Shown piece after piece: positions 1 through 64,000 of a stretch of 64,000 bases of DNA (position 1 is its first letter; the number at the start of each line of letters is the position of its first letter). Both the position numbers and the translations under genes were made by a program. The stretch is from contig NZ_CP030048.1 of NCBI RefSeq assembly GCF_015291665.1, positions 7,103,501 to 7,167,500 of the forward strand. The letters run 5' to 3'. Below the pieces are notes generated by a model that was not told the origin of the DNA, ran no database searches, and was given only the letters and a program-made list of their open reading frames with translations. The DNA comes from Bradyrhizobium sp. CCBAU 53338 (lineage in GTDB: Bacteria; Pseudomonadota; Alphaproteobacteria; Rhizobiales; Xanthobacteraceae).

Positions 1-415
1 CCGTCACGCCACGCGGCTCGGCGAAGTGCTGCGCTACGACACGATCTTTCCGGCAAAGCTGTCGGAGATCGCGATCCTGGTGACGGCGCGGCACTGGACC
101 GCGCATTACGAGTGGTATGCGCATAAGCGCCTCGCGCTCGCGGGCGGGATGAAGGTGGAGATCATCGACGCCATCCGCGATCGCCGCACGCCCGAGTTCG
201 ACGATCCCAAGGGGAAGATGATCTACGACCTCGCAAAGTCGCTGCATGAGGGCCACGGCGTCGAGAAGGGTCTCTACGATGAGGCAGTGAAGCTGCTCAG
301 CGAGCGCGGCGTCGTCGAGGTGATCGGCCTGTGCGGCTACTACACGATGGTGTCGATGACGCTGAACACATTTGAATTCGAGCTGCCGGAGGGCGAGGTG
401 CCGGAGCTTTCATAG
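1..415 (+). CDS. Carboxymuconolactone decarboxylase family protein (5' truncated by window edge)
   Basis: The reading frame is open from base 2 to the stop at 413-415, so the gene begins upstream of the window. The visible part is about 137 residues. It has the helical pattern of the CMD/AhpD-like family: a segment reading LSEIAILVTARHW followed by AHYEWYAHKRLA, where alkylhydroperoxidase members carry a CxxC. Here no CxxC is present, so a peroxidase mechanism is unlikely and a decarboxylase-like or unknown role is more probable. The C-terminal GYYTMVSMTLNTFEF is typical of this family. A VOC-family gene follows on the same strand about 90 bases later. Substrate unknown. Confidence 0.8.
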   Translation, partial: RHATRLGEVLRYDTIFPAKLSEIAILVTARHWTAHYEWYAHKRLALAGGMKVEIIDAIRDRRTPEFDDPKGKMIYDLAKSLHEGHGVEKGLYDEAVKLLSERGVVEVIGLCGYYTMVSMTLNTFEFELPEGEVPELS

Positions 416-505
416 CTTCGCATCCGGAAACGCTGGGTTTCGGGACCAGGCAGTAGCGCTGTCCCGATGCCCGGATTATCTGGAGTTCAGACATGGAGCA
501 GCCAC

Positions 506-1000
506 ATGCCGCAATCATCACCCGTCGCCGCAGGCACCAGGATCGGCCACGTTCACCTCAAGGTCGCCGATCTCGATCGCGCGCTCGGCTTCTATTGCGG
601 CGTGCTCGGATTCGAGCTGATGCAGCGCATGGGCTCCGGTGCGGCCTTCATCTCGGCGGGCGGCTATCATCACCACATCGGGCTCAACACCTGGGATAGC
701 AAGGGCGGCTCGCCGCCGCCGCCCGGCACGACCGGGCTGTTTCACACCGCGATCCTCTATCCGACGCGCCCGACGCTGGCGGATGCGTTGCACCGGGTGT
801 TGTCGGCAGGCATCGCGCTGGATGGTGCCAGCGACCACGGCGTGTCCGAGGCGCTGTATCTGCGCGATCCGGATCAGAACGGCGTGGAGCTATATTGGGA
901 CAGGCCGCGCGAGCAGTGGCCGGTCGGGCCGGATGGGAAGCTCACGATGTTCACGAAGCGGCTGGACGTGGAGGCGTTGCTGAGGCAGCGGGAGATTTAG
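506..1000 (+). CDS. VOC family protein (glyoxalase / extradiol dioxygenase-like)
   Basis: A 164-residue protein of the vicinal oxygen chelate superfamily. Starting at MPQSSPVAAG, it begins with IGHVHLKVADLDRALGFY, the usual first beta-alpha-beta unit containing the first metal-ligand His, and continues with GYHHHIGLNTW and LFHTAILYPTR. The C-terminal part contains LYLRDPDQNGVELYWDRP, where the Glu of GVELYW is the typical last metal ligand. The ATG at 506 is chosen because GGAG lies about nine bases upstream and the family homology begins right after it; an in-frame upstream start at 467 would add 13 unrelated residues. It resembles CatE-type catechol 2,3-dioxygenase-like proteins, but the substrate cannot be deduced. 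Confidence 0.85.
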   Translation: MPQSSPVAAGTRIGHVHLKVADLDRALGFYCGVLGFELMQRMGSGAAFISAGGYHHHIGLNTWDSKGGSPPPPGTTGLFHTAILYPTRPTLADALHRVLSAGIALDGASDHGVSEALYLRDPDQNGVELYWDRPREQWPVGPDGKLTMFTKRLDVEALLRQREI

Positions 1001-1015
1001 GCTCCGCTCTCTCCG

Positions 1016-1069
1016 CGTCATTGCGAGGCAGACTGGATTGCTTCGTCGCGAGGGCTCCTCGCAATGACG
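1016..1069. repeat. Interspersed palindromic repeat (CATTGCGAG type)
   Basis: Thirteen-base perfect inverted arms, CGTCATTGCGAGG at 1016-1028 and its complement at 1057-1069, flank a core with GGATTGCTTCGTCGCGAGG. The same arm sequence recurs at 35338-35414 and 60964-61028. It lies between the convergent VOC and MFS genes, so it may also act as a bidirectional terminator in RNA. Confidence 0.8.
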
Positions 1070-1095
1070 GAGCGTATCGAAACGCCGTCGCGCCC

Positions 1096-2334
1096 CTATG
1101 CCGTCTTCGCTCGCGACTTCCCCCGCACCATGATCAACGCCGCCGCCAGCACCTCCAACGCGATGCACAGGTAGAACGGCAGCGCGTATCCGCCGGACCA
1201 ATCGCGCAAGAAGCCGACGACGCCGGGGCCGAATGCGTAGGTCACCTGGTTGATCGCGGTATTCAGGCTGATCAGCACGCCAAAGGAGGCCGAGTCGAAC
1301 TCCTGCTGCACGATCAGCGACGGCAAGGTGATGAGGTTGCCGACGGAGAAGCCGAACACCGCGCAGGCCGCGATCAGCACGTAATCATTGTGCAGATTGA
1401 TCACGACGCACAGCGCGGCCGCCTGGCTGAGGAACGACAGCGCCGAGGCCAGCCGCTGGTTGAGGCGATCGATCACCGTCGAGAACAGCACGCGGCCGAT
1501 CACCGCCATCGCGGTCAGCACCGCGACCGCCACGGCGGCACGCTCGCGCCCGATCACGGGATCGAGGAACGAGATCAGGTGCACGATGAAGCCGACCTGC
1601 GCGAACAGCACCAGCGCGAAGGCAATCGTCACGGTGAGGAAGCCGACATCGCGTAGCGCCCAGGCACGGATCTGTGCCGAGGATTGCGGCTTCGCCTTGG
1701 CCGACGCGTGCCAGCCGTGAAGATCGGGCGGCCGGCCGACGACCAGCAGGATCACCGGCACGAGCAGCACCAGCATGGCGCTCGCGGCCGCATACATCGC
1801 GCCGGCAAAGCCGGCATGGCTGATCAGCGTCACCAATAGCGGCACACCGACGATGCCGCCAAAGCTGGCGCCGTTCAGCGCCAGGCTGATCGCCATGCCG
1901 CGCTTGTGGTCGAACCACAGGCTGATCGTGTTGGTGATCATGGCCAGACTCGTGCCGGCCCAGCCGAAGGCGAGCACGGCATCGGCCAGATAAAGCTGCC
2001 AGGGCTCGCGCACCGCGCCGATTGCGACGCTAGCTGCCGCCATCGCCAGCGTGCCTGATATCAGGCAGATGCGTGGGCCATATTTCCGGACCGCCTCGCC
2101 GACGAAGACGACCAGCAGCGCGCCGAACAGATAGAAGAAGGTCGTGCCCGACGAAATCAGCGAGGCCGGCCAGCCCCGTGCGCGCTGCAGCTCGGCGACA
2201 TAGACGCTCTGGCCGTAGAAACCGAGGCCCCAGCCGAAGGTCGCGAGCAGGAAACAGACCGCGACGATGCGCCAACCTTCGTAGCGGAGCGAGGTTTCGT
2301 CGATTGGCGCGGTGGTGCGGGGATTGTCGAGCAT
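1096..2334 (-). CDS. MFS transporter
   Basis: A 412-residue membrane protein with about twelve hydrophobic segments, of the major facilitator superfamily. After an N-terminal cytoplasmic stretch, transmembrane 1 begins at WRIVAVCFLLATFGWGLGFY. The segment SLWFDHKRGMAISLALNGAS matches the conserved region around transmembrane 4-5 of monocarboxylate- or oxalate/formate-type MFS carriers. The start at 2334 (MLDNPRTT) is preferred to the upstream in-frame start at 2409 because AAGGA lies nine bases before it on the minus strand. It is followed on the same strand by no gene, and preceded by another MFS gene in the same orientation with a gap of about 195 bases. Substrate unknown. Confidence 0.85.
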   Translation of the reverse strand: MLDNPRTTAPIDETSLRYEGWRIVAVCFLLATFGWGLGFYGQSVYVAELQRARGWPASLISSGTTFFYLFGALLVVFVGEAVRKYGPRICLISGTLAMAAASVAIGAVREPWQLYLADAVLAFGWAGTSLAMITNTISLWFDHKRGMAISLALNGASFGGIVGVPLLVTLISHAGFAGAMYAAASAMLVLLVPVILLVVGRPPDLHGWHASAKAKPQSSAQIRAWALRDVGFLTVTIAFALVLFAQVGFIVHLISFLDPVIGRERAAVAVAVLTAMAVIGRVLFSTVIDRLNQRLASALSFLSQAAALCVVINLHNDYVLIAACAVFGFSVGNLITLPSLIVQQEFDSASFGVLISLNTAINQVTYAFGPGVVGFLRDWSGGYALPFYLCIALEVLAAALIMVRGKSRAKTA

Positions 2335-2528
2335 TTGCGCTTGTCCTTCGTTTCCCCCGCGAGCGCTTCGCTTCACGCCCGCCTGTTGATGACGAGCATC
2401 ATGTAACAACCCGGCTGCCGAAAATCACTTCGACAGCGATCGAACTATCGACGTTGCTGACAGCCTCCTGCCATCCTCTCGATCGTGACATCGTCGGGAA
2501 CCCGCTGCACACTTTCCCGGATCATGCA

Positions 2529-3782
2529 TCAAATCGCGTCCGGGAACTCGCCCATCGCAGCCTCGAGTCGCGCCTTGCGGCGGCGGGCCCAGGACGCCAG
2601 CGAGAGCGCGACGAGGCCAATCGCGACCGGCGGGAACACCACCATGTTCACCGCGGACCAGCCGTAATTCGCAAGCAGCTGCCCCGATGAGAACGAGCCG
2701 ACCGCCATCATCCCGAATACCAGGAAATCGTTGAAGGCCTGCACCTTGTTGCGCTCCTGCGGACGGTGCGTCTCCAGCACCAGGGCGGACGCACCGATGA
2801 AGGAGAAATTCCAGCCCACGCCGAGTACGATCAGCGTGGCCCAGAAATGCATCGCGGTGATGCCGGAGAGACCGATGGTGGCGGCACCGGCTTCCAGCAG
2901 CAGGCCGGCCGCAACAATCTTCGGTGCGCTGGAGCGGGAGATCAGCGCGCCCGTGAAGAAGCTCGGCCCGTACATGGCGACGATGTGCCATTGAATGCCG
3001 AAATTGGAATCGGACAGGCTCAGCCCGCACATCTTCATGGCGAGCGGCGCCGAGGTCATCACCAGATTCATCATGGGATAGGAGATGACGCCGCAGAGTG
3101 CGGCGGCGATGAAGCGCGGCTGGGTGACGATCGTCAGCAGCGGTCGTCCCCCATGCAGATCGGCGGGTGCGGGCTTGGGCATGTCGACGCCGGCGACGAT
3201 GCCCATCGCGATCAATGCGACCGCGGCCTGCACCAGGAAGCTGAAGGCGAACAGATAAGGCGACCAGATGTTCATGGTCCATTGCACGAGCTGCGGACCG
3301 AGCACGCCGGCGAACACGCCGCCCGCCATCACCCACGACACGGCTTTCGGCCGATAGGCCGCGCTGGCGCCGTCGGCCGCGGCGAAGCGATAGGATTGCG
3401 CCACCGAGCCGTAGAGGCCGCCGAGAAAGGTCGCGAGACAAAACAGCGCGAACGAGCCGTGCAGGATCGCGAACGAGCCGGTGAGACCGGTGAGCGTGCC
3501 GAGGCCCGTGCCGGTGATGAAGGCCACGCGGCGGCCGAAGCGGCGCGAGATCGCGCCGGTCGGCAGCGTACCGGCGGCGAGCCCCAGCACGTACATCGAG
3601 ATCGGCACGGTCGCGAACGACATGTCGGGCGCAAGCGTGGCGCCGACGATCGAGCCGGTGGCAAAGATCACCGCCGAATTGGCGCCGGTCAGCGCCTGCG
3701 CGGCGGCGAGGCGCACCACGTTGGCGCGCACCCGGGCGTCGTTGGCGATCTCGCTGGTTGAAGTCACGTCTAGCATCGGCAT
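2529..3782 (-). CDS. MFS transporter (YbfB/YfmO-like exporter family)
   Basis: A protein of about 417 residues with roughly twelve hydrophobic helices. The loop between helices 2 and 3 carries GAISRRFGRRVAFITG, a good version of the MFS motif A (G-x-x-x-D-R-x-G-R-R), placed after GLAAGTLPT. Substrate is unknown; such carriers often export small organic molecules. The start is ambiguous: ATG at 3782 or at 3776 are two codons apart, with GGGCGG just upstream that fits the second better. Further upstream starts up to 3866 add an Arg/Pro-rich stretch that looks non-coding. It is divergent from the prolyl oligopeptidase gene, with about 180 bases between them that should hold both promoters. Confidence 0.82.
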   Translation of the reverse strand: MPMLDVTSTSEIANDARVRANVVRLAAAQALTGANSAVIFATGSIVGATLAPDMSFATVPISMYVLGLAAGTLPTGAISRRFGRRVAFITGTGLGTLTGLTGSFAILHGSFALFCLATFLGGLYGSVAQSYRFAAADGASAAYRPKAVSWVMAGGVFAGVLGPQLVQWTMNIWSPYLFAFSFLVQAAVALIAMGIVAGVDMPKPAPADLHGGRPLLTIVTQPRFIAAALCGVISYPMMNLVMTSAPLAMKMCGLSLSDSNFGIQWHIVAMYGPSFFTGALISRSSAPKIVAAGLLLEAGAATIGLSGITAMHFWATLIVLGVGWNFSFIGASALVLETHRPQERNKVQAFNDFLVFGMMAVGSFSSGQLLANYGWSAVNMVVFPPVAIGLVALSLASWARRRKARLEAAMGEFPDAI

Positions 3783-3963
3783 TTCCGCCCAAGGGGCCTT
3801 GTTGATTCCCGGCACTATGGAGGGGCCGAAAGGACCGGGCAACCGGCGCAAACGGGCGCAGGCCATGCCGGTGACGCAATCGGGCCGATGATACCGGGCC
3901 GCGCTCTTGACGGCTTGCGCTCGATCAAATCCTATCCCGCCGCCGTTTCAGGGAGTTTCGTTC

Positions 3964-6033
3964 ATGTCCGTCGACGACAGGCCTACGCTCAGCGCTCCCG
4001 ACGACGATCCCTGGCTCTGGCTGGAGGAGGTCGAGGGCGTCCGCGCGCTCGAATTCGTCGAGCGGCAGAATCGCCTGACGCTGGACAAATTCGGCAGCGT
4101 GGCGTTCGAACGCGACCGCGACCTGCTCGCGGCGATCTTCGATCGTCCCGATAACATTCCCTATGTCAGCCGCAGCGGCGGCCTGCTCTACAACACCTGG
4201 AAGGATGCAGAGCATCCGCGCGGCCTGTGGCGACGGACCACGCTCGCAGAATTCCGCAAAGCCGAGCCGTCCTGGGAAACCGTCCTCGACGTCGACGCCC
4301 TCGCCGCCGGCGAGGGCGAAGACTGGCTGCTCAATTGGACCACCTCGCGGTCCGGATATTCGCGGGTCATGTTGAGCTTGTCGCGCGGCGGCAGCGACGC
4401 GGTCGTGCTGCGCGAATTCGACGCAGAAGCGAAGCGCTTCGTCAGCGACGGCTTTGTCCTGCCGGAAGCGAAGGGCAGTGTCGACTGGCTCGGTCCGGAT
4501 ACGCTCGTGCTCTCCAGCGCCTATGGCGAAGGCATGGCGACGACGTCGGGCTACGCCAGAACGGTCCGGCTGTGGCGGCGCGGACAGCCGGTCGAGCAGG
4601 CGGAAGTGATCTTCGAGACCAGTGCCGACCGCATGCGCGTCTATTGCGGCGTCGACGACAGCGGTGCGGCGCCGCGCGCCTGGATCATCGATCAGCTCGA
4701 CTTCTTCAATTTCGCGATCTGGCTTCGCGACGCCGCCGGCACGCTCACCAGGCTCGACCTCCCGAGCGGCGTGTGGATGCAGGCGCATCGCGACTGGTTC
4801 GCGATCAAGCTGCGAGAGCCATGGACCGTTGCGGGACGAGCCCATGCGGCCGACAGCGTGCTCGGCATCTCGCTCTCGGCATTTCTCGCCGGCGACCGCG
4901 ACTTCGCCGTGCTGTTCGAGCCCGGACCACGCCGCGCGCTTCAGGGATTTTCCTGGGCCGCCGGCAAGCTCCTGCTGTCGATCCTCGACGAGCTGCAGCC
5001 GGTGTTCGAGATCTGCACGCCGTTGCCCACCGGCTGGAGCCGCGAGACGCTGCGCGGCCTGCCCGCGATCGGCGTGGTCGACGTCTGGCCATTCGATCAT
5101 TATCAGTCCGAGAGCAATGGCGACCTGCTCGCCAACGTGCAGGACCCGCTCACGCCATCCTCGCTGATGCTGCTCGCACGCGGCGTCGAAAGCCCGGTCG
5201 TGCTCAAGCAGGCGCCGAAGATCTTCAACGCCGACGGCCTCAAAGTGACGCAGCACGAGGCCATCTCTGTCGACGGCGAGCGCATTCCCTATGTGCAGAC
5301 CGGTCCCGCCGGCGTGTCAGGCGATGCACCGGTCTATATGAGCGCCTATGGCGGCTTCGGCCTCGCCGTGAAGCCGCAATACAATTCATCGCTCGGCAAG
5401 CTCTGGCTGGAGCGCGGCGGCACGACGGTGCAGGCGAATTTGCGCGGCGGCGGCGAGTTCGGCACCCGCTGGCACGATGCCGGCCGTTACGCCGGCAAGA
5501 GGCTGTCGCATGACGATTTCGCAGCCGTTGCCGCCGATCTCGTCCGCCGCGGCGTGACCACGCCGAAGCGCATCGCCGCCCAGGGTGGATCGAACGGCGG
5601 CATTCTCATCACCAACATGCTGGTGCGTTATCCGGAGCGATTCGGCGCGCTGTTCTGCACGATTCCGCTGATCGACATGCGCCGCTACACCAAGCTGCTC
5701 GCGGGTGCGAGCTGGATCGCGGAATATGGCGACCCCGACAAGCCGGACGAGTGGGAGTGGCTGAAGACCTACTCCGCCTATCACAACGCCAAACCCGGCG
5801 AGCCCTATCCGCCGATCCTGATCGCCACCACGCGGCGCGACGACCGCGTCCATCCCGGCCACGCGCGCAAGATGGCGGCCAAGCTCCAGGCCATGGGCTA
5901 CGAGGCCTGGTTCTACGAGCCCGCCGCCGGCGGCCACGGCTACGGCAAGGACAACAAGGAGCGCGCCGGCTTCCAGGTGCTCGGCTTCCAGTTCTTGAAG
6001 GAGAAGATCGGCTGGCAGGAGGGCGAGGCCTGA
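3964..6033 (+). CDS. Prolyl oligopeptidase family serine peptidase (S9)
   Basis: A 689-residue cytoplasmic-type enzyme with no signal peptide. The N-terminal part (DDDPWLWLEEVEG, then RDLLAAIFDRPDNIPYV) is the usual entry to the beta-propeller of S9A peptidases. The C-terminal alpha/beta-hydrolase domain has the nucleophile in GGSNGG (Ser543), an acid in RRDDRVHP (Asp626 or Asp627) and His658 in GGHGYG. Members cut after proline in short peptides or act as related acyl-peptide hydrolases; here the propeller is divergent, so the exact specificity is uncertain. ATG 3964 is preceded by GGGAG eight bases away, better than the in-frame start at 3907. It ends 11 bases from the convergent methyltransferase gene. 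Confidence 0.92.
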   Translation: MSVDDRPTLSAPDDDPWLWLEEVEGVRALEFVERQNRLTLDKFGSVAFERDRDLLAAIFDRPDNIPYVSRSGGLLYNTWKDAEHPRGLWRRTTLAEFRKAEPSWETVLDVDALAAGEGEDWLLNWTTSRSGYSRVMLSLSRGGSDAVVLREFDAEAKRFVSDGFVLPEAKGSVDWLGPDTLVLSSAYGEGMATTSGYARTVRLWRRGQPVEQAEVIFETSADRMRVYCGVDDSGAAPRAWIIDQLDFFNFAIWLRDAAGTLTRLDLPSGVWMQAHRDWFAIKLREPWTVAGRAHAADSVLGISLSAFLAGDRDFAVLFEPGPRRALQGFSWAAGKLLLSILDELQPVFEICTPLPTGWSRETLRGLPAIGVVDVWPFDHYQSESNGDLLANVQDPLTPSSLMLLARGVESPVVLKQAPKIFNADGLKVTQHEAISVDGERIPYVQTGPAGVSGDAPVYMSAYGGFGLAVKPQYNSSLGKLWLERGGTTVQANLRGGGEFGTRWHDAGRYAGKRLSHDDFAAVAADLVRRGVTTPKRIAAQGGSNGGILITNMLVRYPERFGALFCTIPLIDMRRYTKLLAGASWIAEYGDPDKPDEWEWLKTYSAYHNAKPGEPYPPILIATTRRDDRVHPGHARKMAAKLQAMGYEAWFYEPAAGGHGYGKDNKERAGFQVLGFQFLKEKIGWQEGEA

Positions 6034-6044
6034 CGGCCTCGCGC

Positions 6045-6719
6045 CTACCCGCGCGCAAACACAAGCGTCAGATTGTTCGCGGGCATCTCGATCGTGTCGA
6101 TGAGACGAAGCCCTATGCCGCGCGCGAGGGTCTCGACGTCGCCGGCGTCGCGCACGCCCCATTCGGGATTGCCTTCGCGCAGCGACGTATCGAACACGGC
6201 ATTGCTCAGTGCGGTGTGCTTGCCGCCGCGCTTGAACGGGCCGTAGAGGAACAGCTGTCCGTCGGACCGCAAGTACCGGCCGGCGCCGGCGAACAGTCCC
6301 TCGGCCACGGCCCAGGGCGCAATATGGATGACATTGGCGCAGAACACGGCGGCGAGATCGGTCGGCCCCTGCCCGCTCTTCATCTCCGCGCACCAGTCGG
6401 GATCGGACAGGTCGATCCGCAGGGGGCTGCGGATGTTCGACAGGCCCGAATGCACACGCCAGGCCTCGATGCTCTTCACATGGCGCTGGTTGAGGTCGCT
6501 CGGCCACCAGACCAGATCGGGCGTGTGGCGGGCGAAATGGACCACATGCTGGCCGGTTCCACTGCCGACCTCGACCACGTCGCCCGACTTTCCGGCAAGA
6601 TGCTTTTCGAGTGCCGTCCACAGCGGTTCGTGGTTGCGATGGAAGGCCGGTGCATCGAGACGGCCGTCAGGCTCGACCCGCCCGCCGTCCCTGCCAAATT
6701 CAACGACATAATCAGCCAA
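6045..6719 (-). CDS. DUF938 class I SAM-dependent methyltransferase
   Basis: The N-terminal block GRLDAPAFHRNHEPLWTAL is the hallmark of the DUF938 family. It is followed by the SAM-binding motif VVEVGSGTGQHVVHFA and by an acidic strand end SDLNQRH. The middle segment FCANVIHIAPWAVAEGLFAG is also typical. No ATG is well placed: a TTG at 6719 has GGGGA six bases upstream and gives 224 residues, the length usual for this family. A TTG at 6770 would give 241. The gene is divergent from soxX, with about 220 bases between. Function is unknown in the family; association with the sox genes may be coincidental. Confidence 0.85.
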   Translation of the reverse strand: MADYVVEFGRDGGRVEPDGRLDAPAFHRNHEPLWTALEKHLAGKSGDVVEVGSGTGQHVVHFARHTPDLVWWPSDLNQRHVKSIEAWRVHSGLSNIRSPLRIDLSDPDWCAEMKSGQGPTDLAAVFCANVIHIAPWAVAEGLFAGAGRYLRSDGQLFLYGPFKRGGKHTALSNAVFDTSLREGNPEWGVRDAGDVETLARGIGLRLIDTIEMPANNLTLVFARG

Positions 6720-6940
6720 TTCACGTCCCCGGAAAATGAGAAAGCAGACCAAAACGCAAGCCGAGGGCAAAACGCCCCAAAAAACAGCGCCGGAGAAAGC
6801 CGGCTTGATGAACGATCCATCTCGTCAGTTGCAATGCGAAAGATATTAACGCCATTTTGCGCCCTGCATAGTCTTGATTGTCAGGGCATGTCCTTTGTGC
6901 TTTTGAACACTATCTTTTTCGGACAACTCGGACCGACGCC
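6720..6940. promoter_or_regulatory. Divergent intergenic region upstream of the sox operon
   Basis: A stretch of 221 bases between the methyltransferase and soxX, clearly more AT-rich than its surroundings, especially 6836-6925. It must hold the promoter of the sox operon and probably that of the divergent gene. No convincing -35/-10 pair or operator palindrome could be fixed by eye, so this entry marks only the location. Confidence 0.45.
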
Positions 6941-7294
6941 TTGACCGCCTTTCGCAAGCCCGCCCTGCTCCTCGCGCTGGTCGTCCTCGCCGGCCTCGCC
7001 GCGCGCCCCGCATGGGCGCAGTCGACCGTCGCCGAGGGCCAGAAACTCGCCTTCGACCGCAGCAAGGGCAATTGCCTGACCTGCCACGTCATGAAGGGTG
7101 GCGATCTGCCCGGCACGATCGGCCCCGAGCTGAAGGACCTCAAGACCAGATACCCCGATCGTAACGAGTTGGTTGCGATCCTGTTCGACGAGACCAAGCG
7201 CAACCCGCAGACCATGATGCCGCCGTTCGGCCGCAACCGAATCCTGACCGAACAGGAGATCAACGCGATCGTTGATTTCCTGCAGACGCTGTAA
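6941..7294 (+). CDS. soxX: Sulfur oxidation c-type cytochrome SoxX
   Basis: A 117-residue monoheme cytochrome c, the small subunit of the SoxXA thiosulfate-binding complex in the periplasm. A TTG start at 6941 gives a clean signal peptide (MTAFRKPALLLALVV...) cleaved after ARPAWA. The heme site is C45-L-T-C48-H49. The distal ligand is a Met in TMMPPFG at residues 91-97. The C-terminus, LTEQEINAIVDFLQTL, is typical of SoxX. It is the first gene of soxXYZA-soxK-soxB, with 22 bases to soxY and AAGGAGA as the soxY ribosome site. The alternative in-frame TTG at 6878 would place extra residues before the signal peptide and is less likely. Confidence 0.93.
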   Translation: MTAFRKPALLLALVVLAGLAARPAWAQSTVAEGQKLAFDRSKGNCLTCHVMKGGDLPGTIGPELKDLKTRYPDRNELVAILFDETKRNPQTMMPPFGRNRILTEQEINAIVDFLQTL

Positions 7295-7316
7295 CGGTCG
7301 GCCAAGGAGACTTTTG

Positions 7317-7802
7317 ATGACGACGACCACCGGCCCTCATCCGACGCGGCGCCTGATCCTTCAGGGCGCCGTCTCGGTCGCGCTGATCGGCCTCGGCAAT
7401 CTCGCATTCGTGCCGGCGCACGCCGCGGCCAACGACAAATATCCGGAAGAGGCGTTCAAACTGAAGAACCAGGCCGACGCGATCAAGGCGCTCTATGGCA
7501 GGACCGCCGAGCCGTCCGACAAGGTCAAGCTCGATGCGCCAGAGATCGCCGAAAACGGCGGCGTGGTGCCGATGTCGGTGACGACGACGCTGGACAAGGT
7601 CACCTCGATCTCGTTCTTCGTCGCCGAGAATCCGTACGCACTTGCGGCGTCCTACAAATTTCCCGACGGCACGATCCCCGCCGTCGCCAACCGCCTGAAG
7701 ATGGCCAGGACCAGCAACGTGACCGCGATCGTGGAAGCCGACGGCAAGCTCTACAGCGCGACCAAGGAAGTGAAGGTCACCGTCGGCGGCTGCGGCGGCT
7801 GA
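7317..7802 (+). CDS. soxY: Thiosulfate oxidation carrier protein SoxY
   Basis: A 161-residue periplasmic carrier. Its C-terminus is the SoxY swinging arm GGCGG at 157-161, whose Cys159 carries the sulfur substrate as a thioether or persulfide-linked adduct. The N-terminus has a twin-arginine type export signal with RR at 11-12 followed by a hydrophobic stretch and cleavage near AHAAA, consistent with export of the SoxYZ heterodimer by Tat with only one signal. AAGGAG precedes the ATG. It is followed 20 bases later by soxZ. Confidence 0.96.
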   Translation: MTTTTGPHPTRRLILQGAVSVALIGLGNLAFVPAHAAANDKYPEEAFKLKNQADAIKALYGRTAEPSDKVKLDAPEIAENGGVVPMSVTTTLDKVTSISFFVAENPYALAASYKFPDGTIPAVANRLKMARTSNVTAIVEADGKLYSATKEVKVTVGGCGG

Positions 7803-7821
7803 GGCGCGAAGGAGAACAATC

Positions 7822-8133
7822 ATGGCATCCAGCATTCGCGTCCGCGCAACGTCGAACGGCGACATCACCGAGGTGCAGACGCTGATCCAGCACCCCATGG
7901 ATACCGGCCTGGTCAAGGACGCCAAGGGCGAGTTGATTCCGGCGCACTACATCCAGGAACTGAAGTTCGCATGTAACGGCAAGGACGTCTTCGTCGCCAA
8001 TTGGGGCACCGCGATCTCCAAGGACCCCTACGTCAAGTTCAGCTTCAAGGGCGGCAGGAAGGGCGACGATCTGACGATCTCCTGGGCCGACAACAAGGGT
8101 GGATCGGATACGACCACCGCGAAGATCGCGTGA
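7822..8133 (+). CDS. soxZ: Thiosulfate oxidation carrier complex protein SoxZ
   Basis: A 103-residue protein without a signal peptide, as expected for SoxZ, which is exported together with SoxY. The sequence SIRVRATSNGDITEVQTLIQHPMDTG is characteristic, as is FVANWGTAISKDPYVKFSFKG near residues 54-76, which forms the beta-sandwich. The single Cys in the middle is not a catalytic residue in this family. AAGGAG lies just before the ATG. Its stop codon overlaps the soxA start by one base (TGATG), implying translational coupling. Confidence 0.96.
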   Translation: MASSIRVRATSNGDITEVQTLIQHPMDTGLVKDAKGELIPAHYIQELKFACNGKDVFVANWGTAISKDPYVKFSFKGGRKGDDLTISWADNKGGSDTTTAKIA

Positions 8134-8996
8134 TGAAGGCCCGCACCGCCCTCCTGCTGTCTTCGCTCAGCGCCGCGCTGGTCGCGTTCGCGCTCACCTC
8201 TCCGCGCGTTGTTGCGGCCGACAAGATCGATCCCGTCGCCGACGCCAAGGCATTCCAGAACTACTTCTTCCACAAGTTTCCCGATGTGAAGCATGAGGAT
8301 TTCGTCAACGGTCCTTATTCCATGAACGAGGGCATGAGGCGGCAGTGGCAGGAGAAGGAGGAATTCCCGCCCTACGAGTTTGTGCTCGACGCCGGCAAGG
8401 AGATGTTTTCGACGCCGTTCAAGAACGGCAAGACCTATGCCGACTGCTTCCCCGACGGTGGCATCGGCATTCGCCAGAACTATCCCTATTTCGACACGAA
8501 GGAGGGCAAGGTCGTCACGCTGGAGCTCGCGCTCAACCGCTGCCGCGAGGCCAATGGCGAACAGCCCTACTCCTACGTCAAGGACGAGATGGCCTCGCTC
8601 ACGGCGTACATGGCCTTCACCTCGCGCGGCAAGCCGATGGACATCAAGATCCCCGATGACCCCCGTGCGCGCGAAGCGTTCGAGAACGGCAAGCGCTATT
8701 TCTACACCCGCCGCGGGCAGCTGAATTTTTCCTGCGCGAGCTGCCATGTGCAGAGCCCGGGCCAGCGCATCCGCGCCGAGATCCTGGCGCCCGCGCTCGG
8801 CATTCTGAACGCGATGCCGATCTACCGCTCCGAATGGAACGGCATGGGCACGATCAGCCGCCGCTTCATCACCTGCAACAGCCAGACCCGCGCGGTCCCG
8901 CTGGAGCCGCAGGCGGAAGAATATCGCGACGTCGAGTATTTCCTGTCCTACGTCGCCAACGGCCTGCCGATTTCGGGCCCGGGAGCGCGGCCATGA
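8133..8996 (+). CDS. soxA: Sulfur oxidation c-type cytochrome SoxA (monoheme form)
   Basis: A 287-residue periplasmic cytochrome, the catalytic subunit of SoxXA, which joins thiosulfate to the SoxY cysteine. A signal peptide occupies about residues 1-29. The heme site is C201-A-S-C204-H205. The active-site cysteine, a heme ligand as persulfide in studied SoxA proteins, is C248 in RRFITCNSQTRAVP. The N-terminal heme site of diheme homologues is missing: only C105 (YADC) and C137 (LNRC) remain, probably as a disulfide, as in known monoheme forms. Starts by a one-base overlap with soxZ and ends with an ATGA overlap with the next gene. Confidence 0.95.
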   Translation: MKARTALLLSSLSAALVAFALTSPRVVAADKIDPVADAKAFQNYFFHKFPDVKHEDFVNGPYSMNEGMRRQWQEKEEFPPYEFVLDAGKEMFSTPFKNGKTYADCFPDGGIGIRQNYPYFDTKEGKVVTLELALNRCREANGEQPYSYVKDEMASLTAYMAFTSRGKPMDIKIPDDPRAREAFENGKRYFYTRRGQLNFSCASCHVQSPGQRIRAEILAPALGILNAMPIYRSEWNGMGTISRRFITCNSQTRAVPLEPQAEEYRDVEYFLSYVANGLPISGPGARP

Positions 8997-9298
8997 AGCG
9001 GTCACTTCCCTTGGCCATGTTGCTGCTCATGAGCCTCGCACCATCCGCGCGCGCGGCAAGCGAGGCAGACTACAAGGCGGCTTACGCTGCTGCGGAGGCT
9101 GCGTCCAAAGAGGCAACCGGCATGCGCAACCAGTGGACCACGACCGTCTCGACGCTGGCGGCCGCCAAGAAGGCGGGCGATGGCGGCGATTTCGACCGCG
9201 CCGTGGCCGCCGCCAAGGAAGCTGAGGCGCTGGCGAAAGCGTCGATCTTCCAGGCGACATCGGAAAAAGAGGCCTGGAAGGCAATGGAAATCCGCTAG
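8993..9298 (+). CDS. SoxXA-binding protein (SoxK/SAXB-like)
   Basis: A 101-residue secreted helical protein. A signal peptide (MKRSLPLAMLLLMSLAPSARA) is followed by an Ala/Lys/Glu-rich sequence built of repeated EADYKAAYAAAEAA and GDFDRAVAAAKEAEALAKAS units, which predicts a short helical hairpin. Small proteins of this composition encoded right after soxA in other bacteria are known as SoxK or SoxXA-binding protein and increase SoxXA activity. It overlaps the soxA stop by four bases (ATGA), so it is translated with it. Identification rests on position and composition, not on conserved catalytic residues. Confidence 0.8.
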   Translation: MKRSLPLAMLLLMSLAPSARAASEADYKAAYAAAEAASKEATGMRNQWTTTVSTLAAAKKAGDGGDFDRAVAAAKEAEALAKASIFQATSEKEAWKAMEIR

Positions 9299-9352
9299 CG
9301 TGAGCCCTGGTGGAACGATCGACCTGCCGAGACCAGGCGCGGAGACTGTGTG

Positions 9353-11098
9353 ATGGCGATCCGCCGCCGCGATTTCCTGAAGAGCTCGGCAATCGCTGCC
9401 GCATCGCTTGCGCTGCCGCGGCTTGCGCGCGGCGCTGAAGCCGCCGGCATTTACGACATCGAGCGGTTCGGTAACGCGCGGATCCTGCACACCACCGACA
9501 CGCATGCGCAGCTCAATCCGGTCTATTTCCGCGAGCCCAGCGTCAATATCGGCATTGCCGAGATGGCGGGACGGCCGCCGCATCTGGTCGGCCGCGCCTT
9601 TCTGGAACGATTCGGAATCCGGCCCGACAGCGCCGATGCCTATGCTTTCACCTGCGTCGAGTTCGAGAAGTCGGCCGGCCGCTTCGGCAAGCTCGGGGGC
9701 TTTGCCCATCTGAAGACGCTGATCGACCGCCTCCGCAGCGACGTCGGCGACAAGCATGCCATGCTGGTCGACGGCGGCGATCTCTGGCAGGGCACGGGCC
9801 TCGCCAACGTCATGCAGGGCCGCGACATGGTCGAGGTCGCCAATCTGCTCGGCATCGAGGCGATGACCGGGCATTGGGAATTCACCTATGGCGAGCAGGC
9901 GCTGCGCGACAATCTCGAGCACTTCAAGGGCGAGTTTCTGGCGCAGAACGTCTTCCTGACCGAGGAAGCCGCCTTCAACGACGCCCCCGCCTTCGACAAG
10001 GCGACGGGGCGCGTCTTCAAGCCGTCCATCATCAAGGAGCTCAGTGGCCATCGCGTCGCTGTCATCGGCCAGGCCTTTCCTTACGTGCCGATCGCGCATC
10101 CCAAGCGGTTCACACCGAACTGGACCTTCGGCATTCGCGATGAGGAGCTCCAGAAGCACGTCGACGCATTGCGCGGCAACGACAAGGTCGATGCAGTCAT
10201 CCTGCTCTCGCACAACGGCATGGACGTCGACCTCAAGCTCGCAAGCCGCGTCACCGGCATCGACATCATCCTCGGCGGCCACACCCATGACGCCGTGCCG
10301 CAGCCGATTCCCGTGACGAACGCCGGGGGTACGACGCTCGTCACCAATGCCGGGTCCAATGGAAAATTCCTGGCCGTGCTCGATCTCGCGCTCGACAAGG
10401 GAAAGGTCAGCGACGTTAAATATCATCTGCTGCCGGTCTATTCCGAACTGCTGAAGCCCGATCCCGCCATGGCCGAGCTGATCGGCAAGCTGCGCGCGCC
10501 TGTTGTCACCGACTGGTCGGAGAAGATCGCGACGCCCGATCGGTTGCTCTATCGTCGCGATAATTTCGCCGGCCCCGTCGACGAGCTGATCTGCGCCGCC
10601 CTGCGCACCGAGCTCGACGCCCAGATCGCGCTGTCGCCCGGCTTCCGCTGGGGCGTCACCGCGCTATCAGGCCAGCCGATCACGATGGAAGACCTGCTCG
10701 CGGAAACCGCGATCACCTATCCCGAGACGTACGTGCAGGAGATGACGGGCGCGGACATCAAGAACGTGCTCGAAGACATTTGCGACAATCTCTTCAACGC
10801 CGATCCCTACCATCAGCAGGGCGGCGACATGGTGCGCGCCGGCGGGCTCAGCTACGCCTGCAGCCCCGCCAATGCGATCGGCAGCCGCATCTCCGAGCTC
10901 AAGCTCGCCAACGGCAGGGCGCTCAACGCCAACCATCGCTACAAGGTCGCGGGCTGGGCCTCGGTCAACGGCCAGCAGGGCGCGCCGGTATGGGACGTCG
11001 TCGGCAAATATCTGCGCTCAGGCCGGATGTTCCAGGAACGGCTCGGCAGCGGCGTCGCGCTCAAGGGCGTCGACGGCAATCCGGGCATTGCGGGATAG
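9353..11098 (+). CDS. soxB: Thiosulfohydrolase SoxB
   Basis: A 581-residue periplasmic dimanganese hydrolase that releases sulfate from SoxY-S-thiosulfonate. A Tat signal (RRRDFLKSSA) is at the N-terminus. Metal-binding motifs of the 5'-nucleotidase/metallophosphatase fold are visible: HTTDTHAQLNP at 46-56, DGGDLWQGTG, the SoxB-type GHWEFTYG, SHNGMD, and GGHTHD. The C-terminal 5'-nucleotidase domain contains the YPETYVQEMTG region. ATG 9353 follows GGAG at a good distance; an in-frame GTG at 9350 is three bases earlier. It is followed five bases later by the DsrE-like gene. Confidence 0.96.
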   Translation: MAIRRRDFLKSSAIAAASLALPRLARGAEAAGIYDIERFGNARILHTTDTHAQLNPVYFREPSVNIGIAEMAGRPPHLVGRAFLERFGIRPDSADAYAFTCVEFEKSAGRFGKLGGFAHLKTLIDRLRSDVGDKHAMLVDGGDLWQGTGLANVMQGRDMVEVANLLGIEAMTGHWEFTYGEQALRDNLEHFKGEFLAQNVFLTEEAAFNDAPAFDKATGRVFKPSIIKELSGHRVAVIGQAFPYVPIAHPKRFTPNWTFGIRDEELQKHVDALRGNDKVDAVILLSHNGMDVDLKLASRVTGIDIILGGHTHDAVPQPIPVTNAGGTTLVTNAGSNGKFLAVLDLALDKGKVSDVKYHLLPVYSELLKPDPAMAELIGKLRAPVVTDWSEKIATPDRLLYRRDNFAGPVDELICAALRTELDAQIALSPGFRWGVTALSGQPITMEDLLAETAITYPETYVQEMTGADIKNVLEDICDNLFNADPYHQQGGDMVRAGGLSYACSPANAIGSRISELKLANGRALNANHRYKVAGWASVNGQQGAPVWDVVGKYLRSGRMFQERLGSGVALKGVDGNPGIAG

Positions 11099-11103
11099 CA
11101 ACG

Positions 11104-11559
11104 ATGCGGTCGCAGATCACGGGTGCAATGCTGCTGGCGCTGCTCGCCTGGGCCGCGGTGCCGCTCGCGTTCGCGCAGCAGGTGCCGCTGCAGGACAAGC
11201 CGTTCGCCGAGCACAAGGTCGTGCTTCAGCTTTCCGACGGCGACGCCAGGAAGCAGGCGCTGGTGCTGAGCGTCGCCAACAATCTGCTCAAGGCCTACGA
11301 CCCCGACAAGATCGCGGTGGAGGTCGTCGCCTTCGGTCCCGGCATCGATCTGCTGCTGTCCGGCAACGAGCGCCGCAAGCAGGTCGAAAGCCTGATCGCG
11401 CAGGGCGTGCGCTTCGACATCTGCCTCAATACGGTCGACACGATCGAGCGGGAGACCGGAAAGAGGCCGGACTTCATTCCGGCGGCAACGCCGGTGCAAG
11501 TGGGAGTCGGGCAGATCCTGTTTCTGGCGGAGAATGGGTACACGGTGGTGCGGCCGTAG
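11104..11559 (+). CDS. Secreted DsrE/F-like protein, last gene of the sox operon
   Basis: A 151-residue protein with a signal peptide cleaved near PLAFAQQ. The mature part has the pattern of the DsrE/DsrF-like fold: KVVLQLSDGDARKQALVLSVANNLLKAY (first strand and helix), then VEVVAFGPGIDLLL and LIAQGVRFDICLNT. Intracellular DsrE/TusD proteins are sulfurtransferases with a catalytic Cys; here the single cysteine of the mature part is in RFDICLNT, a position typical of periplasmic DsrE-like proteins of unknown role. It starts five bases after soxB, so it should be co-transcribed. A role in handling sulfane sulfur is inferred from context only. Confidence 0.8.
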   Translation: MRSQITGAMLLALLAWAAVPLAFAQQVPLQDKPFAEHKVVLQLSDGDARKQALVLSVANNLLKAYDPDKIAVEVVAFGPGIDLLLSGNERRKQVESLIAQGVRFDICLNTVDTIERETGKRPDFIPAATPVQVGVGQILFLAENGYTVVRP

Positions 11560-11591
11560 GCGACGCAAGGGCGAGTCCGCGCCAAACTCGG

Positions 11592-11676
11592 TGTCATTCG
11601 CCGCGAAAGCGGGGAATCCAGTACGCCGCAGCTTCACCGTGTCCCACCCGGGTCTCTGGAATCGCGGGCGATGACA
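11592..11676. repeat. Imperfect palindromic repeat after the sox operon
   Basis: TGTCATTCGCCGCGAAAGCGGGGAATCCAG on one side and CTCTGGAATCGCGGGCGATGACA on the other form an imperfect inverted repeat about 85 bases long. It resembles in layout the other palindromes of the window (TCATTCC/GGAATGA type ends). It follows the last sox gene and may end its transcript. Confidence 0.65.
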
Positions 11677-11802
11677 GCGGTGGGGGTGGCTGCCCCGGCG
11701 CAATAAAAATTTTCTAAAATCTCCTATCGGTGCAGTGATTTACTTCTCCTTCTGCCCTCCGGCGTAGTAGAATCCTCGAAATCACTCACGCCGGGTCCTG
11801 CC

Positions 11803-12843
11803 ATGATCTTTCGCCAGCTCTTCGACAGCGTTTCGGGAACCTACAGCTACCTGCTTGCCAGCCGCGCCGGCGGCGAAGCTTTGATCCTTGATCCAGTGCT
11901 GGAGAAGGTCGACCGCTACTGCCAGCTGCTGCGCGAACTCGACCTCAAGCTGGTCAAGGCCGTCGACACCCATCTGCATGCCGACCACGTCACCGGGCTC
12001 GGCGAACTGCGAGACCGCACCCATTGCATGACCGTGATGGGCGACCAGACCAAGGCCGACGTGGTGGCGATGCGCGTTGCGGACGGCGACAAGGTGACGA
12101 TCGAAGGGCTGTCGCTCGACGTGATGTACACACCGGGCCACACCGACGATTCCTATTCCTACCTGATGGGCGACCGCGTCTTCACCGGCGACACGCTGCT
12201 GATCCGTGGCACCGGCCGCACAGATTTCCAGAACGGCTCGTCCCGCGCGCAATATGATTCGATCTTCAACCGGCTGCTGAAGCTGCCGGACGAGACGATG
12301 GTCTTCCCGGCGCACGACTACAAGGGTGACACCGTCTCCACCATCGGCGAGGAGAAGCGCTACAATCCCCGCCTCCAGGTGCGCTCCGTCGACGAATATA
12401 TCGAGCTGATGGCGAACCTGAAGCTGCCCAACCCGAAGATGATGGACGTCGCGGTGCCCGCCAATATGCGGGTCGGCCTGCATCAGGACGAGTTGGCGAA
12501 AGAGGGCCGCGCGCTCAGCGCGGTCGAGGCGATCCGCTCGCTGCACCGGCCCGACATCCTGCTGGTCGATCTGCGCGAGACCAATGAACGGATGAAGCAT
12601 GGCATGCTCGAAGGCGCGCTGCACACGCCCTATCCGAGCGTGGAGGAGAGCCTCAAGCCCGGCGGCATGCTGCGCGAGGTCGCTGCCGCGACGGGGCGCC
12701 GCGTCGTGTTCTTCTGCGCTTTCGGCGAGCGTTCGGCGATGGCTGTTGCCGCGGCCAAGGAGGCCGGCCTTTCCAACACCGCTCATATCGCAGGCGGTAT
12801 CGATGCCTGGAAGAAGGCGGGCGGCCCGGTGGTGCACGCCTGA
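11803..12843 (+). CDS. Persulfide dioxygenase (ETHE1-like) fused to rhodanese
   Basis: A 346-residue two-domain protein. Residues 1 to about 235 are a metallo-beta-lactamase fold of the ETHE1/Blh kind: H57-x-H59-x-D61-H62, H113 in TPGHTDD, D130 in FTGDTL and H171 in FPAHDY. ETHE1 enzymes use H113, H171-type His and one Asp to hold a single iron and oxidise glutathione persulfide to sulfite. Residues 240-346 form a rhodanese domain with catalytic C305 in VFFCAFGERSA. The fusion couples sulfur transfer between thiosulfate/GSH and persulfide oxidation. No signal peptide, so it acts in the cytoplasm. It lies 243 bases after the sox operon on the same strand and complements it functionally. Confidence 0.92.
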   Translation: MIFRQLFDSVSGTYSYLLASRAGGEALILDPVLEKVDRYCQLLRELDLKLVKAVDTHLHADHVTGLGELRDRTHCMTVMGDQTKADVVAMRVADGDKVTIEGLSLDVMYTPGHTDDSYSYLMGDRVFTGDTLLIRGTGRTDFQNGSSRAQYDSIFNRLLKLPDETMVFPAHDYKGDTVSTIGEEKRYNPRLQVRSVDEYIELMANLKLPNPKMMDVAVPANMRVGLHQDELAKEGRALSAVEAIRSLHRPDILLVDLRETNERMKHGMLEGALHTPYPSVEESLKPGGMLREVAAATGRRVVFFCAFGERSAMAVAAAKEAGLSNTAHIAGGIDAWKKAGGPVVHA

Positions 12844-12933
12844 CGGCGGCGCCGCAGGCTCTTGAGATAGGTCAGGAAGCGCTTAGGTTTTCTGGCTAGA
12901 AGCGGATGAACGCATCACCATCCGGGACCGACC

Positions 12934-13095
12934 ATGGCCAAATCAGCCAAGCCGAGTGAGCCGCCGAAGACAACGACCGCAGCGGACAAGGCCAAAAAGC
13001 CCCAGCCGCCGCGCGATACCGACGACGACTACGAAGACGGCGACATCGCCACGCCGAAACGCGATCGTTACGGGAATGACGACGAGCCGTTGTGA
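12934..13095 (+). CDS. Small acidic/basic disordered protein (53 residues)
   Basis: ATG at 12934, stop at 13093-13095, 53 codons. The sequence is rich in Lys, Pro and Asp and has no hydrophobic core: MAKSAKPSEPPKTTTAADK at the start, then a DTDDDYEDGDIATPKRDRYG segment and a terminal DDEPL. A ribosome site is not strong (GGGACCG before the start). Coding is suggested by GC-rich third positions. Small proteins of this make-up are common in Bradyrhizobium and usually annotated as hypothetical. Function unknown; it looks intrinsically disordered. Confidence 0.6.
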   Translation: MAKSAKPSEPPKTTTAADKAKKPQPPRDTDDDYEDGDIATPKRDRYGNDDEPL

Positions 13096-13270
13096 GGGAG
13101 AGCCGTCGTGAGGGGTGATCTTGCCCCGCGAACGGTGTGCCCCACGGCTGCATGCAGCTATCGGTGAGGCCACGCCCCACCCGCGCTACCTGCCATGCGC
13201 CCGCGTTCATGGACAAATAACCCGACAGCCCGATATTTTGCGCCTCCATAGGACGCAAAACGGAACCGCA

Positions 13271-14479
13271 ATGGTCGACGTTCTCGCCGCACCGCAACAA
13301 GGCAAGGCGGACAGCGCGCTGCGCACGCTGACCGGAATCTCGATCGCGCATTGGGTCAGCCATTTCCATCTGCTGGTCTTGCCGATGCTGTTCCCGTTCC
13401 TGAAGACCCAGCTTGGCGTCGGCTATGTCGAACTCGGCTTCGCCCTGACCGTGTCGGCCGTCGTCTCCGGGCTGACGCAGGCACCCACCGGCTATCTCGT
13501 CGACCATTTTGGCGCGCGCAGGATCCTGCTCGGCGGACTGACGCTCGGCGGGCTCGCGCTGATCATGCTCGGGCTGCATCTGAGCTACGCCTCGCTGATC
13601 GCCTGCGCCGTCCTGCTCGGGCTCGCCAACAGCGTCTACCATCCCGCCGATTACGCGATTCTGGCCGAGCACATGGACGAAGCGCGGATGGGCCGCGCCT
13701 TCTCGGTCCACACCTTTGCCGGCTATTTCGGTGGCGCCGTTGCACCGGCGATCGTCGCCGCGCTGATGACGGTGTCCGGCGGCGTCGGTGCGCTGCTCGC
13801 CTCGGGCGCGATCGGGGTGCTGGTGGCGCTGCTGCTGGTGGTCATAAGCATTCCCGACGCCGGCGCACACAAGGCCAAGCCCGGCACCGCGGATGCACCG
13901 AAGCAGGCCGTCATCACGCCTGCCCTGATCACGCTGACCGCGCTGTTCATGCTGCTGAGTCTGTCGGTGGCCGGCATCAACAATTTCGGCGTGGTCGCGC
14001 TGATGAGCGGCTACGGCGCGACCTATTCCATCGCCAATGTGGCGCTGACGGCATTCCTTGGCTCGAGCGCGGTGGGCGTGCTCGCCGGCGGTTTCCTCGC
14101 CGACCACACCGAGCGCCACGGCTACGTCGCCGCCGCCTGCTTTGCCGCGAATGCCGCGATCGTTCTGCTGATCGCGTTGGTCACGCTGCCGGCTTGGGCG
14201 CTCACCGCCACGATGGCAACCGCCGGCTTCCTCTCCGGCGTGATTGCGCCGTCGCGGGACATGCTGGTGCGCAATGCGGCGCCTCCCGGCGCTGCGGGGC
14301 GCGCCTTCGGCATCGTCTCCACCGGCTTCAATCTCGGCGGCATCGTCTCACCGCTGCTGTTCGGCTGGATCATGGACCAGAGCGCGCCGCATTGGGTGTT
14401 CGGCGCCTCCGTGATCTTCATGGTCGCAACGGTGGTGCTGTCGCCGTTCACGGAACGGAAGACGCAAGCCAAGGCTTGA
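13271..14479 (+). CDS. MFS transporter
   Basis: A 402-residue membrane protein with about twelve helices. The loop 2-3 motif reads GYLVDHFGARRILLGG, a version of MFS motif A (G-x-x-x-D-x-x-G-x-R-R). HPADYAILAEHMDEARMGRAFSVH follows helix 4-5 and resembles the fosmidomycin-resistance (Fsr) branch, which exports small compounds. The ATG at 13271 gives a plausible N-terminus; the longer frame from 13115 has no membrane or family features. Convergent with the next gene across an inverted repeat. Substrate unknown. Confidence 0.85.
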   Translation: MVDVLAAPQQGKADSALRTLTGISIAHWVSHFHLLVLPMLFPFLKTQLGVGYVELGFALTVSAVVSGLTQAPTGYLVDHFGARRILLGGLTLGGLALIMLGLHLSYASLIACAVLLGLANSVYHPADYAILAEHMDEARMGRAFSVHTFAGYFGGAVAPAIVAALMTVSGGVGALLASGAIGVLVALLLVVISIPDAGAHKAKPGTADAPKQAVITPALITLTALFMLLSLSVAGINNFGVVALMSGYGATYSIANVALTAFLGSSAVGVLAGGFLADHTERHGYVAAACFAANAAIVLLIALVTLPAWALTATMATAGFLSGVIAPSRDMLVRNAAPPGAAGRAFGIVSTGFNLGGIVSPLLFGWIMDQSAPHWVFGASVIFMVATVVLSPFTERKTQAKA

Positions 14480-14512
14480 GCTGCAAGTTTTATCGTCGTC
14501 CCCGAGTTCAGG

Positions 14513-14552
14513 TGTCGTCCCGGCGAGGGCCTAGCCTTCCGCCGGGACGACA
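14513..14552. terminator. Inverted repeat between convergent MFS genes (probable bidirectional terminator)
   Basis: TGTCGTCCCGGC at 14513-14524 pairs with GCCGGGACGACA at 14541-14552, twelve bases each, with a 16-base loop. It sits in the 99 bases between two convergent genes and is related to the repeat at 20695-20722. There is no clear T-run, so it may be a repeat element that doubles as a terminator. Confidence 0.6.
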
Positions 14553-14578
14553 GTTGTGATTGAGGCGAGGGAGCCCTC

Positions 14579-15925
14579 TTACGTCGGCGAGACCACACCC
14601 TTCAACCCGGCTTCCCGCGGAGCCGCGCCACGGGTCAGCCTGGCCTTTTCCGTGTTCGGCCGGAGCAACAGCAGGCCGACGACGCCGGAGCCGATCATCA
14701 CCAGCGCGTTGATGGTGAAGCCGGTCATGTAGCCGTTGAGCATGCTGCCGGCGCGCTGGATCACGGTGCCCATCACCATCGGGGCGATGATGCCCGAGAG
14801 CGTGTAGAGCGCGCCGTAGATCGCGATGACCGCGCCGCGCTGCGAGGCGGGCGTGAACTCGCCGAGCATCGGCGGGCACACCACATAGATCGCACCGCAG
14901 AGGCCCGAGCCGACGACGAGCAGCGCGATCTGCAGACCCGCGCCCGAGACATGCGGCATCAACGCGAGGATCAGGCCGCCGATGACCAGCGGCACCGAGC
15001 CGAGCACGCCGCGCGAGATGCGCGTGGTGTAACCGCGCGCCATCATCACCTGCGAGATCCAGCCGGTCAGGATGACGATGGTGGCGCCGAACACCCAGGG
15101 CAGGATCGAGATGAAGCCGGCCTGCTGCTGCGAGAAGCCGAGGCCCGTGATGATGAAGGCGGTGAACCAGGTGAGGCCGAGCGAGAGCGCCCAATAGGCA
15201 CCGAAGGTCGCGATCACGCAGCCGAGGAAGGTGCGGGAGGTCAGCAGCTGGACGTAGGGAATTTTCGGCTCATTGGCCGCGAGCGCCTGGGTGTCCTCGA
15301 GCGGACCTTCCTTGCCGAGCGCGAGCCAGGCACAGACCCAGATCAGTCCGACCAGGCCGAGTGCGCCGAAGGCGTAGTGCCAGGAGTGGTTGACGATCAC
15401 CCAGTTCAGCGCCGGCACGGCGAGAATGACGCCGAAGGCCGAACCCTGCGACAGGATCGCGGTCGGCAGCGTGCGCTTCTCGTCCGGGAACCATTTGTAG
15501 ATCGCGTGCGCGGCAACCGAGAAGGCCGGCCCTTCACCCGCACCGAGCACGATGCGGCAGATCAACAGTGTGGTGAAGGAGACGGTGCCGACCATCGGAA
15601 ACTGCGCCAGCGCCCAGACCACCGCCAAGGTCAGCAGCACATAACGCGTTGCCACCTTGTTGACGATGAAGCCGACCACGATGGCCGAGATCGAGAACAG
15701 GAAGAAGAACGAGGAGCCGAGCAGGCCGAACTGCGCAGGCTCGAGCTTCAGTTCGGTCATGATCGGCACGCCGGCGAGGCCGACGACGATCTTGTCGGCG
15801 AAGTTCACGACCATGAAGAGAAAGAGCAGAAAAGTGACGGTCCAGGCGCCCTTCGGCGTTGCATTCGTCCCTTGGGACACCCCTGCCGTCCTGCCCGCCG
15901 CACTGGGCGTTCCCTGAGCGCTCAT
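14579..15925 (-). CDS. MFS transporter, anion:cation symporter (ACS)-like
   Basis: A 448-residue twelve-helix carrier. The first helix has FLLFLFMVVNFADKIVVGLAG, typical of the ACS family of sugar-acid and organic-anion symporters. RIVLGAGEGPAFSVAAHAIYKWFPDEKR matches the conserved G-E-G-x-x-x-P...W segment of this family. The second ATG (15925) of two adjacent ones is preferred because GGGGAG ends four bases before it. The gene is divergent from the ABC transporter operon starting near 16071. The transported anion is not deducible. Confidence 0.87.
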   Translation of the reverse strand: MSAQGTPSAAGRTAGVSQGTNATPKGAWTVTFLLFLFMVVNFADKIVVGLAGVPIMTELKLEPAQFGLLGSSFFFLFSISAIVVGFIVNKVATRYVLLTLAVVWALAQFPMVGTVSFTTLLICRIVLGAGEGPAFSVAAHAIYKWFPDEKRTLPTAILSQGSAFGVILAVPALNWVIVNHSWHYAFGALGLVGLIWVCAWLALGKEGPLEDTQALAANEPKIPYVQLLTSRTFLGCVIATFGAYWALSLGLTWFTAFIITGLGFSQQQAGFISILPWVFGATIVILTGWISQVMMARGYTTRISRGVLGSVPLVIGGLILALMPHVSGAGLQIALLVVGSGLCGAIYVVCPPMLGEFTPASQRGAVIAIYGALYTLSGIIAPMVMGTVIQRAGSMLNGYMTGFTINALVMIGSGVVGLLLLRPNTEKARLTRGAAPREAGLKGVVSPT

Positions 15926-16070
15926 CATTCTCCCCGTATGTCTTTATTGTCGGCACTTTTGATTTGGCCGTCTCGGGAGCTAACAACGGCTTGAACGGCA
16001 ACGCAACCCCGGCATTTCCACATCAAGTGTGCTACGCAGCATTGAGTTAATTCCGTCCGGCGCACTGACC

Positions 16071-16720
<650 letters not shown>

Positions 16721-16724
<4 letters not shown>

Positions 16725-19183
16725 GACGCGCGCTGTGGGTGCTCGCGGTGCTGCTCAGCCATTGGCGGCGACACAGGATGCAGTTCGCGACGCTGCTGAT
16801 CGGGCTGATCGCGGCGACCGCGCTGTGGAGCGGTGTGCAGGCGATCAACCAGCAGGCCCGCACGGCCTATGACCGCGCGGCGGCGACGTTTGGCGGCGTG
16901 CGCACGGCCACGCTGGTCGCACCTGATGCGGCGACGTTCTCGCAGGACTTGTTCGTCAAGCTCCGCCGCACAGGCTGGCCGGTTTCGCCAGTGCTGGAAG
17001 GCCGGGTCCAGGTCAATGGGCGTTCGATGCGGCTGCTCGGCATCGAGCCGGTGACGCTGCCGGTCGATGTCGGCAATGCGCCGCGCCTTGGTGCCGCGGA
17101 CCTGGGCAGCTTCGTCGCGCCACCGGGCCAGACGCTGGCGGCGCGAGAGACGCTTGGCGATTTGCACGAGGCGGAAGGCGCGACGCCGTCGATCAGCAGT
17201 GGCGCAGAGCTGCCGCCGCTGCATGTGCTGCCGCAACTCGTGCCCGACGTGCTGGTGGTCGATATCGGCGTGGCGCAGCGGCTCCTGAACAAGCCGGACC
17301 AGGTCTCGCGCCTGCTGATCGGCAAAGTGAAGGGCAAGCCTGCGCCGCTCGCAAGCGTCGTCGGCGAGCAGTTGAAGCGGGTCGAGCCGAATGCGGAGAC
17401 GGAGCTGGAACGTCTGACCGACAGTTTTCATCTCAACCTCACCGCCTTCGGCCTGCTGTCGTTCTTCGTCGGCCTCTTCATCGTCAACTCGGCCGTCGGA
17501 CTCGCCTTCGAACAGCGGCTGCCGATGCTGCGCACCTTGCGCGCCTGCGGCGCCTCGGCGCGGCTGGTCAACAGCGTGCTGGTGGTCGAGCTGGTGGCGC
17601 TGGCGCTGCTCGCAGGGCTGATCGGGCTCGTCTGCGGCTATGTGATCGCGGCCGCGCTGCTGCCCGACGTCGCAGCGTCGCTGCGCGGGCTTTATGGCGC
17701 GCAGATTCCGGGGCAGCTCACGCTTCGGCCCGAGTGGTGGCTTGCCGGCATCGGCATCAGCATTGCCGGCGCGATCGTGGCGGCCGCGACCAGCCTGATC
17801 AAGGCGATCCGGATGCCCGTGCTGGCGACCGCACAGCCGCGGGCCTGGCAGCAACGGCAGCGCCGCTGGCTGATGCTGCAAAGTCTTGCCGCCTGCGCGG
17901 TGTTCGCGGTCGCGCTGCTGCTGCTCTATTACGGACAGTCGTTGATCGCAGGGTTCGGCCAGCTGGCGGCGCTGATGCTCGGCGCAGCTCTGATCCTACC
18001 GGCCTTCCTCGAACTCCTCTTGCTCGTCGGCCAGCGTTTGGCGCGCGGGCCGCTGGCGCTGTGGTTCTGGGCCGACAGCCGGCAACAGCTGTCCGGGTTG
18101 TCGCTGGCATTGATGGCGCTGCTGCTCGCGCTGGCGGTCAATGTCGGCGTCTCGACCATGGTGGAAACGTTCAGCCGCACCTTCGTCGGCTGGCTCGATG
18201 GACGGCTCGCCGCCGACGTCTATATCAGCGCCGCCGACAATGCGCAGGCGGTCGCGATCCGCAACTGGCTGCGGGACCGCAGCGAGGTGCAGGCGATCCT
18301 GTCGGGTGGGCGGGCGGAGACGCAGGTGCAGGGCCAGCCGGTGGAACTGCTCGGCCTGCCCGATCACGCGCTCTATCGCGAGCGCTGGCCGCTGCTGGAG
18401 TCCGCGCCGCGCGCCTGGACGCAACTGGTGCCGGGCAACGCCGCCTTCATCAGCGAGCAGCTGAGCCGCCGCCTCGGCGTCCGCGTCGGCGACGTCATCG
18501 AGGTGCCGGCGCCTGGGGGGAGCTGGGAGCTCGACATCGTCGGCATCTATGCCGATTACGGCAATCCCAAGGGACAGCTCGCGGTGAATGTCGCGGCGCT
18601 GATCCGGCAGTTTCCGCAGACGCCGCAGACGCGGATCGGACTCGTCGTTCCACGGGACAAAATTGCCGGCCTGATCGCGGCCTTGCACAAGCGGTTCGCG
18701 CTCGACGATCGCGCGGTGGCCGATCAGGCAACGGTGAAGGCCGAATCGATCCGCATCTTCAACCGCACCTTTGCGGTGACCTCGGCGCTGAACGCCTTCA
18801 CGCTCGGCGTCGCCGGCATCGCGCTGCTGACCAGCCTGCTCACGCTGGCGAACTCGCGCCTGCCGCAGCTCGCGCCGCTCTGGGCGATCGGCATCACACG
18901 GCCGCGCCTTGCGGCGATCGAATTGACCAAGACGCTGTCGGTCGCGCTGTTCACGACGCTGCTCGCGGTGCCGCTCGGGCTGTTGGTGGCGTGGTGCCTG
19001 ATCGCGATCGTCAACGTGAAGGCGTTCGGCTGGCGACTGCCGTTCCACGTCTTTCCGCTGCAACTGGTCGAGCTGGTGGCGGTCGCGCTTGTAGCCTCGC
19101 TGCTGGCCGCGCTGCCGCCGGTGCTACGGCTGGCGCGGATGCAGGCCGCACACCTCGTCAAGGTGTTTGCCAATGAGCGCTGA
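16721..19183 (+). CDS. FtsX-family ABC transporter permease (820 residues)
   Basis: A large permease with about ten predicted membrane helices: one at about residues 20-40, a cluster near 240-360, others around 390 and 460, and a C-terminal FtsX-type triple at about 690, 740 and 780. Large periplasmic domains lie between helices 1-2 (about 45-235) and near 490-680. This double-FtsX layout is typical of AttF/AttG-like or YbbP-like permeases that use no classical transport path but act on lipids or envelope proteins. Starts inside the stop of the ATPase and overlaps the AttH-like gene by 11 bases, so it is the middle gene of a coupled operon. Confidence 0.88.
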
Positions 19184-20255
19184 CAAATTCTCGCGACGCG
19201 CCTTTACCGGCGGCATCGCCGCGCTGGCCCTCGCGCGCCGCGTCAACGCGCAGGGCTATGCCGGGCTCGGCGAAACCGCGGACGGCTTTGCGAGGGTCAC
19301 GCCAGGCAAGACGTTTTCGTTCCCGGCCGATCACGGACCGCACCCGGATTTTCGCATCGAGTGGTGGTATCTGACGGCGAACCTCGTCGACAGTGCTGGA
19401 GCTGCTTGCGGGCTGCAATGGACGCTGTTTCGCCAGGCCGCAAAGCCGGGCCCGCAAGGCGAAGGCTGGGCCAATCAGCAGATCTGGATGGCGCATGCCG
19501 CGGTGACGCGCGCCGACACACACCGCTTCAACGAGCTGTTTTCGCGCGGCGGCATCGGTCAGGCCAACGTCGAGGCCAGGCCGTTCGCGGCGTGGATCGA
19601 CGATTGGGAGATGAAAGGGTCTGAGCACAGCGACGATCGCACCCTGTCGCCGGTGACGCTGAAGGCATCTGGCACCGATTTCAGCTATGCGCTGACGCTC
19701 GAGGCCGATCGTCCGGTCGTCCTGCAGGGGGACGGCGGCTACAGCCGCAAGTCCGAGCGCGGACAGGCGTCGTACTATTACAGCCAGCCGTTCTACCGCG
19801 CGCGCGGCATGCTGACCATCGACGACAAGCCGGTCGAGGTCTCGGGCCAGGCCTGGATGGACCGCGAATGGAGCAGCCAGCCGCTCGACGCCGACCAGAC
19901 CGGCTGGGACTGGCTGTCACTGCATCTCGCCACCGGCGACAAGCTGATGCTGTACCGGCTGCGCCAGAAGGACGGCGAGGATTATCCGTTCGGCAACTGG
20001 ATCAGCGCCGGCGGCGGAACACGGATGATTGTAGGCAGCGACATCCAGATGACACCAAAGGCAACGGCGGAGGTGGCCGGTCGCAAGCTGCCGGTGGAAT
20101 GGCAGATCGCGATCCCGTCGCGCTCGTTCTCGATCTCCTGCAAGCCGCTCAATCCCCGGGCGTGGATGGGGACTGGCTTCGCCTACTGGGAAGGACCGAT
20201 CAGCTTCACCGGCACACACGATGGCGTTGGCTATCTCGAACTTACCGGCTATTGA
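19173..20255 (+). CDS. Secreted lipocalin-like protein (AttH / CrtC carotenoid hydratase family)
   Basis: A 360-residue exported protein with a Tat-type signal (SRRAFTGGIAALALARR). After it, FPADHGPHPDFRIEWWYLTANL is the family hallmark, followed by LQWTLFRQA and QIWMAHAAVTRAD. A second diagnostic block is GQAWMDREWSSQPLDADQTGWDW. This is the AttH/CrtC superfamily, two consecutive lipocalin barrels; one branch hydrates carotenoids but AttH-like members next to ABC transporters have no known reaction. The ATG overlaps the permease gene by 11 bases. The operon order ATPase-permease-AttH equals the attEFGH arrangement described in Agrobacterium. Substrate and role unknown. Confidence 0.88.
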   Translation: MSADKFSRRAFTGGIAALALARRVNAQGYAGLGETADGFARVTPGKTFSFPADHGPHPDFRIEWWYLTANLVDSAGAACGLQWTLFRQAAKPGPQGEGWANQQIWMAHAAVTRADTHRFNELFSRGGIGQANVEARPFAAWIDDWEMKGSEHSDDRTLSPVTLKASGTDFSYALTLEADRPVVLQGDGGYSRKSERGQASYYYSQPFYRARGMLTIDDKPVEVSGQAWMDREWSSQPLDADQTGWDWLSLHLATGDKLMLYRLRQKDGEDYPFGNWISAGGGTRMIVGSDIQMTPKATAEVAGRKLPVEWQIAIPSRSFSISCKPLNPRAWMGTGFAYWEGPISFTGTHDGVGYLELTGY

Positions 20256-20281
20256 GCCGCATCCGACTGCCGGAGGCCCCG

Positions 20282-20668
20282 ATGTATCATCTCACCGCGC
20301 TCGTCACGCTGCTGGCGCTTGCATTTTACTTCTTCACCTGCGTCAACGTCTCGCGGTCGCGGACCAGAACCGGCGTCAAGGTGCCGGCGATGTCAGGCCA
20401 TCCGGACTTCGAGCGCGCCTTCCGCATCCAGATGAACACGCTGGAATGGATGCCGATCTTCCTGCCGTCGCTCTGGCTGTTCGCGACCTATGTCAGCGAC
20501 GCCATCGCAGCGGGCATCGGCGCGATCTGGATCGTCGGCCGCATCGTCTATTTCATCGGCTATTCGCGGGCCGCCGCCAAGCGCGGCCCCGGCTTTGCGA
20601 TCCAGGCTTTCGCAGCGATCGCGCTGTGGGCAGGGGCGTTGGCGGCGGTGGTGATGCGGCTGGTGTGA
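20282..20668 (+). CDS. MAPEG family membrane protein
   Basis: A 128-residue protein with four hydrophobic segments. The block GHPDFERAFRIQMNTLEWMP is the MAPEG hallmark (R-x-x-x-N-x-x-E motif for glutathione-linked enzymes of eicosanoid and microsomal glutathione metabolism), and GRIVYFIGYSRAAAKRGPGF matches the second conserved region. It begins 26 bases after the AttH-like gene, so it may belong to the same operon. A membrane-bound glutathione transferase or peroxidase role is possible but unproven. Confidence 0.87.
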   Translation: MYHLTALVTLLALAFYFFTCVNVSRSRTRTGVKVPAMSGHPDFERAFRIQMNTLEWMPIFLPSLWLFATYVSDAIAAGIGAIWIVGRIVYFIGYSRAAAKRGPGFAIQAFAAIALWAGALAAVVMRLV

Positions 20669-20694
20669 CGGCAACTGCACCGCCACATACTCGG

Positions 20695-20722
20695 TGTCGT
20701 CCTGGCTTTCGCCAGGACGACA
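20695..20722. terminator. Hairpin between convergent MAPEG and binding-protein genes
   Basis: TGTCGTCCTGGC at 20695-20706 and GCCAGGACGACA at 20711-20722 form a perfect twelve-base stem with a TTTC loop. It occupies almost all of the 59-base gap between the two convergent genes, with only five bases before the next stop. Its sequence is a variant of the repeat at 14513, so it is a repeat copy that probably terminates both transcripts. Confidence 0.75.
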
Positions 20723-20727
20723 AAGAA

Positions 20728-21918
20728 TCACTTCGTCAGCGGGCAGCCGCTTTCCTTGGCGGTGAAGAAGGCCTTGTCGCCGGGAACGGTTGCGATTTCC
20801 TTGTAGTAATCCCACGGCTTCTTCGATTCCGAGGGCTTCTTGACCTCGAACAGATACATGTCGTGGACCATGCGGCCGTTCTCGAGCACCTTGCCCTTGG
20901 CGAAGGCGTCGTCGACCGGCAGCTCCTTCAGCTTCCTGGCGACCGCCTCGGTATCCTTGGTGCCGGCGGCCTTCACCGCCTTCAGATAGCTCAGCGTCGC
21001 CGAATAGGTGCCGGCGTGGATCATGCTCGGCATCCGCCCGGTACGCTTGAAGAAGCGCTCGGAGAAGGCGCGCGTGGTGTCGTCGTGATCCCAGTAGAAG
21101 CCTTCGGTCAGCACCAGGCCTTGCGCCGCCTGGAGGCCCAGACCATGCACCTCGGCGAGCGTCATCAAGAGGCCTGCCAGCTTCTGGCCGCCGGAGACGA
21201 TGCCGAACTCGGCCGCCTGCTTGATCGAGTTGGTGGTGTCCTGGCCGGCATTGGCGAGCCCGACGATCTTTGCCTTCGAGCTCTGCGCCTGCAGCAGGAA
21301 GGACGAGAAGTCGGAGGAGTTGAGCGGCACGCGGACCGAGCCCACCACCTTGCCGCCATTGGCGGTGACGATCTCGCTGGTGTCCTTTTCCAGCGCATAG
21401 CCGAAGGCATAGTCCGCGGTGAGGAAGAACCAGCTGTCGCCGCCGGCCTTGGTCAGCGCGCCGCCGGTGCCGACCGCGAGCGCATGGGTGTCGAACGCCC
21501 AGTGGAAGCCGTAGGGCGAACACGCGGAGCCGGTGATGCTCGACGTGGCCGCGCCGACCACGATGTCGATCTTCTTCTTTTCCTTCGACAGGTCCTGCAC
21601 GGCGAGCGCCACCGACGACGTCGTCAGCTCCGTGATCATGTCGACATTGTCGGCGTCATACCAGCGGCGTGCGATGGAAGTGGCGAGATCAGGCTTGTTC
21701 TGGTGGTCGGCGGTGATCATCTCGATCTTCTGGCCCAGCACCTCGCCGCCAAAATCCTCGATCGCCATCTTGGCCGCTTCGACCGAATACTTGCCGCCGT
21801 AATCGGCATAGACGCCGGACTGATCGTTGAGAATGCCGATCTTGACCCCTTGCGCGGAGGCCGGCGTGGCCAGCAGCAAAGCCGACGTCGCGACAGCGGC
21901 CAAAAGTGCTGATTTCAT
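20728..21918 (-). CDS. ABC transporter substrate-binding protein (branched-chain amino acid/LivK type)
   Basis: A 396-residue periplasmic binding protein. The signal peptide (MKSALLAAVATSALLLATPASA) precedes the family start VKIGILNDQSGVYADYGG. Further family features are AKMAIEDFGGEVLGQKIEMI (ligand-binding region) and YGFHWAFDTHALAVGTGG. GGGAG precedes the ATG. It is a periplasmic binding protein of the HAAT family that usually works with LivHMGF; none of these is in the neighbourhood, so the partner permease must be elsewhere. Ligand unknown; such proteins in soil bacteria often bind aromatic or amino acids. Confidence 0.9.
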   Translation of the reverse strand: MKSALLAAVATSALLLATPASAQGVKIGILNDQSGVYADYGGKYSVEAAKMAIEDFGGEVLGQKIEMITADHQNKPDLATSIARRWYDADNVDMITELTTSSVALAVQDLSKEKKKIDIVVGAATSSITGSACSPYGFHWAFDTHALAVGTGGALTKAGGDSWFFLTADYAFGYALEKDTSEIVTANGGKVVGSVRVPLNSSDFSSFLLQAQSSKAKIVGLANAGQDTTNSIKQAAEFGIVSGGQKLAGLLMTLAEVHGLGLQAAQGLVLTEGFYWDHDDTTRAFSERFFKRTGRMPSMIHAGTYSATLSYLKAVKAAGTKDTEAVARKLKELPVDDAFAKGKVLENGRMVHDMYLFEVKKPSESKKPWDYYKEIATVPGDKAFFTAKESGCPLTK

Positions 21919-22080
21919 TTATGATCTCCCAGCATTGTTCTGTTTTGAAATCGCGCCGAGTGTAATGAAGAACCCCGGCCGCGCCCATCCATTTCATGAT
22001 GCTCGTCAGCACGGAGGTGGTGCGGCATTATGCGCCGTCGTTCGGGCGATGTGGGCACGCCGACGGGCATAGAGGCAGCC

Positions 22081-25000
22081 TCAAGCCGCCGCCTCCGGCT
22101 TCTTCTCGTTCCGTCCTTCCGCCAGGTTCCGCACCACCACATAGAAGATCGGCGTGAACAGCAGGCCGAACAGCGTGACGCCGATCATGCCGAAGAACAC
22201 GGCGACGCCGACGGCCTGGCGCATCTCGGAGCCCGAGCCGGACGAGATCACCAGCGGCAGCACGCCGAGGATGAAGGCGAAGGACGTCATCAGGATCGGC
22301 CGCAGCCGCAATCGGCAGGCCTCGATCACGGCCTCAAGCCTTGGCTTGCCTTCCTTCTCGATGTCGCGGGCGAACTCGACGATCAGGATCGCGTTTTTCG
22401 CCGCGAGCCCGACCAGCACGACGAAGCCGATCTGGGTGAGGATGTTGACGTCCTGCCCCATGATGCGAACGCCGATCGTGGCAGCCAGCAGGCACATCGG
22501 CACGATCAGGATTACCGCGAACGGCAAGGTCCAGCTGCCATATTGCGCGGCGAGCACGAGATACACGAACAGCACGCAGATCGGGAACACATAGAGGCCG
22601 GCATTGCCGCCGGTGACCTGCTGGTATGACAGGTCGGTCCATTCGAAGGTGAAGCCGCTCGGCAGGGTGTCGTCCGCCAGCTTCTTGATGGTGTTCAGCG
22701 CGGTGGTCGAGCTCGTGCCCGGCGCCGGCTCACCCTGCAATTCGGACGCCGCGTAGAGATTGTAGCGGGCGACGCGATCGGGGCCCGAGACGTCCCTGAA
22801 GTCGACCACGCTGCCGAGCATCACCATGTCGCCCGAGGCGTTGCGCGTGCGCAGCCGCGCCAGATCGCTTGGTTCCTTCCGGAACGGGAAATCAGCCTGC
22901 GCAGTGACGTGATAGGTGCGACCGAACAGGTTGAAGTCGTTGACATAGGTCGATCCGAAATAGGTCTGGATCGTGTCGTTGATGTTCGAGATGGGAACGC
23001 CGAGCTTCTGCGCCTTGGTGCGGTCGATGTCGACGAAGAGCTGCGGCGTGTTGGCCGAGAACGGCGAGAACACCGAGGTCAGGTTCGGCGATTTTCGCGC
23101 GGCAGCGACGAGCTCGTCGGTCGCGGACGCCAGCAGCTCCGGCCCGCGGCCCTGGCGGTCCTGGATGCGGATAGCGAAGCCGCCGCCGGTGCCGATGCCG
23201 GGCACGGCCGGCGGCGGAATCACGATGATGAACGCGCCCTGGATCGCGGCGAGCCGCTTGCGCAGCTCGGCCGTGATGGCGTTCGCCGTCAGCCCCTTCT
23301 TCAACCGCGCCTCGGGCTCGTCGAACACGGGAAATAGCGCGGCCGCATTGCCCGCCTGCGTGCGCGTCGCGCCCGAGAAGCCGGCGAAGGCTGCGACGCG
23401 GATGATGCCCGGCGTATCCAGCGAGATCCGCTCGATCTCGCGCACGATTTCGGTCGTCCGCGCCAGCGATGCAGCCCCCGGCAATTGCACCGATACGATG
23501 ACGTAGCCGCGGTCCTGCGCGGGGATGAAGCCCTGCGGCGTGGTCCCGATCAACCAGCCGGCGCTGCCGATCAGCACGACATAGATCAGGATCATCACCA
23601 CCGAATGCCGGATCACGAAATTGGCGACGCCGGCATAGCCGTGCGCCAGCCGGTCAAACACACGGTTGAAGGCGCCGGTGAAGGCACCCCACGCCCGCGC
23701 GATCAGATTCCAGGCGGCGGGTGGCCGCTTCGCTTCGTGGGGCGTGAGGATCTGCGAGGCCAGCGCCGGCGAGAGCGTCAGCGAGCAGAAGCAGGAGATG
23801 GCGGTCGCCACGGCAATCGTGACGGCGAATTGCTGGAAGAACTGCCCGGATATGCCGCCGAGGAACGCTGTCGGCACGAACACCGCACACAGCACCAGCG
23901 CAATCGAGACCAGCGCGCCACCGACCTCCTCCATGGTCTTCAACGCGGCGTCGCGCCGACTGAGGCCATGCTCAAGATGCCTCTCGACATTCTCGACCAC
24001 GACGATGGCATCGTCGACGACGATGCCGACGGCGAGTACGAGTCCGAACAGCGTGAGATTGTTGATGGAGAAGCCGAGCGCCGCCATCACCGCGAAGGTG
24101 CCGACCAGCGAGACCGGGATCGCGATGATCGGGATGATCGCCGGCCGCCAGCCTTGCAGGAACACCAGGACGACGACGACCACGAGCAGCATGGCCTCAT
24201 AGATGGTCTTGATCAGCTCGTGGACGGACTGGGCGATGAACTCGGTCGGGTTGTAGCCGATATTGTAGTCGAGGCCCTTCGGGAAGCTCTGCTTGAGCCG
24301 CGTCATGGTGTCGGAGATGTTCTTCGCGGTGGCGAGCGCGTTCGACCCCGGCCGCTGCGTCACCAGCATGGCGACCGCCGATTTGCGCAAGAGGAAGCTG
24401 TTGGTCGAATAGGCGAGCGCGCCGAGCTCGATGCGAGCCACGTCGCGCAGGCGCACCGTGCGGCCGTCCGAGCCGGCCTTGATCAGGATGTCTTCGAACT
24501 GCTTCTGGTCCTTCAACCGTCCCGTGAAAACGAGGTTCGGCTGGAAGGCGCGGTCGGCGATTGGTGGTTCGGCGATCTGGCCGCCGGCGATCTGCACGTT
24601 CTGGGCGCGGATCGCGGCCAGTACCTCGGCCGAGGTCAGGCCGAGATTGGCGATGCGGTCGGGATCGAGCCAGAGCCGCATCGAATAGTCGCGCGCACCG
24701 AAGATCTGGATGTCGCCGACGCCGTCGATGCGCAGCAGCTGGTCGCGGACCTGGAGCAGCGAGTAGTTGGAGATATAGAGCTGGTCGAACGTGTCGTCCG
24801 GCGACAGCATGAACACGACCATCAGGATGTCGGGCGAGTTCTTGCGGGTGACGACGCCGTTGCGCTGCACTTCGTCCGGTAGCTGCGGCTGCGCGATGGC
24901 AACACGGTTCTGGACCAGCACCTGCGCCTTGTCGAGATCGGTGCCGAGCTTGAAGGTGACGGTGATGGTGAGCTGGCCGTTCGACGTGGCCTGGCTGTAG

Positions 25001-25239
25001 AGATACAGCATGTCCTCGACGCCGTTGATCTGCTGCTCGATCGGAGCGGCAACGGTGTCGGACACGGTTTGCGCCGAGGCGCCCGGATATTGCGTGGTGA
25101 CGACGACGGTCGGCGGCACCACTTGCGGATATTCGGAGATCGGCAGCGTCGAATAAGCGAGCGCGCCGACGATCAGGAGCACGATCGACAGCACCATCGC
25201 AAGAATGGGCTGGTTGATGGAGAGACGGCCAAGATTCAT
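22081..25239 (-). CDS. RND efflux pump permease (AcrB/MexB/HAE1 family)
   Basis: A 1052-residue inner-membrane proton antiporter. It begins NLGRLSINQPILAMVLSIVLL, the usual helix 1 start, and has the paired proton-relay aspartates of helix 4 in GIVVDDAIVVVENVER (about residue 405). Periplasmic pore segments and the repeat of twelve helices in two halves are as expected; the second half has the GFVVLVGLAAKNAILIVEFA motif. The gene overlaps the stop of its adaptor by four bases (ATGA), so the pair is co-translated. No outer-membrane channel or TetR regulator lies beside it. The role is likely export of antimicrobial or plant-derived compounds. Confidence 0.94.
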   Translation of the reverse strand: MNLGRLSINQPILAMVLSIVLLIVGALAYSTLPISEYPQVVPPTVVVTTQYPGASAQTVSDTVAAPIEQQINGVEDMLYLYSQATSNGQLTITVTFKLGTDLDKAQVLVQNRVAIAQPQLPDEVQRNGVVTRKNSPDILMVVFMLSPDDTFDQLYISNYSLLQVRDQLLRIDGVGDIQIFGARDYSMRLWLDPDRIANLGLTSAEVLAAIRAQNVQIAGGQIAEPPIADRAFQPNLVFTGRLKDQKQFEDILIKAGSDGRTVRLRDVARIELGALAYSTNSFLLRKSAVAMLVTQRPGSNALATAKNISDTMTRLKQSFPKGLDYNIGYNPTEFIAQSVHELIKTIYEAMLLVVVVVLVFLQGWRPAIIPIIAIPVSLVGTFAVMAALGFSINNLTLFGLVLAVGIVVDDAIVVVENVERHLEHGLSRRDAALKTMEEVGGALVSIALVLCAVFVPTAFLGGISGQFFQQFAVTIAVATAISCFCSLTLSPALASQILTPHEAKRPPAAWNLIARAWGAFTGAFNRVFDRLAHGYAGVANFVIRHSVVMILIYVVLIGSAGWLIGTTPQGFIPAQDRGYVIVSVQLPGAASLARTTEIVREIERISLDTPGIIRVAAFAGFSGATRTQAGNAAALFPVFDEPEARLKKGLTANAITAELRKRLAAIQGAFIIVIPPPAVPGIGTGGGFAIRIQDRQGRGPELLASATDELVAAARKSPNLTSVFSPFSANTPQLFVDIDRTKAQKLGVPISNINDTIQTYFGSTYVNDFNLFGRTYHVTAQADFPFRKEPSDLARLRTRNASGDMVMLGSVVDFRDVSGPDRVARYNLYAASELQGEPAPGTSSTTALNTIKKLADDTLPSGFTFEWTDLSYQQVTGGNAGLYVFPICVLFVYLVLAAQYGSWTLPFAVILIVPMCLLAATIGVRIMGQDVNILTQIGFVVLVGLAAKNAILIVEFARDIEKEGKPRLEAVIEACRLRLRPILMTSFAFILGVLPLVISSGSGSEMRQAVGVAVFFGMIGVTLFGLLFTPIFYVVVRNLAEGRNEKKPEAAA

Positions 25240-26453
25240 GACTTGTCACCAGCCTTGCCACCGGCCGGCGCTGGAGCGGTCTGCGGAGCGACCTTGGCGC
25301 CGACGCGGGCGCGCTGGATACCATTGACGATGACGCGGTCCTCCGCCTTCAACCCTTCGCGGATCACGCGCAGGCCGTCATCGAGCGGCCCGAGCACCAC
25401 GGGGCGCGCCTCGACGGTGTCGTCAGGCTTCACCACGAACACGATCTTGCGCGACTGGTCGGTCGCAACAGCGGCATCCGGGATCAGCAGCGCCTCGTAG
25501 GGCGCGCTGCCGATCAGGCGGACGCGGCCGAACTGGCCGGGCAGGATCGACAGATCGGTATTCTTGACCACGGCACGGCTGCGCAGCGTACCGGTGGAGA
25601 CATCGAGGCGGTTGTCGAGGAAGTTGATGGCACCGTCATGCGACGGCTTGGTTTCGCCGGCGAGCGTCACCTGCACCGGGTTCGCCGTGTCGCGCGAGCT
25701 CGGGCGCTTACCTTCGAACCACAGCTTGCTGTATTTGATGAAGGTGGTCTCATCCATGTCGAAATAGATGTAGATCGGGTCCATCGTCACGATCGAGGTC
25801 AGCAAGGTCGAGGAGCCGTTGTCACTGCCTTGCACGAGATTGCCCGGGCTGACGAGATGGCGGCTGACGCGGCCGGTGATCGGCGCGGTCACATGCGTGA
25901 ATTCGATGTTGAGCTGGGCGGCCTTCAGCGCGCCCTCGGCCTGGGTCTCGGCGGCGTGCGCGGCCTGCAAGGCTTGCCGGCGCTGGTCGACGACCTGCTC
26001 GGAAACCGCGCTGGTCTGCACCAGGTTCAGGCCGCGATCGAGCTCCCGCTTGGCGAGTTCCACCTTGGCGCGGGCGTCGGACAGCTGGCCGTCCGCCTGC
26101 TCGGCCACGGCCTCGAACGGACGCGGGTCGATAACATAGAGCAGGTCGCCCTGATGCACGATGGCGCCGTCCTGGAATTCGACCGAGTTGACGAAGCCGC
26201 CGACGCGGGGACGTACCTGCACCTCTTCGACCGCTTCGAAGCGGCCGGTGTACTCATCCCAATCGGTGACGGTGCGCTTGACCGGCTGGGCGACGGTCAC
26301 CGGCGGAGGCGGCGGCGCAGCAGCCTGCGAGGCCGGTTGACCGCAACCGCTGAGCGCGAATGCCGCGACGAAAAGGCCGGCCATGGCGTAAGGCCTGATC
26401 TGAACGAAATCGTGCGTTTTGACAAATTGCTCGCTTCCGTCCGGTCCACTCAT
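25236..26453 (-). CDS. RND efflux periplasmic adaptor (AcrA-like lipoprotein)
   Basis: A membrane fusion protein of about 405 residues. The N-terminus has a lipoprotein signal with lipobox LSGC (ALSGCGQPAS). It is followed by the barrel-sandwich entry EVQVRPRVGGFVNSVEFQDGAIVHQGD, a coiled-coil hairpin from about residue 130 to 170, and ITGRVSRHLVSPGNLV. The C-terminus is Pro/Ala-rich. The ATG at 26453 (MSGPDG) is favoured: AGGA is seven bases upstream and signal-peptide features begin soon after; an upstream in-frame start at 26669 would be unusual. First gene of the two-gene pump operon. Confidence 0.9.
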   Translation of the reverse strand: MSGPDGSEQFVKTHDFVQIRPYAMAGLFVAAFALSGCGQPASQAAAPPPPPVTVAQPVKRTVTDWDEYTGRFEAVEEVQVRPRVGGFVNSVEFQDGAIVHQGDLLYVIDPRPFEAVAEQADGQLSDARAKVELAKRELDRGLNLVQTSAVSEQVVDQRRQALQAAHAAETQAEGALKAAQLNIEFTHVTAPITGRVSRHLVSPGNLVQGSDNGSSTLLTSIVTMDPIYIYFDMDETTFIKYSKLWFEGKRPSSRDTANPVQVTLAGETKPSHDGAINFLDNRLDVSTGTLRSRAVVKNTDLSILPGQFGRVRLIGSAPYEALLIPDAAVATDQSRKIVFVVKPDDTVEARPVVLGPLDDGLRVIREGLKAEDRVIVNGIQRARVGAKVAPQTAPAPAGGKAGDKS

Positions 26454-26612
26454 CCCAGGTCCTCGCATGAAAGCCGCGGAAAATGCAGGGTAGTCACCTA
26501 CCCGCGGGCGCCACAAGATGGGTGGCGATGATGAAATCTTCAAGACCATGTCACGCGCAATGCTTCGGAGAGTGCCCTGGCCGGATGGCGAGTTGACACG
26601 CGATCTCTTCGT

Positions 26613-26634
26613 CTCTCCCCGCTTGCGGGGAGAG
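26613..26634. repeat. Short perfect palindrome in the divergent promoter region
   Basis: CTCTCCCCGC at 26613-26622 and GCGGGGAGAG at 26625-26634, separated by TT, form a perfect ten-base hairpin. It lies in the 285 bases between the efflux operon and the divergent dehydrogenase gene. It could be an interspersed repeat or a regulatory site; it could not be assigned. Confidence 0.6.
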
Positions 26635-26738
26635 GGAGACGAGAGAGCGGAGACCCAGCGTCTTCGCACATGACGGATGCCGGCCGCTCGGCTAGATTGG
26701 CCTTACAAAACAAGACGAATTGTCCGGGGAGGACGCGA

Positions 26739-27893
26739 GTGCATCAGGGACGTGTCGTTTACGGCGCGATCGAGGAGGTCGTGTTCGGCCATCCGGCGGC
26801 TGAGGCCGTCGTCGCGCAGATGGACCGGCTGGGGACTCGCCGCGCCTTCCTGATGGTCTCGGGCACGCTGAACCGAGAGACCGACGAAATCGCGAAAATC
26901 GTAAAGGCGCTCGGGCCGCTCTGCGTCGGGCTGTTCGATGCGATGCCCGCGCACACGCCGCGCGAGGCGGTGATCGCGGCCGCCAATGCCGCGCGTGAGG
27001 CCGGCGCCGATTTGATCGTCACCGTGGGCGGCGGCTCGATCACCGACGGCGCCAAGGCGGTGCAACTCTGCCTTGCCAACGGCATCGACGATATCGGCGG
27101 CATCGACCGCATCCGCGTGCACAAGGGCGTCGCACCCGAGATGACGCCGCCAACAGTGCGCCAGGTCAGCGTGCCGACCACGATTGCCGGCGGCGAATTC
27201 TCGTCGATTGCCGGCGTTACCGACCGCGGCACGAATGTGAAGCAGATGCTGCGGCATCCACTGGCCGTGCCGCGGGCGACCATCCTCGACCCTGCCATCA
27301 CCGTTCACACGCCGGAATGGCTGTTTCTCTCCACCGGCATCCGCGCCATCGACCATTGCGTCGAGGCGATCTGCTCGCGCGAGACCCATCCCTATGCCGA
27401 CGCGCAGTCGGTGAAAGGGCTCGCGATGCTCGCCGACGCCCTGCCGCGCGTGAAAGCCGATCCGAGGGATCTCGATGCACGCATGGATGCGCAGATCGGC
27501 ACCTGGCTGTCGATGGGCGCTCTCGCGGCCGGCGTGCCGATGGGCGCGAGCCACGGCATCGGTTACGTGCTGGGCGCGGCCTTCGGCGTGCCGCACGGCT
27601 ACACCTCCTGCATCATGCTGCCGGCGGTGATGCGCTGGAATGCGAGCGCCAATGCCGAGCGGCAGATGATCGTCGCCGCCGCAATGGGTTTTCCCGGCCA
27701 TAACGCCGCCGACGTGCTCGATGCCTTCATTCGATCGCTCGGCATGCCGCGGAGCCTCACTGACGTGCGCGTCGCGCCCGAGCATTTCGATGCGATCGCC
27801 GAGCAGGCGATGCGCACCAACTGGATTCCGCGCAATCCGCGCAGGATCGAAAATCCTGTGCAGATACGCGAAATCCTCGATCTCGCCGCATGA
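26739..27893 (+). CDS. Iron-containing alcohol dehydrogenase, maleylacetate reductase-like
   Basis: A 384-residue NAD(P)-dependent enzyme of the type III (iron) dehydrogenase family. The nucleotide site shows in GADLIVTVGGGSITDGAKAV. Metal-ligand candidates are seen in the C-terminal half: His in AIDHCVEAI, His in GASHGIGY and His in VPHGYTSC, with an Asp earlier. The short length and overall pattern match maleylacetate reductases, which complete ring cleavage of hydroxyquinol or chlorinated aromatics, although glycerol-1-phosphate or other substrates are possible. GTG 26739 follows GGGGAGG, a strong ribosome site. It is the first gene of a plus-strand run with a ligase and an ABC importer. 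Confidence 0.88.
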   Translation: MHQGRVVYGAIEEVVFGHPAAEAVVAQMDRLGTRRAFLMVSGTLNRETDEIAKIVKALGPLCVGLFDAMPAHTPREAVIAAANAAREAGADLIVTVGGGSITDGAKAVQLCLANGIDDIGGIDRIRVHKGVAPEMTPPTVRQVSVPTTIAGGEFSSIAGVTDRGTNVKQMLRHPLAVPRATILDPAITVHTPEWLFLSTGIRAIDHCVEAICSRETHPYADAQSVKGLAMLADALPRVKADPRDLDARMDAQIGTWLSMGALAAGVPMGASHGIGYVLGAAFGVPHGYTSCIMLPAVMRWNASANAERQMIVAAAMGFPGHNAADVLDAFIRSLGMPRSLTDVRVAPEHFDAIAEQAMRTNWIPRNPRRIENPVQIREILDLAA

Positions 27894-27912
27894 CATTTAG
27901 CCCGGAGGATTG

Positions 27913-29463
27913 ATGTACCCAGGTCTGCATGCCCGCCTGCGCCCGCTCCAGCCCGCCTTCATCATGGCGGCGACGGGCGAGGCCGTCACCTATCGCGAGC
28001 TGGACGCGCGCAGCAACAGGCTCGCGCATCTGTTCCGCAAGCATGGATTGAACCGGCTCGATCACTACTCGATCTTCATGGAGAACAACTCACGCTATCT
28101 CGAAGCCTGCGGCGCGGGCGAGCGGTCGGGGCTGTACTACACCTGCATCAACTCCTTCCTGACGCCGGGCGAGCTCGCCTATCTCCTCGTCAACAGCCAG
28201 TCGAAGATCTTGATCACCTCGGTGGCAAAGCTCGACATCGCGCGCGAGGCAATCCAGGCCTGCCCTGACGTCAAGCTCTGCATCGTCGCCGACGGCCCCG
28301 GCGAGAGCGACCGCATCGTGGGACTGGCCGACGTCACGGCTGATATGCCGAAGACTCCAGTCGCGGACGAATGGCTGGGCACCGCCATGCTGTATTCCTC
28401 CGGCACGACCGGACGACCGAAAGGCATCTTGCGGCCGCTGCCGGAGGAGCCGCCGAAGCACAATCTGCCGCTGTTCGATTTCCTCACCGGACTTTGGCAC
28501 TACCGCGAGGGCATGGTCTATCTGTCGCCGGCACCGCTCTATCACTCGGCGCCGCAGGCCGCGGTCAATCTCACGATCCGCATGGGCGGCACCGTGGTCA
28601 TCATGGAGACGTTCGATCCGGAACGTTACCTCCAGCTCGTGCAACAATGGGGCATCACGCACACCCAGCTGGTGCCGACGATGTTCTCCCGCATGCTCAA
28701 GCTGCCCGAGGAGGTGCGTCAGCGTTACGACCTGTCATCGCTCGAGATCGCGATCCATGCCGCCGCGCCCTGCCCGGCGCTGGTCAAGGACGACATGATC
28801 AAATGGTGGGGGCCGATCATCCACGAATATTACGGTGCCACCGAAGGGCTCGGCTTTACCGCCTGCAACAGCGAGGAATGGCTCAGCCATCGCGGCACCG
28901 TCGGCAAGGTGCTGCTCGGCGACCTGCACATTCTCGACGAGAACATGCAGCCGTGCCCGATCGGCACGCCCGGCCAGGTCTGGTTCAAGACCGGATCGCC
29001 GTTCGAGTATTTCAACGACCCCGAGAAGACCAGGGAGGCACGCTCGGCCGATGGCAGCATGAGCACGGTCGGCGACGTCGGCTATGTCGACGCGGACCGC
29101 TTCCTGTACCTGACCGATCGTGCCACCTTCATGATCATCTCCGGCGGCGTGAACATCTATCCGCAGGAATGCGAGAATCTGCTGATCACCCATCCGAAGG
29201 TCGCGGATGCCGCGGTGTTCGGCGTGCCCAATGCCGATCTTGGTGAAGAAGTGAAGGCCGTGGTGCAGCCGATGCCGGGCGTGATGCCGGGCGAAGCGCT
29301 CGCCGCAGAGCTGATCGCCTTCTGCGGGGCCTCGCTGTCGCGGCAAAAGGTGCCGCGTTCGGTCGATTTCGAGAAGGAATTGCCGCGCCTGCCGACCGGG
29401 AAACTCTACAAGCGGCTTCTGCGGGACCGGTACTGGGGCAACAAGACGTCGCGGATCGTGTGA
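27913..29463 (+). CDS. Acyl-CoA synthetase (AMP-forming ligase)
   Basis: A 516-residue enzyme of the ANL superfamily that activates a carboxylic acid to its CoA thioester. The phosphate loop is YSSGTTGRPKG; the adenylate motif EYYGATEG is around the middle, and the hinge and catalytic region TDRATFMIISGGVNIYPQE leads to the C-terminal PRLPTGKLYKRLLRD with the catalytic Lys. The ATG at 27913 is preceded by GGAGG at four bases. It directly follows the dehydrogenase, so both are likely co-transcribed. The acid is unknown; context with a maleylacetate reductase-like enzyme hints at aromatic or ring-cleavage products, which is inference. Confidence 0.92.
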   Translation: MYPGLHARLRPLQPAFIMAATGEAVTYRELDARSNRLAHLFRKHGLNRLDHYSIFMENNSRYLEACGAGERSGLYYTCINSFLTPGELAYLLVNSQSKILITSVAKLDIAREAIQACPDVKLCIVADGPGESDRIVGLADVTADMPKTPVADEWLGTAMLYSSGTTGRPKGILRPLPEEPPKHNLPLFDFLTGLWHYREGMVYLSPAPLYHSAPQAAVNLTIRMGGTVVIMETFDPERYLQLVQQWGITHTQLVPTMFSRMLKLPEEVRQRYDLSSLEIAIHAAAPCPALVKDDMIKWWGPIIHEYYGATEGLGFTACNSEEWLSHRGTVGKVLLGDLHILDENMQPCPIGTPGQVWFKTGSPFEYFNDPEKTREARSADGSMSTVGDVGYVDADRFLYLTDRATFMIISGGVNIYPQECENLLITHPKVADAAVFGVPNADLGEEVKAVVQPMPGVMPGEALAAELIAFCGASLSRQKVPRSVDFEKELPRLPTGKLYKRLLRDRYWGNKTSRIV

Positions 29464-29852
29464 GAGCCTCCGTAGTGTGCGCAGGCAGCGCCACAAACTC
29501 AGCCGTCGTCCCGGGGCGCGACGCATTCGCGAGCCCGGGACCCATCACCACAGGGAGGAGTCGCAGCGCGAGCAGGCAACTCCGGGTCTTCGTCAAATCC
29601 AATCCTGTGGTTATGGATCCCGGATCGGGGACGACGGCGGAGATTGGCGATGCGGCTGCGCACAACATCGGCGCAGGAACCGTCTCTTCGCACCTGCACT
29701 CTCACATTGTGAAAGTGTGAAGCTCCTGCGGCGTTACGTCATCCAAAGTGCCAAGGCCCCAAAGCGCGTTGGCCGGTTGCCTCCGTCCATGCGGCTCGGC
29801 TATCGTTGGGTCAAACAGGCCGTAAACGGCCGATGTCCAGGGAGGACCGAGG
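29464..29852. other. Intergenic region with a palindromic repeat
   Basis: No gene seen in 389 bases. The proximal part holds the repeat at 29503-29638. The distal part (29700-29852) is likely to hold the promoter of the binding-protein gene, with GGGAGGA before its ATG; no clear promoter was located. Confidence 0.5.
29503..29638. repeat. Interspersed repeat (GTCGTCCCGGG / GTGGTTATGGAT type)
   Basis: The ends CCGTCGTCCCGGGG (29503) and CGGGGACGACGG (to 29638) are complementary, and the interior contains GTGGTTATGGAT at 29607-29618. The same 12-base core is found at 39079-39090 in a repeat of similar ends, so the two are copies of one family. Confidence 0.7.
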
Positions 29853-31451
29853 ATGCGGAGCGTATGGGCGCTCGCCGCGACGGCGGCGCTATCTTTGCTG
29901 GCAATTTCGTCGACGACATTCGCCGGAGAGCCGAAACCGGGCGGGATCCTGCGGATGTATCACCGCGACAGCCCCGCCAATGCGTCCATCCTCGAAGGGG
30001 CGACCTATTCGGTCAACGTGCCCTTCATGGGGATATTCAACAATCTCGTCATCTACGATCAGCACATCGCGCAGAACAGTCCCGACACCCTCAGGCCTGA
30101 GCTGGCGGAGAGCTGGTCCTGGAGCGGCGACAACAAGAAACTGACGTTCAAACTCCGCCAGGGCGTCAAATGGCACGACGGCAAGCCGTTCACATCGGCC
30201 GACGTCAAGTGCACGTTCGATCTGCTCATGGGCAAGTCGCAGCAGAAACTGCGGCAGAATCCGCGCAAGGCCTGGTACAGCGAAGTCGACGACGTCACGC
30301 CCAACGGCGACTTCGAGGTCTCCTTCAACCTGAAGCGACCGCAACCCTCGCTGCTGGCGATGCTCGCCTCCGGCTATACGCCGATCTATCCCTGCCACGT
30401 CTCGCCTGCGGACATGCGCACCCATCCGATCGGAACCGGCCCGTTCAAATTCGTCGAGTTCAAGGCCAATGAATCGATCAAGCTGACGCGAAATCCGGAC
30501 TACTGGAAGAAGGGCCGGCCCTATCTCGACGGCATCGAATACACCATCATCCCGAACCGCTCGACCGCGATTCTCGCCTTCGTTGCCGGGAAATTCGATA
30601 TGACCTTTCCGACGCATATCACCATCCCGCTCCTGAAGGACATCAAGTCGCAGGCGCCGAACGCGGTCTGCGTCGTCGAACCGACCAACGTTTCGACCAA
30701 CATCATCGTCAATTCGAGCTCCCCGCCGTTCGACAACATCGATATCCGTCGTGCGATGTCGCTGGCACTCGACCGCAAGGCCTTCGTCGACATCCTGTTC
30801 GAAGGCCAGGCCGACATCGGCGGCACCATGCTGCCACCTCCGCAGGGCATCTGGGGCATGCCCAAGGACAAGCTCGAAACCATCCCGGGCTATGGTCCGG
30901 ACGTGAAAGCGAATCGCGAGGAGGCGAAGAAGCTGATGCAGAAGGCAGGCTACGGCCCCGACAAGCATCTCGCCGTGAAGATATCGACGCGCAATCTCGC
31001 GGAATATCGCGATCCCGCGGTGATCCTGATCGACCAGCTCAAGAGCATCTATATCGACGGCGAACTCGATGTCGTGGAGACCGCAAACTGGTTCCCGAAA
31101 GTCGCGCGCAAGGACTATATGCTCGGCCTCAATTTGACCGGCAATTCGGTCGACGATCCGGACCAGTCCTTCTACGAGAACTATTCCTGCGGCTCGGAGC
31201 GGAACTACACCAACTACTGCAACAAGGAGATCGAGAAGCTGTTCGACGCGCAGTCGCAGGAGATCGACGTCGGCAAGCGCAAGCAAATGGTCTGGGACAT
31301 CGACAAGAAGCTGCAGGAGGACGTCGCCCGCCCCATCATCTTCCATGCGCGCGCCGGAACCTGCTGGCAGCCCTATGTCAAGGGGATCACCATCATGTCG
31401 AACAGCTCTTACAACGGATTTCGCTACGAGGACGTGTGGCTCGACAAATAG
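29853..31451 (+). CDS. ABC transporter substrate-binding protein (peptide/nickel family)
   Basis: A 532-residue extracytoplasmic binding protein. Signal peptide MRSVWALAATAALSLLAISSTTFA. The family 5 (SBP_bac_5) pattern is clear: LRPELAESWSWSGDNKKLTFKLRQGVKWHDGKPFTSADV, then NPHyphenated TGPFKFVEFKANESIKLTRNPDYW, and DIRRAMSLALDRKAFVDIL. GGGAGGA precedes the ATG. It is the first gene of a five-gene importer (binding protein, two permeases, two ATPases) in the usual dpp/opp order. The ligand may be a peptide or another compound, since the importer sits behind catabolic enzymes. Confidence 0.93.
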   Translation: MRSVWALAATAALSLLAISSTTFAGEPKPGGILRMYHRDSPANASILEGATYSVNVPFMGIFNNLVIYDQHIAQNSPDTLRPELAESWSWSGDNKKLTFKLRQGVKWHDGKPFTSADVKCTFDLLMGKSQQKLRQNPRKAWYSEVDDVTPNGDFEVSFNLKRPQPSLLAMLASGYTPIYPCHVSPADMRTHPIGTGPFKFVEFKANESIKLTRNPDYWKKGRPYLDGIEYTIIPNRSTAILAFVAGKFDMTFPTHITIPLLKDIKSQAPNAVCVVEPTNVSTNIIVNSSSPPFDNIDIRRAMSLALDRKAFVDILFEGQADIGGTMLPPPQGIWGMPKDKLETIPGYGPDVKANREEAKKLMQKAGYGPDKHLAVKISTRNLAEYRDPAVILIDQLKSIYIDGELDVVETANWFPKVARKDYMLGLNLTGNSVDDPDQSFYENYSCGSERNYTNYCNKEIEKLFDAQSQEIDVGKRKQMVWDIDKKLQEDVARPIIFHARAGTCWQPYVKGITIMSNSSYNGFRYEDVWLDK

Positions 31452-31491
31452 TGCGACGGGCTGAAGACTAGCAGCTTGCGGAGGGCGCAGG

Positions 31492-32439
31492 ATGTTTGCC
31501 TATCTGGTACGGCGCCTGTTCCTGATGCTCGTGACCCTGTTCGGGATCTCGATCGTCATCTTCTTCCTGTTGCGCATCGTCCCCGGCAACATCGTCGACA
31601 TCCTGTTCGCCGCAGCCGGCTATGTCGACCCCGCCGACAAGGCCAATCTGGAGAAGGAGCTCGGCATCGACCAGCCGCTGATCATGCAATACTGGCACTG
31701 GATCAGCGGCTTTCTGCGCGGCGATTTTGGCTACTCCTACGTCTCCGAGAAGCCGGCGCTGCAGGAGATTTTGCCGCGGATTCCGATCACCGCACGGCTC
31801 GCCGGGCTGGCGCTGCTGTTCTCGGCTTCGATCGGCATTCCGCTCGGCGTCATCAGCGCGGTGAAGCAGGGGTCGCGGATCGACTACGCGTTGCGTGTGG
31901 TGAGCCTGAGCGGATTGTCCCTGCCCTCGTTCTGGCTCGGCCTTCTGGTTCTGACCGCATCGGTCGCAATGTTCGGACAGATGCCGATCTTCAATCCCAA
32001 TCCGCAGAGTTTTGGCGAGGCATTCGCGACCTATTGCATCCCGGCGATGGTGGTCGGCTTCCGCAGTTCGGCGCTGACGATGCGCATCACGCGCTCGTCC
32101 ATGCTGGAGGTGCTGAGGCAGGACTATATCCGCACCGCGCGCGCCAAGGGCGCCTCTGACGCCGCGGTGAACTATCACCATGCGCTGAAGAACGCGATCC
32201 TGCCCGTCATCACCGTGATCGGCATCGAGGCGGCGTTCCTGATCGGCGGCCTCATTGTCACCGAGACGGTGTTCAACATCCCCGGCGTCGCCCGCTTCCT
32301 GGTCGAGGCGATCCGCTGGCGCGATTATCCGATCGTGCAAAATCTCGTGATGTTCATCGCCATCGTCGTGGTGTTCGCGAACTTCACCGTCGACATGCTG
32401 TACGCGGTGTTCGACCCGCGTATCCGGTACACGGACTAG
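31492..32439 (+). CDS. ABC transporter permease (DppB/OppB-like)
   Basis: A 315-residue inner-membrane permease with six hydrophobic helices. It starts MFAYLVRRLFLMLVTLFGISIVIF, typical of DppB, and carries the cytoplasmic EAA-type loop ARAKGASDAAVNYHHALKNAILP that contacts the ATPase. The loop before helix 2 has LGIDQPLIMQYW. GGAGG is upstream. It is followed nine bases later by the second permease. Forms the transmembrane channel with it for the bound ligand of the preceding binding protein. Confidence 0.93.
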   Translation: MFAYLVRRLFLMLVTLFGISIVIFFLLRIVPGNIVDILFAAAGYVDPADKANLEKELGIDQPLIMQYWHWISGFLRGDFGYSYVSEKPALQEILPRIPITARLAGLALLFSASIGIPLGVISAVKQGSRIDYALRVVSLSGLSLPSFWLGLLVLTASVAMFGQMPIFNPNPQSFGEAFATYCIPAMVVGFRSSALTMRITRSSMLEVLRQDYIRTARAKGASDAAVNYHHALKNAILPVITVIGIEAAFLIGGLIVTETVFNIPGVARFLVEAIRWRDYPIVQNLVMFIAIVVVFANFTVDMLYAVFDPRIRYTD

Positions 32440-32448
32440 GAGATTAGC

Positions 32449-33342
32449 TTGGCCGCGATCGACTTTGACGTTGAACTCAGGCGGGCCGGCGCGCATGCGA
32501 CCGGCGGCTGGCGGCGCGTGCTGTTTCTGGCGCAGCGGCACGTGCTGGGCGCGGTCGGGCTCACCATCATGACGTTGTTCGTGCTGACGGCGATCTTCGC
32601 CGACTTCATCGCACGCTACGACCCGCTGAGCGTCGATTCCGCCCACGCGCTGATGCGGCCGAGTCTCGCGCACTGGATGGGCACGGATTCCTTCGGCCGC
32701 GACGTGTTCAGCCGCATCATCCACGGCTCGCGGATTTCGCTCGCGGTCGGGATCGGCTCGACCGCGCTCGGCGGCACCATCGGCGTGATCGTCGGGCTCA
32801 CTTCGGGCTATCTGTCCGGCTGGATCGATCTCGTGTTCCAGCGCGTCTCCGACGTCCTGCAGGCACTGCCGCTGCTGGTGCTGGCCCTGATCATGACGGC
32901 CGCGCTCGGCCCGTCGCTGCCGAACGTGATCCTCGCCATCGCCATTCCGCTGATCCCCACCGTGTCCCGCGTCACCCGAGCCAACACACTGGCGCTGCGC
33001 GAGCAACCGTTCGTCGAGGCAGCGAAATCGGTCGGCATGAGTGAGGTTCGAATCGCGCTGCGCCACGTGCTGCCGAACACGCTGGCACCGCTGATCGTGC
33101 TCGCGACCGCGCAGCTCGGCTCGACGATCCTCACCGAAGCCTCGCTCTCCTTCCTCGGCCTCGGCATCCCCGAGCCATATCCGTCGTGGGGCCGCATGCT
33201 CTCCGAGTCCGCCGCCGAATATGTCCGCACCGCGCCGTGGCTCGTGATCTTCCCTGGCATCGCGATCAGCCTCGCCGTGTTCGGCGCAAACCTGTTCGGC
33301 GACGCCCTGCGCGACATCCTCGATCCCCGGCAGCGCGGCTGA
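32449..33342 (+). CDS. ABC transporter permease (DppC/OppC-like)
   Basis: A 297-residue permease. It has the DppC N-terminal pattern: a cytoplasmic tail, one helix ([19 protein letters not shown]), then [28 protein letters not shown], the highly conserved signature of this subunit. The EAA loop is [26 protein letters not shown] start at 32449 has AGGAG six bases before it and no better ATG is present nearby. Its stop overlaps the ATG of the next gene by one base. Confidence 0.92.
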
Positions 33343-34345
33343 TGGCTGACACCTCCGATCTCGTCCTCGAAGTGAAGAACCTGAAGACGGTGTTCTTCAC
33401 GAACTCCGGCCTGTTCAAGGCGGTGGATGACGTCTCCTTCACCGTCGGCCACGGCGAGACGCTGGCGATCGTCGGCGAATCCGGCTGCGGCAAGAGCGTC
33501 ACCGCGCTGTCCCTGATGCGGCTGGTGCCCGATCCGCCCGGCCGCATCGTCGGCGGCTCCGTTTCGCTCGAAGGCACCGATCTGCTGGCGCTGGACGAAG
33601 CGGAGATGCGCAAGATCCGCGGCAATCGCATCTCCATGATCTTCCAGGAGCCGATGACCTCGCTCAATCCGGTGATCCGGATCGGCGACCAAATCGTCGA
33701 GGCGGTGCGGCTGCATCGGAACCTGACGGCCAGGGAGGCGCACGACGTCGCGGTGGAGATGCTGCGGCTGGTGCGCATCCCCGAGCCGGCGCGGCGCGCG
33801 CGCGAATATCCGCACCAGCTCTCCGGCGGCATGCGCCAGCGCGCGATGATCGCGATGGCGCTGGCGTGCAGGCCGGCGCTGCTGATCGCGGACGAGCCGA
33901 CCACCGCGCTCGACGTCACCATTCAGGCGCAGATCCTGGCGCTGATCCTCGATCTCCAGAAGGAGCTCGGCACCGGCCTCGTGCTGATCACCCACGATCT
34001 CGGCGTCGTCGCGCAGACCGCGCAGCGCGTGATCGTGATGTATGCGGGACGGAAGGTGGAGGAAGCCAGCGTCGAGGCGCTGTTTGCTTCGCCGAAGCAT
34101 CCCTATACGCGCGGGCTAATGGCCTCGATTCCGGCCGTGCCGGCGTCGGGCGTCGCGCCACAGGAGCGGCTGAACGAAATTCCCGGCACCGTGCCATCGC
34201 TGGTCCGGCTGCCCAAGGGCTGTGCCTTCGCGCCGCGCTGCAAGCTCGCGGTGAAGCGCTGCGAGGCCGAATATCCGCCGCTGGCCGATTGGGGCGGCGG
34301 CCATCTCGCCGCCTGCTGGCGTGCGGCCGAAGTTGCGGAGGTGGC

Positions 34346-34349
<4 letters not shown>
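33342..34349 (+). CDS. ABC transporter ATP-binding protein (DppD/OppD-like)
   Basis: A 335-residue ATPase. Walker [10 protein letters not shown], signature [13 protein letters not shown], Walker [15 protein letters not shown]-loop ITHDLGVV. The C-terminal oligopeptide/dipeptide extension is present: [17 protein letters not shown] with CxxxxxxC spacing as in dpp ATPases that may hold an iron-sulfur site. One-base overlap with DppC and a four-base overlap with DppF point to translational coupling. It powers the peptide-type importer. Confidence 0.94.
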
Positions 34350-35332
<983 letters not shown>

Positions 35333-35337
35333 TTCCG

Positions 35338-35414
35338 CCGTCATTGCGAGCGCGGCGAAACAATCCAGACTGCCTCTGCGGGCGGATTTCTGGATTGCTT
35401 CGTCGCAATGACGG
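35338..35414. repeat. Palindromic repeat (CATTGCGAG type)
   Basis: CCGTCATTGCGAGCG and CGTCGCAATGACGG flank inner complementary parts CAATCCAG/CTGGATTG, giving an almost full-length hairpin of 77 bases. Same family as 1016-1069 and 60964-61028. It lies between the convergent importer and carboxylase genes and could terminate both. Confidence 0.8.
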
Positions 35415-35425
35415 AGCTAGCCGCG

Positions 35426-37402
35426 CTACCTCGCCTCGATCTCCGCGACGATCCTACCCGTGGTCACCTGCTCGCCTTCGGCGACATCGATCGCCGCCAC
35501 TACACCGTCGATGCCGGCCTTGTGGACGTGCTCCATCTTCATCGCTTCCAGCGTCAGCACCGGCTGGCCTGATGTGACGCGATCGCCCGGCTTGACCAGC
35601 ACGGCGACGACACGGCCGTTCATGGCGGCGCGAACCTTGCCGTCGCCTCCATTGCTTGCGGCCGCCTTCGGTGCAGCGAGCGTGAGATCGGTGACCGCGA
35701 GCGGGATGCCGCGATGCTGGACGTAGAGCCGGTCGCCATCGCGCAGGAACTTTGCGCTGTCCATGACGCCGTCGTGGCGGAAGCGAATCGCGTCAGCGTC
35801 GAGCTGGTCGATCTCGAACTTGTCCTGGCGGCCGTCAGCGGCGACAATGTAGCTGCCGTCGCGCTCGCGGGTGACTTCGAGCTCGAGCGCCTGGCCTCCA
35901 ATCTCGATCTTCGCGGGCAGTGGAAACGTTGCCGACAAGCTTCGGCCGTTTCGCCATGACGGCGCGCGCGGGTTGGTGACGTAGAGCAACAGGCCGGCCA
36001 ACGCGGTGTCGAATGCAGTGTCCGCACGCGGCGCCAGCAGTTCGTCGCGATGCGCGCCGATGAAGGCTGTCGTCGCCTCGCCCTTGGCAAAGCCGGGATG
36101 TCGCAGGCACGACATCAGGAACGCCTGGTTGGTGGTCACGCCAAGCGCGGTGAGCCGCTCCAGCCCGACGATGAGCCTTCCCCTGGCCTCCTCCCGCGTG
36201 GCACCGTAGCTGATCACCTTGGCGATCATGGAATCGTAGAACGGCGGGATCTCCGTGCCCGATTGCAGCGCGTGCTCGACGCGGATGCCTTCCGGCACTT
36301 GCCAGCACGCCATGCGGCCTGACTGCGGCATGAAGTCCTGCGCGGCATCTTCCGAGCAGAGCCGCACCTCGATGGCGTGACCGAAGAACTTGACGTCCTG
36401 CTGCTTCACCGGCAGTGGTTCGCCGCGCGCGACGCGCAGTTGCAGCTCGACCAGATCGAGTCCGGTGATCGCCTCGGTGACGGGATGCTCGACCTGGAGA
36501 CGCGTGTTCATCTCCATGAAGTAGAATTCGCCGTTGGCATCGAGCAGGAATTCCAGCGTGCCGGCGCCCTCATAGCGCAGCGCCTTCACCGCTGCGACCG
36601 CGACCTCGCCCATCTTCGCGCGCAGGTCCGGCGTGACCGCGGGCGACGGCGCCTCTTCGATCAGCTTCTGGTGACGCCGCTGCACCGAGCAGTCGCGCTC
36701 CCCGAGATGGATGGCGTTGCCGTGGCTGTCGCCGAACACCTGGATCTCGATGTGGCGGGGATTCTGGATCGCGCGTTCGAGAATGACGGTGGGATCGCCG
36801 AAGGCCGCCTTCGCTTCCGAGCGCGCGCTGCGCAGGGCATCGCCGAACGATGCGGCATCAGGGACAAGCCGCATGCCGCGACCACCGCCGCCGGCAACCG
36901 CCTTGATCATCACCGGGAAGCCGATCTTTTTGGCTTCCGCGAGCATGACCTCATCGCCCTGATCGGCGCCCTGATAACCGGGCACGCAGGGCACACCGGC
37001 TTTCTTCATGATCTCCTTGGCACCGGCCTTGTTGCCCATCGCCTCGATTGCCTGCGGCGACGGGCCGATGAAGACGAGGCCGGCATCCTTGCAAGCTTGC
37101 GCAAAATCCTCGTTCTCGGCGAGGAAGCCGTAGCCGGGATGCACGGCGTCCGCGCCACTCGCCTTGGCGGCTGCGATGATCGCGGGGATGTTGAGATAGG
37201 ATTGCGCCGGCAAAGCCTCGCCGATGCGCACGGCCTGGTCGGCCTGCTTGACGTGGAGCGCGTCGCGATCCGCATCCGAATAAACCACGACGACGCCAAG
37301 GCCGAGCTGCCGGGCGCTGCGCATCACACGCAGTGCGATCTCGCCGCGATTGGCGACCAGAACCCTGGAGAACGGCCGATGCTGCACTGATCCGTTCCTC
37401 AT
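35426..37402 (-). CDS. Biotin-dependent acyl-CoA carboxylase, alpha subunit (biotin carboxylase + BCCP)
   Basis: A 658-residue enzyme with an N-terminal biotin carboxylase (RVLVANRGEIALRVMRSARQLG; ATP-grasp signature VAGGGGRGMRLV; conserved FMEMNTRLQVEHPVTE) and a C-terminal biotinyl domain whose AMKMEH motif places the biotin on Lys622. It transfers CO2 to the acyl-CoA bound by the beta subunit. The length and layout match methylcrotonyl-CoA or geranyl-CoA carboxylases (3-methylcrotonyl-type), more than short propionyl-CoA ones. The start at 37402 overlaps the beta-subunit stop by four bases. Substrate probably a branched or unsaturated acyl-CoA, but unproved. Confidence 0.92.
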   Translation of the reverse strand: MRNGSVQHRPFSRVLVANRGEIALRVMRSARQLGLGVVVVYSDADRDALHVKQADQAVRIGEALPAQSYLNIPAIIAAAKASGADAVHPGYGFLAENEDFAQACKDAGLVFIGPSPQAIEAMGNKAGAKEIMKKAGVPCVPGYQGADQGDEVMLAEAKKIGFPVMIKAVAGGGGRGMRLVPDAASFGDALRSARSEAKAAFGDPTVILERAIQNPRHIEIQVFGDSHGNAIHLGERDCSVQRRHQKLIEEAPSPAVTPDLRAKMGEVAVAAVKALRYEGAGTLEFLLDANGEFYFMEMNTRLQVEHPVTEAITGLDLVELQLRVARGEPLPVKQQDVKFFGHAIEVRLCSEDAAQDFMPQSGRMACWQVPEGIRVEHALQSGTEIPPFYDSMIAKVISYGATREEARGRLIVGLERLTALGVTTNQAFLMSCLRHPGFAKGEATTAFIGAHRDELLAPRADTAFDTALAGLLLYVTNPRAPSWRNGRSLSATFPLPAKIEIGGQALELEVTRERDGSYIVAADGRQDKFEIDQLDADAIRFRHDGVMDSAKFLRDGDRLYVQHRGIPLAVTDLTLAAPKAAASNGGDGKVRAAMNGRVVAVLVKPGDRVTSGQPVLTLEAMKMEHVHKAGIDGVVAAIDVAEGEQVTTGRIVAEIEAR

Positions 37403-39015
37403 GGCCGGGCAACCGAAAACTGCATACGCTGCGGGGTGCGCGCATCGCCCTCGCGGCAGATCGCGAGCACTTCGGAGAGGACCGCACGGGTGTCGCGCGG
37501 ATCGATCACACCATCATCGAGCACGCGGGCGCTGGTCGAGAACACGTCCATCTGACCGTCGAACACGCCGACGATCTGCGCCTTCATCGCGTCCAGCTTT
37601 TCCTTCTCGACCGGCTTGCCACGGCGTGCGGCTGCGGCCTCGGTCACGATCGCCATGGTCTCGGCCGCCTGCTCGCCGCCCATCACCGCGGTCTTGGCAT
37701 TGGGCCAGGAGAAGCAGAAGCGTGGATGGAAGCCGCGGCCGCACATGCCGTAATTGCCGGCGCCGAACGAGGCCCCGCAATAGATGGTGATCTGAGGCAC
37801 CGTCGCCGAAGTCACCGCCTGGATCATCTTGGAGCCGTGCTTGATCATGCCGGCTTCTTCATAGGCCTTGCCGACCATGTAACCGGTGGTGTTGTTGAGA
37901 TAGAGGATCGGCGTGCGGGTCTGGCAGCAGGCCTGGATGAAATGCGTCGCCTTGTTGGCGCCGGCGGGATCGAGCGGTCCGTTGTTGGTGATGATGCCGA
38001 TCGCCTGGCCCTCGATGCGGGCATGCCCGCAGACGGTGGCCGGACCGTAGTTCGGGGCCATCTCGGTGAAGTCGGAATCGTCGACGATGCGCGCGATCAC
38101 CTGCTTCATGTCGACCGGGCGCTTGTGGTCCATCGGCATGATGCCGAGCAGCTCGTCCTGATCGTAGCGCGGCGGCTTGAAGTCCGGCAACTCCCTGCCG
38201 GGCCGTTCCCATTCCAGCGCCGCCATGATCTCGCGGGCGATGCGCAGCGCATCGCGATCGTCCTCGGCGAGATAGTCCCCGAGGCCGGACACCTGCGTGT
38301 GCATCTCGGCGCCGCCGAGCTCTTCCTCGGTCGCGATCTCGCCGGTTGCAGCCTTCAACAGCGGCGGCCCCGCGAGGAACGCGCGGGTGCGCCCGCGAAC
38401 CATGACGATGTAGTCGGACAAGCCAGTCTGGTAGGCACCGCCTGCGGTGGACGAGCCGTGCGTGACGGTGACGACGGGCAGGCCAGCCGCGGAGAGCCGC
38501 GCAAGATTGCGAAAGATGTTGCCGCCGCGAACGAAGTCCTCGACGCGGTAGCGCAGGAGATTGGCGCCGGCGCTTTCGACGAGCTGGACGTAAGGCAGCT
38601 TGTTCTCCAGCGCGAGTTCCTGCACCCGCAGGGTCTTGTCGAGGCCGTAGGGCTGCAGCGCGCCGGCATCGATACCGGAGTCGCTGGCGCTGACCATGCA
38701 TCGAACACCCGAGACGAAGCCGATGCCGGCGATGACGCCGCCCCCCGGCACGCTCCTGGCCACATCCGACACGTCGAACATGTAGCCGGCGAGCGTGGAG
38801 AGCTCGATGAAGGGCGCGCCGGGATCGAGCACCAGCGCGACGCGCTCGCGCGGCAGCAGCTGACCGCGCTTATGGAAGCGGTCCTTTGCGGCCGCCGATG
38901 CAGCACGCGTGCGCTCTTCGAGTGACCGCATGCGGTCGATCAGGCCGAGCATGCCGTCACGGTTGGCGTGATAGGCGGCACTGCCGGGGGAAATGGTGTT
39001 TTCGAGAATGGACAT
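37399..39015 (-). CDS. Acyl-CoA carboxylase, beta subunit (carboxyltransferase)
   Basis: A 538-residue carboxyltransferase. Diagnostic segments are AAAKDRFHKRGQLLPRERV, the oxyanion/acyl-CoA segment VTHGSSTAGGAYQTGLSDY and FSWPNAKTAVMGGEQAAE in the C-terminal half, which is the 3-methylcrotonyl/geranyl-CoA carboxylase pattern. The true start is ATG at 39015, with GGAG five bases before it; a TTG directly upstream adds one residue. Coupled to the alpha subunit by a four-base overlap. A palindromic repeat lies between it and the BKACE gene. Confidence 0.93.
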   Translation of the reverse strand: MSILENTISPGSAAYHANRDGMLGLIDRMRSLEERTRAASAAAKDRFHKRGQLLPRERVALVLDPGAPFIELSTLAGYMFDVSDVARSVPGGGVIAGIGFVSGVRCMVSASDSGIDAGALQPYGLDKTLRVQELALENKLPYVQLVESAGANLLRYRVEDFVRGGNIFRNLARLSAAGLPVVTVTHGSSTAGGAYQTGLSDYIVMVRGRTRAFLAGPPLLKAATGEIATEEELGGAEMHTQVSGLGDYLAEDDRDALRIAREIMAALEWERPGRELPDFKPPRYDQDELLGIMPMDHKRPVDMKQVIARIVDDSDFTEMAPNYGPATVCGHARIEGQAIGIITNNGPLDPAGANKATHFIQACCQTRTPILYLNNTTGYMVGKAYEEAGMIKHGSKMIQAVTSATVPQITIYCGASFGAGNYGMCGRGFHPRFCFSWPNAKTAVMGGEQAAETMAIVTEAAAARRGKPVEKEKLDAMKAQIVGVFDGQMDVFSTSARVLDDGVIDPRDTRAVLSEVLAICREGDARTPQRMQFSVARP

Positions 39016-39027
39016 CAAAGCTCCTAC

Positions 39028-39127
39028 CCGTCATTCCGGGGCGCGCGTAGCGCGAGCCCGGAACCCATACTCCCGATCGTGGTTATGGATTCCGGGCCTG
39101 GCCCTTCGGGCCATTCCGGAACGACGG
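39028..39127. repeat. Interspersed repeat (GTGGTTATGGAT type)
   Basis: CCGTCATTCCGGGG near the left end and CCGGAACGACGG at the right end, with GTGGTTATGGAT at 39079-39090 and an inner GGCCTGGCCCTTCGGGCC-like hairpin. Copy of the element at 29503-29638. It sits inside the carboxylase/BKACE cluster, in the gap between two same-strand genes. Confidence 0.7.
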
Positions 39128-39136
39128 AGTGTGTGA

Positions 39137-40003
39137 CTACCTGTTCGTCCCAAAGATCTTCCGCGCCTCGGCGGGGCTGGCGATTTCGCGGCCGGCGCGG
39201 CGGGCGCAGGCGGCGATGGCCTCGATCAACTGGCCGTTCGACGTCACCTTCTTGCCGTCGGCGAGATAGAACGCATCCTCGAGGCCGGTGCGTAAGTGCC
39301 CACCGAGCTCGGCACAGCGCTGGTGCAGCGGCCAGATCTCTTCGCGGCCGATCGCGGTGACCTGCCAGTGCGCTTCCAGGCGCTTCAGCTTGATCAGGAT
39401 CGGCAGCAGCTCGGGATCAGCGGGCATGCCGGAGGCGACGCCCATCACGAAGTTGTACTCGAGCGGACCCTTGTACATGCCGACCTGGTGATACATGCCG
39501 ACGCAGCGCACGATGCCGACGTCGAAACATTCGAACTCTGGGATGGTGCCGACCGCGTTCATGACGTCGAGATAGTCCTTCACCTTCTCGACCGCGTTGT
39601 CGAACATCATCGGCGGCCAGGCCCAGGTGTTGTCGGCCTTGACCTTGAGATAATTCAGCGAGCCGGCGTTGCAGGCGGCGATCTCCGGCCTGGTCTCGCG
39701 GATGCAGTCGAGCGCGCCGGAGTAGTTCGGCCCCGACACGCCCGAGGTGTGGTTGATGATGACGCCGGGGCAGGCTTCGCGGATCGCCTGCTGGATCTCC
39801 TTGCTGACGCTCACTTCCCAGGACGGCAGATGGCCCTTGTTCGGCGCCTGCTGGCGCAGATGGATGTGCATGATCGACGCGCCCGCATCGAACGCCGCCT
39901 TGGCCTCCCGCGCCATCTGCTCGGGCGTCACAGGTACGTTGTGCTGCTTCGGGTCGGTGAGCACGCCGTTCAGCGCGCAGGTGATGACGGCCTTGTCGCT
40001 CAT
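39137..40003 (-). CDS. Beta-keto acid cleavage enzyme (BKACE, DUF849)
   Basis: A 288-residue (alpha/beta)8 zinc enzyme. With ATG at 40003 the metal-binding His residues are H46 and H48 in MHIHLR, at the same positions as in 3-keto-5-aminohexanoate cleavage enzyme. The conserved N-terminus is AVITCALNGVLTDPKQH, with GGHLRTGLED near the C-terminus providing the last Glu ligand. BKACE enzymes split a beta-keto acid with acetyl-CoA to a new CoA ester and acetoacetate. The substrate of this branch is unknown. No clear ribosome site is seen; an upstream in-frame ATG at 40048 adds 15 residues not like the family. Confidence 0.87.
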   Translation of the reverse strand: MSDKAVITCALNGVLTDPKQHNVPVTPEQMAREAKAAFDAGASIMHIHLRQQAPNKGHLPSWEVSVSKEIQQAIREACPGVIINHTSGVSGPNYSGALDCIRETRPEIAACNAGSLNYLKVKADNTWAWPPMMFDNAVEKVKDYLDVMNAVGTIPEFECFDVGIVRCVGMYHQVGMYKGPLEYNFVMGVASGMPADPELLPILIKLKRLEAHWQVTAIGREEIWPLHQRCAELGGHLRTGLEDAFYLADGKKVTSNGQLIEAIAACARRAGREIASPAEARKIFGTNR

Positions 40004-40111
40004 GCCAATGATGTCTCGCAACGTTGAGAATTCAACGCCTGCGATCATGTGATGCAGGGCATGCGGCTTCTTGCGCGGAGAAGCTGGGAAAAGCGACGAA
40101 TCGCGGCCGCG

Positions 40112-40915
40112 CTATCCCGCCTCCGCGAGCTCCCGCACCGTCTCGCTGCTGCGATAGATCGCAAGGTCGCGCGAGCCGACGAAGATCGCCCGCGGCTTCA
40201 ATCCATAGAAGCGGCGGATCGAATGGCTGAAATGGGTCGAGTCGGGATAGCCGATGTCCTGCGCGAGATGGGCGAGGTTGAGGTCCTGGTTGGCGAAGTG
40301 CAGCAGATGCCGCGCACGCTTCCAGGCGCGGAAGGAGCGGAAGGAGATGCCGGTCTCTTCCTTGAACAGATGCAGGAAGCGCGAGGCCGAGAGGCCCGCT
40401 TCGGCGGCACAGGTGTCCGCTGTCACCGGCTCGCCGGAGAAACGCTCGATGCGAGCGACGGCGCGCGTCACGCGCGGGTCGAGCACACGGCGTGGCAGCG
40501 CCTCGCCAAAGCACATCTCGTCGAATTCGGCGGTGGCGATGTCGCCGTAGCGGCGCTGCCGCAGCAGCGCGTAAGCCGCGAGGATCTTTCGGGCATACAC
40601 TGGCCGGTCGGGTCCCATCAGCCGCTGGGCCAGATCTTCCAGCACGCCATCCGGCATGCTTTCGGGCTCGAGCGTCACGCTGATGGCGGTGCGGTAGTCG
40701 CTGGCGATGGAGTGCCGCTGGTTTGGCAGGGTGACGAACAGCTCGGCCGTGGCGGGAACGTCGTCGATCGTCATGTGCAGGCTGCCCTTCACTGCGACAT
40801 AGACGTGGCAGCAACCTGGGGTCCGCTTGCGGGGCCGGCCGAGCAAGCCGGCATAGAAGACCCGCTCCGGCGTGATCAGCATCAGATGGTCGGATTCGCG
40901 ACCCTTGTCTTCCAT
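40112..40915 (-). CDS. AraC family transcriptional regulator
   Basis: A 267-residue regulator. The N-terminal half resembles a cupin ligand domain (CCHVYVAVKGSLHMTIDDVPA...). The C-terminal half has the two AraC helix-turn-helix units, with CAAEAGLSASRFLHLFKEETGISFRSF and the second around LAHLAQDIGYPDSTHFSHSIRRFYG. ATG at 40915 has AGGAGG seven bases before it; longer starts upstream (41017) lack support. Located on the same strand upstream of the BKACE and carboxylase genes, so it is the obvious candidate regulator of the cluster, with the effector unknown. Confidence 0.92.
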   Translation of the reverse strand: MEDKGRESDHLMLITPERVFYAGLLGRPRKRTPGCCHVYVAVKGSLHMTIDDVPATAELFVTLPNQRHSIASDYRTAISVTLEPESMPDGVLEDLAQRLMGPDRPVYARKILAAYALLRQRRYGDIATAEFDEMCFGEALPRRVLDPRVTRAVARIERFSGEPVTADTCAAEAGLSASRFLHLFKEETGISFRSFRAWKRARHLLHFANQDLNLAHLAQDIGYPDSTHFSHSIRRFYGLKPRAIFVGSRDLAIYRSSETVRELAEAG

Positions 40916-41024
40916 CGGGGATCCTCCTCGCGCGGCTCTTTGGCCGCTGCGGACGGAGGTCACCTTAGCGGAAATTTGGGCGCTGTCACGACGGGATAGC
41001 GCTGTCATCGCGCGCAAAACATTA

Positions 41025-41116
41025 CCGTTCCGGGACGACCGAAGGGCGGGCGCGGAACCTCGCGCTGCAACTCCTGGATTCCGGGTTCGCGCTATTGCGC
41101 GCCCCCGGAATGACAG
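41025..41116. repeat. Interspersed palindromic repeat
   Basis: CCGTTCCGGGACGA at the left and CCCCCGGAATGACAG at the right, with CTGGATTCCGGGTTCGCGC and GCGCGCCCCCGG in between, again of the C-type palindrome family. It separates the AraC gene from the GST gene, on whose stop side it lies. Confidence 0.65.
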
Positions 41117-41122
41117 CCTCCC

Positions 41123-41778
41123 TTACGCCCTCACCCTTGGCGCAACATTCTGCTCGGTGCCCGCCTTCTGCTCCGCAGCAACCGCGCGGTTGAACCCATC
41201 GCGCTGCTGCAAGCGCGCCCAATAGGCCGCGACACCAGGTCCAAAATCCTTGGCGAGACCGATATTTTCCGCGAGGCGGAGTGCATAACCAATGACAATG
41301 TCAGCGGCGGTGAACCGGCCGGCGCACAAGGTTTCGGCATTCGCGGTCGCTGCCTCTACTGCGCGCAGCCGCCCCAGGAACCACTTCGCATAGTCGGTGG
41401 CGACCTGGGGGTTACGGCGCTCCTCAGGCTCGAGCTGGGTGTAGCGGAGCACCAGCGTTTGCGGGAACGTTAACGTGGCGTCGCTGAAATACATCCAGTT
41501 CAGGAAGGCGCCATAGGCGGGATCGTCGGGACCGACCATCAGCGGCGTCGGGCCGTATTTGACGCCGAGATAATGGCAGATGCCTGATGACTCCGTCATC
41601 TTGGTCTCGCCGTCGACCATGAAGGGAATCGTGCCGAGCGGATTGAGCGCGAGGTATTCCTTGGCGAAGACGCGCGGCGGGAACGGCAACATCTTCAGCT
41701 CATAGGGCAGCCCCATCTCCTCCAGCATCCAGAGCGGACGGAACGAGCGCGCGGCGTCGCAGTGATAGAGCGTGATCA

Positions 41779-41779
<1 letters not shown>
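41123..41779 (-). CDS. Glutathione S-transferase family protein
   Basis: A 218-residue soluble protein with the N-terminal thioredoxin-like fold: ITLYHCDAARSFRPLWMLEE, with a Ser or Cys position for glutathione activation, then KEYLALNPLGTIPFMVDGETKMTESSGICHYL. The C-terminal helical domain follows from about residue 90, with LCAGRFTAADIVIGYALRLAENIG. Its start overlaps the stop of the acyl-CoA dehydrogenase by one base (TGATG), so it is in the same operon. GSTs in such clusters may detoxify or isomerise an intermediate; this is inference. Confidence 0.88.
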
Positions 41780-42945
<1,166 letters not shown>

Positions 42946-42957
42946 TTCTTCCTCTCG

Positions 42958-44094
42958 TCACAACCCCATCTGCCGCGACGCCAGATCCTTCATGATCTCC
43001 TCGGTGCCGCCGCCGATGGCATTGACCTTGACTTCGCGGTAGATGCGCTCGGCCTTGATGCCGCGCATAAAGCCGGCGCCGCCAAAGATCTGAACGGCTT
43101 CGGAAGCGCAGAACGCCATGGTCTGCGTCGCCTGGTTTTTCATCATGCAGATTTCTGCCACCGGGCTTTCGCCCTGCTCGAGTCGCCAAGCCAGCATTTC
43201 CAGCATCGCTTGCGACGCCGCAACCTTCTGCGCCATGTCGACGATCTTGTGCCTGATGACCTGATGCTGGGCGAGCGGCTTGCCAAAGGTCTTGCGCTCC
43301 TTGGCGTAGGCGACCGCCTCGTCGAGACAGACGCGGGCAAAGGCGGTGCAGCCCGCGGCCATGCCCATGCGCTCGCTGTTGAAGTTCTGCATGATGATCT
43401 TGAAGCCTTGGCCCTCCTCGCCGATCAGGTTTTCGGCCGGCACACGGCAATCGTCGAAATGCAGCGTCGCGGTGTCGGAGGCCCACCAGCCCATCTTTTT
43501 CAGCCTGGTGCGCGACAGGCCGGGCGTATCGCCTTCGATCAGGAGCAGGCTGACACCGCCGGCACCCTCGCCGCCCGTACGCACCGCAACGGTCAGATAA
43601 TCGGCGCGCACGCCCGAGGTGATGAAGGTCTTCTCACCGCTCACGACGTAGTGATTGCCGTCGCGCCGGGCGCGGGTACGGAGGCTCGCGACATCTGACC
43701 CGCCGCCCGGCTCGGTGATGGCGAGCGCCGAGATCTTCTCACCTGACAGCACCTGCGGCAGCACGCGTGCCTTCACTTCGGGCCGCGCTGCGCGGGCGAT
43801 CGGCGGCGAGCCGATGGTGTGGCTCATCAGACTGGCGCTGACGCCGCCGGCACCTGCCCGCGCCAATTCCTGGCTCGCAACGATCTTCATGAACTGGTCG
43901 GCGGCGATCCCGCCATATTCCTCGGGGAATCCGAGGCCCAACAGGCCGATCTCGGCCGCCTTGCGATAGAGCGCACGAGGGAATTCGCCGGCCTCGTCCC
44001 ACTCATGGGCGAACGGCGCGATCTCCTTGTCGACGAAGCGGCGCATCACGTCGCGGAAGGCGTCGTGCTCGGCGGTATAAAACGGGCTCTTCAT
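42958..44094 (-). CDS. Acyl-CoA dehydrogenase
   Basis: A 378-residue FAD enzyme. N-terminal FYTAEHDAFRDVMRRFVDKEIAPF, the flavin motif ITEPGGGSDVASLRT, and C-terminal IFGGAGFMRGIKAERIYREVKVNAIGGGTEEIM. As in its neighbour, the YEGT-type Glu position is Gly (GGGTEE). The start at 44094 is chosen because the product starts directly with the family N-terminus; a longer frame from 44145 adds 17 residues without a ribosome site. Two different dehydrogenases in one operon suggest two separate oxidation steps, or a heteromeric pair. Confidence 0.93.
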   Translation of the reverse strand: MKSPFYTAEHDAFRDVMRRFVDKEIAPFAHEWDEAGEFPRALYRKAAEIGLLGLGFPEEYGGIAADQFMKIVASQELARAGAGGVSASLMSHTIGSPPIARAARPEVKARVLPQVLSGEKISALAITEPGGGSDVASLRTRARRDGNHYVVSGEKTFITSGVRADYLTVAVRTGGEGAGGVSLLLIEGDTPGLSRTRLKKMGWWASDTATLHFDDCRVPAENLIGEEGQGFKIIMQNFNSERMGMAAGCTAFARVCLDEAVAYAKERKTFGKPLAQHQVIRHKIVDMAQKVAASQAMLEMLAWRLEQGESPVAEICMMKNQATQTMAFCASEAVQIFGGAGFMRGIKAERIYREVKVNAIGGGTEEIMKDLASRQMGL

Positions 44095-44360
44095 GGCGTG
44101 CGCGCCTTCGACGACTCTCTTCTCGTTCCACCATGGCTGGAACATCGCCGGCTCACTTGCGCGCAGTGGCTGGCTGGGGGAGCAGCACCTCGCGGGTCAT
44201 GGCCTAGCAACTCAACGCAAGACGATTTTCACCCCTCGCAGGCCAACTCCAAATCAAAAAAGACTGCTGCACAGAAACTCCGGCTGGCCTCCCAGGGCCA
44301 GCCGGGCATGGTGCACAGCAATAAAATTCAGGCGGCACAAGACCGCCGAGGGAGGAAGCG

Positions 44361-45911
44361 TTGGCCGTTCGTTACTACGACTGGATCGCTCATCATGCGC
44401 GCCGCGCTCCCGGCAAGGTCGCGACCATCGATCTCGCGAGCGGCCGCCGCTTCACCTATGCAGAGCTCAATGCGCGCGTCTCGCACCTCGCCTCGTTCTT
44501 CCGTCATACGCTGAAGGTTGCGCGCGGCGATCGCGTCGCGGTGCTGGCGCTGAACACGACCGACACGCTGGAGGTGCAGTTCGCGTGCGGACGATTGGGT
44601 GCCGTCTTCGTGCCCCTGAACACCCGCCTCACCGTCCCCGAGCTTCAGTTCATCACCGGCGATTGCGCGCCGAAGGTGATGATCCACGACACCGATCTGG
44701 CCGAGACGGCGCTGAGCGTCGCAAAGCTCTGCAACGTCGCGACAAGTTTGCTGCTCGGGCCCGGCGGCGCTTATGAGGCAGGCATCGCCGCGGCGAAACC
44801 GCTCGAGCGCGCCGAAGAAGTCACGCTCGATGATATCTCGACCATCATGTACACGTCGGGCACGACGGGACACCCGAAGGGCGCGACCATTACGCATGGC
44901 ATGACCTTCTGGAATTGCGTCAATCTCGGCGGGCCCGCCTGCATCGGGCCGTCCTCGGTGCTGCTCACCGTGCTGCCGCTGTTCCACACCGGCGGATTGA
45001 ATTGCTACACCAACCCGGTCCTGCATGCCGGCGGCACCGTGATGATCATGCGTGCCTTCGATCCCGGCACGGCGCTCGGCCTGATCGGCGACCCGGCGCA
45101 GGGCATCAACGTGTTCTTCGGCGTGCCCGCGATCTACCAGTTCATGGCGCAGCATCCGGCGTTCGCAACGACCGATCTGTCCCGATTGATCGTCGGCGGT
45201 GTCGGCGGCGCGCCGATGCCGTTGCCGCTGCTGAAAGCTTGGGAAGCGCGCGGCGTCGCGCTTCAGCAGGGTTACGGCATGACCGAGACCTCGCCGGCCG
45301 TGCTGGTGCTCGATCGCGAGGACGCGGCGCGCAAGGCCGGCTCTGCCGGCAAGCCGGTGCTGCACACGGAGGTCCGCATCGTCCGCCCCGACGGCAGCGA
45401 TGCCGATGTCGGCGAGCTCGGTGAGCTCTGGGTCAAGGGACCGAACATCACGCCGGGCTACTGGAACAGGCCCGAGGCGAACAAGACCTCCTTCACCGAC
45501 GGCTGGCTGCACACCGGCGATGCAACCCGCGTCGATGACGAGGGCTTCTACTACATCGTCGACCGCTGGAAGGACATGTACATCTCCGGCGGCGAGAACG
45601 TCTATCCGGCGGAGGTCGAGAACGTCCTGCACCAGCTCACCGCGATTGCGGAGGCCGCGGTGATCGGCATTCCCGACCCGCAATGGGGCGAGGTCGGCCT
45701 CGCCATCGTCGCGGTCAAACAAGGCCAGCGGCTGACCGAGGCCGACGTCTTCGCCCATTGCGCGGCCAATCTGGCGCGCTTCAAATGCCCGCGGCAAATC
45801 CGCTTCATCGATGCCCTGCCGCGCAACGCCACCGGGAAGATCCACAAGCCGACCCTGCGCAAGGAATTCTCGGTGGCTTCCGAAGTCGACAAGAATGTCG
45901 CCAATGCCTGA
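44361..45911 (+). CDS. AMP-forming acyl-CoA ligase (long-chain fatty acid/aryl-CoA type)
   Basis: A 516-residue ANL ligase. It has the P-loop MYTSGTTGHPKG, the adenylate-binding GYGMTETSPA, the motif DVGELGELWVKGPNITPGYWNRPE, and the C-terminal PRNATGKIHKPTLRKE with catalytic Lys. TTG at 44361 follows GGGAGGAAG, a strong ribosome site. It is divergent from the acyl-CoA dehydrogenase operon across about 265 bases and presumably activates the substrate of the cluster. A hairpin terminator with T-run follows the stop. Confidence 0.93.
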   Translation: MAVRYYDWIAHHARRAPGKVATIDLASGRRFTYAELNARVSHLASFFRHTLKVARGDRVAVLALNTTDTLEVQFACGRLGAVFVPLNTRLTVPELQFITGDCAPKVMIHDTDLAETALSVAKLCNVATSLLLGPGGAYEAGIAAAKPLERAEEVTLDDISTIMYTSGTTGHPKGATITHGMTFWNCVNLGGPACIGPSSVLLTVLPLFHTGGLNCYTNPVLHAGGTVMIMRAFDPGTALGLIGDPAQGINVFFGVPAIYQFMAQHPAFATTDLSRLIVGGVGGAPMPLPLLKAWEARGVALQQGYGMTETSPAVLVLDREDAARKAGSAGKPVLHTEVRIVRPDGSDADVGELGELWVKGPNITPGYWNRPEANKTSFTDGWLHTGDATRVDDEGFYYIVDRWKDMYISGGENVYPAEVENVLHQLTAIAEAAVIGIPDPQWGEVGLAIVAVKQGQRLTEADVFAHCAANLARFKCPRQIRFIDALPRNATGKIHKPTLRKEFSVASEVDKNVANA

Positions 45912-45914
45912 TCA

Positions 45915-45946
45915 AAGCGCCCCTTCGCGGGCGCTTCTGTTTTTTG
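45915..45946 (+). terminator. Intrinsic terminator after the ligase gene
   Basis: AAGCGCCC at 45915-45922 and GGGCGCTT at 45929-45936 form the stem with a short loop, followed by CTG and a run of six T at 45940-45945. A good rho-independent terminator just after the stop codon; the binding-protein gene starts 53 bases later and so has its own promoter or reads through. Confidence 0.85.
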
Positions 45947-45998
45947 ACGTGCCTGCCCCAACCCAGAAGAATCGCCAAGGAAAAACCAAGGAATTTTC

Positions 45999-47219
45999 AT
46001 GAACAAGAAACTCCCCCTGCTTGCCGCAGCGACCGCGCTGACGCTGCTCTCAACCCAGGGCGCCTTTGCCCAGAAGACATACGACACCGGCGTCACCGAC
46101 ACCGAGATCAAGATCGGCAATGTCGAGGCATATTCCGGCCCGGCGTCCGCCTACGGCATCATCGGCAAGACCGAGGAAGCCTATTTCAAGATGATCAACG
46201 ATCAGGGCGGCATCAACGGCCGCAAGATCAACTTCATTTCCTATGACGATGGCTATTCGCCGCCGAAAACGGTGGAGCAGATCCGCAAGCTGATCGAGAG
46301 CGACGAGGTCTTCCTCGTGTTCAACGCGCTGGGCACACCGACCCAGACCGCCGTGCAGAAATATCAGAACTCCAAGAAAGTGCCGCAGCTCTTCCTCGCC
46401 ACCGGCGCCAGCAAGTGGAACGATCCGAAGAACTTCCCCTGGACCATGGGCTTCCAGCCCAGCTACCGGGTCGAGGCACGGATCTTCGCAAAATACATTT
46501 TGAAGGAGAAGCCGGACGCGAAGGTCGCGATCTTCTATGCCAACGACGATTTCGGCAAGGACTACCTTGCCGGCATCAAGGACGTGTTCGGCGACAAGGC
46601 CTCGAAGCTGATCGTGGCCGAGGAAAGCTACGAGACGTCGGAGCCCTCGATCGATGCGCATATCGTCAAGCTCAAGGATACAGGCGCCGATGTCTTCGTG
46701 AACATTTCGACCCCGAAATTCGCGGCTCAGGCCATCAAGAAGATCGCCGAGCTTAACTGGAAGCCGATGCATCTGATGACCGACGTGTCGGTGTCGATCG
46801 GGGCGGTGATGAAGCCCGCCGGCTTCGAGGCTTCCGAGGGCGTGCTCTCGGCCGGTTACCTGATGGATGCGTCCGATCCGCAGTGGAAGGACAACGAGGG
46901 CATGAAGAAGTTCCTGGCCTTCATCGACAAGTACATGCCCGGCGCCAACATCTCGGACACCAACCTGGTCTACGGCTACGCCGCCGCCCAGACGATGGTG
47001 CAGGTGCTGAAGCAGGCCGGCGACAATCTCACCCGCGAGAACGTGATGAAGCAGGCCGCGAGCCTGAAGGACTTTATCCCGGATACGCTGATCCCGGGGA
47101 TCAGGATCAACACGTCGGCCAACGATTTTGCGCCGATCGAGCAGCTGAAGATGTGGCGGTTCAAGGGTGGTCACTGGGAGCTGTTCGGCGACATCATCAG
47201 CGCCGAGGTCGGCGGCTAG
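45999..47219 (+). CDS. ABC transporter substrate-binding protein (LivK-type)
   Basis: A 406-residue periplasmic protein. Signal peptide MNKKLPLLAAATALTLLSTQGAFAQ; family start DTEIKIGNVEAYSGPASAYG; DGGYSPPKTVEQIRKL-like segment (here YDDGYSPPKTVEQIRKLIES) and ANDDFGKDYLAGIKDVFG. It binds a small organic acid or amino acid for an importer not encoded nearby. Following the ligase gene on the same strand it could bring in the substrate of the cluster. Separate from the ligase by the terminator at 45915. Confidence 0.9.
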   Translation: MNKKLPLLAAATALTLLSTQGAFAQKTYDTGVTDTEIKIGNVEAYSGPASAYGIIGKTEEAYFKMINDQGGINGRKINFISYDDGYSPPKTVEQIRKLIESDEVFLVFNALGTPTQTAVQKYQNSKKVPQLFLATGASKWNDPKNFPWTMGFQPSYRVEARIFAKYILKEKPDAKVAIFYANDDFGKDYLAGIKDVFGDKASKLIVAEESYETSEPSIDAHIVKLKDTGADVFVNISTPKFAAQAIKKIAELNWKPMHLMTDVSVSIGAVMKPAGFEASEGVLSAGYLMDASDPQWKDNEGMKKFLAFIDKYMPGANISDTNLVYGYAAAQTMVQVLKQAGDNLTRENVMKQAASLKDFIPDTLIPGIRINTSANDFAPIEQLKMWRFKGGHWELFGDIISAEVGG

Positions 47220-47247
47220 TTCGCCACGAGCCTCGCACATCTCGAGG

Positions 47248-47277
47248 AAATAGCGGCCGCAGGGCCGCTATTTTTCT
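47248..47277 (+). terminator. Intrinsic terminator after the binding-protein gene
   Basis: AAATAGCGGCC at 47248-47258 and GGCCGCTATTT at 47263-47273 form an eleven-base perfect stem with loop GCAG, then TTTCTT. The A-rich left arm gives a T-run on the minus strand as well, so it may serve the convergent XRE gene too, whose stop is at 47298. Confidence 0.88.
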
Positions 47278-47297
47278 TGCAGGCCGCGCGCGGCGGA

Positions 47298-48071
47298 CTA
47301 TCCCGGCAGCAAGAGCGCAAAGGATTCCTCGACGGTACGGCGCAAATGATCGCGGTAGATTGCATGGTTGACGTCGCCAGGCGCGATCCGCCCCAGCGAC
47401 GGAGTCGGGACATTCTTGAGCGGCACATAAGCGATCGGCGCAGCGACCGGCGTCAATTGCGAGCCGGCGCCGGCGCGCAGCGTCGAGATGATGCCATACA
47501 TCGCGCCAGTCACGGTAGGCCGCGACACCGTGATCACCCGGTGCTGGCCATGCTTGTTGATGACAAGATAGATGAATCCGGACTGATGCGGCACCGCGAC
47601 TTCGCCGGTGTGCTCGTAGGCCGCGTCCGTCCGCTCGCCCTCGCGGAAGACCAGCGAGGAGACCTTTGGCTCCCAGACGATCTCGGTGCGATAGGCAAAG
47701 ATCGCATCCTTGTCGCCAAAGGAAGGTCGCAGCGTGATGTAGACACCCTCGAGCCATGTCACGGCGCGATGCGAATAGGAGCCGAGGCCGTCAGGGGCGA
47801 CATCGCTGCCTGCCGCGGGCGCCGGCGCAACCTGGCTCTTGCGCAGGGACACGCCTAGCGCCTGCTCCAGCCGGACCGTGGTCGCCAGTGTGAACGGACG
47901 ACGGCCGCCGAGCGCCTTTTCCAGCGTCGACAGGCTGAGCTTGGCCTGCTCGGCCAGCGCCTGCCGCGAGATGCGGCGCTTGGCGATTTCCTCGCGGATC
48001 GTCTCTGCAACCTCCCGGCTCTGCTCGTCCGAAAGCTGCTTGTCAGAGAGCTTGTCTTGCGTCTGCATCAT
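47298..48071 (-). CDS. XRE-family transcriptional regulator
   Basis: A 257-residue protein. Residues about 20-75 form a helix-turn-helix of the XRE kind: RISRQALAEQAKLSLSTLEKAL, then TTVRLEQALGVSL. The rest (about 95-257) is a non-DNA-binding domain with WLEGVYITLRPSFGDKDAIFAYRTEIVWEP and HRVITVSRPTVTGAMYGI, not recognised as a known ligand domain. It is divergent from the VWA/sortase operon with about 183 bases between, so it may regulate it. Two adjacent ATG codons at 48071 and 48068 are possible starts. Confidence 0.83.
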   Translation of the reverse strand: MMQTQDKLSDKQLSDEQSREVAETIREEIAKRRISRQALAEQAKLSLSTLEKALGGRRPFTLATTVRLEQALGVSLRKSQVAPAPAAGSDVAPDGLGSYSHRAVTWLEGVYITLRPSFGDKDAIFAYRTEIVWEPKVSSLVFREGERTDAAYEHTGEVAVPHQSGFIYLVINKHGQHRVITVSRPTVTGAMYGIISTLRAGAGSQLTPVAAPIAYVPLKNVPTPSLGRIAPGDVNHAIYRDHLRRTVEESFALLLPG

Positions 48072-48254
48072 TAACCCTGCTCCACGGCGGCCAGTCTAGC
48101 AGGGCGGACAAGTCAGCACAAAACCGGACACGGCCGCCCAAGCCGCCGGCCGCCCAGGCCGACCGCGACGGAACATTGCCAATCATTCTGCTCGCGGGAT
48201 CCGGCCCTCCCGACCGATGCTCAGCGTCGTCAAACACGCTTCGGGAGCAGGCAA

Positions 48255-50513
48255 ATGGACAATTACGACACGGTCGACAGCGACGAACACCCTTGGCTCG
48301 GCAGGCTGATCAAGGTCGGGCTGTTCCTGCTGGCGCAGAGCATCGCCGTGCTCCTGGTCAGTTTCGTGGCCCTGCTGGTGAGCTTCGAGACCTCCTGGTC
48401 GGCGACGACGGAGCAGGCGAGCCTGCTTCAGCCTGGGGACGCCAAATCCGGCACCCTCCTGCTTAGGGAAGACGTTGCCTATACTGAAGCCATCCGCCTC
48501 GGGATCGACGTCGACGTCACGGTCTCTGGTCCGACGCTGCGCACGCGCGTCACACAGATCTTCCGCAATCCGACCAAACACTGGGTCGAGGCGACCTATG
48601 TCTATCCGCTGGCGAGTGCCGGCGCGGTCGACACGCTGAAGATGGTGGTCGGCGATCGCGTCATCGTCGGCGACATCAAGGAGCGTCAGCAAGCGCGAAC
48701 CATCTACGAGCAGGCCCGCCGCACCGGGCAGAAGGCCGCACTCACCGAGCAGGAGCGGCCGAACATCTTCACCAACTCGGTCGCCAATATCGGCCCCGGC
48801 GAAACCGTGCTCGTGCAGATCGAATATCAGGAGCCGGTGCATCAATCAGGCAACGAATATTCGCTGCGCGTGCCGCTGGTGGTCGGGCCGCGCTACAATC
48901 CGGCACCGATCGTGCAGAGCGTCGACTTCCGCAAGGACGGCTCCGGCTGGGGCGCAACCACGTCCGACCCGGTGCCGGACCGTGACCGCATCTCGCCACA
49001 GGTCCTCGATCCCGCCGAGAACGCGCCGGTGAATCCGACCAGCATCACGGTGCATTTGCATTCCGGCTTTGCGCTCGGCGAGGTGAAGAGCCATTACCAC
49101 AACGTCAAGATCGAGAGCCCCGACGACACGACACGCGTGGTGACGCTTGTCGACGGCACCGTGCCCGCCGATCGCGACTTCGAGCTGACTTGGAAGCCGG
49201 CCGCCCAAAAGGCGCCTTCGGTCGGCCTGTTCCGCGAGCACGTCGGCGATGCCGACTATCTGCTCGCCTTCGTCACGCCGCCGGCCGCCGAGCAGGCCAC
49301 GCAGAAGCCGCGGCCGCGCGAAGTGGTGTTCGTGATCGACAATTCCGGCTCGATGGGCGGCACCTCGATCGAGCAGGCCAAGGCGAGCCTTCTCTACGCA
49401 CTCGGCCGCCTCCAGCCGAACGACCGCTTCAACGTGATCCGCTTCGACGATACCATGGACGTATTGTTTCCGGCCTCGGTTCCGGCCGACGCTGCGCACG
49501 TCGGTGAAGCGACCTCGTTCGTCAGCGCATTGCAGGCCCGCGGCGGCACCGAGATGGTACCGGCGATGCGTGCGGCCCTGACCGACAAGCTCGCCGACAC
49601 CAGCATGGTTCGCCAGATCGTCTTCCTGACCGACGGCGCGATCGGCAACGAACAGCAATTGTTCGAGACCATCACGGCGATGCGCGGCCGCTCGCGCATC
49701 TTCATGGTCGGCATCGGCTCCGCGCCCAACACCTACCTGATGACGCGGGCCTCCGAACTCGGTCGCGGCGCCTTCACTCATATCGGCTCCGTCGAGCAGG
49801 TCGAGGAGCGCATGCGCGGCCTGTTCGCCAAGCTGGAGAATCCCGCCGTGACCGGCCTCAGCGCAAAATTCTCCGAAGCCAAGGCCGATATCACCCCCGC
49901 GATCATCCCCGACGTCTACCGCGACGAGCCGCTGGTGCTGGCGGCGAAGCTCGACAAGCTCGCGGGCTCGCTGGAGATCAAGGGTCGCGTCGGCGACCGG
50001 CCATGGTCGGTGACGCTGCCGCTGCAAAATGCCGCCGAAGGCAAAGGCCTGTCGAAACTCTGGGCCAGGCGCAAGATCAGCGATGCCGAGGTGGCGCGGA
50101 CGCTCCGCGAGATGACCCCTGAGGATGCCGACAAGACCATCCTTGCGCTGGCCCTCGACCATCAGATCGTCACGCGGCTGACCAGTCTCGTCGCAGTCGA
50201 CAAGACGCCGAGCCGGCCCGAAGGTGAACCGCTCGAGCTCAGCGAACTGCCGATCAACCTGCCGGCGGGCTGGGATTTCGCGAAGGTGTTCGGCGAACGG
50301 CCGCAGCTGACGCCGGCGCAATTGCGCGAACGCCGCGCCGATGCAGGCCAGCCTGCAGCAAGGCCGGCCCCGGTCACGTCGGATTCGATCCGCTTGCCCA
50401 AGACCGCGACCTCGGCCGAACTGAAGATGATCGCAGGCCTGGTCATGATCGCACTCGCCCTGATCCTGTTCGTGTTCAACCGGCGTCGGACCTTGCTCAC
50501 CGACGCTGCTTGA
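48255..50513 (+). CDS. VIT and VWA domain surface protein with LPXTA sorting signal
   Basis: A 752-residue membrane-anchored protein. Near the N-terminus is one hydrophobic segment (LFLLAQSIAVLLVSFVALLV). A VIT domain follows (about residues 80-210; IFRNPTKHWVEATYVYPL, then ARTIYEQARRTGQKAALTEQ). A VWA domain has the MIDAS D362-x-S364-x-S366 in VFVIDNSGSMGG. The C-terminus has LPKTA at 714-718, a hydrophobic segment and Arg-rich tail (FNRRRTLL), a sorting signal for the dedicated sortase gene 90 bases downstream. This matches the 'marine proteobacterial sortase target protein' family. Probably displayed outside the inner membrane; ligand unknown. Confidence 0.92.
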   Translation: MDNYDTVDSDEHPWLGRLIKVGLFLLAQSIAVLLVSFVALLVSFETSWSATTEQASLLQPGDAKSGTLLLREDVAYTEAIRLGIDVDVTVSGPTLRTRVTQIFRNPTKHWVEATYVYPLASAGAVDTLKMVVGDRVIVGDIKERQQARTIYEQARRTGQKAALTEQERPNIFTNSVANIGPGETVLVQIEYQEPVHQSGNEYSLRVPLVVGPRYNPAPIVQSVDFRKDGSGWGATTSDPVPDRDRISPQVLDPAENAPVNPTSITVHLHSGFALGEVKSHYHNVKIESPDDTTRVVTLVDGTVPADRDFELTWKPAAQKAPSVGLFREHVGDADYLLAFVTPPAAEQATQKPRPREVVFVIDNSGSMGGTSIEQAKASLLYALGRLQPNDRFNVIRFDDTMDVLFPASVPADAAHVGEATSFVSALQARGGTEMVPAMRAALTDKLADTSMVRQIVFLTDGAIGNEQQLFETITAMRGRSRIFMVGIGSAPNTYLMTRASELGRGAFTHIGSVEQVEERMRGLFAKLENPAVTGLSAKFSEAKADITPAIIPDVYRDEPLVLAAKLDKLAGSLEIKGRVGDRPWSVTLPLQNAAEGKGLSKLWARRKISDAEVARTLREMTPEDADKTILALALDHQIVTRLTSLVAVDKTPSRPEGEPLELSELPINLPAGWDFAKVFGERPQLTPAQLRERRADAGQPAARPAPVTSDSIRLPKTATSAELKMIAGLVMIALALILFVFNRRRTLLTDAA

Positions 50514-50543
50514 GGGAGGAGCCCCCCGAACTCCTCTTGCTTG

Positions 50544-50593
50544 GCGCGCGCGGCTGCCCGTCCCGAAACCAACGGCCGCGCGCGCTTTTTTTT
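50544..50593 (+). terminator. Strong terminator between the VWA gene and the sortase gene
   Basis: GCGCGCGCGGC at 50544-50554 pairs with GCCGCGCGCGC at 50575-50585, a GC-only eleven-base stem, followed by eight T at 50586-50593. It sits exactly between a sortase substrate and its sortase, so the sortase is probably expressed at a lower level by read-through. Confidence 0.88.
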
Positions 50594-50603
50594 GGTGTAA
50601 CCC

Positions 50604-51173
50604 ATGCCCCGCCTCGTCTCGCCTCTGGTGCTCGCACTCGTCGGAACGTTCCTGCTCGGCGAAGGCGCCTATATTCACGCCAAGGCGTGGCTCGCTCAGG
50701 TGCTGCTGGAGCGTGCGTTCGAGCGGAGCATTGCGATCGGACAGCCGGTCAAGCCGTGGTCCTGGGCGGATACCTGGCCGGTGGCGCGGATCGAGGTGAA
50801 GCGGATCGGCGCCAGCGCCATCGTGCTCTCTGGTACAAGCGGTCAGGCCCTCGCCTTCGGCCCCGGTCATCTCGACCAAACGGTCGACGCCGGCGAGCGC
50901 GGCGTTGCCGTATATGCCGCACATCGCGATACACATTTCCGCTTCCTGCGGAATGTCGTCATAGGTGACGTGGTCGATGTCACACGCAGCGACGGCAAGC
51001 ATTTTCGCTACCGCACGGACGGCTCGGCGGTTGTCCGTTTCGACGCATCGGGCATCGATCCCTCGACGCAGGATTTCGAGCTTGTCCTTACGACTTGCTG
51101 GCCGTTCGACGCCGTCACGTCCGGCCCCGAACGCTACCTCCTGCATGCCACCCTGATCGGAGATCGCGAATAG
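50604..51173 (+). CDS. Class GN sortase
   Basis: A 189-residue transpeptidase. An N-terminal membrane anchor (LVLALVGTFLLGEGAYIHAKAW) is followed by the sortase barrel. Catalytic residues: H107 in VYAAHRDTHF, C165 in VLTTCWPF and R177 in GPERYLL. LDQTVDAGERGVAVYAAHRDT is typical of the proteobacterial GN class, dedicated to one partner. It cuts the LPKTA signal of the upstream VWA protein. The common partner two-component genes of this system are not present in the window; an XRE regulator is found instead. Confidence 0.93.
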   Translation: MPRLVSPLVLALVGTFLLGEGAYIHAKAWLAQVLLERAFERSIAIGQPVKPWSWADTWPVARIEVKRIGASAIVLSGTSGQALAFGPGHLDQTVDAGERGVAVYAAHRDTHFRFLRNVVIGDVVDVTRSDGKHFRYRTDGSAVVRFDASGIDPSTQDFELVLTTCWPFDAVTSGPERYLLHATLIGDRE

Positions 51174-51316
51174 CATGGCCGAAGATTAAGGGCTTCGCTT
51201 GCGATCCGTCGCGCATTCCGCCACGCGGCATGCAGCACGGCTGGTTGCCACTCCACACAACTCGCCATACGATCCGGAGACGCACGACCAAGAAGAACAA
51301 CAGGTGAGATCACGCC

Positions 51317-53536
51317 ATGGAAGCTCAGGTTTCTACCGCATCGGTTCCTGCCCGCCCATGGTCGCCACCACCCGATGCCAGCGACATCGTCAAAGGCATC
51401 CACGCCATGCTGCATCCGCACAACATCGTGCTGGTGGGCGCAACCGACAAGCCGGGCAATTACGCCGAGCGCATCTGGAACAATCTGGTCAAATACGGCT
51501 TCGAGGGCGGGCTCTATCCCGTCAACGCCAAGCGCGACACCATCTGGGGCGTGCCGTGCTACAAGGACTTTGCGAGCCTCCCCGAGAAGCCTGACCACGT
51601 TTTGGTGCTGGTGCCGGCGCGCTTTGCCGTGCAGGTGATCCGCGATGCCGCTGCCGCGGGTGCGCGGTCGGCCACCATCGTCACCTCGGGTTTCAGCGAG
51701 TTGCAGGACGAGGAGAGCCAGAAACTCGCCGCGGAGCTGCAACAGGCAGTGCGCGAAACGGGCCTCGCGGTCACCGGCCCCAACTGTCTCGGCAATTTGA
51801 GCGCCGGCGAAAAGCTCTTCACCAATATCGACGACCGCATCGTCACCATGGAACAGGGTGCGGTGGCGATCGCCGGCCAATCCGGCGCCATCGTCATGGC
51901 GATCCGGCAGGCGCTGGAGGATCGCGGCGTCGGTGTCGGCTACATGGTGACCACGGGCAACGAGACAGGGCTCGAAACGCCCGACCTCATGCGCTATTTC
52001 GCGGAGGATCCCAGCGTCAAGGTGATCGTGGTCTATCTCGAAGGCGTGCGCAACACCAAGGCGTTTCGGGACGCCTGCAAAGCCGCGCGCGCCGCGAGCA
52101 AGCCGGTGATCGCACTCAAGCTCGGATCATCGGAAGGTGGCCGCGCGGCAGCGATGGCGCATACCGGCGCGCTCGCCGGCTCGATCGAGACATTCGACGC
52201 GATCGCAACCCGCGAAGGCGTGATCCGCGTAAGCGGGCTCGACGAATTGATCGAGACCGCCGAATGCTTCGTCCATGCCAAAGTTCCCAAAGGCAATCGG
52301 CTCGCGGCGGTCTCGCTCTCCGGCGGCAAGCGTGGCATGCTGATCGACGCCTTCTACGCGGAGGGCCTTAATTTTGCACCTTTGAGCCCACATGCCAGCG
52401 GCGAGCTTGCGAAAATGCTGGGGCCGGGTTCGATTGTCGGCAATCCGCTCGACGCCGGCTTTGCGGCAGTCGTCGATCCCTCCGTCTACATGAAGTCGAT
52501 CAAGCTGATGATCGACGATCCCGACATCGATGTCGTGATCATTGATGCTGAATTGCCCAAGGCTCCGCACGAGTTGCGCGAGCGGAACCTGCGGATCGTC
52601 GACGAGATGGCAAGCCGGGCCGGAAAGCCCGTGATCTATGTCAGCGCGATGTCGATCGGCTTCACGGAGTTCACCAAGGGTCTGCGCAAGTCGCTGCCGC
52701 ACCTCACGGTCATGCAAGGACTCGACCGTGCCGTCACCGCGATCAAATCGCTGCTCGCTTATGCGAAGCTGCGCAAGGAGGTGCCCGACATCGTCTCGAG
52801 CTCGAAGCCCGCCGCGCGCGCTGTGCTGGAGAAGGCGCTGAAATCCGCGACCGGCGCTGCGCTCGACGAAGTCGCCTCGAAGAAGCTGCTCAAGGCCTAT
52901 GGCATTCCGATTTCGAAGGAGGGTATCGCGCAGACCTCCGTGGAAGCCGTGAAGATCGCCAAGCAGATCGGATTTCCGGTCGTGGCCAAAGTCGTCAGCG
53001 CCGAGATCCTGCACAAATCGGATATCGGAGGCGTGGTGCTTAACCTCAAAAGCGCAGCCGAGGTGAAGAAGGCATTTGCCGACATCACCGCGCGGGTGAA
53101 GAAGCTCAAGGGCAAGCCGAAGCTCGACGGCATCCTGATTGCGCAGCAGGTCAAGGCTGACCTCGAACTCGTGGTCGGCGCCTCGCTCGACGCCGAGATG
53201 GGGCCCGTCGTTCTGTTCGGCACAGGCGGTGTCGATATCGAGCTGATGAAGGACGTGGCGCTGGCCGGCGCACCGCTGGACGAGGCCGAGGCGCGGCTCC
53301 TGATCGGCCGCACCAAGGCCGGCGTCAAGATGCGCGGCTATCGCGGCAAGCCGGCTCTGCACGAAGTTTCCGCCGTCAAGGCACTGGTTGGGCTGTCCAA
53401 CCTGATCGCGGACGCCGGCGACCGGATCGCTTCCATCGACGTCAACCCGTTCCTGATCAACGCCAAGACCGGCGTCGCGGTCGATGCACTGATCGTGTTG
53501 AACAATGCCGCAGCCAAACGCGCCGCGAAGCATTGA
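51317..53536 (+). CDS. Acetate--CoA ligase family protein (ADP-forming, alpha-beta fusion)
   Basis: A 739-residue fused enzyme of the NDP-forming acyl-CoA synthetase superfamily. Residues about 25-150 form the CoA-binding Rossmann domain (HNIVLVGATDKPGNYAERIWNNL). The phospho-His candidate is in AMAHTGALAGS in the second flavodoxin-like domain. The C-terminal ATP-grasp beta-subunit domain covers about 500-739, with IGFPVVAKVVSAEILHKSDIGGVVLNL. It makes acyl-CoA from a free acid, ATP and CoA with ADP and phosphate as products, or runs in reverse. A long leader of unclear function (first 25 residues) precedes. Substrate unknown. Confidence 0.93.
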   Translation: MEAQVSTASVPARPWSPPPDASDIVKGIHAMLHPHNIVLVGATDKPGNYAERIWNNLVKYGFEGGLYPVNAKRDTIWGVPCYKDFASLPEKPDHVLVLVPARFAVQVIRDAAAAGARSATIVTSGFSELQDEESQKLAAELQQAVRETGLAVTGPNCLGNLSAGEKLFTNIDDRIVTMEQGAVAIAGQSGAIVMAIRQALEDRGVGVGYMVTTGNETGLETPDLMRYFAEDPSVKVIVVYLEGVRNTKAFRDACKAARAASKPVIALKLGSSEGGRAAAMAHTGALAGSIETFDAIATREGVIRVSGLDELIETAECFVHAKVPKGNRLAAVSLSGGKRGMLIDAFYAEGLNFAPLSPHASGELAKMLGPGSIVGNPLDAGFAAVVDPSVYMKSIKLMIDDPDIDVVIIDAELPKAPHELRERNLRIVDEMASRAGKPVIYVSAMSIGFTEFTKGLRKSLPHLTVMQGLDRAVTAIKSLLAYAKLRKEVPDIVSSSKPAARAVLEKALKSATGAALDEVASKKLLKAYGIPISKEGIAQTSVEAVKIAKQIGFPVVAKVVSAEILHKSDIGGVVLNLKSAAEVKKAFADITARVKKLKGKPKLDGILIAQQVKADLELVVGASLDAEMGPVVLFGTGGVDIELMKDVALAGAPLDEAEARLLIGRTKAGVKMRGYRGKPALHEVSAVKALVGLSNLIADAGDRIASIDVNPFLINAKTGVAVDALIVLNNAAAKRAAKH

Positions 53537-53546
53537 TGTCGCGTAG

Positions 53547-53572
53547 GGCCGATTGGCGAAGCGCAATCCGCC
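53547..53572. repeat. Short palindromic element (GGCGNATTNGCGAAGC...CAATCCGCC type)
   Basis: GGGCCGATTGGCGAAGCGCAATCCGCC at 53546-53572 folds on itself, with GGCGAAGC as the loop side. It resembles in form a repeat often seen in Bradyrhizobium intergenic DNA. It lies between the ligase and MCE genes, upstream of the second element at 53599-53657. Confidence 0.6.
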
Positions 53573-53598
53573 TATTTGTACAAATGCCAGCATCAAAC

Positions 53599-53657
53599 GG
53601 CGGGTTACGCCTCCGCCTTCGCTCTTCCAGCTACGGCGGACAAGTCGTTAACCCGCC
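53599..53657. repeat. Nested inverted repeat before the MCE gene
   Basis: GGCGGGTTA at 53599-53607 pairs with TAACCCGCC at 53649-53657; an inner pair TCCGCC (53612) and GGCGGA (53635) makes a second stem. Together a 59-base nested hairpin, in tandem with the element at 53547. Its core reading (GCGGGTTACGCCTCCGCC) is another common intergenic repeat type in this genus, as far as can be recalled. Confidence 0.6.
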
Positions 53658-53716
53658 CGCGCTAGTATTGCGGCCTTCTTCCAACTTCCCCGCTTTGGTC
53701 GTAAAATCGCACCCGC

Positions 53717-54547
53717 ATGGCACGCGCGAGCAATCTGGTGATCGGAACGGCGACGCTGGCGGTGATCGCCGTGGCGTTCGGCGGCCTGCTCGGCGTGCAG
53801 AAGTGGCGCACGGTTCAGAGTCGCAGCCAGTTGCGCGTGGTGTTCGAGGGCGGCTCCGCGAGCGGACTGCGCCGCGGCGGCCCGGTCAATTTCGACGGCG
53901 TACCGGCCGGCCAGATCTTGTCGATCAAGCTGGACAGTCCACGCAAGGTCGTGGCTCTGGTGTCGCTCGACAACACCGCGCCGATCCGCAAGGACACGGT
54001 GGCCGGCATCGAGTTCCAGGGCCTTACCGGCGTCGCCGCGGTTTCGCTGATCGGCGGCGCTCCGTCCGCGCCACCGGTGCCGCTGGATTCTGACGGCGTC
54101 CCCGTGCTGACCGCCGATCTCAGTGACGCCGAATCCATCGTCGACACCTTGCACAGCGTCGACCGCACCATCGTCAGCAACGCGCCCGCCATCAAGGAGG
54201 GCCTGCGCACCTTCGAGGACTATACGGCCGATCTCAAAGGCAAAGGCGACGAGATCGACGCGGTGATGCTCAAGGTCGACAATGCGTTTGCCGGCTTCGA
54301 CAAGGCGGTCACCAAGATAGAGGGCGTGGTGCCGGGCTTCGTCGACGGCAAGGCCGACGAACTGTTCGAAAAGGTGAAGGGGCTGCACGAGCTCGCCGAC
54401 ACCATGAAGAAGAAATCGGCAAGCTTCCTCGAAGACACCCGCCGCTCGCTGCTCGATGTCAGCGAGGCCGCCAACAAGATGAGCGGAACGCCCACGCCCG
54501 CCGCGGCTCCGCGCCCGCCGCGCAAGCCGACGCAAAAGAAACGATAG
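53717..54547 (+). CDS. MlaD/MCE family protein, orphan
   Basis: A 276-residue inner-membrane-anchored periplasmic protein. One N-terminal transmembrane helix (NLVIGTATLAVIAVAFGGLLG) is followed by the MCE domain: LRVVFEGGSASGLRRGGPVNFDGVPAGQI, then FQGLTGVAAVSLIGG. The C-terminal part is helical (coiled-coil like, about 140-250) and ends in a Pro/Lys-rich tail. MCE proteins bind lipids at the periplasm and normally belong to an operon with MlaE permease and MlaF ATPase. Neither is adjacent here, so this copy is isolated. Lipid partner unknown. Confidence 0.87.
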   Translation: MARASNLVIGTATLAVIAVAFGGLLGVQKWRTVQSRSQLRVVFEGGSASGLRRGGPVNFDGVPAGQILSIKLDSPRKVVALVSLDNTAPIRKDTVAGIEFQGLTGVAAVSLIGGAPSAPPVPLDSDGVPVLTADLSDAESIVDTLHSVDRTIVSNAPAIKEGLRTFEDYTADLKGKGDEIDAVMLKVDNAFAGFDKAVTKIEGVVPGFVDGKADELFEKVKGLHELADTMKKKSASFLEDTRRSLLDVSEAANKMSGTPTPAAAPRPPRKPTQKKR

Positions 54548-54550
54548 AGC

Positions 54551-57500
54551 CTACCAGGTGTAGCGCAAGACGGCCTTGCCGGCGGTGGAGCGCGTGACGC
54601 TCGAGAACTCGCCCTCGAAGGTTGCCGAAGCGGACCAGCCGTTCATCCAGTTCATTTGCACCGACGCCGTGGTCAGCGCGGAATCGCGCGCCAGCGCCGC
54701 GCCGTTCACGACGAAGGCCGAACCCGGCAGCGCCTGGAACACCGCGCCGACCGTGCGGTCCGGATTGAAATCATGCGCCCAGGCGGCGCGGCCGCGCAGG
54801 GTCACCAAGCCGCCGGCGGCGGCGAACGATCTGTCGGCGCGCAGGCCGAGCTCGGTGCGGGTGCTGGTCACGTCCTTTGCGGCATAGTTCAGTGCGAAGG
54901 TGTTGTTGCCGACCACGGCGAATTCCGAATAGCTCGGCAGGCTGAACAGCGTGGCCTGGACCGCGGCATAGGGCTTCAGCCCGATCCATGGCGTTGCGTG
55001 GCGATAGCCGCCCTCGATACGGCCCGACACGGCGTTGGTGTTGAACTGCGCACGCAGCTGATCGGTGCCGGCCGCGGTGACGATGCGGTTGGTCGTGACA
55101 TCCTGCCAGCCATAGGCCAGCGCGGCCGTGATGTAGGCGGGGCCGGAATTGTGACGAACGAAGGCGCCAGCCTGGAACAGGTCGGAGTGCCCCCAACCGA
55201 GTCCGTTGACGCCAAAGCCGGTGCCACCACCGGCGAGCGCGAAGCCCGCAACCGTCGACGGCGAGAAGCGGTAATCGAGACCGACCGCAGTGCCGTAGAG
55301 GCTGCTGGTGGTGGCGTTGGAGCCGAGCCCCGCATGGCCGTCAGTGGTCTGCAAACCGCCGAAGCCGGCGGCCCAGACATCCCAGCGCTGCTCGAACGTC
55401 GGAGCCGGCGCCTGGCGATAGATCGAGGCAAAGGCATCGCTCGGTCGCCTGCCGGCCGCAGCATAGGCGTTCGCACTGATCTCGTCGGCATAAGGCGTCG
55501 CACCCGGCGTGCCACTGCGGCCCGCACCGAAAACGTCGGTCAGCAGGCCCATGAACAGGTTCATCGCACTGAACGTCGTCTGCTGCGATCCCGTTGCGGA
55601 CTCACCCGAGGCCTGGGTCAGTCCGGCGGGGCCGAGGCCCGCGAGTTCGGCTGGTAGAACGCCGTTGGCGTCGAAGAAGTTCTGAAGGGTCGTCGCGACG
55701 TGCTGCTGGTTGATGTTGAGCGCGTATTTCGCGCCGTAGTTCAGCGTGAAATCGAGCAAGACCTCGTTCGAGCCGACGGCCGTCGTGCCAATCAGTCCAC
55801 CTGGTGCGGCAACACCGGCAAAATTGCCTGAAGCGGTGCCGAGGAAGTCCATGATCGCGTAGTGCTTCATCACCGTGCTGCCGGGATACAGCGCAACGCC
55901 GACCATGCCGTTCAACGCGACATTGCCGGTGACGAGCGCATGGCTCGTGCTGGAGGCGCTGCCAACCTGCACGACATAGACCGAGCCGGCCTGAAGAGTG
56001 AGATCGCCCTGGACCTGCATGCTCGAACCCGGCCCGCCATCGCCGGGAGCGTAGGTGCCGTCGTTGCCGATGACCGTGTTGCCGACGATGCCGGCGCCAT
56101 ACAGCGCGCCGCCCGCATTCACCGTGGTCAGGATGGACTGCGAGATATCGCCATCGACGCGCAGGATGCCGCCATTCACCGTCGTCGTGCCGGTATAGGT
56201 GTTCGTGCCGGAGAGGATCAGCGTTCCGCTGCCGACTTTTTCCAGCGAGCCCGGTCCGGCGGCACCGCAACCGCAGGGATTGAAGTCGCCGATGACGCCG
56301 CTGACCTCGGTCGACAGATTGTTGCCGCCGACGACGAGCGTGTTGCCGCCGCCGATATAATAAAAGCCGCTCCCTTCGATCGATCCAGCGGTGATGCGGC
56401 CGTCGCCGGCGGGGCCGGTGCCGCCGCCGAAATCGACGATGCCGGTGCCGGTGGTGATGAAGCGCGCGGCGCCGCCGGTGGAATTGTCGAAGAACGAGGT
56501 CTGGCCGCCGTCCCTGGTGATGATTGTCGCATTGCCGGCAGTCGAGAACGCACCAAAATCGGTGATGCCGTTGGCTTCGTTGATGATCGTTGCGTTGGCG
56601 GCGGTCGCAGTGCTTCCGGGCACGGCGCCGAACGTCGTACCGCCAAAATCCTTGTTGACGATGGTCGCCGACCCCGCCGAAGCTTGATCGATGAACGCAG
56701 TGCTGCCGCTGTTCTGGTTGGTGATGCTGGCCGAGCCCGCACTGGTCTGACTGAAGAAGGCGATCAGGCCGCCGTCATTGGTAATGGTCGCCCGACCGGC
56801 CGTCGCGGTGTGGGTCCCGCTCCCGGTCGGATCACCGAAATAGATCTGGCCATTGTTGGTGATCGTCATGGCGCTGGCCGAGGTCGCATTGAGGAACGTC
56901 GTCACGCCGGAGAAAGCGTTCGTGAGCGACGTGACGCCCGACATGTCGGCGTTGACGATCTTGAACAGGCCCTCGTTGGTGACGCCGCCGATGATGCTGC
57001 CGGTATGGGTCGCATCACCAAGCTGCAACGAACCACAGGTGCAGATGAAGGTATCACCGGCATAAGTATTGGCGCCGAGCAGCGCCAGGAAACCAGGGCC
57101 CTGCACCGAGATGCCGCCACTACCGACGATGCGGGACGTGATCACGGCCGAGGGATCCCCGGTGCCGGTCACATCGTTAGTGAAGAACGTGGTGCCACCT
57201 GGTGCCAGCCTGAGGTCACCGCCCTGGATGGTATAGATCGAGCCGTCGCCGGTGAGGTCGAAGCCCATGAGACTGGTGAGTTGCACGCCGCCTGGCGTGA
57301 CCGTCACCGTACCGCCCGTCGCGGGCGTCGAGGGACCGCTGCTGCCGAACAGCGTGCCGGCTGATGCGGGGTCATAGGCCGTGCTGGTCGAGCCGAAGAA
57401 GTCGGTCCAGTTCGTCGTGACGTTGTCCCAGACGCCGCCACCGCCGTTGACCGAGCCGTTCGGTGTGGTCTGCGATCCGTTGAAGACCTGTTGCGCGGAT

Positions 57501-57613
57501 GCGGGGCTCGCCATAACGGCCACGCTCGAGGCGAGGCCAAGCCAGAGTGCCGTGGCAACACACCAGCGCGCACAACCCTGCCCGCTCGATGGCAACCCAG
57601 CTTCCAAGTTCAA
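54551..57613 (-). CDS. Autotransporter with repetitive passenger domain
   Basis: A 1020-residue type V secretion protein. N-terminal signal (CVATALWLGLASSVAVMASPASAQ) is long, as usual for autotransporters. The passenger from about 45 to 700 is rich in Gly/Thr/Ser/Asn beta-helix turns, and between about 240 and 420 contains repeats of an A-x-I-T-N motif separated by about 20 residues (RATITNDGG, SASITNQNSG, SATIVNKDFG, NATIINEANG, NATIITRDGG). It also has an autochaperone-like zone with GSGTLILSGTNTYTGTTTVNGG. The C-terminal beta-barrel of about 270 residues ends with an aromatic W. Probably exposed at the cell surface; target unknown. Confidence 0.92.
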   Translation of the reverse strand: MNLEAGLPSSGQGCARWCVATALWLGLASSVAVMASPASAQQVFNGSQTTPNGSVNGGGGVWDNVTTNWTDFFGSTSTAYDPASAGTLFGSSGPSTPATGGTVTVTPGGVQLTSLMGFDLTGDGSIYTIQGGDLRLAPGGTTFFTNDVTGTGDPSAVITSRIVGSGGISVQGPGFLALLGANTYAGDTFICTCGSLQLGDATHTGSIIGGVTNEGLFKIVNADMSGVTSLTNAFSGVTTFLNATSASAMTITNNGQIYFGDPTGSGTHTATAGRATITNDGGLIAFFSQTSAGSASITNQNSGSTAFIDQASAGSATIVNKDFGGTTFGAVPGSTATAANATIINEANGITDFGAFSTAGNATIITRDGGQTSFFDNSTGGAARFITTGTGIVDFGGGTGPAGDGRITAGSIEGSGFYYIGGGNTLVVGGNNLSTEVSGVIGDFNPCGCGAAGPGSLEKVGSGTLILSGTNTYTGTTTVNGGILRVDGDISQSILTTVNAGGALYGAGIVGNTVIGNDGTYAPGDGGPGSSMQVQGDLTLQAGSVYVVQVGSASSTSHALVTGNVALNGMVGVALYPGSTVMKHYAIMDFLGTASGNFAGVAAPGGLIGTTAVGSNEVLLDFTLNYGAKYALNINQQHVATTLQNFFDANGVLPAELAGLGPAGLTQASGESATGSQQTTFSAMNLFMGLLTDVFGAGRSGTPGATPYADEISANAYAAAGRRPSDAFASIYRQAPAPTFEQRWDVWAAGFGGLQTTDGHAGLGSNATTSSLYGTAVGLDYRFSPSTVAGFALAGGGTGFGVNGLGWGHSDLFQAGAFVRHNSGPAYITAALAYGWQDVTTNRIVTAAGTDQLRAQFNTNAVSGRIEGGYRHATPWIGLKPYAAVQATLFSLPSYSEFAVVGNNTFALNYAAKDVTSTRTELGLRADRSFAAAGGLVTLRGRAAWAHDFNPDRTVGAVFQALPGSAFVVNGAALARDSALTTASVQMNWMNGWSASATFEGEFSSVTRSTAGKAVLRYTW

Positions 57614-57849
57614 CCCCTGCCACGCGGCGCTCCCAGTGGCGCCGCCGAGGAATTTAGGGCACGGGGATGATCAGTAGAACTACGGCCGGGTCAGAATCCG
57701 GCTTCGAGCCTGCAACCTGGACAGATTCGACACATGATGTTGCAACCGGGCCACGTTTTGACACGTTCAACTGCGGCAGAATGGCCGGCCATATGGACGG
57801 CCATTCACATCAGCACATCCACAGTCATGGATCGGGCTGCCGGAAACCC
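57614..57849. other. Intergenic region, nothing recognised
   Basis: About 236 bases before the autotransporter start (minus strand) that must hold its promoter. No gene, palindrome or other element was seen. Confidence 0.4.
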
Positions 57850-59352
57850 TCACCCATACAAAAACGCCTTGTCATCAAGATCCGTCTTCGGGATTTCGTC
57901 CTTCTCGGTCCAGTAGTCCTGGCTATGCTGCCATTCCGGCTTGTCGCCGCGCTTGGGCAGCAGGTTCATGTTGCGCATGATGTAGCCGGGGTTGAAATTC
58001 TCCGGATCGATCCACGGCAGGATCGGCATGTTGTGGTCTTCGGGCCGCAGCTTGACCTCGACTTTCTTCGCGCCCTTGGCCTTCATATGGCCGAGCAGAC
58101 GGCAGACGAAGTCCGCGACGAGATCGACGCGCAGCGTCCAGCTCGCACGGAAATAGCCGAACACCCAGACCATGTTCGGCACGCCCGTGAACATCATGCC
58201 GCGATAGGTGACGGTATCGCCGAAAGCGAGCGGCTTGCCGTCGATCTCGAATGCGATGTCGCCGAGCGCCGAAAGATTGAAGCCGGTCGCGGTGACGATG
58301 ACGTCAGCTTCCAGCAGCTTGCCGGATTTGAGCTGGATGCCGTTCTCGACGAAGCACTCGATCTCGTCGGTGACCACCGAGGCCTTGCCGCTGGCAATGC
58401 CCTTGAACAGGTCGGCATCGGGCACGAAAGCGATGCGCTGCCGCCACGGGCGGTAGCTCGGCGTAAAATGCGTCTCGACGTCGTAGTCCGGACCGAGAAC
58501 CGCGCTGATTTGACCGATCAGCTCCTTCTTCACCTGCTCGGGCTTGGCCAGGCAGAGCTTCGTGAACGCATCCTGCTCGAACAGGATTTTTCGTCGAACA
58601 ATCTCGTGGATCCAGGCTTCATCCACCTGGAGCCGGCGCAACTCCTCCGCGATCTCGATGGCGTTGCGCCCGAGGCGGAAATAGGTCGGCGAGCGCTGCA
58701 GCATGGTGACATGCGCGCAATCGTCCGCGATGTTCGGCACCAGTGTCGCAGCGGTCGCACCCGATCCGATCACAACGACCTTCTTGTCCTTGAGTTCGAT
58801 GTCGTCGGGCCAGGTCTGCGGATGGACGATTCGCCCCTTGAAGCGATCCATGCCCTTCCACTCCGGCGTATAGCCTTCAGAATGGCGATAATAACCCTGG
58901 CACATCCAGAGGAAGTTGGCGGTGAAGGTCCTGGCCTCGCCGGTGTCCGTCGTCACGGCCTCGACGGTCCAGAGATTCTGCTCGCTCGACCAGCTGGCCG
59001 AGACGATCTTGTGCTTGTAGCGGATGTGGCGGGCGATATCGTTGTCGTCGATCACCTCGTTCATGTAGGCGAGGATCTCCTCGGCGGTCGCGATCGGCGG
59101 CCCGACCCAGGGCTTGAAGCTATAGCCGAAAGTGTGCAGATCGCTGTCCGAGCGAATGCCGGGATAGCGATGCGTGCTCCAGGTGCCACCGAAGGTCGCC
59201 TGCGTCTCGAGGACGACGTAGCTCGTGCCCGGAAGCTGCTTTTCGATGTGATAGGCGCTCCCGATGCCGGAGATTCCGGCGCCGACGATCAGCACGTCGA
59301 AATGTTCCGAAGCCTGTTTGGTCGTGGCGTGACTGCGAACAGCGACATTCAT
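57850..59352 (-). CDS. FAD-dependent monooxygenase, Baeyer-Villiger type
   Basis: A 500-residue flavoprotein. FAD-binding GxGxxG is in LIVGAGISGIGSAY (residues 24-29) with ETQATFGGTWSTHRYPG after it; the second Rossmann motif VVVIGSGATAATL binds NADPH. Between them is FKGRIVHPQTWP, which matches the fingerprint FxGxxxHxxxW[PD] of class B flavin monooxygenases. These insert oxygen next to a ketone or oxidise N/S atoms; the substrate cannot be predicted. An N-terminal extension of 18 residues precedes the FAD domain. It is convergent with nothing and stands alone between intergenic gaps. Confidence 0.9.
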   Translation of the reverse strand: MNVAVRSHATTKQASEHFDVLIVGAGISGIGSAYHIEKQLPGTSYVVLETQATFGGTWSTHRYPGIRSDSDLHTFGYSFKPWVGPPIATAEEILAYMNEVIDDNDIARHIRYKHKIVSASWSSEQNLWTVEAVTTDTGEARTFTANFLWMCQGYYRHSEGYTPEWKGMDRFKGRIVHPQTWPDDIELKDKKVVVIGSGATAATLVPNIADDCAHVTMLQRSPTYFRLGRNAIEIAEELRRLQVDEAWIHEIVRRKILFEQDAFTKLCLAKPEQVKKELIGQISAVLGPDYDVETHFTPSYRPWRQRIAFVPDADLFKGIASGKASVVTDEIECFVENGIQLKSGKLLEADVIVTATGFNLSALGDIAFEIDGKPLAFGDTVTYRGMMFTGVPNMVWVFGYFRASWTLRVDLVADFVCRLLGHMKAKGAKKVEVKLRPEDHNMPILPWIDPENFNPGYIMRNMNLLPKRGDKPEWQHSQDYWTEKDEIPKTDLDDKAFLYG

Positions 59353-59472
59353 TGTTGCTTCTATGCCTTGTCATTTTCAGGCCGCCTTGATGGCGACGCG
59401 TTTCCTCCGCGACGGGCATGATCGTCCATCGCGCTTCCCTTGCAAAATGACATAGATCAAGTCGCGATCAAA

Positions 59473-60231
59473 CTACAACGCCGCGCCCCAGCTCCGCGCG
59501 GTCTGCAAGATCCAGTCGCGATAGAGCGTCAGCGGCGTAACCCCGGTCAATCCGCCGCAACCGGCAGCGCCGTTCGGCCCCGTGGACCAGCTGATGACGC
59601 CGACGAGCACGGCACCGCCCGGCTTGTCCTCGAACACCGGGCCGCCGGAATCACCGGTACAGGCACCGATTCCGTCACGAACACCATTGGTTACGGGATC
59701 GACCAGGCGGATCTGGAACGTGCCGGGCTGGCCTGTGACAACGAGACCGGCGACGCGAATCGTACCACCGCTCTTGCCATCACCGCGAACGGTCACGCCG
59801 ATACCGGCGATGGCAAAGCGGCTGCCGACACGAATTGGAATGTCGGGCGCGCCGACTGGTACCGTCGATTTTCCCTTGAGTGGAATTTCCAGTTGCAGCA
59901 ACGCCACGTCGGCCGTGGCGCGGTGCGCCAGCATGGCCTGCATGTTGAAGCTCGGGTGGATCGCGACGGCGCGCACGTTCAGCAACTGCGGCGTACCGTC
60001 CGCGCCGCGATCAACAATTTTGTAGTCTGCGCCGGGCTGCACGCAATGGGCAACCGTGAGCACGAGCTTCGGCGCGATCAGGCTGCCCGTGCAGAAATTG
60101 CCGCGCGAACCGACGATGGTGACAACCGCACGCGCAACGCCATCCGTCTGCGGCGTGCCACCGCCGACGATCGCGTAGGCAGGCGTGGCAAGCAGCAGCG
60201 TGGATATGACGAGAGTCACGAGATTCTTCAT
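59473..60231 (-). CDS. Trypsin-like serine protease (S1 family), secreted
   Basis: A 252-residue protease. A signal peptide (MKNLVTLVISTLLLATPAYA) ends at residue 20 and is followed directly by IVGGG (21-25), the mature chymotrypsin-type N-terminus. Catalytic triad: H62 in TVAHC, D108 in TADVALLQL, S195 in TGDSGGP. Cys47-Cys63 and Cys191-Cys225 are likely disulfides. There is no propeptide: signal peptidase would produce an enzyme that is already active, unlike trypsinogen-type zymogens. It is in the periplasm or outside. Divergent from a HAD hydrolase gene. Confidence 0.92.
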   Translation of the reverse strand: MKNLVTLVISTLLLATPAYAIVGGGTPQTDGVARAVVTIVGSRGNFCTGSLIAPKLVLTVAHCVQPGADYKIVDRGADGTPQLLNVRAVAIHPSFNMQAMLAHRATADVALLQLEIPLKGKSTVPVGAPDIPIRVGSRFAIAGIGVTVRGDGKSGGTIRVAGLVVTGQPGTFQIRLVDPVTNGVRDGIGACTGDSGGPVFEDKPGGAVLVGVISWSTGPNGAAGCGGLTGVTPLTLYRDWILQTARSWGAAL

Positions 60232-60316
60232 GGAACACGCTCTGGCGTCGGCAGGACTGGCCCTTGCGGATAGCGCATGCTAGCCCTCTTGGAAAGGAAT
60301 TGACGAGGGCAGGATC

Positions 60317-60952
60317 TTGGCGATCGAGGCTGTAATCTTTGATTTTGGCGGCGTGTTGACGAGCTCGCCGTTCGAGGCGTTCACGCGATTCGAGACGGAG
60401 CGCGGCCTGCCCGCCGACATCATCCGGCGCACCAACGCCGCCAATCACCTGGAAAATGCCTGGGCCAGGTTCGAGCGCGCCGAGGTCGATATCGAAACTT
60501 TCGACGAGTTGTTCGCCGGGGAATCGCGCGCCCTCGGCGCTGAAGTGCGCGGCCGCGATGTGCTGCCGCTGCTGCAGGGCGATCTGCGTCCAGAGATGGT
60601 CGAAGCCTTGAAGCGCATCAAGGCACAATTCAAGACCGGCTGCATCACCAACAATCTGCCGGCCAATGCGATCGGCAGCATGACCGGGCGCTCGCTCTAC
60701 GTCGCCGAGGTGATGGTGCTGTTCGACCACGTCATCGAGTCCGCCAAGATCGGCCTGCGCAAGCCTGACCGGCGCATCTACCAGCTGATGGTCGAGACGC
60801 TGAAGGTCGATCCAGGCAAGTGCGTCTATCTCGATGACCTCGGCGTCAATCTAAAGCCCGCGCGCGAGATGGGCATGACCACGATCAAGGTCACCAGCGG
60901 CGCGCAGGCGATCGTGGAGCTCGAAGTTGCCACAGGGTTGACGCTGGCGTAG
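60317..60952 (+). CDS. HAD-IA family hydrolase
   Basis: A 211-residue enzyme of the haloacid dehalogenase superfamily. Motif I reads FDFGGVLT: the nucleophile Asp is present but the second Asp of DxD is Gly, as in the epoxide hydrolase N-terminal-like HAD subfamily, where the activity is a special phosphatase or unknown. Motif II is TNN (GCITNNLP), motif III a Lys in KPDRRIYQLM, motif IV YLDDLGVNLKPAREMGM. TTG 60317 is used with AGGA just upstream. No neighbour suggests the substrate. Confidence 0.85.
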   Translation: MAIEAVIFDFGGVLTSSPFEAFTRFETERGLPADIIRRTNAANHLENAWARFERAEVDIETFDELFAGESRALGAEVRGRDVLPLLQGDLRPEMVEALKRIKAQFKTGCITNNLPANAIGSMTGRSLYVAEVMVLFDHVIESAKIGLRKPDRRIYQLMVETLKVDPGKCVYLDDLGVNLKPAREMGMTTIKVTSGAQAIVELEVATGLTLA

Positions 60953-60963
60953 TCTATCATTTT

Positions 60964-61028
60964 CGTCATTGCGAGCGCAGCGAAGCAATCAAGAGTCGTT
61001 CCGCCGCGGTGCTAAACTCGCAATGACG
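60964..61028. repeat. Palindromic repeat (CATTGCGAG type)
   Basis: CGTCATTGCGAG at 60964-60975 and CTCGCAATGACG at 61017-61028 are perfect 12-base complements, with GCAGCGAAGCAATCAAG inside. Third copy of the element at 1016 and 35338. It lies between the convergent HAD and mtnA genes and can serve as a terminator. Confidence 0.8.
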
Positions 61029-61056
61029 GGTGTGGCGAGACTCGCCTGAATAGAGC

Positions 61057-62166
61057 CTACTCCGCCGCAGTGGCGATCCGTTCCGGAAATGCCGCCGCCA
61101 GCGAGGCGCGGTCGGGCTTGAGCACGCCACGCTCGGTGATGAGGCCTGTGACGAGGCGCGCCGGGGTCACGTCGAACGCGTAGTTCGCAACCGGCGAGCC
61201 CTCTGGCACGATGCGCACCGTCTCCAATCGGCCGTCGGCGGTACGGCCGGTCATGTCGGTGACCTCAATGCCGCTGCGCTGCTCGATCGGGATGTCGCGG
61301 ATGCCGTCATCGACGGCGAAATCGATCGTCGGCGACGGCAGCGCGACGTAGAACGGCACGTTGTTGTCGTGCGCGGCGAGCGCCTTCAGATAGGTGCCGA
61401 TCTTGTTGCAGACGTCGCCATTGGCGGCGACGCGGTCGGTTCCGACGATGGCGAGATCGACCATGCCGTGCTGCATCAGATGCCCGCCGGTATTGTCGGG
61501 GATCACGGTGTGCGGCACGCCGTGATGCCCGAGTTCCCAGGCGGTGAGCGAGGCACCCTGGTTTCGCGGGCGCGTCTCGTCGACCCAGACATGGATCTTG
61601 ATGCCGCGCTCGTGGGCGAGATAGATCGGCGCGGTCGCGGTGCCCCAATCGACAGTGGCGAGCCAGCCGGCGTTGCAATGGGTCAGCACGTTGATCGTCT
61701 CGCCCGGTTTCTTCCTGGCCACGATCGCTTCGATCAAGGCTAGACCATTGGCGGCAATGCCGCGATTGATCTCGACATCCTGCTCGACGATCTCATCGGC
61801 GCGGGCGTAAGCGGCTTCCGCCCGTTCGACCGGATCGATCGGCGCGAGCGTCGCGCGCATCTCGTTGAGCGCCCATTTCAGATTGATCGCGGTCGGTCGC
61901 GCCACGACGAGCGTATCGTAGGCGCGCTTCAGACCGGCGTCTGAGGCGTCCTCGCGCATCGCGAGCGCCATGCCATAAGCCGCCGTCGCGCCGATCAGCG
62001 GCGCGCCGCGCACCAGCATGTCGCGGATCGCCATCGCCGCGTCCTCGCACGAGGTCAGCTTCGCAATGACAAACTCGTGCGGTAACCGGCGCTGATCGAT
62101 CGCGCCGACCGACCAGCCGTCACGCTCGCGCCAGATGCTGCGGAAATGTTTGCCATCGACCTTCAT
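61057..62166 (-). CDS. mtnA: S-methyl-5-thioribose-1-phosphate isomerase
   Basis: A 369-residue enzyme of methionine salvage that converts methylthioribose-1-phosphate to the ribulose isomer. Related to eIF2B-like proteins. Visible features are [18 protein letters not shown] near the start, the catalytic Cys in [13 protein letters not shown] and the catalytic Asp in [22 protein letters not shown]. The end of the mtnP gene lies 17 bases upstream on the same strand, so mtnP-mtnA form an operon, with mtnP first. The other salvage genes (mtnB, C, D, K) are not in the window. Confidence 0.95.
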
Positions 62167-62183
62167 CGATCATGCCTTTCGTC

Positions 62184-63059
62184 TCAACCGCGCAGGATGC
62201 GCCCGGCCACTGCGTCGAGCTTCTTCAAAAGCTCGGGATCGCGCGCTTCGGGCGCGGTGATCAGCGCGGTGTCGAGCGCGCGATCCGAGCCGATCGGGCA
62301 CGGCTCGTGCTCACGCGGGAAATCCTTGGCCAGCCGCGCCACCAGCGCCTTGGCCTTGTCGGCGTTTGACGTCAGTACGCGGATGATGTCCTGCACGGTG
62401 ACTGCGTCGTGATCGGGATGCCAGCAGTCGAAATCCGTCACCATCGCGACGGTCGCGTAGCAAATCTCTGCCTCTCGGGCGAGCTTTGCCTCGGGCATGT
62501 TGGTCATACCGATGACTGAATAGCCCAGCGTTTTGTAGGTCATGCTCTCCGCGTAGGTGGAGAATTGCGGCCCCTCCATGCAGACATAGGTGCCGCCCCG
62601 TGCGATCGCGATACCCTCGGCTTCGGCCGCCGCAGCCAGATGGATGCGCAGCCGCGGCGAGACCGGGTGCGCCATCGAGACATGCGCAACGCAGCCCTTG
62701 CCGAAGAACGAGCTCTCGCGCTTGTGGGTGCGGTCGACGAACTGGTCGACGAGGACGAAGGTACCGGGCGGCATCTCCTCCCTGAAAGAACCGCAGGCCG
62801 AAAGCGAAATCAGATCCGTGACGCCGGCACGCTTCAGCGCGTCGATATTGGCGCGGTAGTTGATATCGGAGGGCGACAGACGGTGGCCCTTGTCATGCCG
62901 CGGCAGGAACACGATTGGCAGACCAGCAATTGTCCCGCGCCGCACCGGTGCTGACGGCTCACCCCAGGGGCTCTTGATCACTTCTTCGCGCGCGCCCTCG
63001 AGACCCGGCAGATCGTAGATGCCGGAGCCGCCGATGATGCCCAGTACCGCCTGTGTCAT
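62184..63059 (-). CDS. mtnP: S-methyl-5'-thioadenosine phosphorylase
   Basis: A 291-residue purine nucleoside phosphorylase-type enzyme. The phosphate-binding site shows as IGGSGIYD at residues 8-15 and RHDKGHRLSPSDINYRANI, as expected for the MtnP family, and the purine site as MTNMPEAKLAREAEICYA. It splits methylthioadenosine, a by-product of polyamine and homoserine lactone synthesis, into adenine and methylthioribose-1-phosphate, the substrate of MtnA. First gene of the two-gene operon. Confidence 0.95.
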   Translation of the reverse strand: MTQAVLGIIGGSGIYDLPGLEGAREEVIKSPWGEPSAPVRRGTIAGLPIVFLPRHDKGHRLSPSDINYRANIDALKRAGVTDLISLSACGSFREEMPPGTFVLVDQFVDRTHKRESSFFGKGCVAHVSMAHPVSPRLRIHLAAAAEAEGIAIARGGTYVCMEGPQFSTYAESMTYKTLGYSVIGMTNMPEAKLAREAEICYATVAMVTDFDCWHPDHDAVTVQDIIRVLTSNADKAKALVARLAKDFPREHEPCPIGSDRALDTALITAPEARDPELLKKLDAVAGRILRG

Positions 63060-63164
63060 GCCTGCTCACCCCTGTCCGCCACCTGCGACATGGTTAAGCT
63101 ATGCCAGTTTTGCGGCGGTTTTGAAACGGGGTGGCGAGGGTCCTGCCGGGAAGCGGCGGCCGGA

Positions 63165-63437
63165 TTAGGCCGCAGTCGCCGGTTGCAGCTGGGTCGCGAC
63201 CATGCGTTCCAGCGTCTCGATGGACTGGAAATTCTCGGGCGTGATCTCGGCTTGCGGAATCGTGAAGTCAAACTCGGCTTCGACGCCCAGCATCAGATTG
63301 ACCATGTCCATCGAGGTCAGGCCGACATCGACGAGCTTCGTGGACAGCGTGATATCGGCGGCGAGCGAGTTCTGCGCGAGGATGCCCTTCACCAGCTTGA
63401 TGATGCGGTTACGCACGTCGGTGCCGAAGGCCTGCAT
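63165..63437 (-). CDS. Acyl carrier protein (secondary)
   Basis: A 90-residue four-helix carrier. The phosphopantetheine Ser is S42 in VGLTSMDMVNLML, where the usual DSL is replaced by TSM, so it is not the housekeeping AcpP. The acidic C-terminal helix has EFDFTIPQAEITPENFQSI. GGGAA lies before the ATG. It is divergent from an acyl-CoA dehydrogenase gene at 63796, a pattern that suggests ACP-bound substrate oxidation, in secondary metabolism or cell-envelope lipids; not provable here. Confidence 0.88.
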   Translation of the reverse strand: MQAFGTDVRNRIIKLVKGILAQNSLAADITLSTKLVDVGLTSMDMVNLMLGVEAEFDFTIPQAEITPENFQSIETLERMVATQLQPATAA

Positions 63438-63795
63438 GGTTAAATTCCCATATGTCCAAAATAGATCGAACCTGTCGCCCGGTACGATGGGCGCGACGGA
63501 CTGATCTCACAATGGGTGTCACCATTACTTCGCGTTTCTTAGTAAACGATGACTCAGATTGTCTGGAATTTGAGCTTCTTCCAGAACCCTAACGCCATCA
63601 CGGAAATTCGGGCCATGCAAACAACCGGGTCTTAACTGTTCGTTCGGAATTGCAGTTCGTTTACCCTCAATTTCATCGACGAATTTGAATTAAATCCGTA
63701 GCCTCCTCTCACAAGCAAAGATGGTCGGAGGATCGCCGATGCGACATCGCGAATGATGCCGGCGATCCCGAACGACGAAGCGGAGGCGGACGAGT
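63438..63795. other. Divergent intergenic region, AT-rich
   Basis: 358 bases without a gene, between the ACP and the acyl-CoA dehydrogenase start. The stretch about 63500-63720 is visibly AT-richer than its surroundings (TTTCTTAGTAAACGATG, TTTGAATTAAATCC). It must hold the promoters of both divergent genes. No operator or hairpin was recognised with confidence. Confidence 0.45.
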
Positions 63796-64000
63796 ATGAA
63801 CGTGCGTGAAGCAGTCCAGACTTTCGACGAAACTCAGCCGAGCCTTCTCGAGCACGGCCCCTCCTTGATCGAGCGCGCGGCGCGCACCGCCAGCGTGGCT
63901 GCGGCCGACGCCGACGCCGTCGATCGCGACGCCCGCTTTCCGCACAAGGCATTCGACACCGCACGCGAGCAAAAGCTGCTCGGCGTCATGATCCCGGTCG
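63796..64000 (+). CDS. Acyl-CoA dehydrogenase-like protein (3' truncated by window edge)
   Basis: The first 68 codons of a gene that runs past the window end. Start ATG at 63796 has GGAGG upstream. The N-terminal residues include LIERAARTASVAAADADAVD, then RFPHKAFDTAREQKLLGVMIP, which corresponds to the usual N-terminal helical entry of acyl-CoA dehydrogenases (FP...A..GLLG..P). Only this part can be seen, so FAD binding and the active site are not visible. Divergent from the acyl carrier protein. Confidence 0.7.
   Translation, partial: MNVREAVQTFDETQPSLLEHGPSLIERAARTASVAAADADAVDRDARFPHKAFDTAREQKLLGVMIPV

Follow-up and report, generated by a model that had tools for sequence, protein, structure and literature searches.

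A gene cluster in Bradyrhizobium sp. CCBAU 53338 probably encodes a variant of the acyclic terpene utilisation (Atu) pathway in which the blocking beta-methyl group of a branched, terpene-like acid is removed and an enzyme of the beta-keto acid cleavage (BKACE) family takes over the carbon–carbon cleavage. We give this reading a probability of about 0.6. The cluster lies in a stretch of 64,000 nucleotides, here called the window. Comparison of sequence and genomic context shows a conserved unit composed of a geranyl-CoA carboxylase (GCC)-type carboxylase, an AtuD-type dehydrogenase and a ligase, with a binding protein that is less constant. The initial annotation had envisaged one catabolic unit for import, activation, oxidation and carboxylation with BKACE as the cleavage step, and this is supported as the likely plan. 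For acyclic isoprenoid acids, Atu is the pathway that has been studied, and its cleavage step is poorly defined: one source names LiuE as the lyase, another names AtuA, and a third describes AtuA as "speculated". A repeated natural exchange of AtuA for BKACE, a zinc enzyme with known chemistry, suggests that the two do equivalent work and makes this step directly testable.

Gene organization and conservation

The nine genes named by the initial annotation, the divergent ligase and binding-protein genes included, are all present as reading frames with matching Pfam domains. On the minus strand, the alpha subunit, an AtuF-like biotin carboxylase/biotin carrier (BCCP) protein (35426–37402; Biotin_carb_N, CPSase_L_D2, Biotin_carb_C, Biotin_lipoyl), overlaps by four bases the AtuC-like carboxyltransferase beta subunit (37399–39015), which is assigned to the GCC type by its PDB scores, switch residue and position in a tree. 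Next on the same strand lies the gene of the zinc enzyme BKACE (DUF849; 39137–40003; PF05853, 278.6 bits). Its longest frame extends to 40048, and the conserved start at 40003 was picked from the lengths of homologues, mostly about 288 amino acids. The minus-strand run continues with an AraC-family regulator whose start is uncertain (40112–41017; HTH_18), a glutathione S-transferase (GST; 41123–41779; GST_N domains) and two acyl-CoA dehydrogenases with ACAD Pfam domains, ACAD1 (41779–42945) and ACAD2 (42958–44145). The GST frame overlaps the stop of ACAD1 by one base, and 12 bases separate ACAD1 from ACAD2. An acyl-CoA ligase (44361–45911; AMP-binding, 291 bits) and a LivK-type periplasmic binding protein (45999–47219; Peripla_BP_6) are encoded divergently on the plus strand. 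Beyond them, an HTH protein (47298–48071) and a VIT protein (48255–50513) have no counterpart in the loci of other genera and are taken as neighbours. Peptide-type ABC transporter genes at 29853–32439 lie on the strand opposite to the cluster.

Conservation was scored by identity thresholds in the best 80 loci, all titled Bradyrhizobium, 69 of which had full flanks. ACAD2, GST, the AraC regulator, BKACE and both carboxylase subunits are present in all 69 of these full-flank loci, ACAD1 in 64, the divergent ligase in 62 and the LivK-type protein in 50. The gene grouping exceeds chance, and its conservation extends over the genus. This conservation, together with a GC content of 0.60–0.67 that shows no step at the cluster and a search that found no tRNA in the 64-kb window, leaves the earlier label of an "island" unsupported, and likewise the idea of a mobile one. 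The BKACE subfamily occurs in 73 of 296 genomes of the window's family (Bradyrhizobium and relatives) and in 16 of 398 genomes of its phylum, 10 of those being Bradyrhizobium. At E values up to 1e-40, a single plasmid-borne record was found, from Haematobacter. The subfamily, common in Bradyrhizobium and relatives and patchy elsewhere, thereby gains a candidate pathway.

The carboxylase and its partner enzymes

According to PMC4673880, GCC enzymes are marked by a Gly in the pocket, the absence of a three-residue insertion and the presence of an N-terminal helix. The beta subunit of the cluster matches GCC beta best among PDB entries (5ikl, 624 bits, versus 482 bits to the MCC beta subunit 3u9r), carries Gly at the GCC/MCC switch in the pocket, lacks the three-residue insertion and groups with the GCC type on the carboxylase tree. 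Its alignment to GCC beta begins at residue 15, and it has one extra residue, which is not the MCC insertion. In nearly all loci examined, the alpha subunit has a GCC-type beta subunit as its neighbour. On sequence grounds, the carboxylase is of the geranyl-CoA-carboxylase type and not of the leucine type. A duplicated leucine/isovalerate (Liu) pathway would draw on the same enzyme classes, but the GCC Gly in place of the MCC Phe and the missing insertion speak against such a duplicate. In addition, a separate, leucine-type cluster of the same genome (L112) already has a dehydrogenase, a carboxylase whose beta subunit carries both the Phe and the insertion, and an HMG-CoA lyase. We consider this explanation extremely improbable.

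ACAD1 is 65–68% identical to the dehydrogenase at the AtuD place in Pseudomonas-type atu operons and 59–90% identical to its counterparts in GCC loci elsewhere. The next-best dehydrogenase of its own genome, among the matches listed at E values up to 1e-60, reaches 36%. By these identities, ACAD1 is the counterpart of AtuD (citronellyl-CoA dehydrogenase). The initial annotation had held that the cluster does not match the citronellol pathway, a view contradicted by this assignment and by the carboxylase's sequence, key residue and tree position. It had also named clustering of the carboxylase with a leucine or geraniol enzyme, with all partners elsewhere, as a sign against a distinct pathway; the carboxylase indeed falls with the geraniol enzyme, yet its partners sit in this cluster. 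ACAD2 accompanies many BKACE-type loci and many with neither BKACE nor AtuA, and it is found at 50% identity or more in only 3 of 22 AtuA-type loci, so that the two successive oxidations of one molecule proposed earlier are not required.

The GST is found with BKACE and the GCC carboxylase in other genera as well, and its PDB matches are generic GSTs only (best E 3e-14). A maleylpyruvate-isomerase-like gene occurs in five GCC loci, none of which has the GST, and this hints at a thiol-dependent isomerase role. Genomic context thus makes it possible that the GST is a thiol-dependent cis/trans isomerase, and the cluster points to candidate isomerases for such a step. In many other genera the ligase is a different one, encoded inside the operon, and the Haematobacter cluster is adjoined by a complete branched-chain-type ABC importer.

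BKACE in the place of AtuA

In the phylum of the window, a survey of 398 genomes yielded 47 GCC-type carboxylase loci, which were scored by the genes beside the carboxylase. BKACE adjoins it in 15 and AtuA in 22; none has both, and 10 have neither, three of the latter ending at contig ends. The exclusion gives a Fisher p of 4.6e-6 by locus and 0.015 by genus. At least six switches between BKACE and AtuA were counted on the carboxylase tree (46 rows), and phylogeny-corrected independent pairs point in the same direction without reaching significance (median p 0.125, 8 pairs). Among the 398 genomes, 16 carry the subfamily, and in 15 of these no more than 5 kb separates BKACE from a GCC-type beta subunit; in genome G122, BKACE and the carboxylase are on different contigs. 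Distances between BKACE proteins follow those between beta subunits (r 0.89, 20 loci, 0 of 2000 permutations).

Locus L111 reads BKACE-SDR-beta-ACAD1-ECH-alpha-SDR-ACAD2, colinear with the Pseudomonas-type order AtuA-SDR-beta-ACAD1-ECH-alpha-SDR, and a search of its genome for AtuA gave no match. At the other end of the operon, alpha-BKACE in L106, L139, L154, L155 and L157 mirrors alpha-AtuA in L173, L174, L206, L210 and L234. BKACE occupies the AtuA slot in both the AtuA-first and the AtuA-last operons. The window's genome has no match to PF07287 (AtuA). No sequence relationship was found between AtuA and BKACE (hhalign probability 0.4%), and the only credible PDB match of the AtuA profile (E 3e-6) is an entry named by its depositors as an AtuA family protein/citramalate lyase subunit A.

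The BKACE of the cluster tests positive for the PF05853 domain, the His-His-Glu zinc site and the catalytic Glu, Arg and Asp. It retains both the zinc ligands and the catalytic residues, whose roles are taken from Kce. Glu14 of Kce, which we take to be the residue that binds the amino group, is replaced by Leu in all 23 members compared. The protein matches four NCBIfam models and reaches the cut-off of none; against NF052387, the Kce equivalog test, it scores 191 bits with a cut-off of 382. PMC11961710 reports a base glutamate in a different BKACE, its equivalence to the Kce residue being assumed.

Proposed pathway and the cleavage step

The substrate is probably a beta-methyl branched acid, which would be imported and joined to CoA. 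ACAD1 would then render the CoA ester alpha,beta-unsaturated, the GST possibly interconverting its cis and trans forms, and the carboxylase would add a carboxyl group to the beta-methyl (gamma) carbon. Hydration by a crotonase would give a 3-hydroxy-3-alkylglutaryl-CoA. On the conservative view, acetyl-CoA and a free beta-keto acid, R-CO-CH2-COO-, would be released by a step like that of HMG-CoA lyase, and BKACE would convert these two into acetoacetate and R-CO-CoA, the latter entering beta-oxidation. As the best reading of sequence and context, BKACE performs, or bypasses, the cleavage credited to AtuA or LiuE.

The crotonase is encoded within fuller clusters in many other genera carrying the module, and in Bradyrhizobium it would have to be encoded elsewhere: no AtuE-type (isohexenylglutaconyl-CoA) hydratase was found in the window (L147), and none of the 69 full-flank loci of the best 80 has a hydratase above 45% identity in its 10-kb flanks. 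The earlier annotation took the absent hydratase as a sign of pathway mismatch; this does not hold, given the hydratase in the same cluster in relatives and the lack of any match to the hydratase queries in L112 as well. HMG-CoA lyase is absent from 5 of 19 BKACE genomes that are at least 90% complete, in three genera, and the comparison of this loss against BKACE (5/19 versus 2/29, p 0.10) is not significant. In such genomes, the lyase step would have to fall to BKACE or to the crotonase. A special crotonase there was considered and rejected, as the module crotonases and the AtuE-type ones, of all types, mostly carry Gly at what we take to be the position of the first catalytic Glu.

BKACE may itself be the lyase, its zinc binding the carboxylate and the tertiary alcohol of 3-hydroxy-3-alkylglutaryl-CoA and the C–C bond being broken directly, with neither AtuA nor HMG-CoA lyase needed. 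The replacement in the AtuA slot, the module without HMG-CoA lyase in three genera and the AtuA match to an entry that is by name a tertiary-hydroxy-acid cleaver all speak for this. However, we know of no BKACE that acts on a tertiary hydroxy acid, and the crotonase may instead act as a hydratase-lyase. Moreover, in the BKACE chemistry described in PMC11961710 and PMC4922564, beta-keto acids undergo an acetyl-CoA-dependent exchange. Direct cleavage is a tentative second choice. An extension of this idea, which we hold to be speculative, would make the subfamily a new HMG-type lyase in GCC pathways that stands in for AtuA as well as for HMG-CoA lyase and acts on 3-hydroxy-3-alkylglutaryl-CoA, perhaps with direct transfer of the two-carbon piece to acetyl-CoA, which would yield acetoacetate. 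It may also serve leucine breakdown where a leucine-type carboxylase is present without HMG-CoA lyase, with the GST or a maleylpyruvate-isomerase-like (TIGR03084) protein as the cis/trans isomerase.

It is less likely still that BKACE acts on some other substrate, or on a beta-keto acid formed later, and shares only its regulation with the GCC pathway, cleavage being left to a housekeeping HMG-CoA lyase. The window's genome does have HMG-CoA lyase homologues (two above the family cut-off, including one in L112). The ten GCC loci with neither gene beside them also fit, and they imply that neither BKACE nor AtuA need be in the operon where HMG-CoA lyase exists. Against this stand the exact replacement of AtuA in its slot, the mutual exclusion of the two, the co-divergence of BKACE with the beta subunit, and the genomes lacking HMG-CoA lyase.

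Comparison with known systems

An open-access literature search found no paper joining BKACE with geranyl-CoA carboxylase or AtuA, and the link may be absent from print. The Liu pathway shares the logic of dehydrogenase, gamma-carboxylase, hydratase and lyase; unlike it, the cluster has a carboxylase with the GCC-type pocket residue and no HMG-CoA lyase gene. With the BKACE family (Kce, the 3-keto-5-aminohexanoate cleavage enzyme, and relatives), the protein shares the Pfam family, zinc ligands and catalytic residues, but it belongs to a distinct subfamily, set apart by its sub-cut-off NCBIfam scores, the Leu in place of Glu14 and its location beside GCC carboxylases. The Atu system of Pseudomonas (atuABCDEFGH) likewise clusters GCC-type carboxylase subunits with an AtuD-type dehydrogenase, and related genera also have the crotonase and SDRs, in the same order in L111. 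In contrast, the cluster has BKACE for AtuA, an AraC regulator for the TetR-type AtuR and an extra GST. The Bradyrhizobium form lacks AtuR, the SDRs (AtuB/AtuG) and a local hydratase, and the absence of the latter two suggests that the pathway is probably entered at the level of the acid. Because it combines a GCC-type carboxylase with the AtuD counterpart ACAD1, the cluster is read as a rearranged Atu cluster that carries BKACE and lacks AtuA.

Organisation of the cluster in Bradyrhizobium and other genera

All nine genes that the initial annotation proposed are present at 35426..47219, as judged from reading frames, Pfam domains, starts and spacers: on the minus strand the carboxylase alpha and beta subunits, BKACE (PF05853), an AraC regulator, a GST and two acyl-CoA dehydrogenases (ACAD1, the AtuD counterpart, and ACAD2), and on the plus strand a ligase and a LivK-type binding protein. 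The window BKACE is up to 98-99% identical to that of many named Bradyrhizobium strains, and the core order ACAD2-ACAD1-GST-AraC-BKACE-beta-alpha is kept across the genus. Among the 69 loci with full flanks in the best 80 kept, six of the seven core genes occur in all 69 and ACAD1 passes in 64, at identity thresholds set by the analyst. Fuller versions of the cluster are found in other genera. Type A, from most other genera of the family, genomes G004 and G059 and a Haematobacter plasmid, usually comprises ACAD1, GST, BKACE, a different ligase, beta, alpha and an enoyl-CoA hydratase; the Haematobacter cluster also includes genes for beta-oxidation and a complete ABC importer of the branched-chain type. 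In type B (G318, G246, G398, G1191, G1173, G1299), BKACE stands at one end of a set made up of beta, ACAD1, hydratase and alpha, and there is no GST; often an SDR precedes beta and an ACAD2 is included, and in G1191 and G1173 the hydratase follows ACAD2. The Bradyrhizobium cluster appears to have lost the hydratase and to use a different ligase. A protein with domains of ADP-forming acyl-CoA ligases lies at 51317-53536 of the window, where no link to the present cluster was seen; on Achromobacter pA82 (L173), the carboxylase is adjoined by a gene annotated as acetate-CoA ligase family.

Carboxylase type

The window beta subunit scores 624 bits against the beta subunit of Pseudomonas geranyl-CoA carboxylase (GCC; 5ikl) and 482 against that of methylcrotonyl-CoA carboxylase (MCC). 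A part of Jurado et al. (PMC4673880) describes a switch between large and small substrates, glycine in GCC versus phenylalanine with a preceding three-residue insertion in MCC; its column was placed by alignment, as the MCC numbering there differs from chain numbering. At this site the window subunit has glycine without the insertion, and the leucine-type subunit of the same genome (L112) has phenylalanine with it. Glycine occupies the site in 54 of 56 GCC-type rows (one alanine, one serine), among which the window subunit falls in the tree, in the half without 5ikl. Because scores, switch residue and tree position are all of GCC type, the substrate should be a beta-methyl enoyl-CoA bigger than 3-methylcrotonyl-CoA.

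BKACE in the position of AtuA

The survey covered one draw of 398 genomes. Of these, 16 contain a member of the BKACE subfamily and 45 contain GCC-type beta subunits (E up to 1e-150), at 47 loci in all. Neighbourhoods were read from 30 stretches and 7 further non-Bradyrhizobium stretches, with coordinates only for 7 of the 10 Bradyrhizobium loci. BKACE adjoins 15 loci, AtuA (PF07287) 22, neither 10 (three of these, L213, L222 and L145, ending at contig ends) and both none. Two of the "neither" loci, L142 and L145, come from G122, a genome that has its BKACE on a separate contig. The exclusion is significant by locus (Fisher p 4.6e-6) and by genus (0.015), AtuA being present in 0 of 5 BKACE genera versus 13 of 20 others; independent tree pairs point in the same direction without significance (8 pairs, median p 0.125). 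The strongest point for replacement of AtuA by BKACE is the match of slots: locus L111 has the gene order of the Pseudomonas-type atu operon except that BKACE replaces AtuA at the front, and alpha-BKACE in five loci corresponds to alpha-AtuA in five. At least six changes between the BKACE and AtuA states are needed over 46 rows, and in 20 loci the distances among BKACEs correlate with those among beta subunits (0.89). A deeper carboxylase branch (L141 of G777 and L175 of Nonomuraea; support 91), also with glycine, has BKACE nearby in one row and AtuA in the other; the two may therefore have begun to alternate before the GCC clade arose.

PF07287 matches occur in 7 of 22 BKACE-subfamily genomes searched, that of G217 being weak. 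In seven AtuA stretches from six such genomes, only G398 has AtuA adjoining a GCC-type carboxylase, at a separate, second locus. Bradyrhizobium sp. AS23.2 carries an AtuA 78% identical to that of Achromobacter, plus a BKACE locus (L019). AtuA profile A1 matches PDB 9erq/9evf, the solved structure of an AtuA-family protein. Its depositors call it citramalate lyase subunit A, a name that would agree with AtuA being a lyase that releases acetate.

Cleavage step and HMG-CoA lyase

The two zinc histidines, the zinc glutamate and the active-site Glu, Arg and Asp of the reference enzyme Kce are conserved in each of the 23 module BKACEs, and all 23 have leucine for Kce Glu14, which fits a hydrophobic tail. 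A glutamate is assigned as the base of another BKACE in a section of PMC11961710. As described in parts of PMC11961710 and PMC4922564, BKACE takes a beta-keto acid together with acetyl-CoA and forms acetoacetate plus a new acyl-CoA. If an enzyme of the HMG-CoA lyase type cleaved the proposed intermediate, the products would be exactly acetyl-CoA and a free beta-keto acid; since these match the BKACE substrates, BKACE could complete the step without a further ligase. The window genome holds a second BKACE (L113, 9341-10174), only 30% identical, with no GCC-type carboxylase found in the surrounding 20-kb stretch.

HMG-CoA lyase, scored as NF004283 over cut-off, was not found in five BKACE genomes from three genera (G004, G059, G1191, G1173 and G1299, the last with 6% contamination), nor in G078, an AtuA genome, or G114, which has a cut locus; the matches in these genomes are just weak ones, in longer reading frames (437-588 aa). 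BKACE loci can therefore exist without that lyase, which is missing from 5 of 19 BKACE genomes and from 2 of the 29 remaining genomes with GCC (p 0.10). Despite its absence, G004 and G059 retain leucine-type carboxylase loci (L143, L144; phenylalanine seen in L143), and BKACE is a candidate for finishing leucine breakdown there. The window genome has a leucine-type cluster in L112 (G000:C1:4170000-4189900), at 5170-11013, in which a Phe-type carboxylase pair is accompanied by an acyl-CoA dehydrogenase and an HMG-CoA lyase; it adjoins TRAP transporter genes, and the queries used found no hydratase in it. The AtuA-type GCC locus L214 of G078, a genome without HMG-CoA lyase, adjoins a dehydrogenase 69% identical to that of L112.

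GST and isomerisation

Some GSTs, maleylacetoacetate isomerase among them, are isomerases that use a thiol. A GST is present in type A loci and at the carboxylase locus of Tistrella; a maleylpyruvate-isomerase-like protein occurs inside five other GCC clusters (L109, L211, L215, L216, L232) from genomes of the window's class, and the two were never found in the same GCC locus. The L109 gene (8664-9500), the one tested, passes the TIGR03084 cut-off. G067 has the order beta, maleylpyruvate-isomerase-like gene, BKACE, and its best ACAD1 match is just 39% identical. A passage of PMC8637051 has trans-geranyl-CoA isomerised to the cis form and gives no enzyme name. A role of the cluster GST in cis/trans isomerisation is suggestive only.

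Relation to acyclic terpene utilisation

The window cluster differs from the acyclic terpene utilisation (Atu) system proper in lacking AtuA and a local AtuE hydratase and in its regulator, and for these reasons it is not classed as an Atu operon. Judged from gene content and homology, it appears to work like one in which the cleavage enzyme differs.
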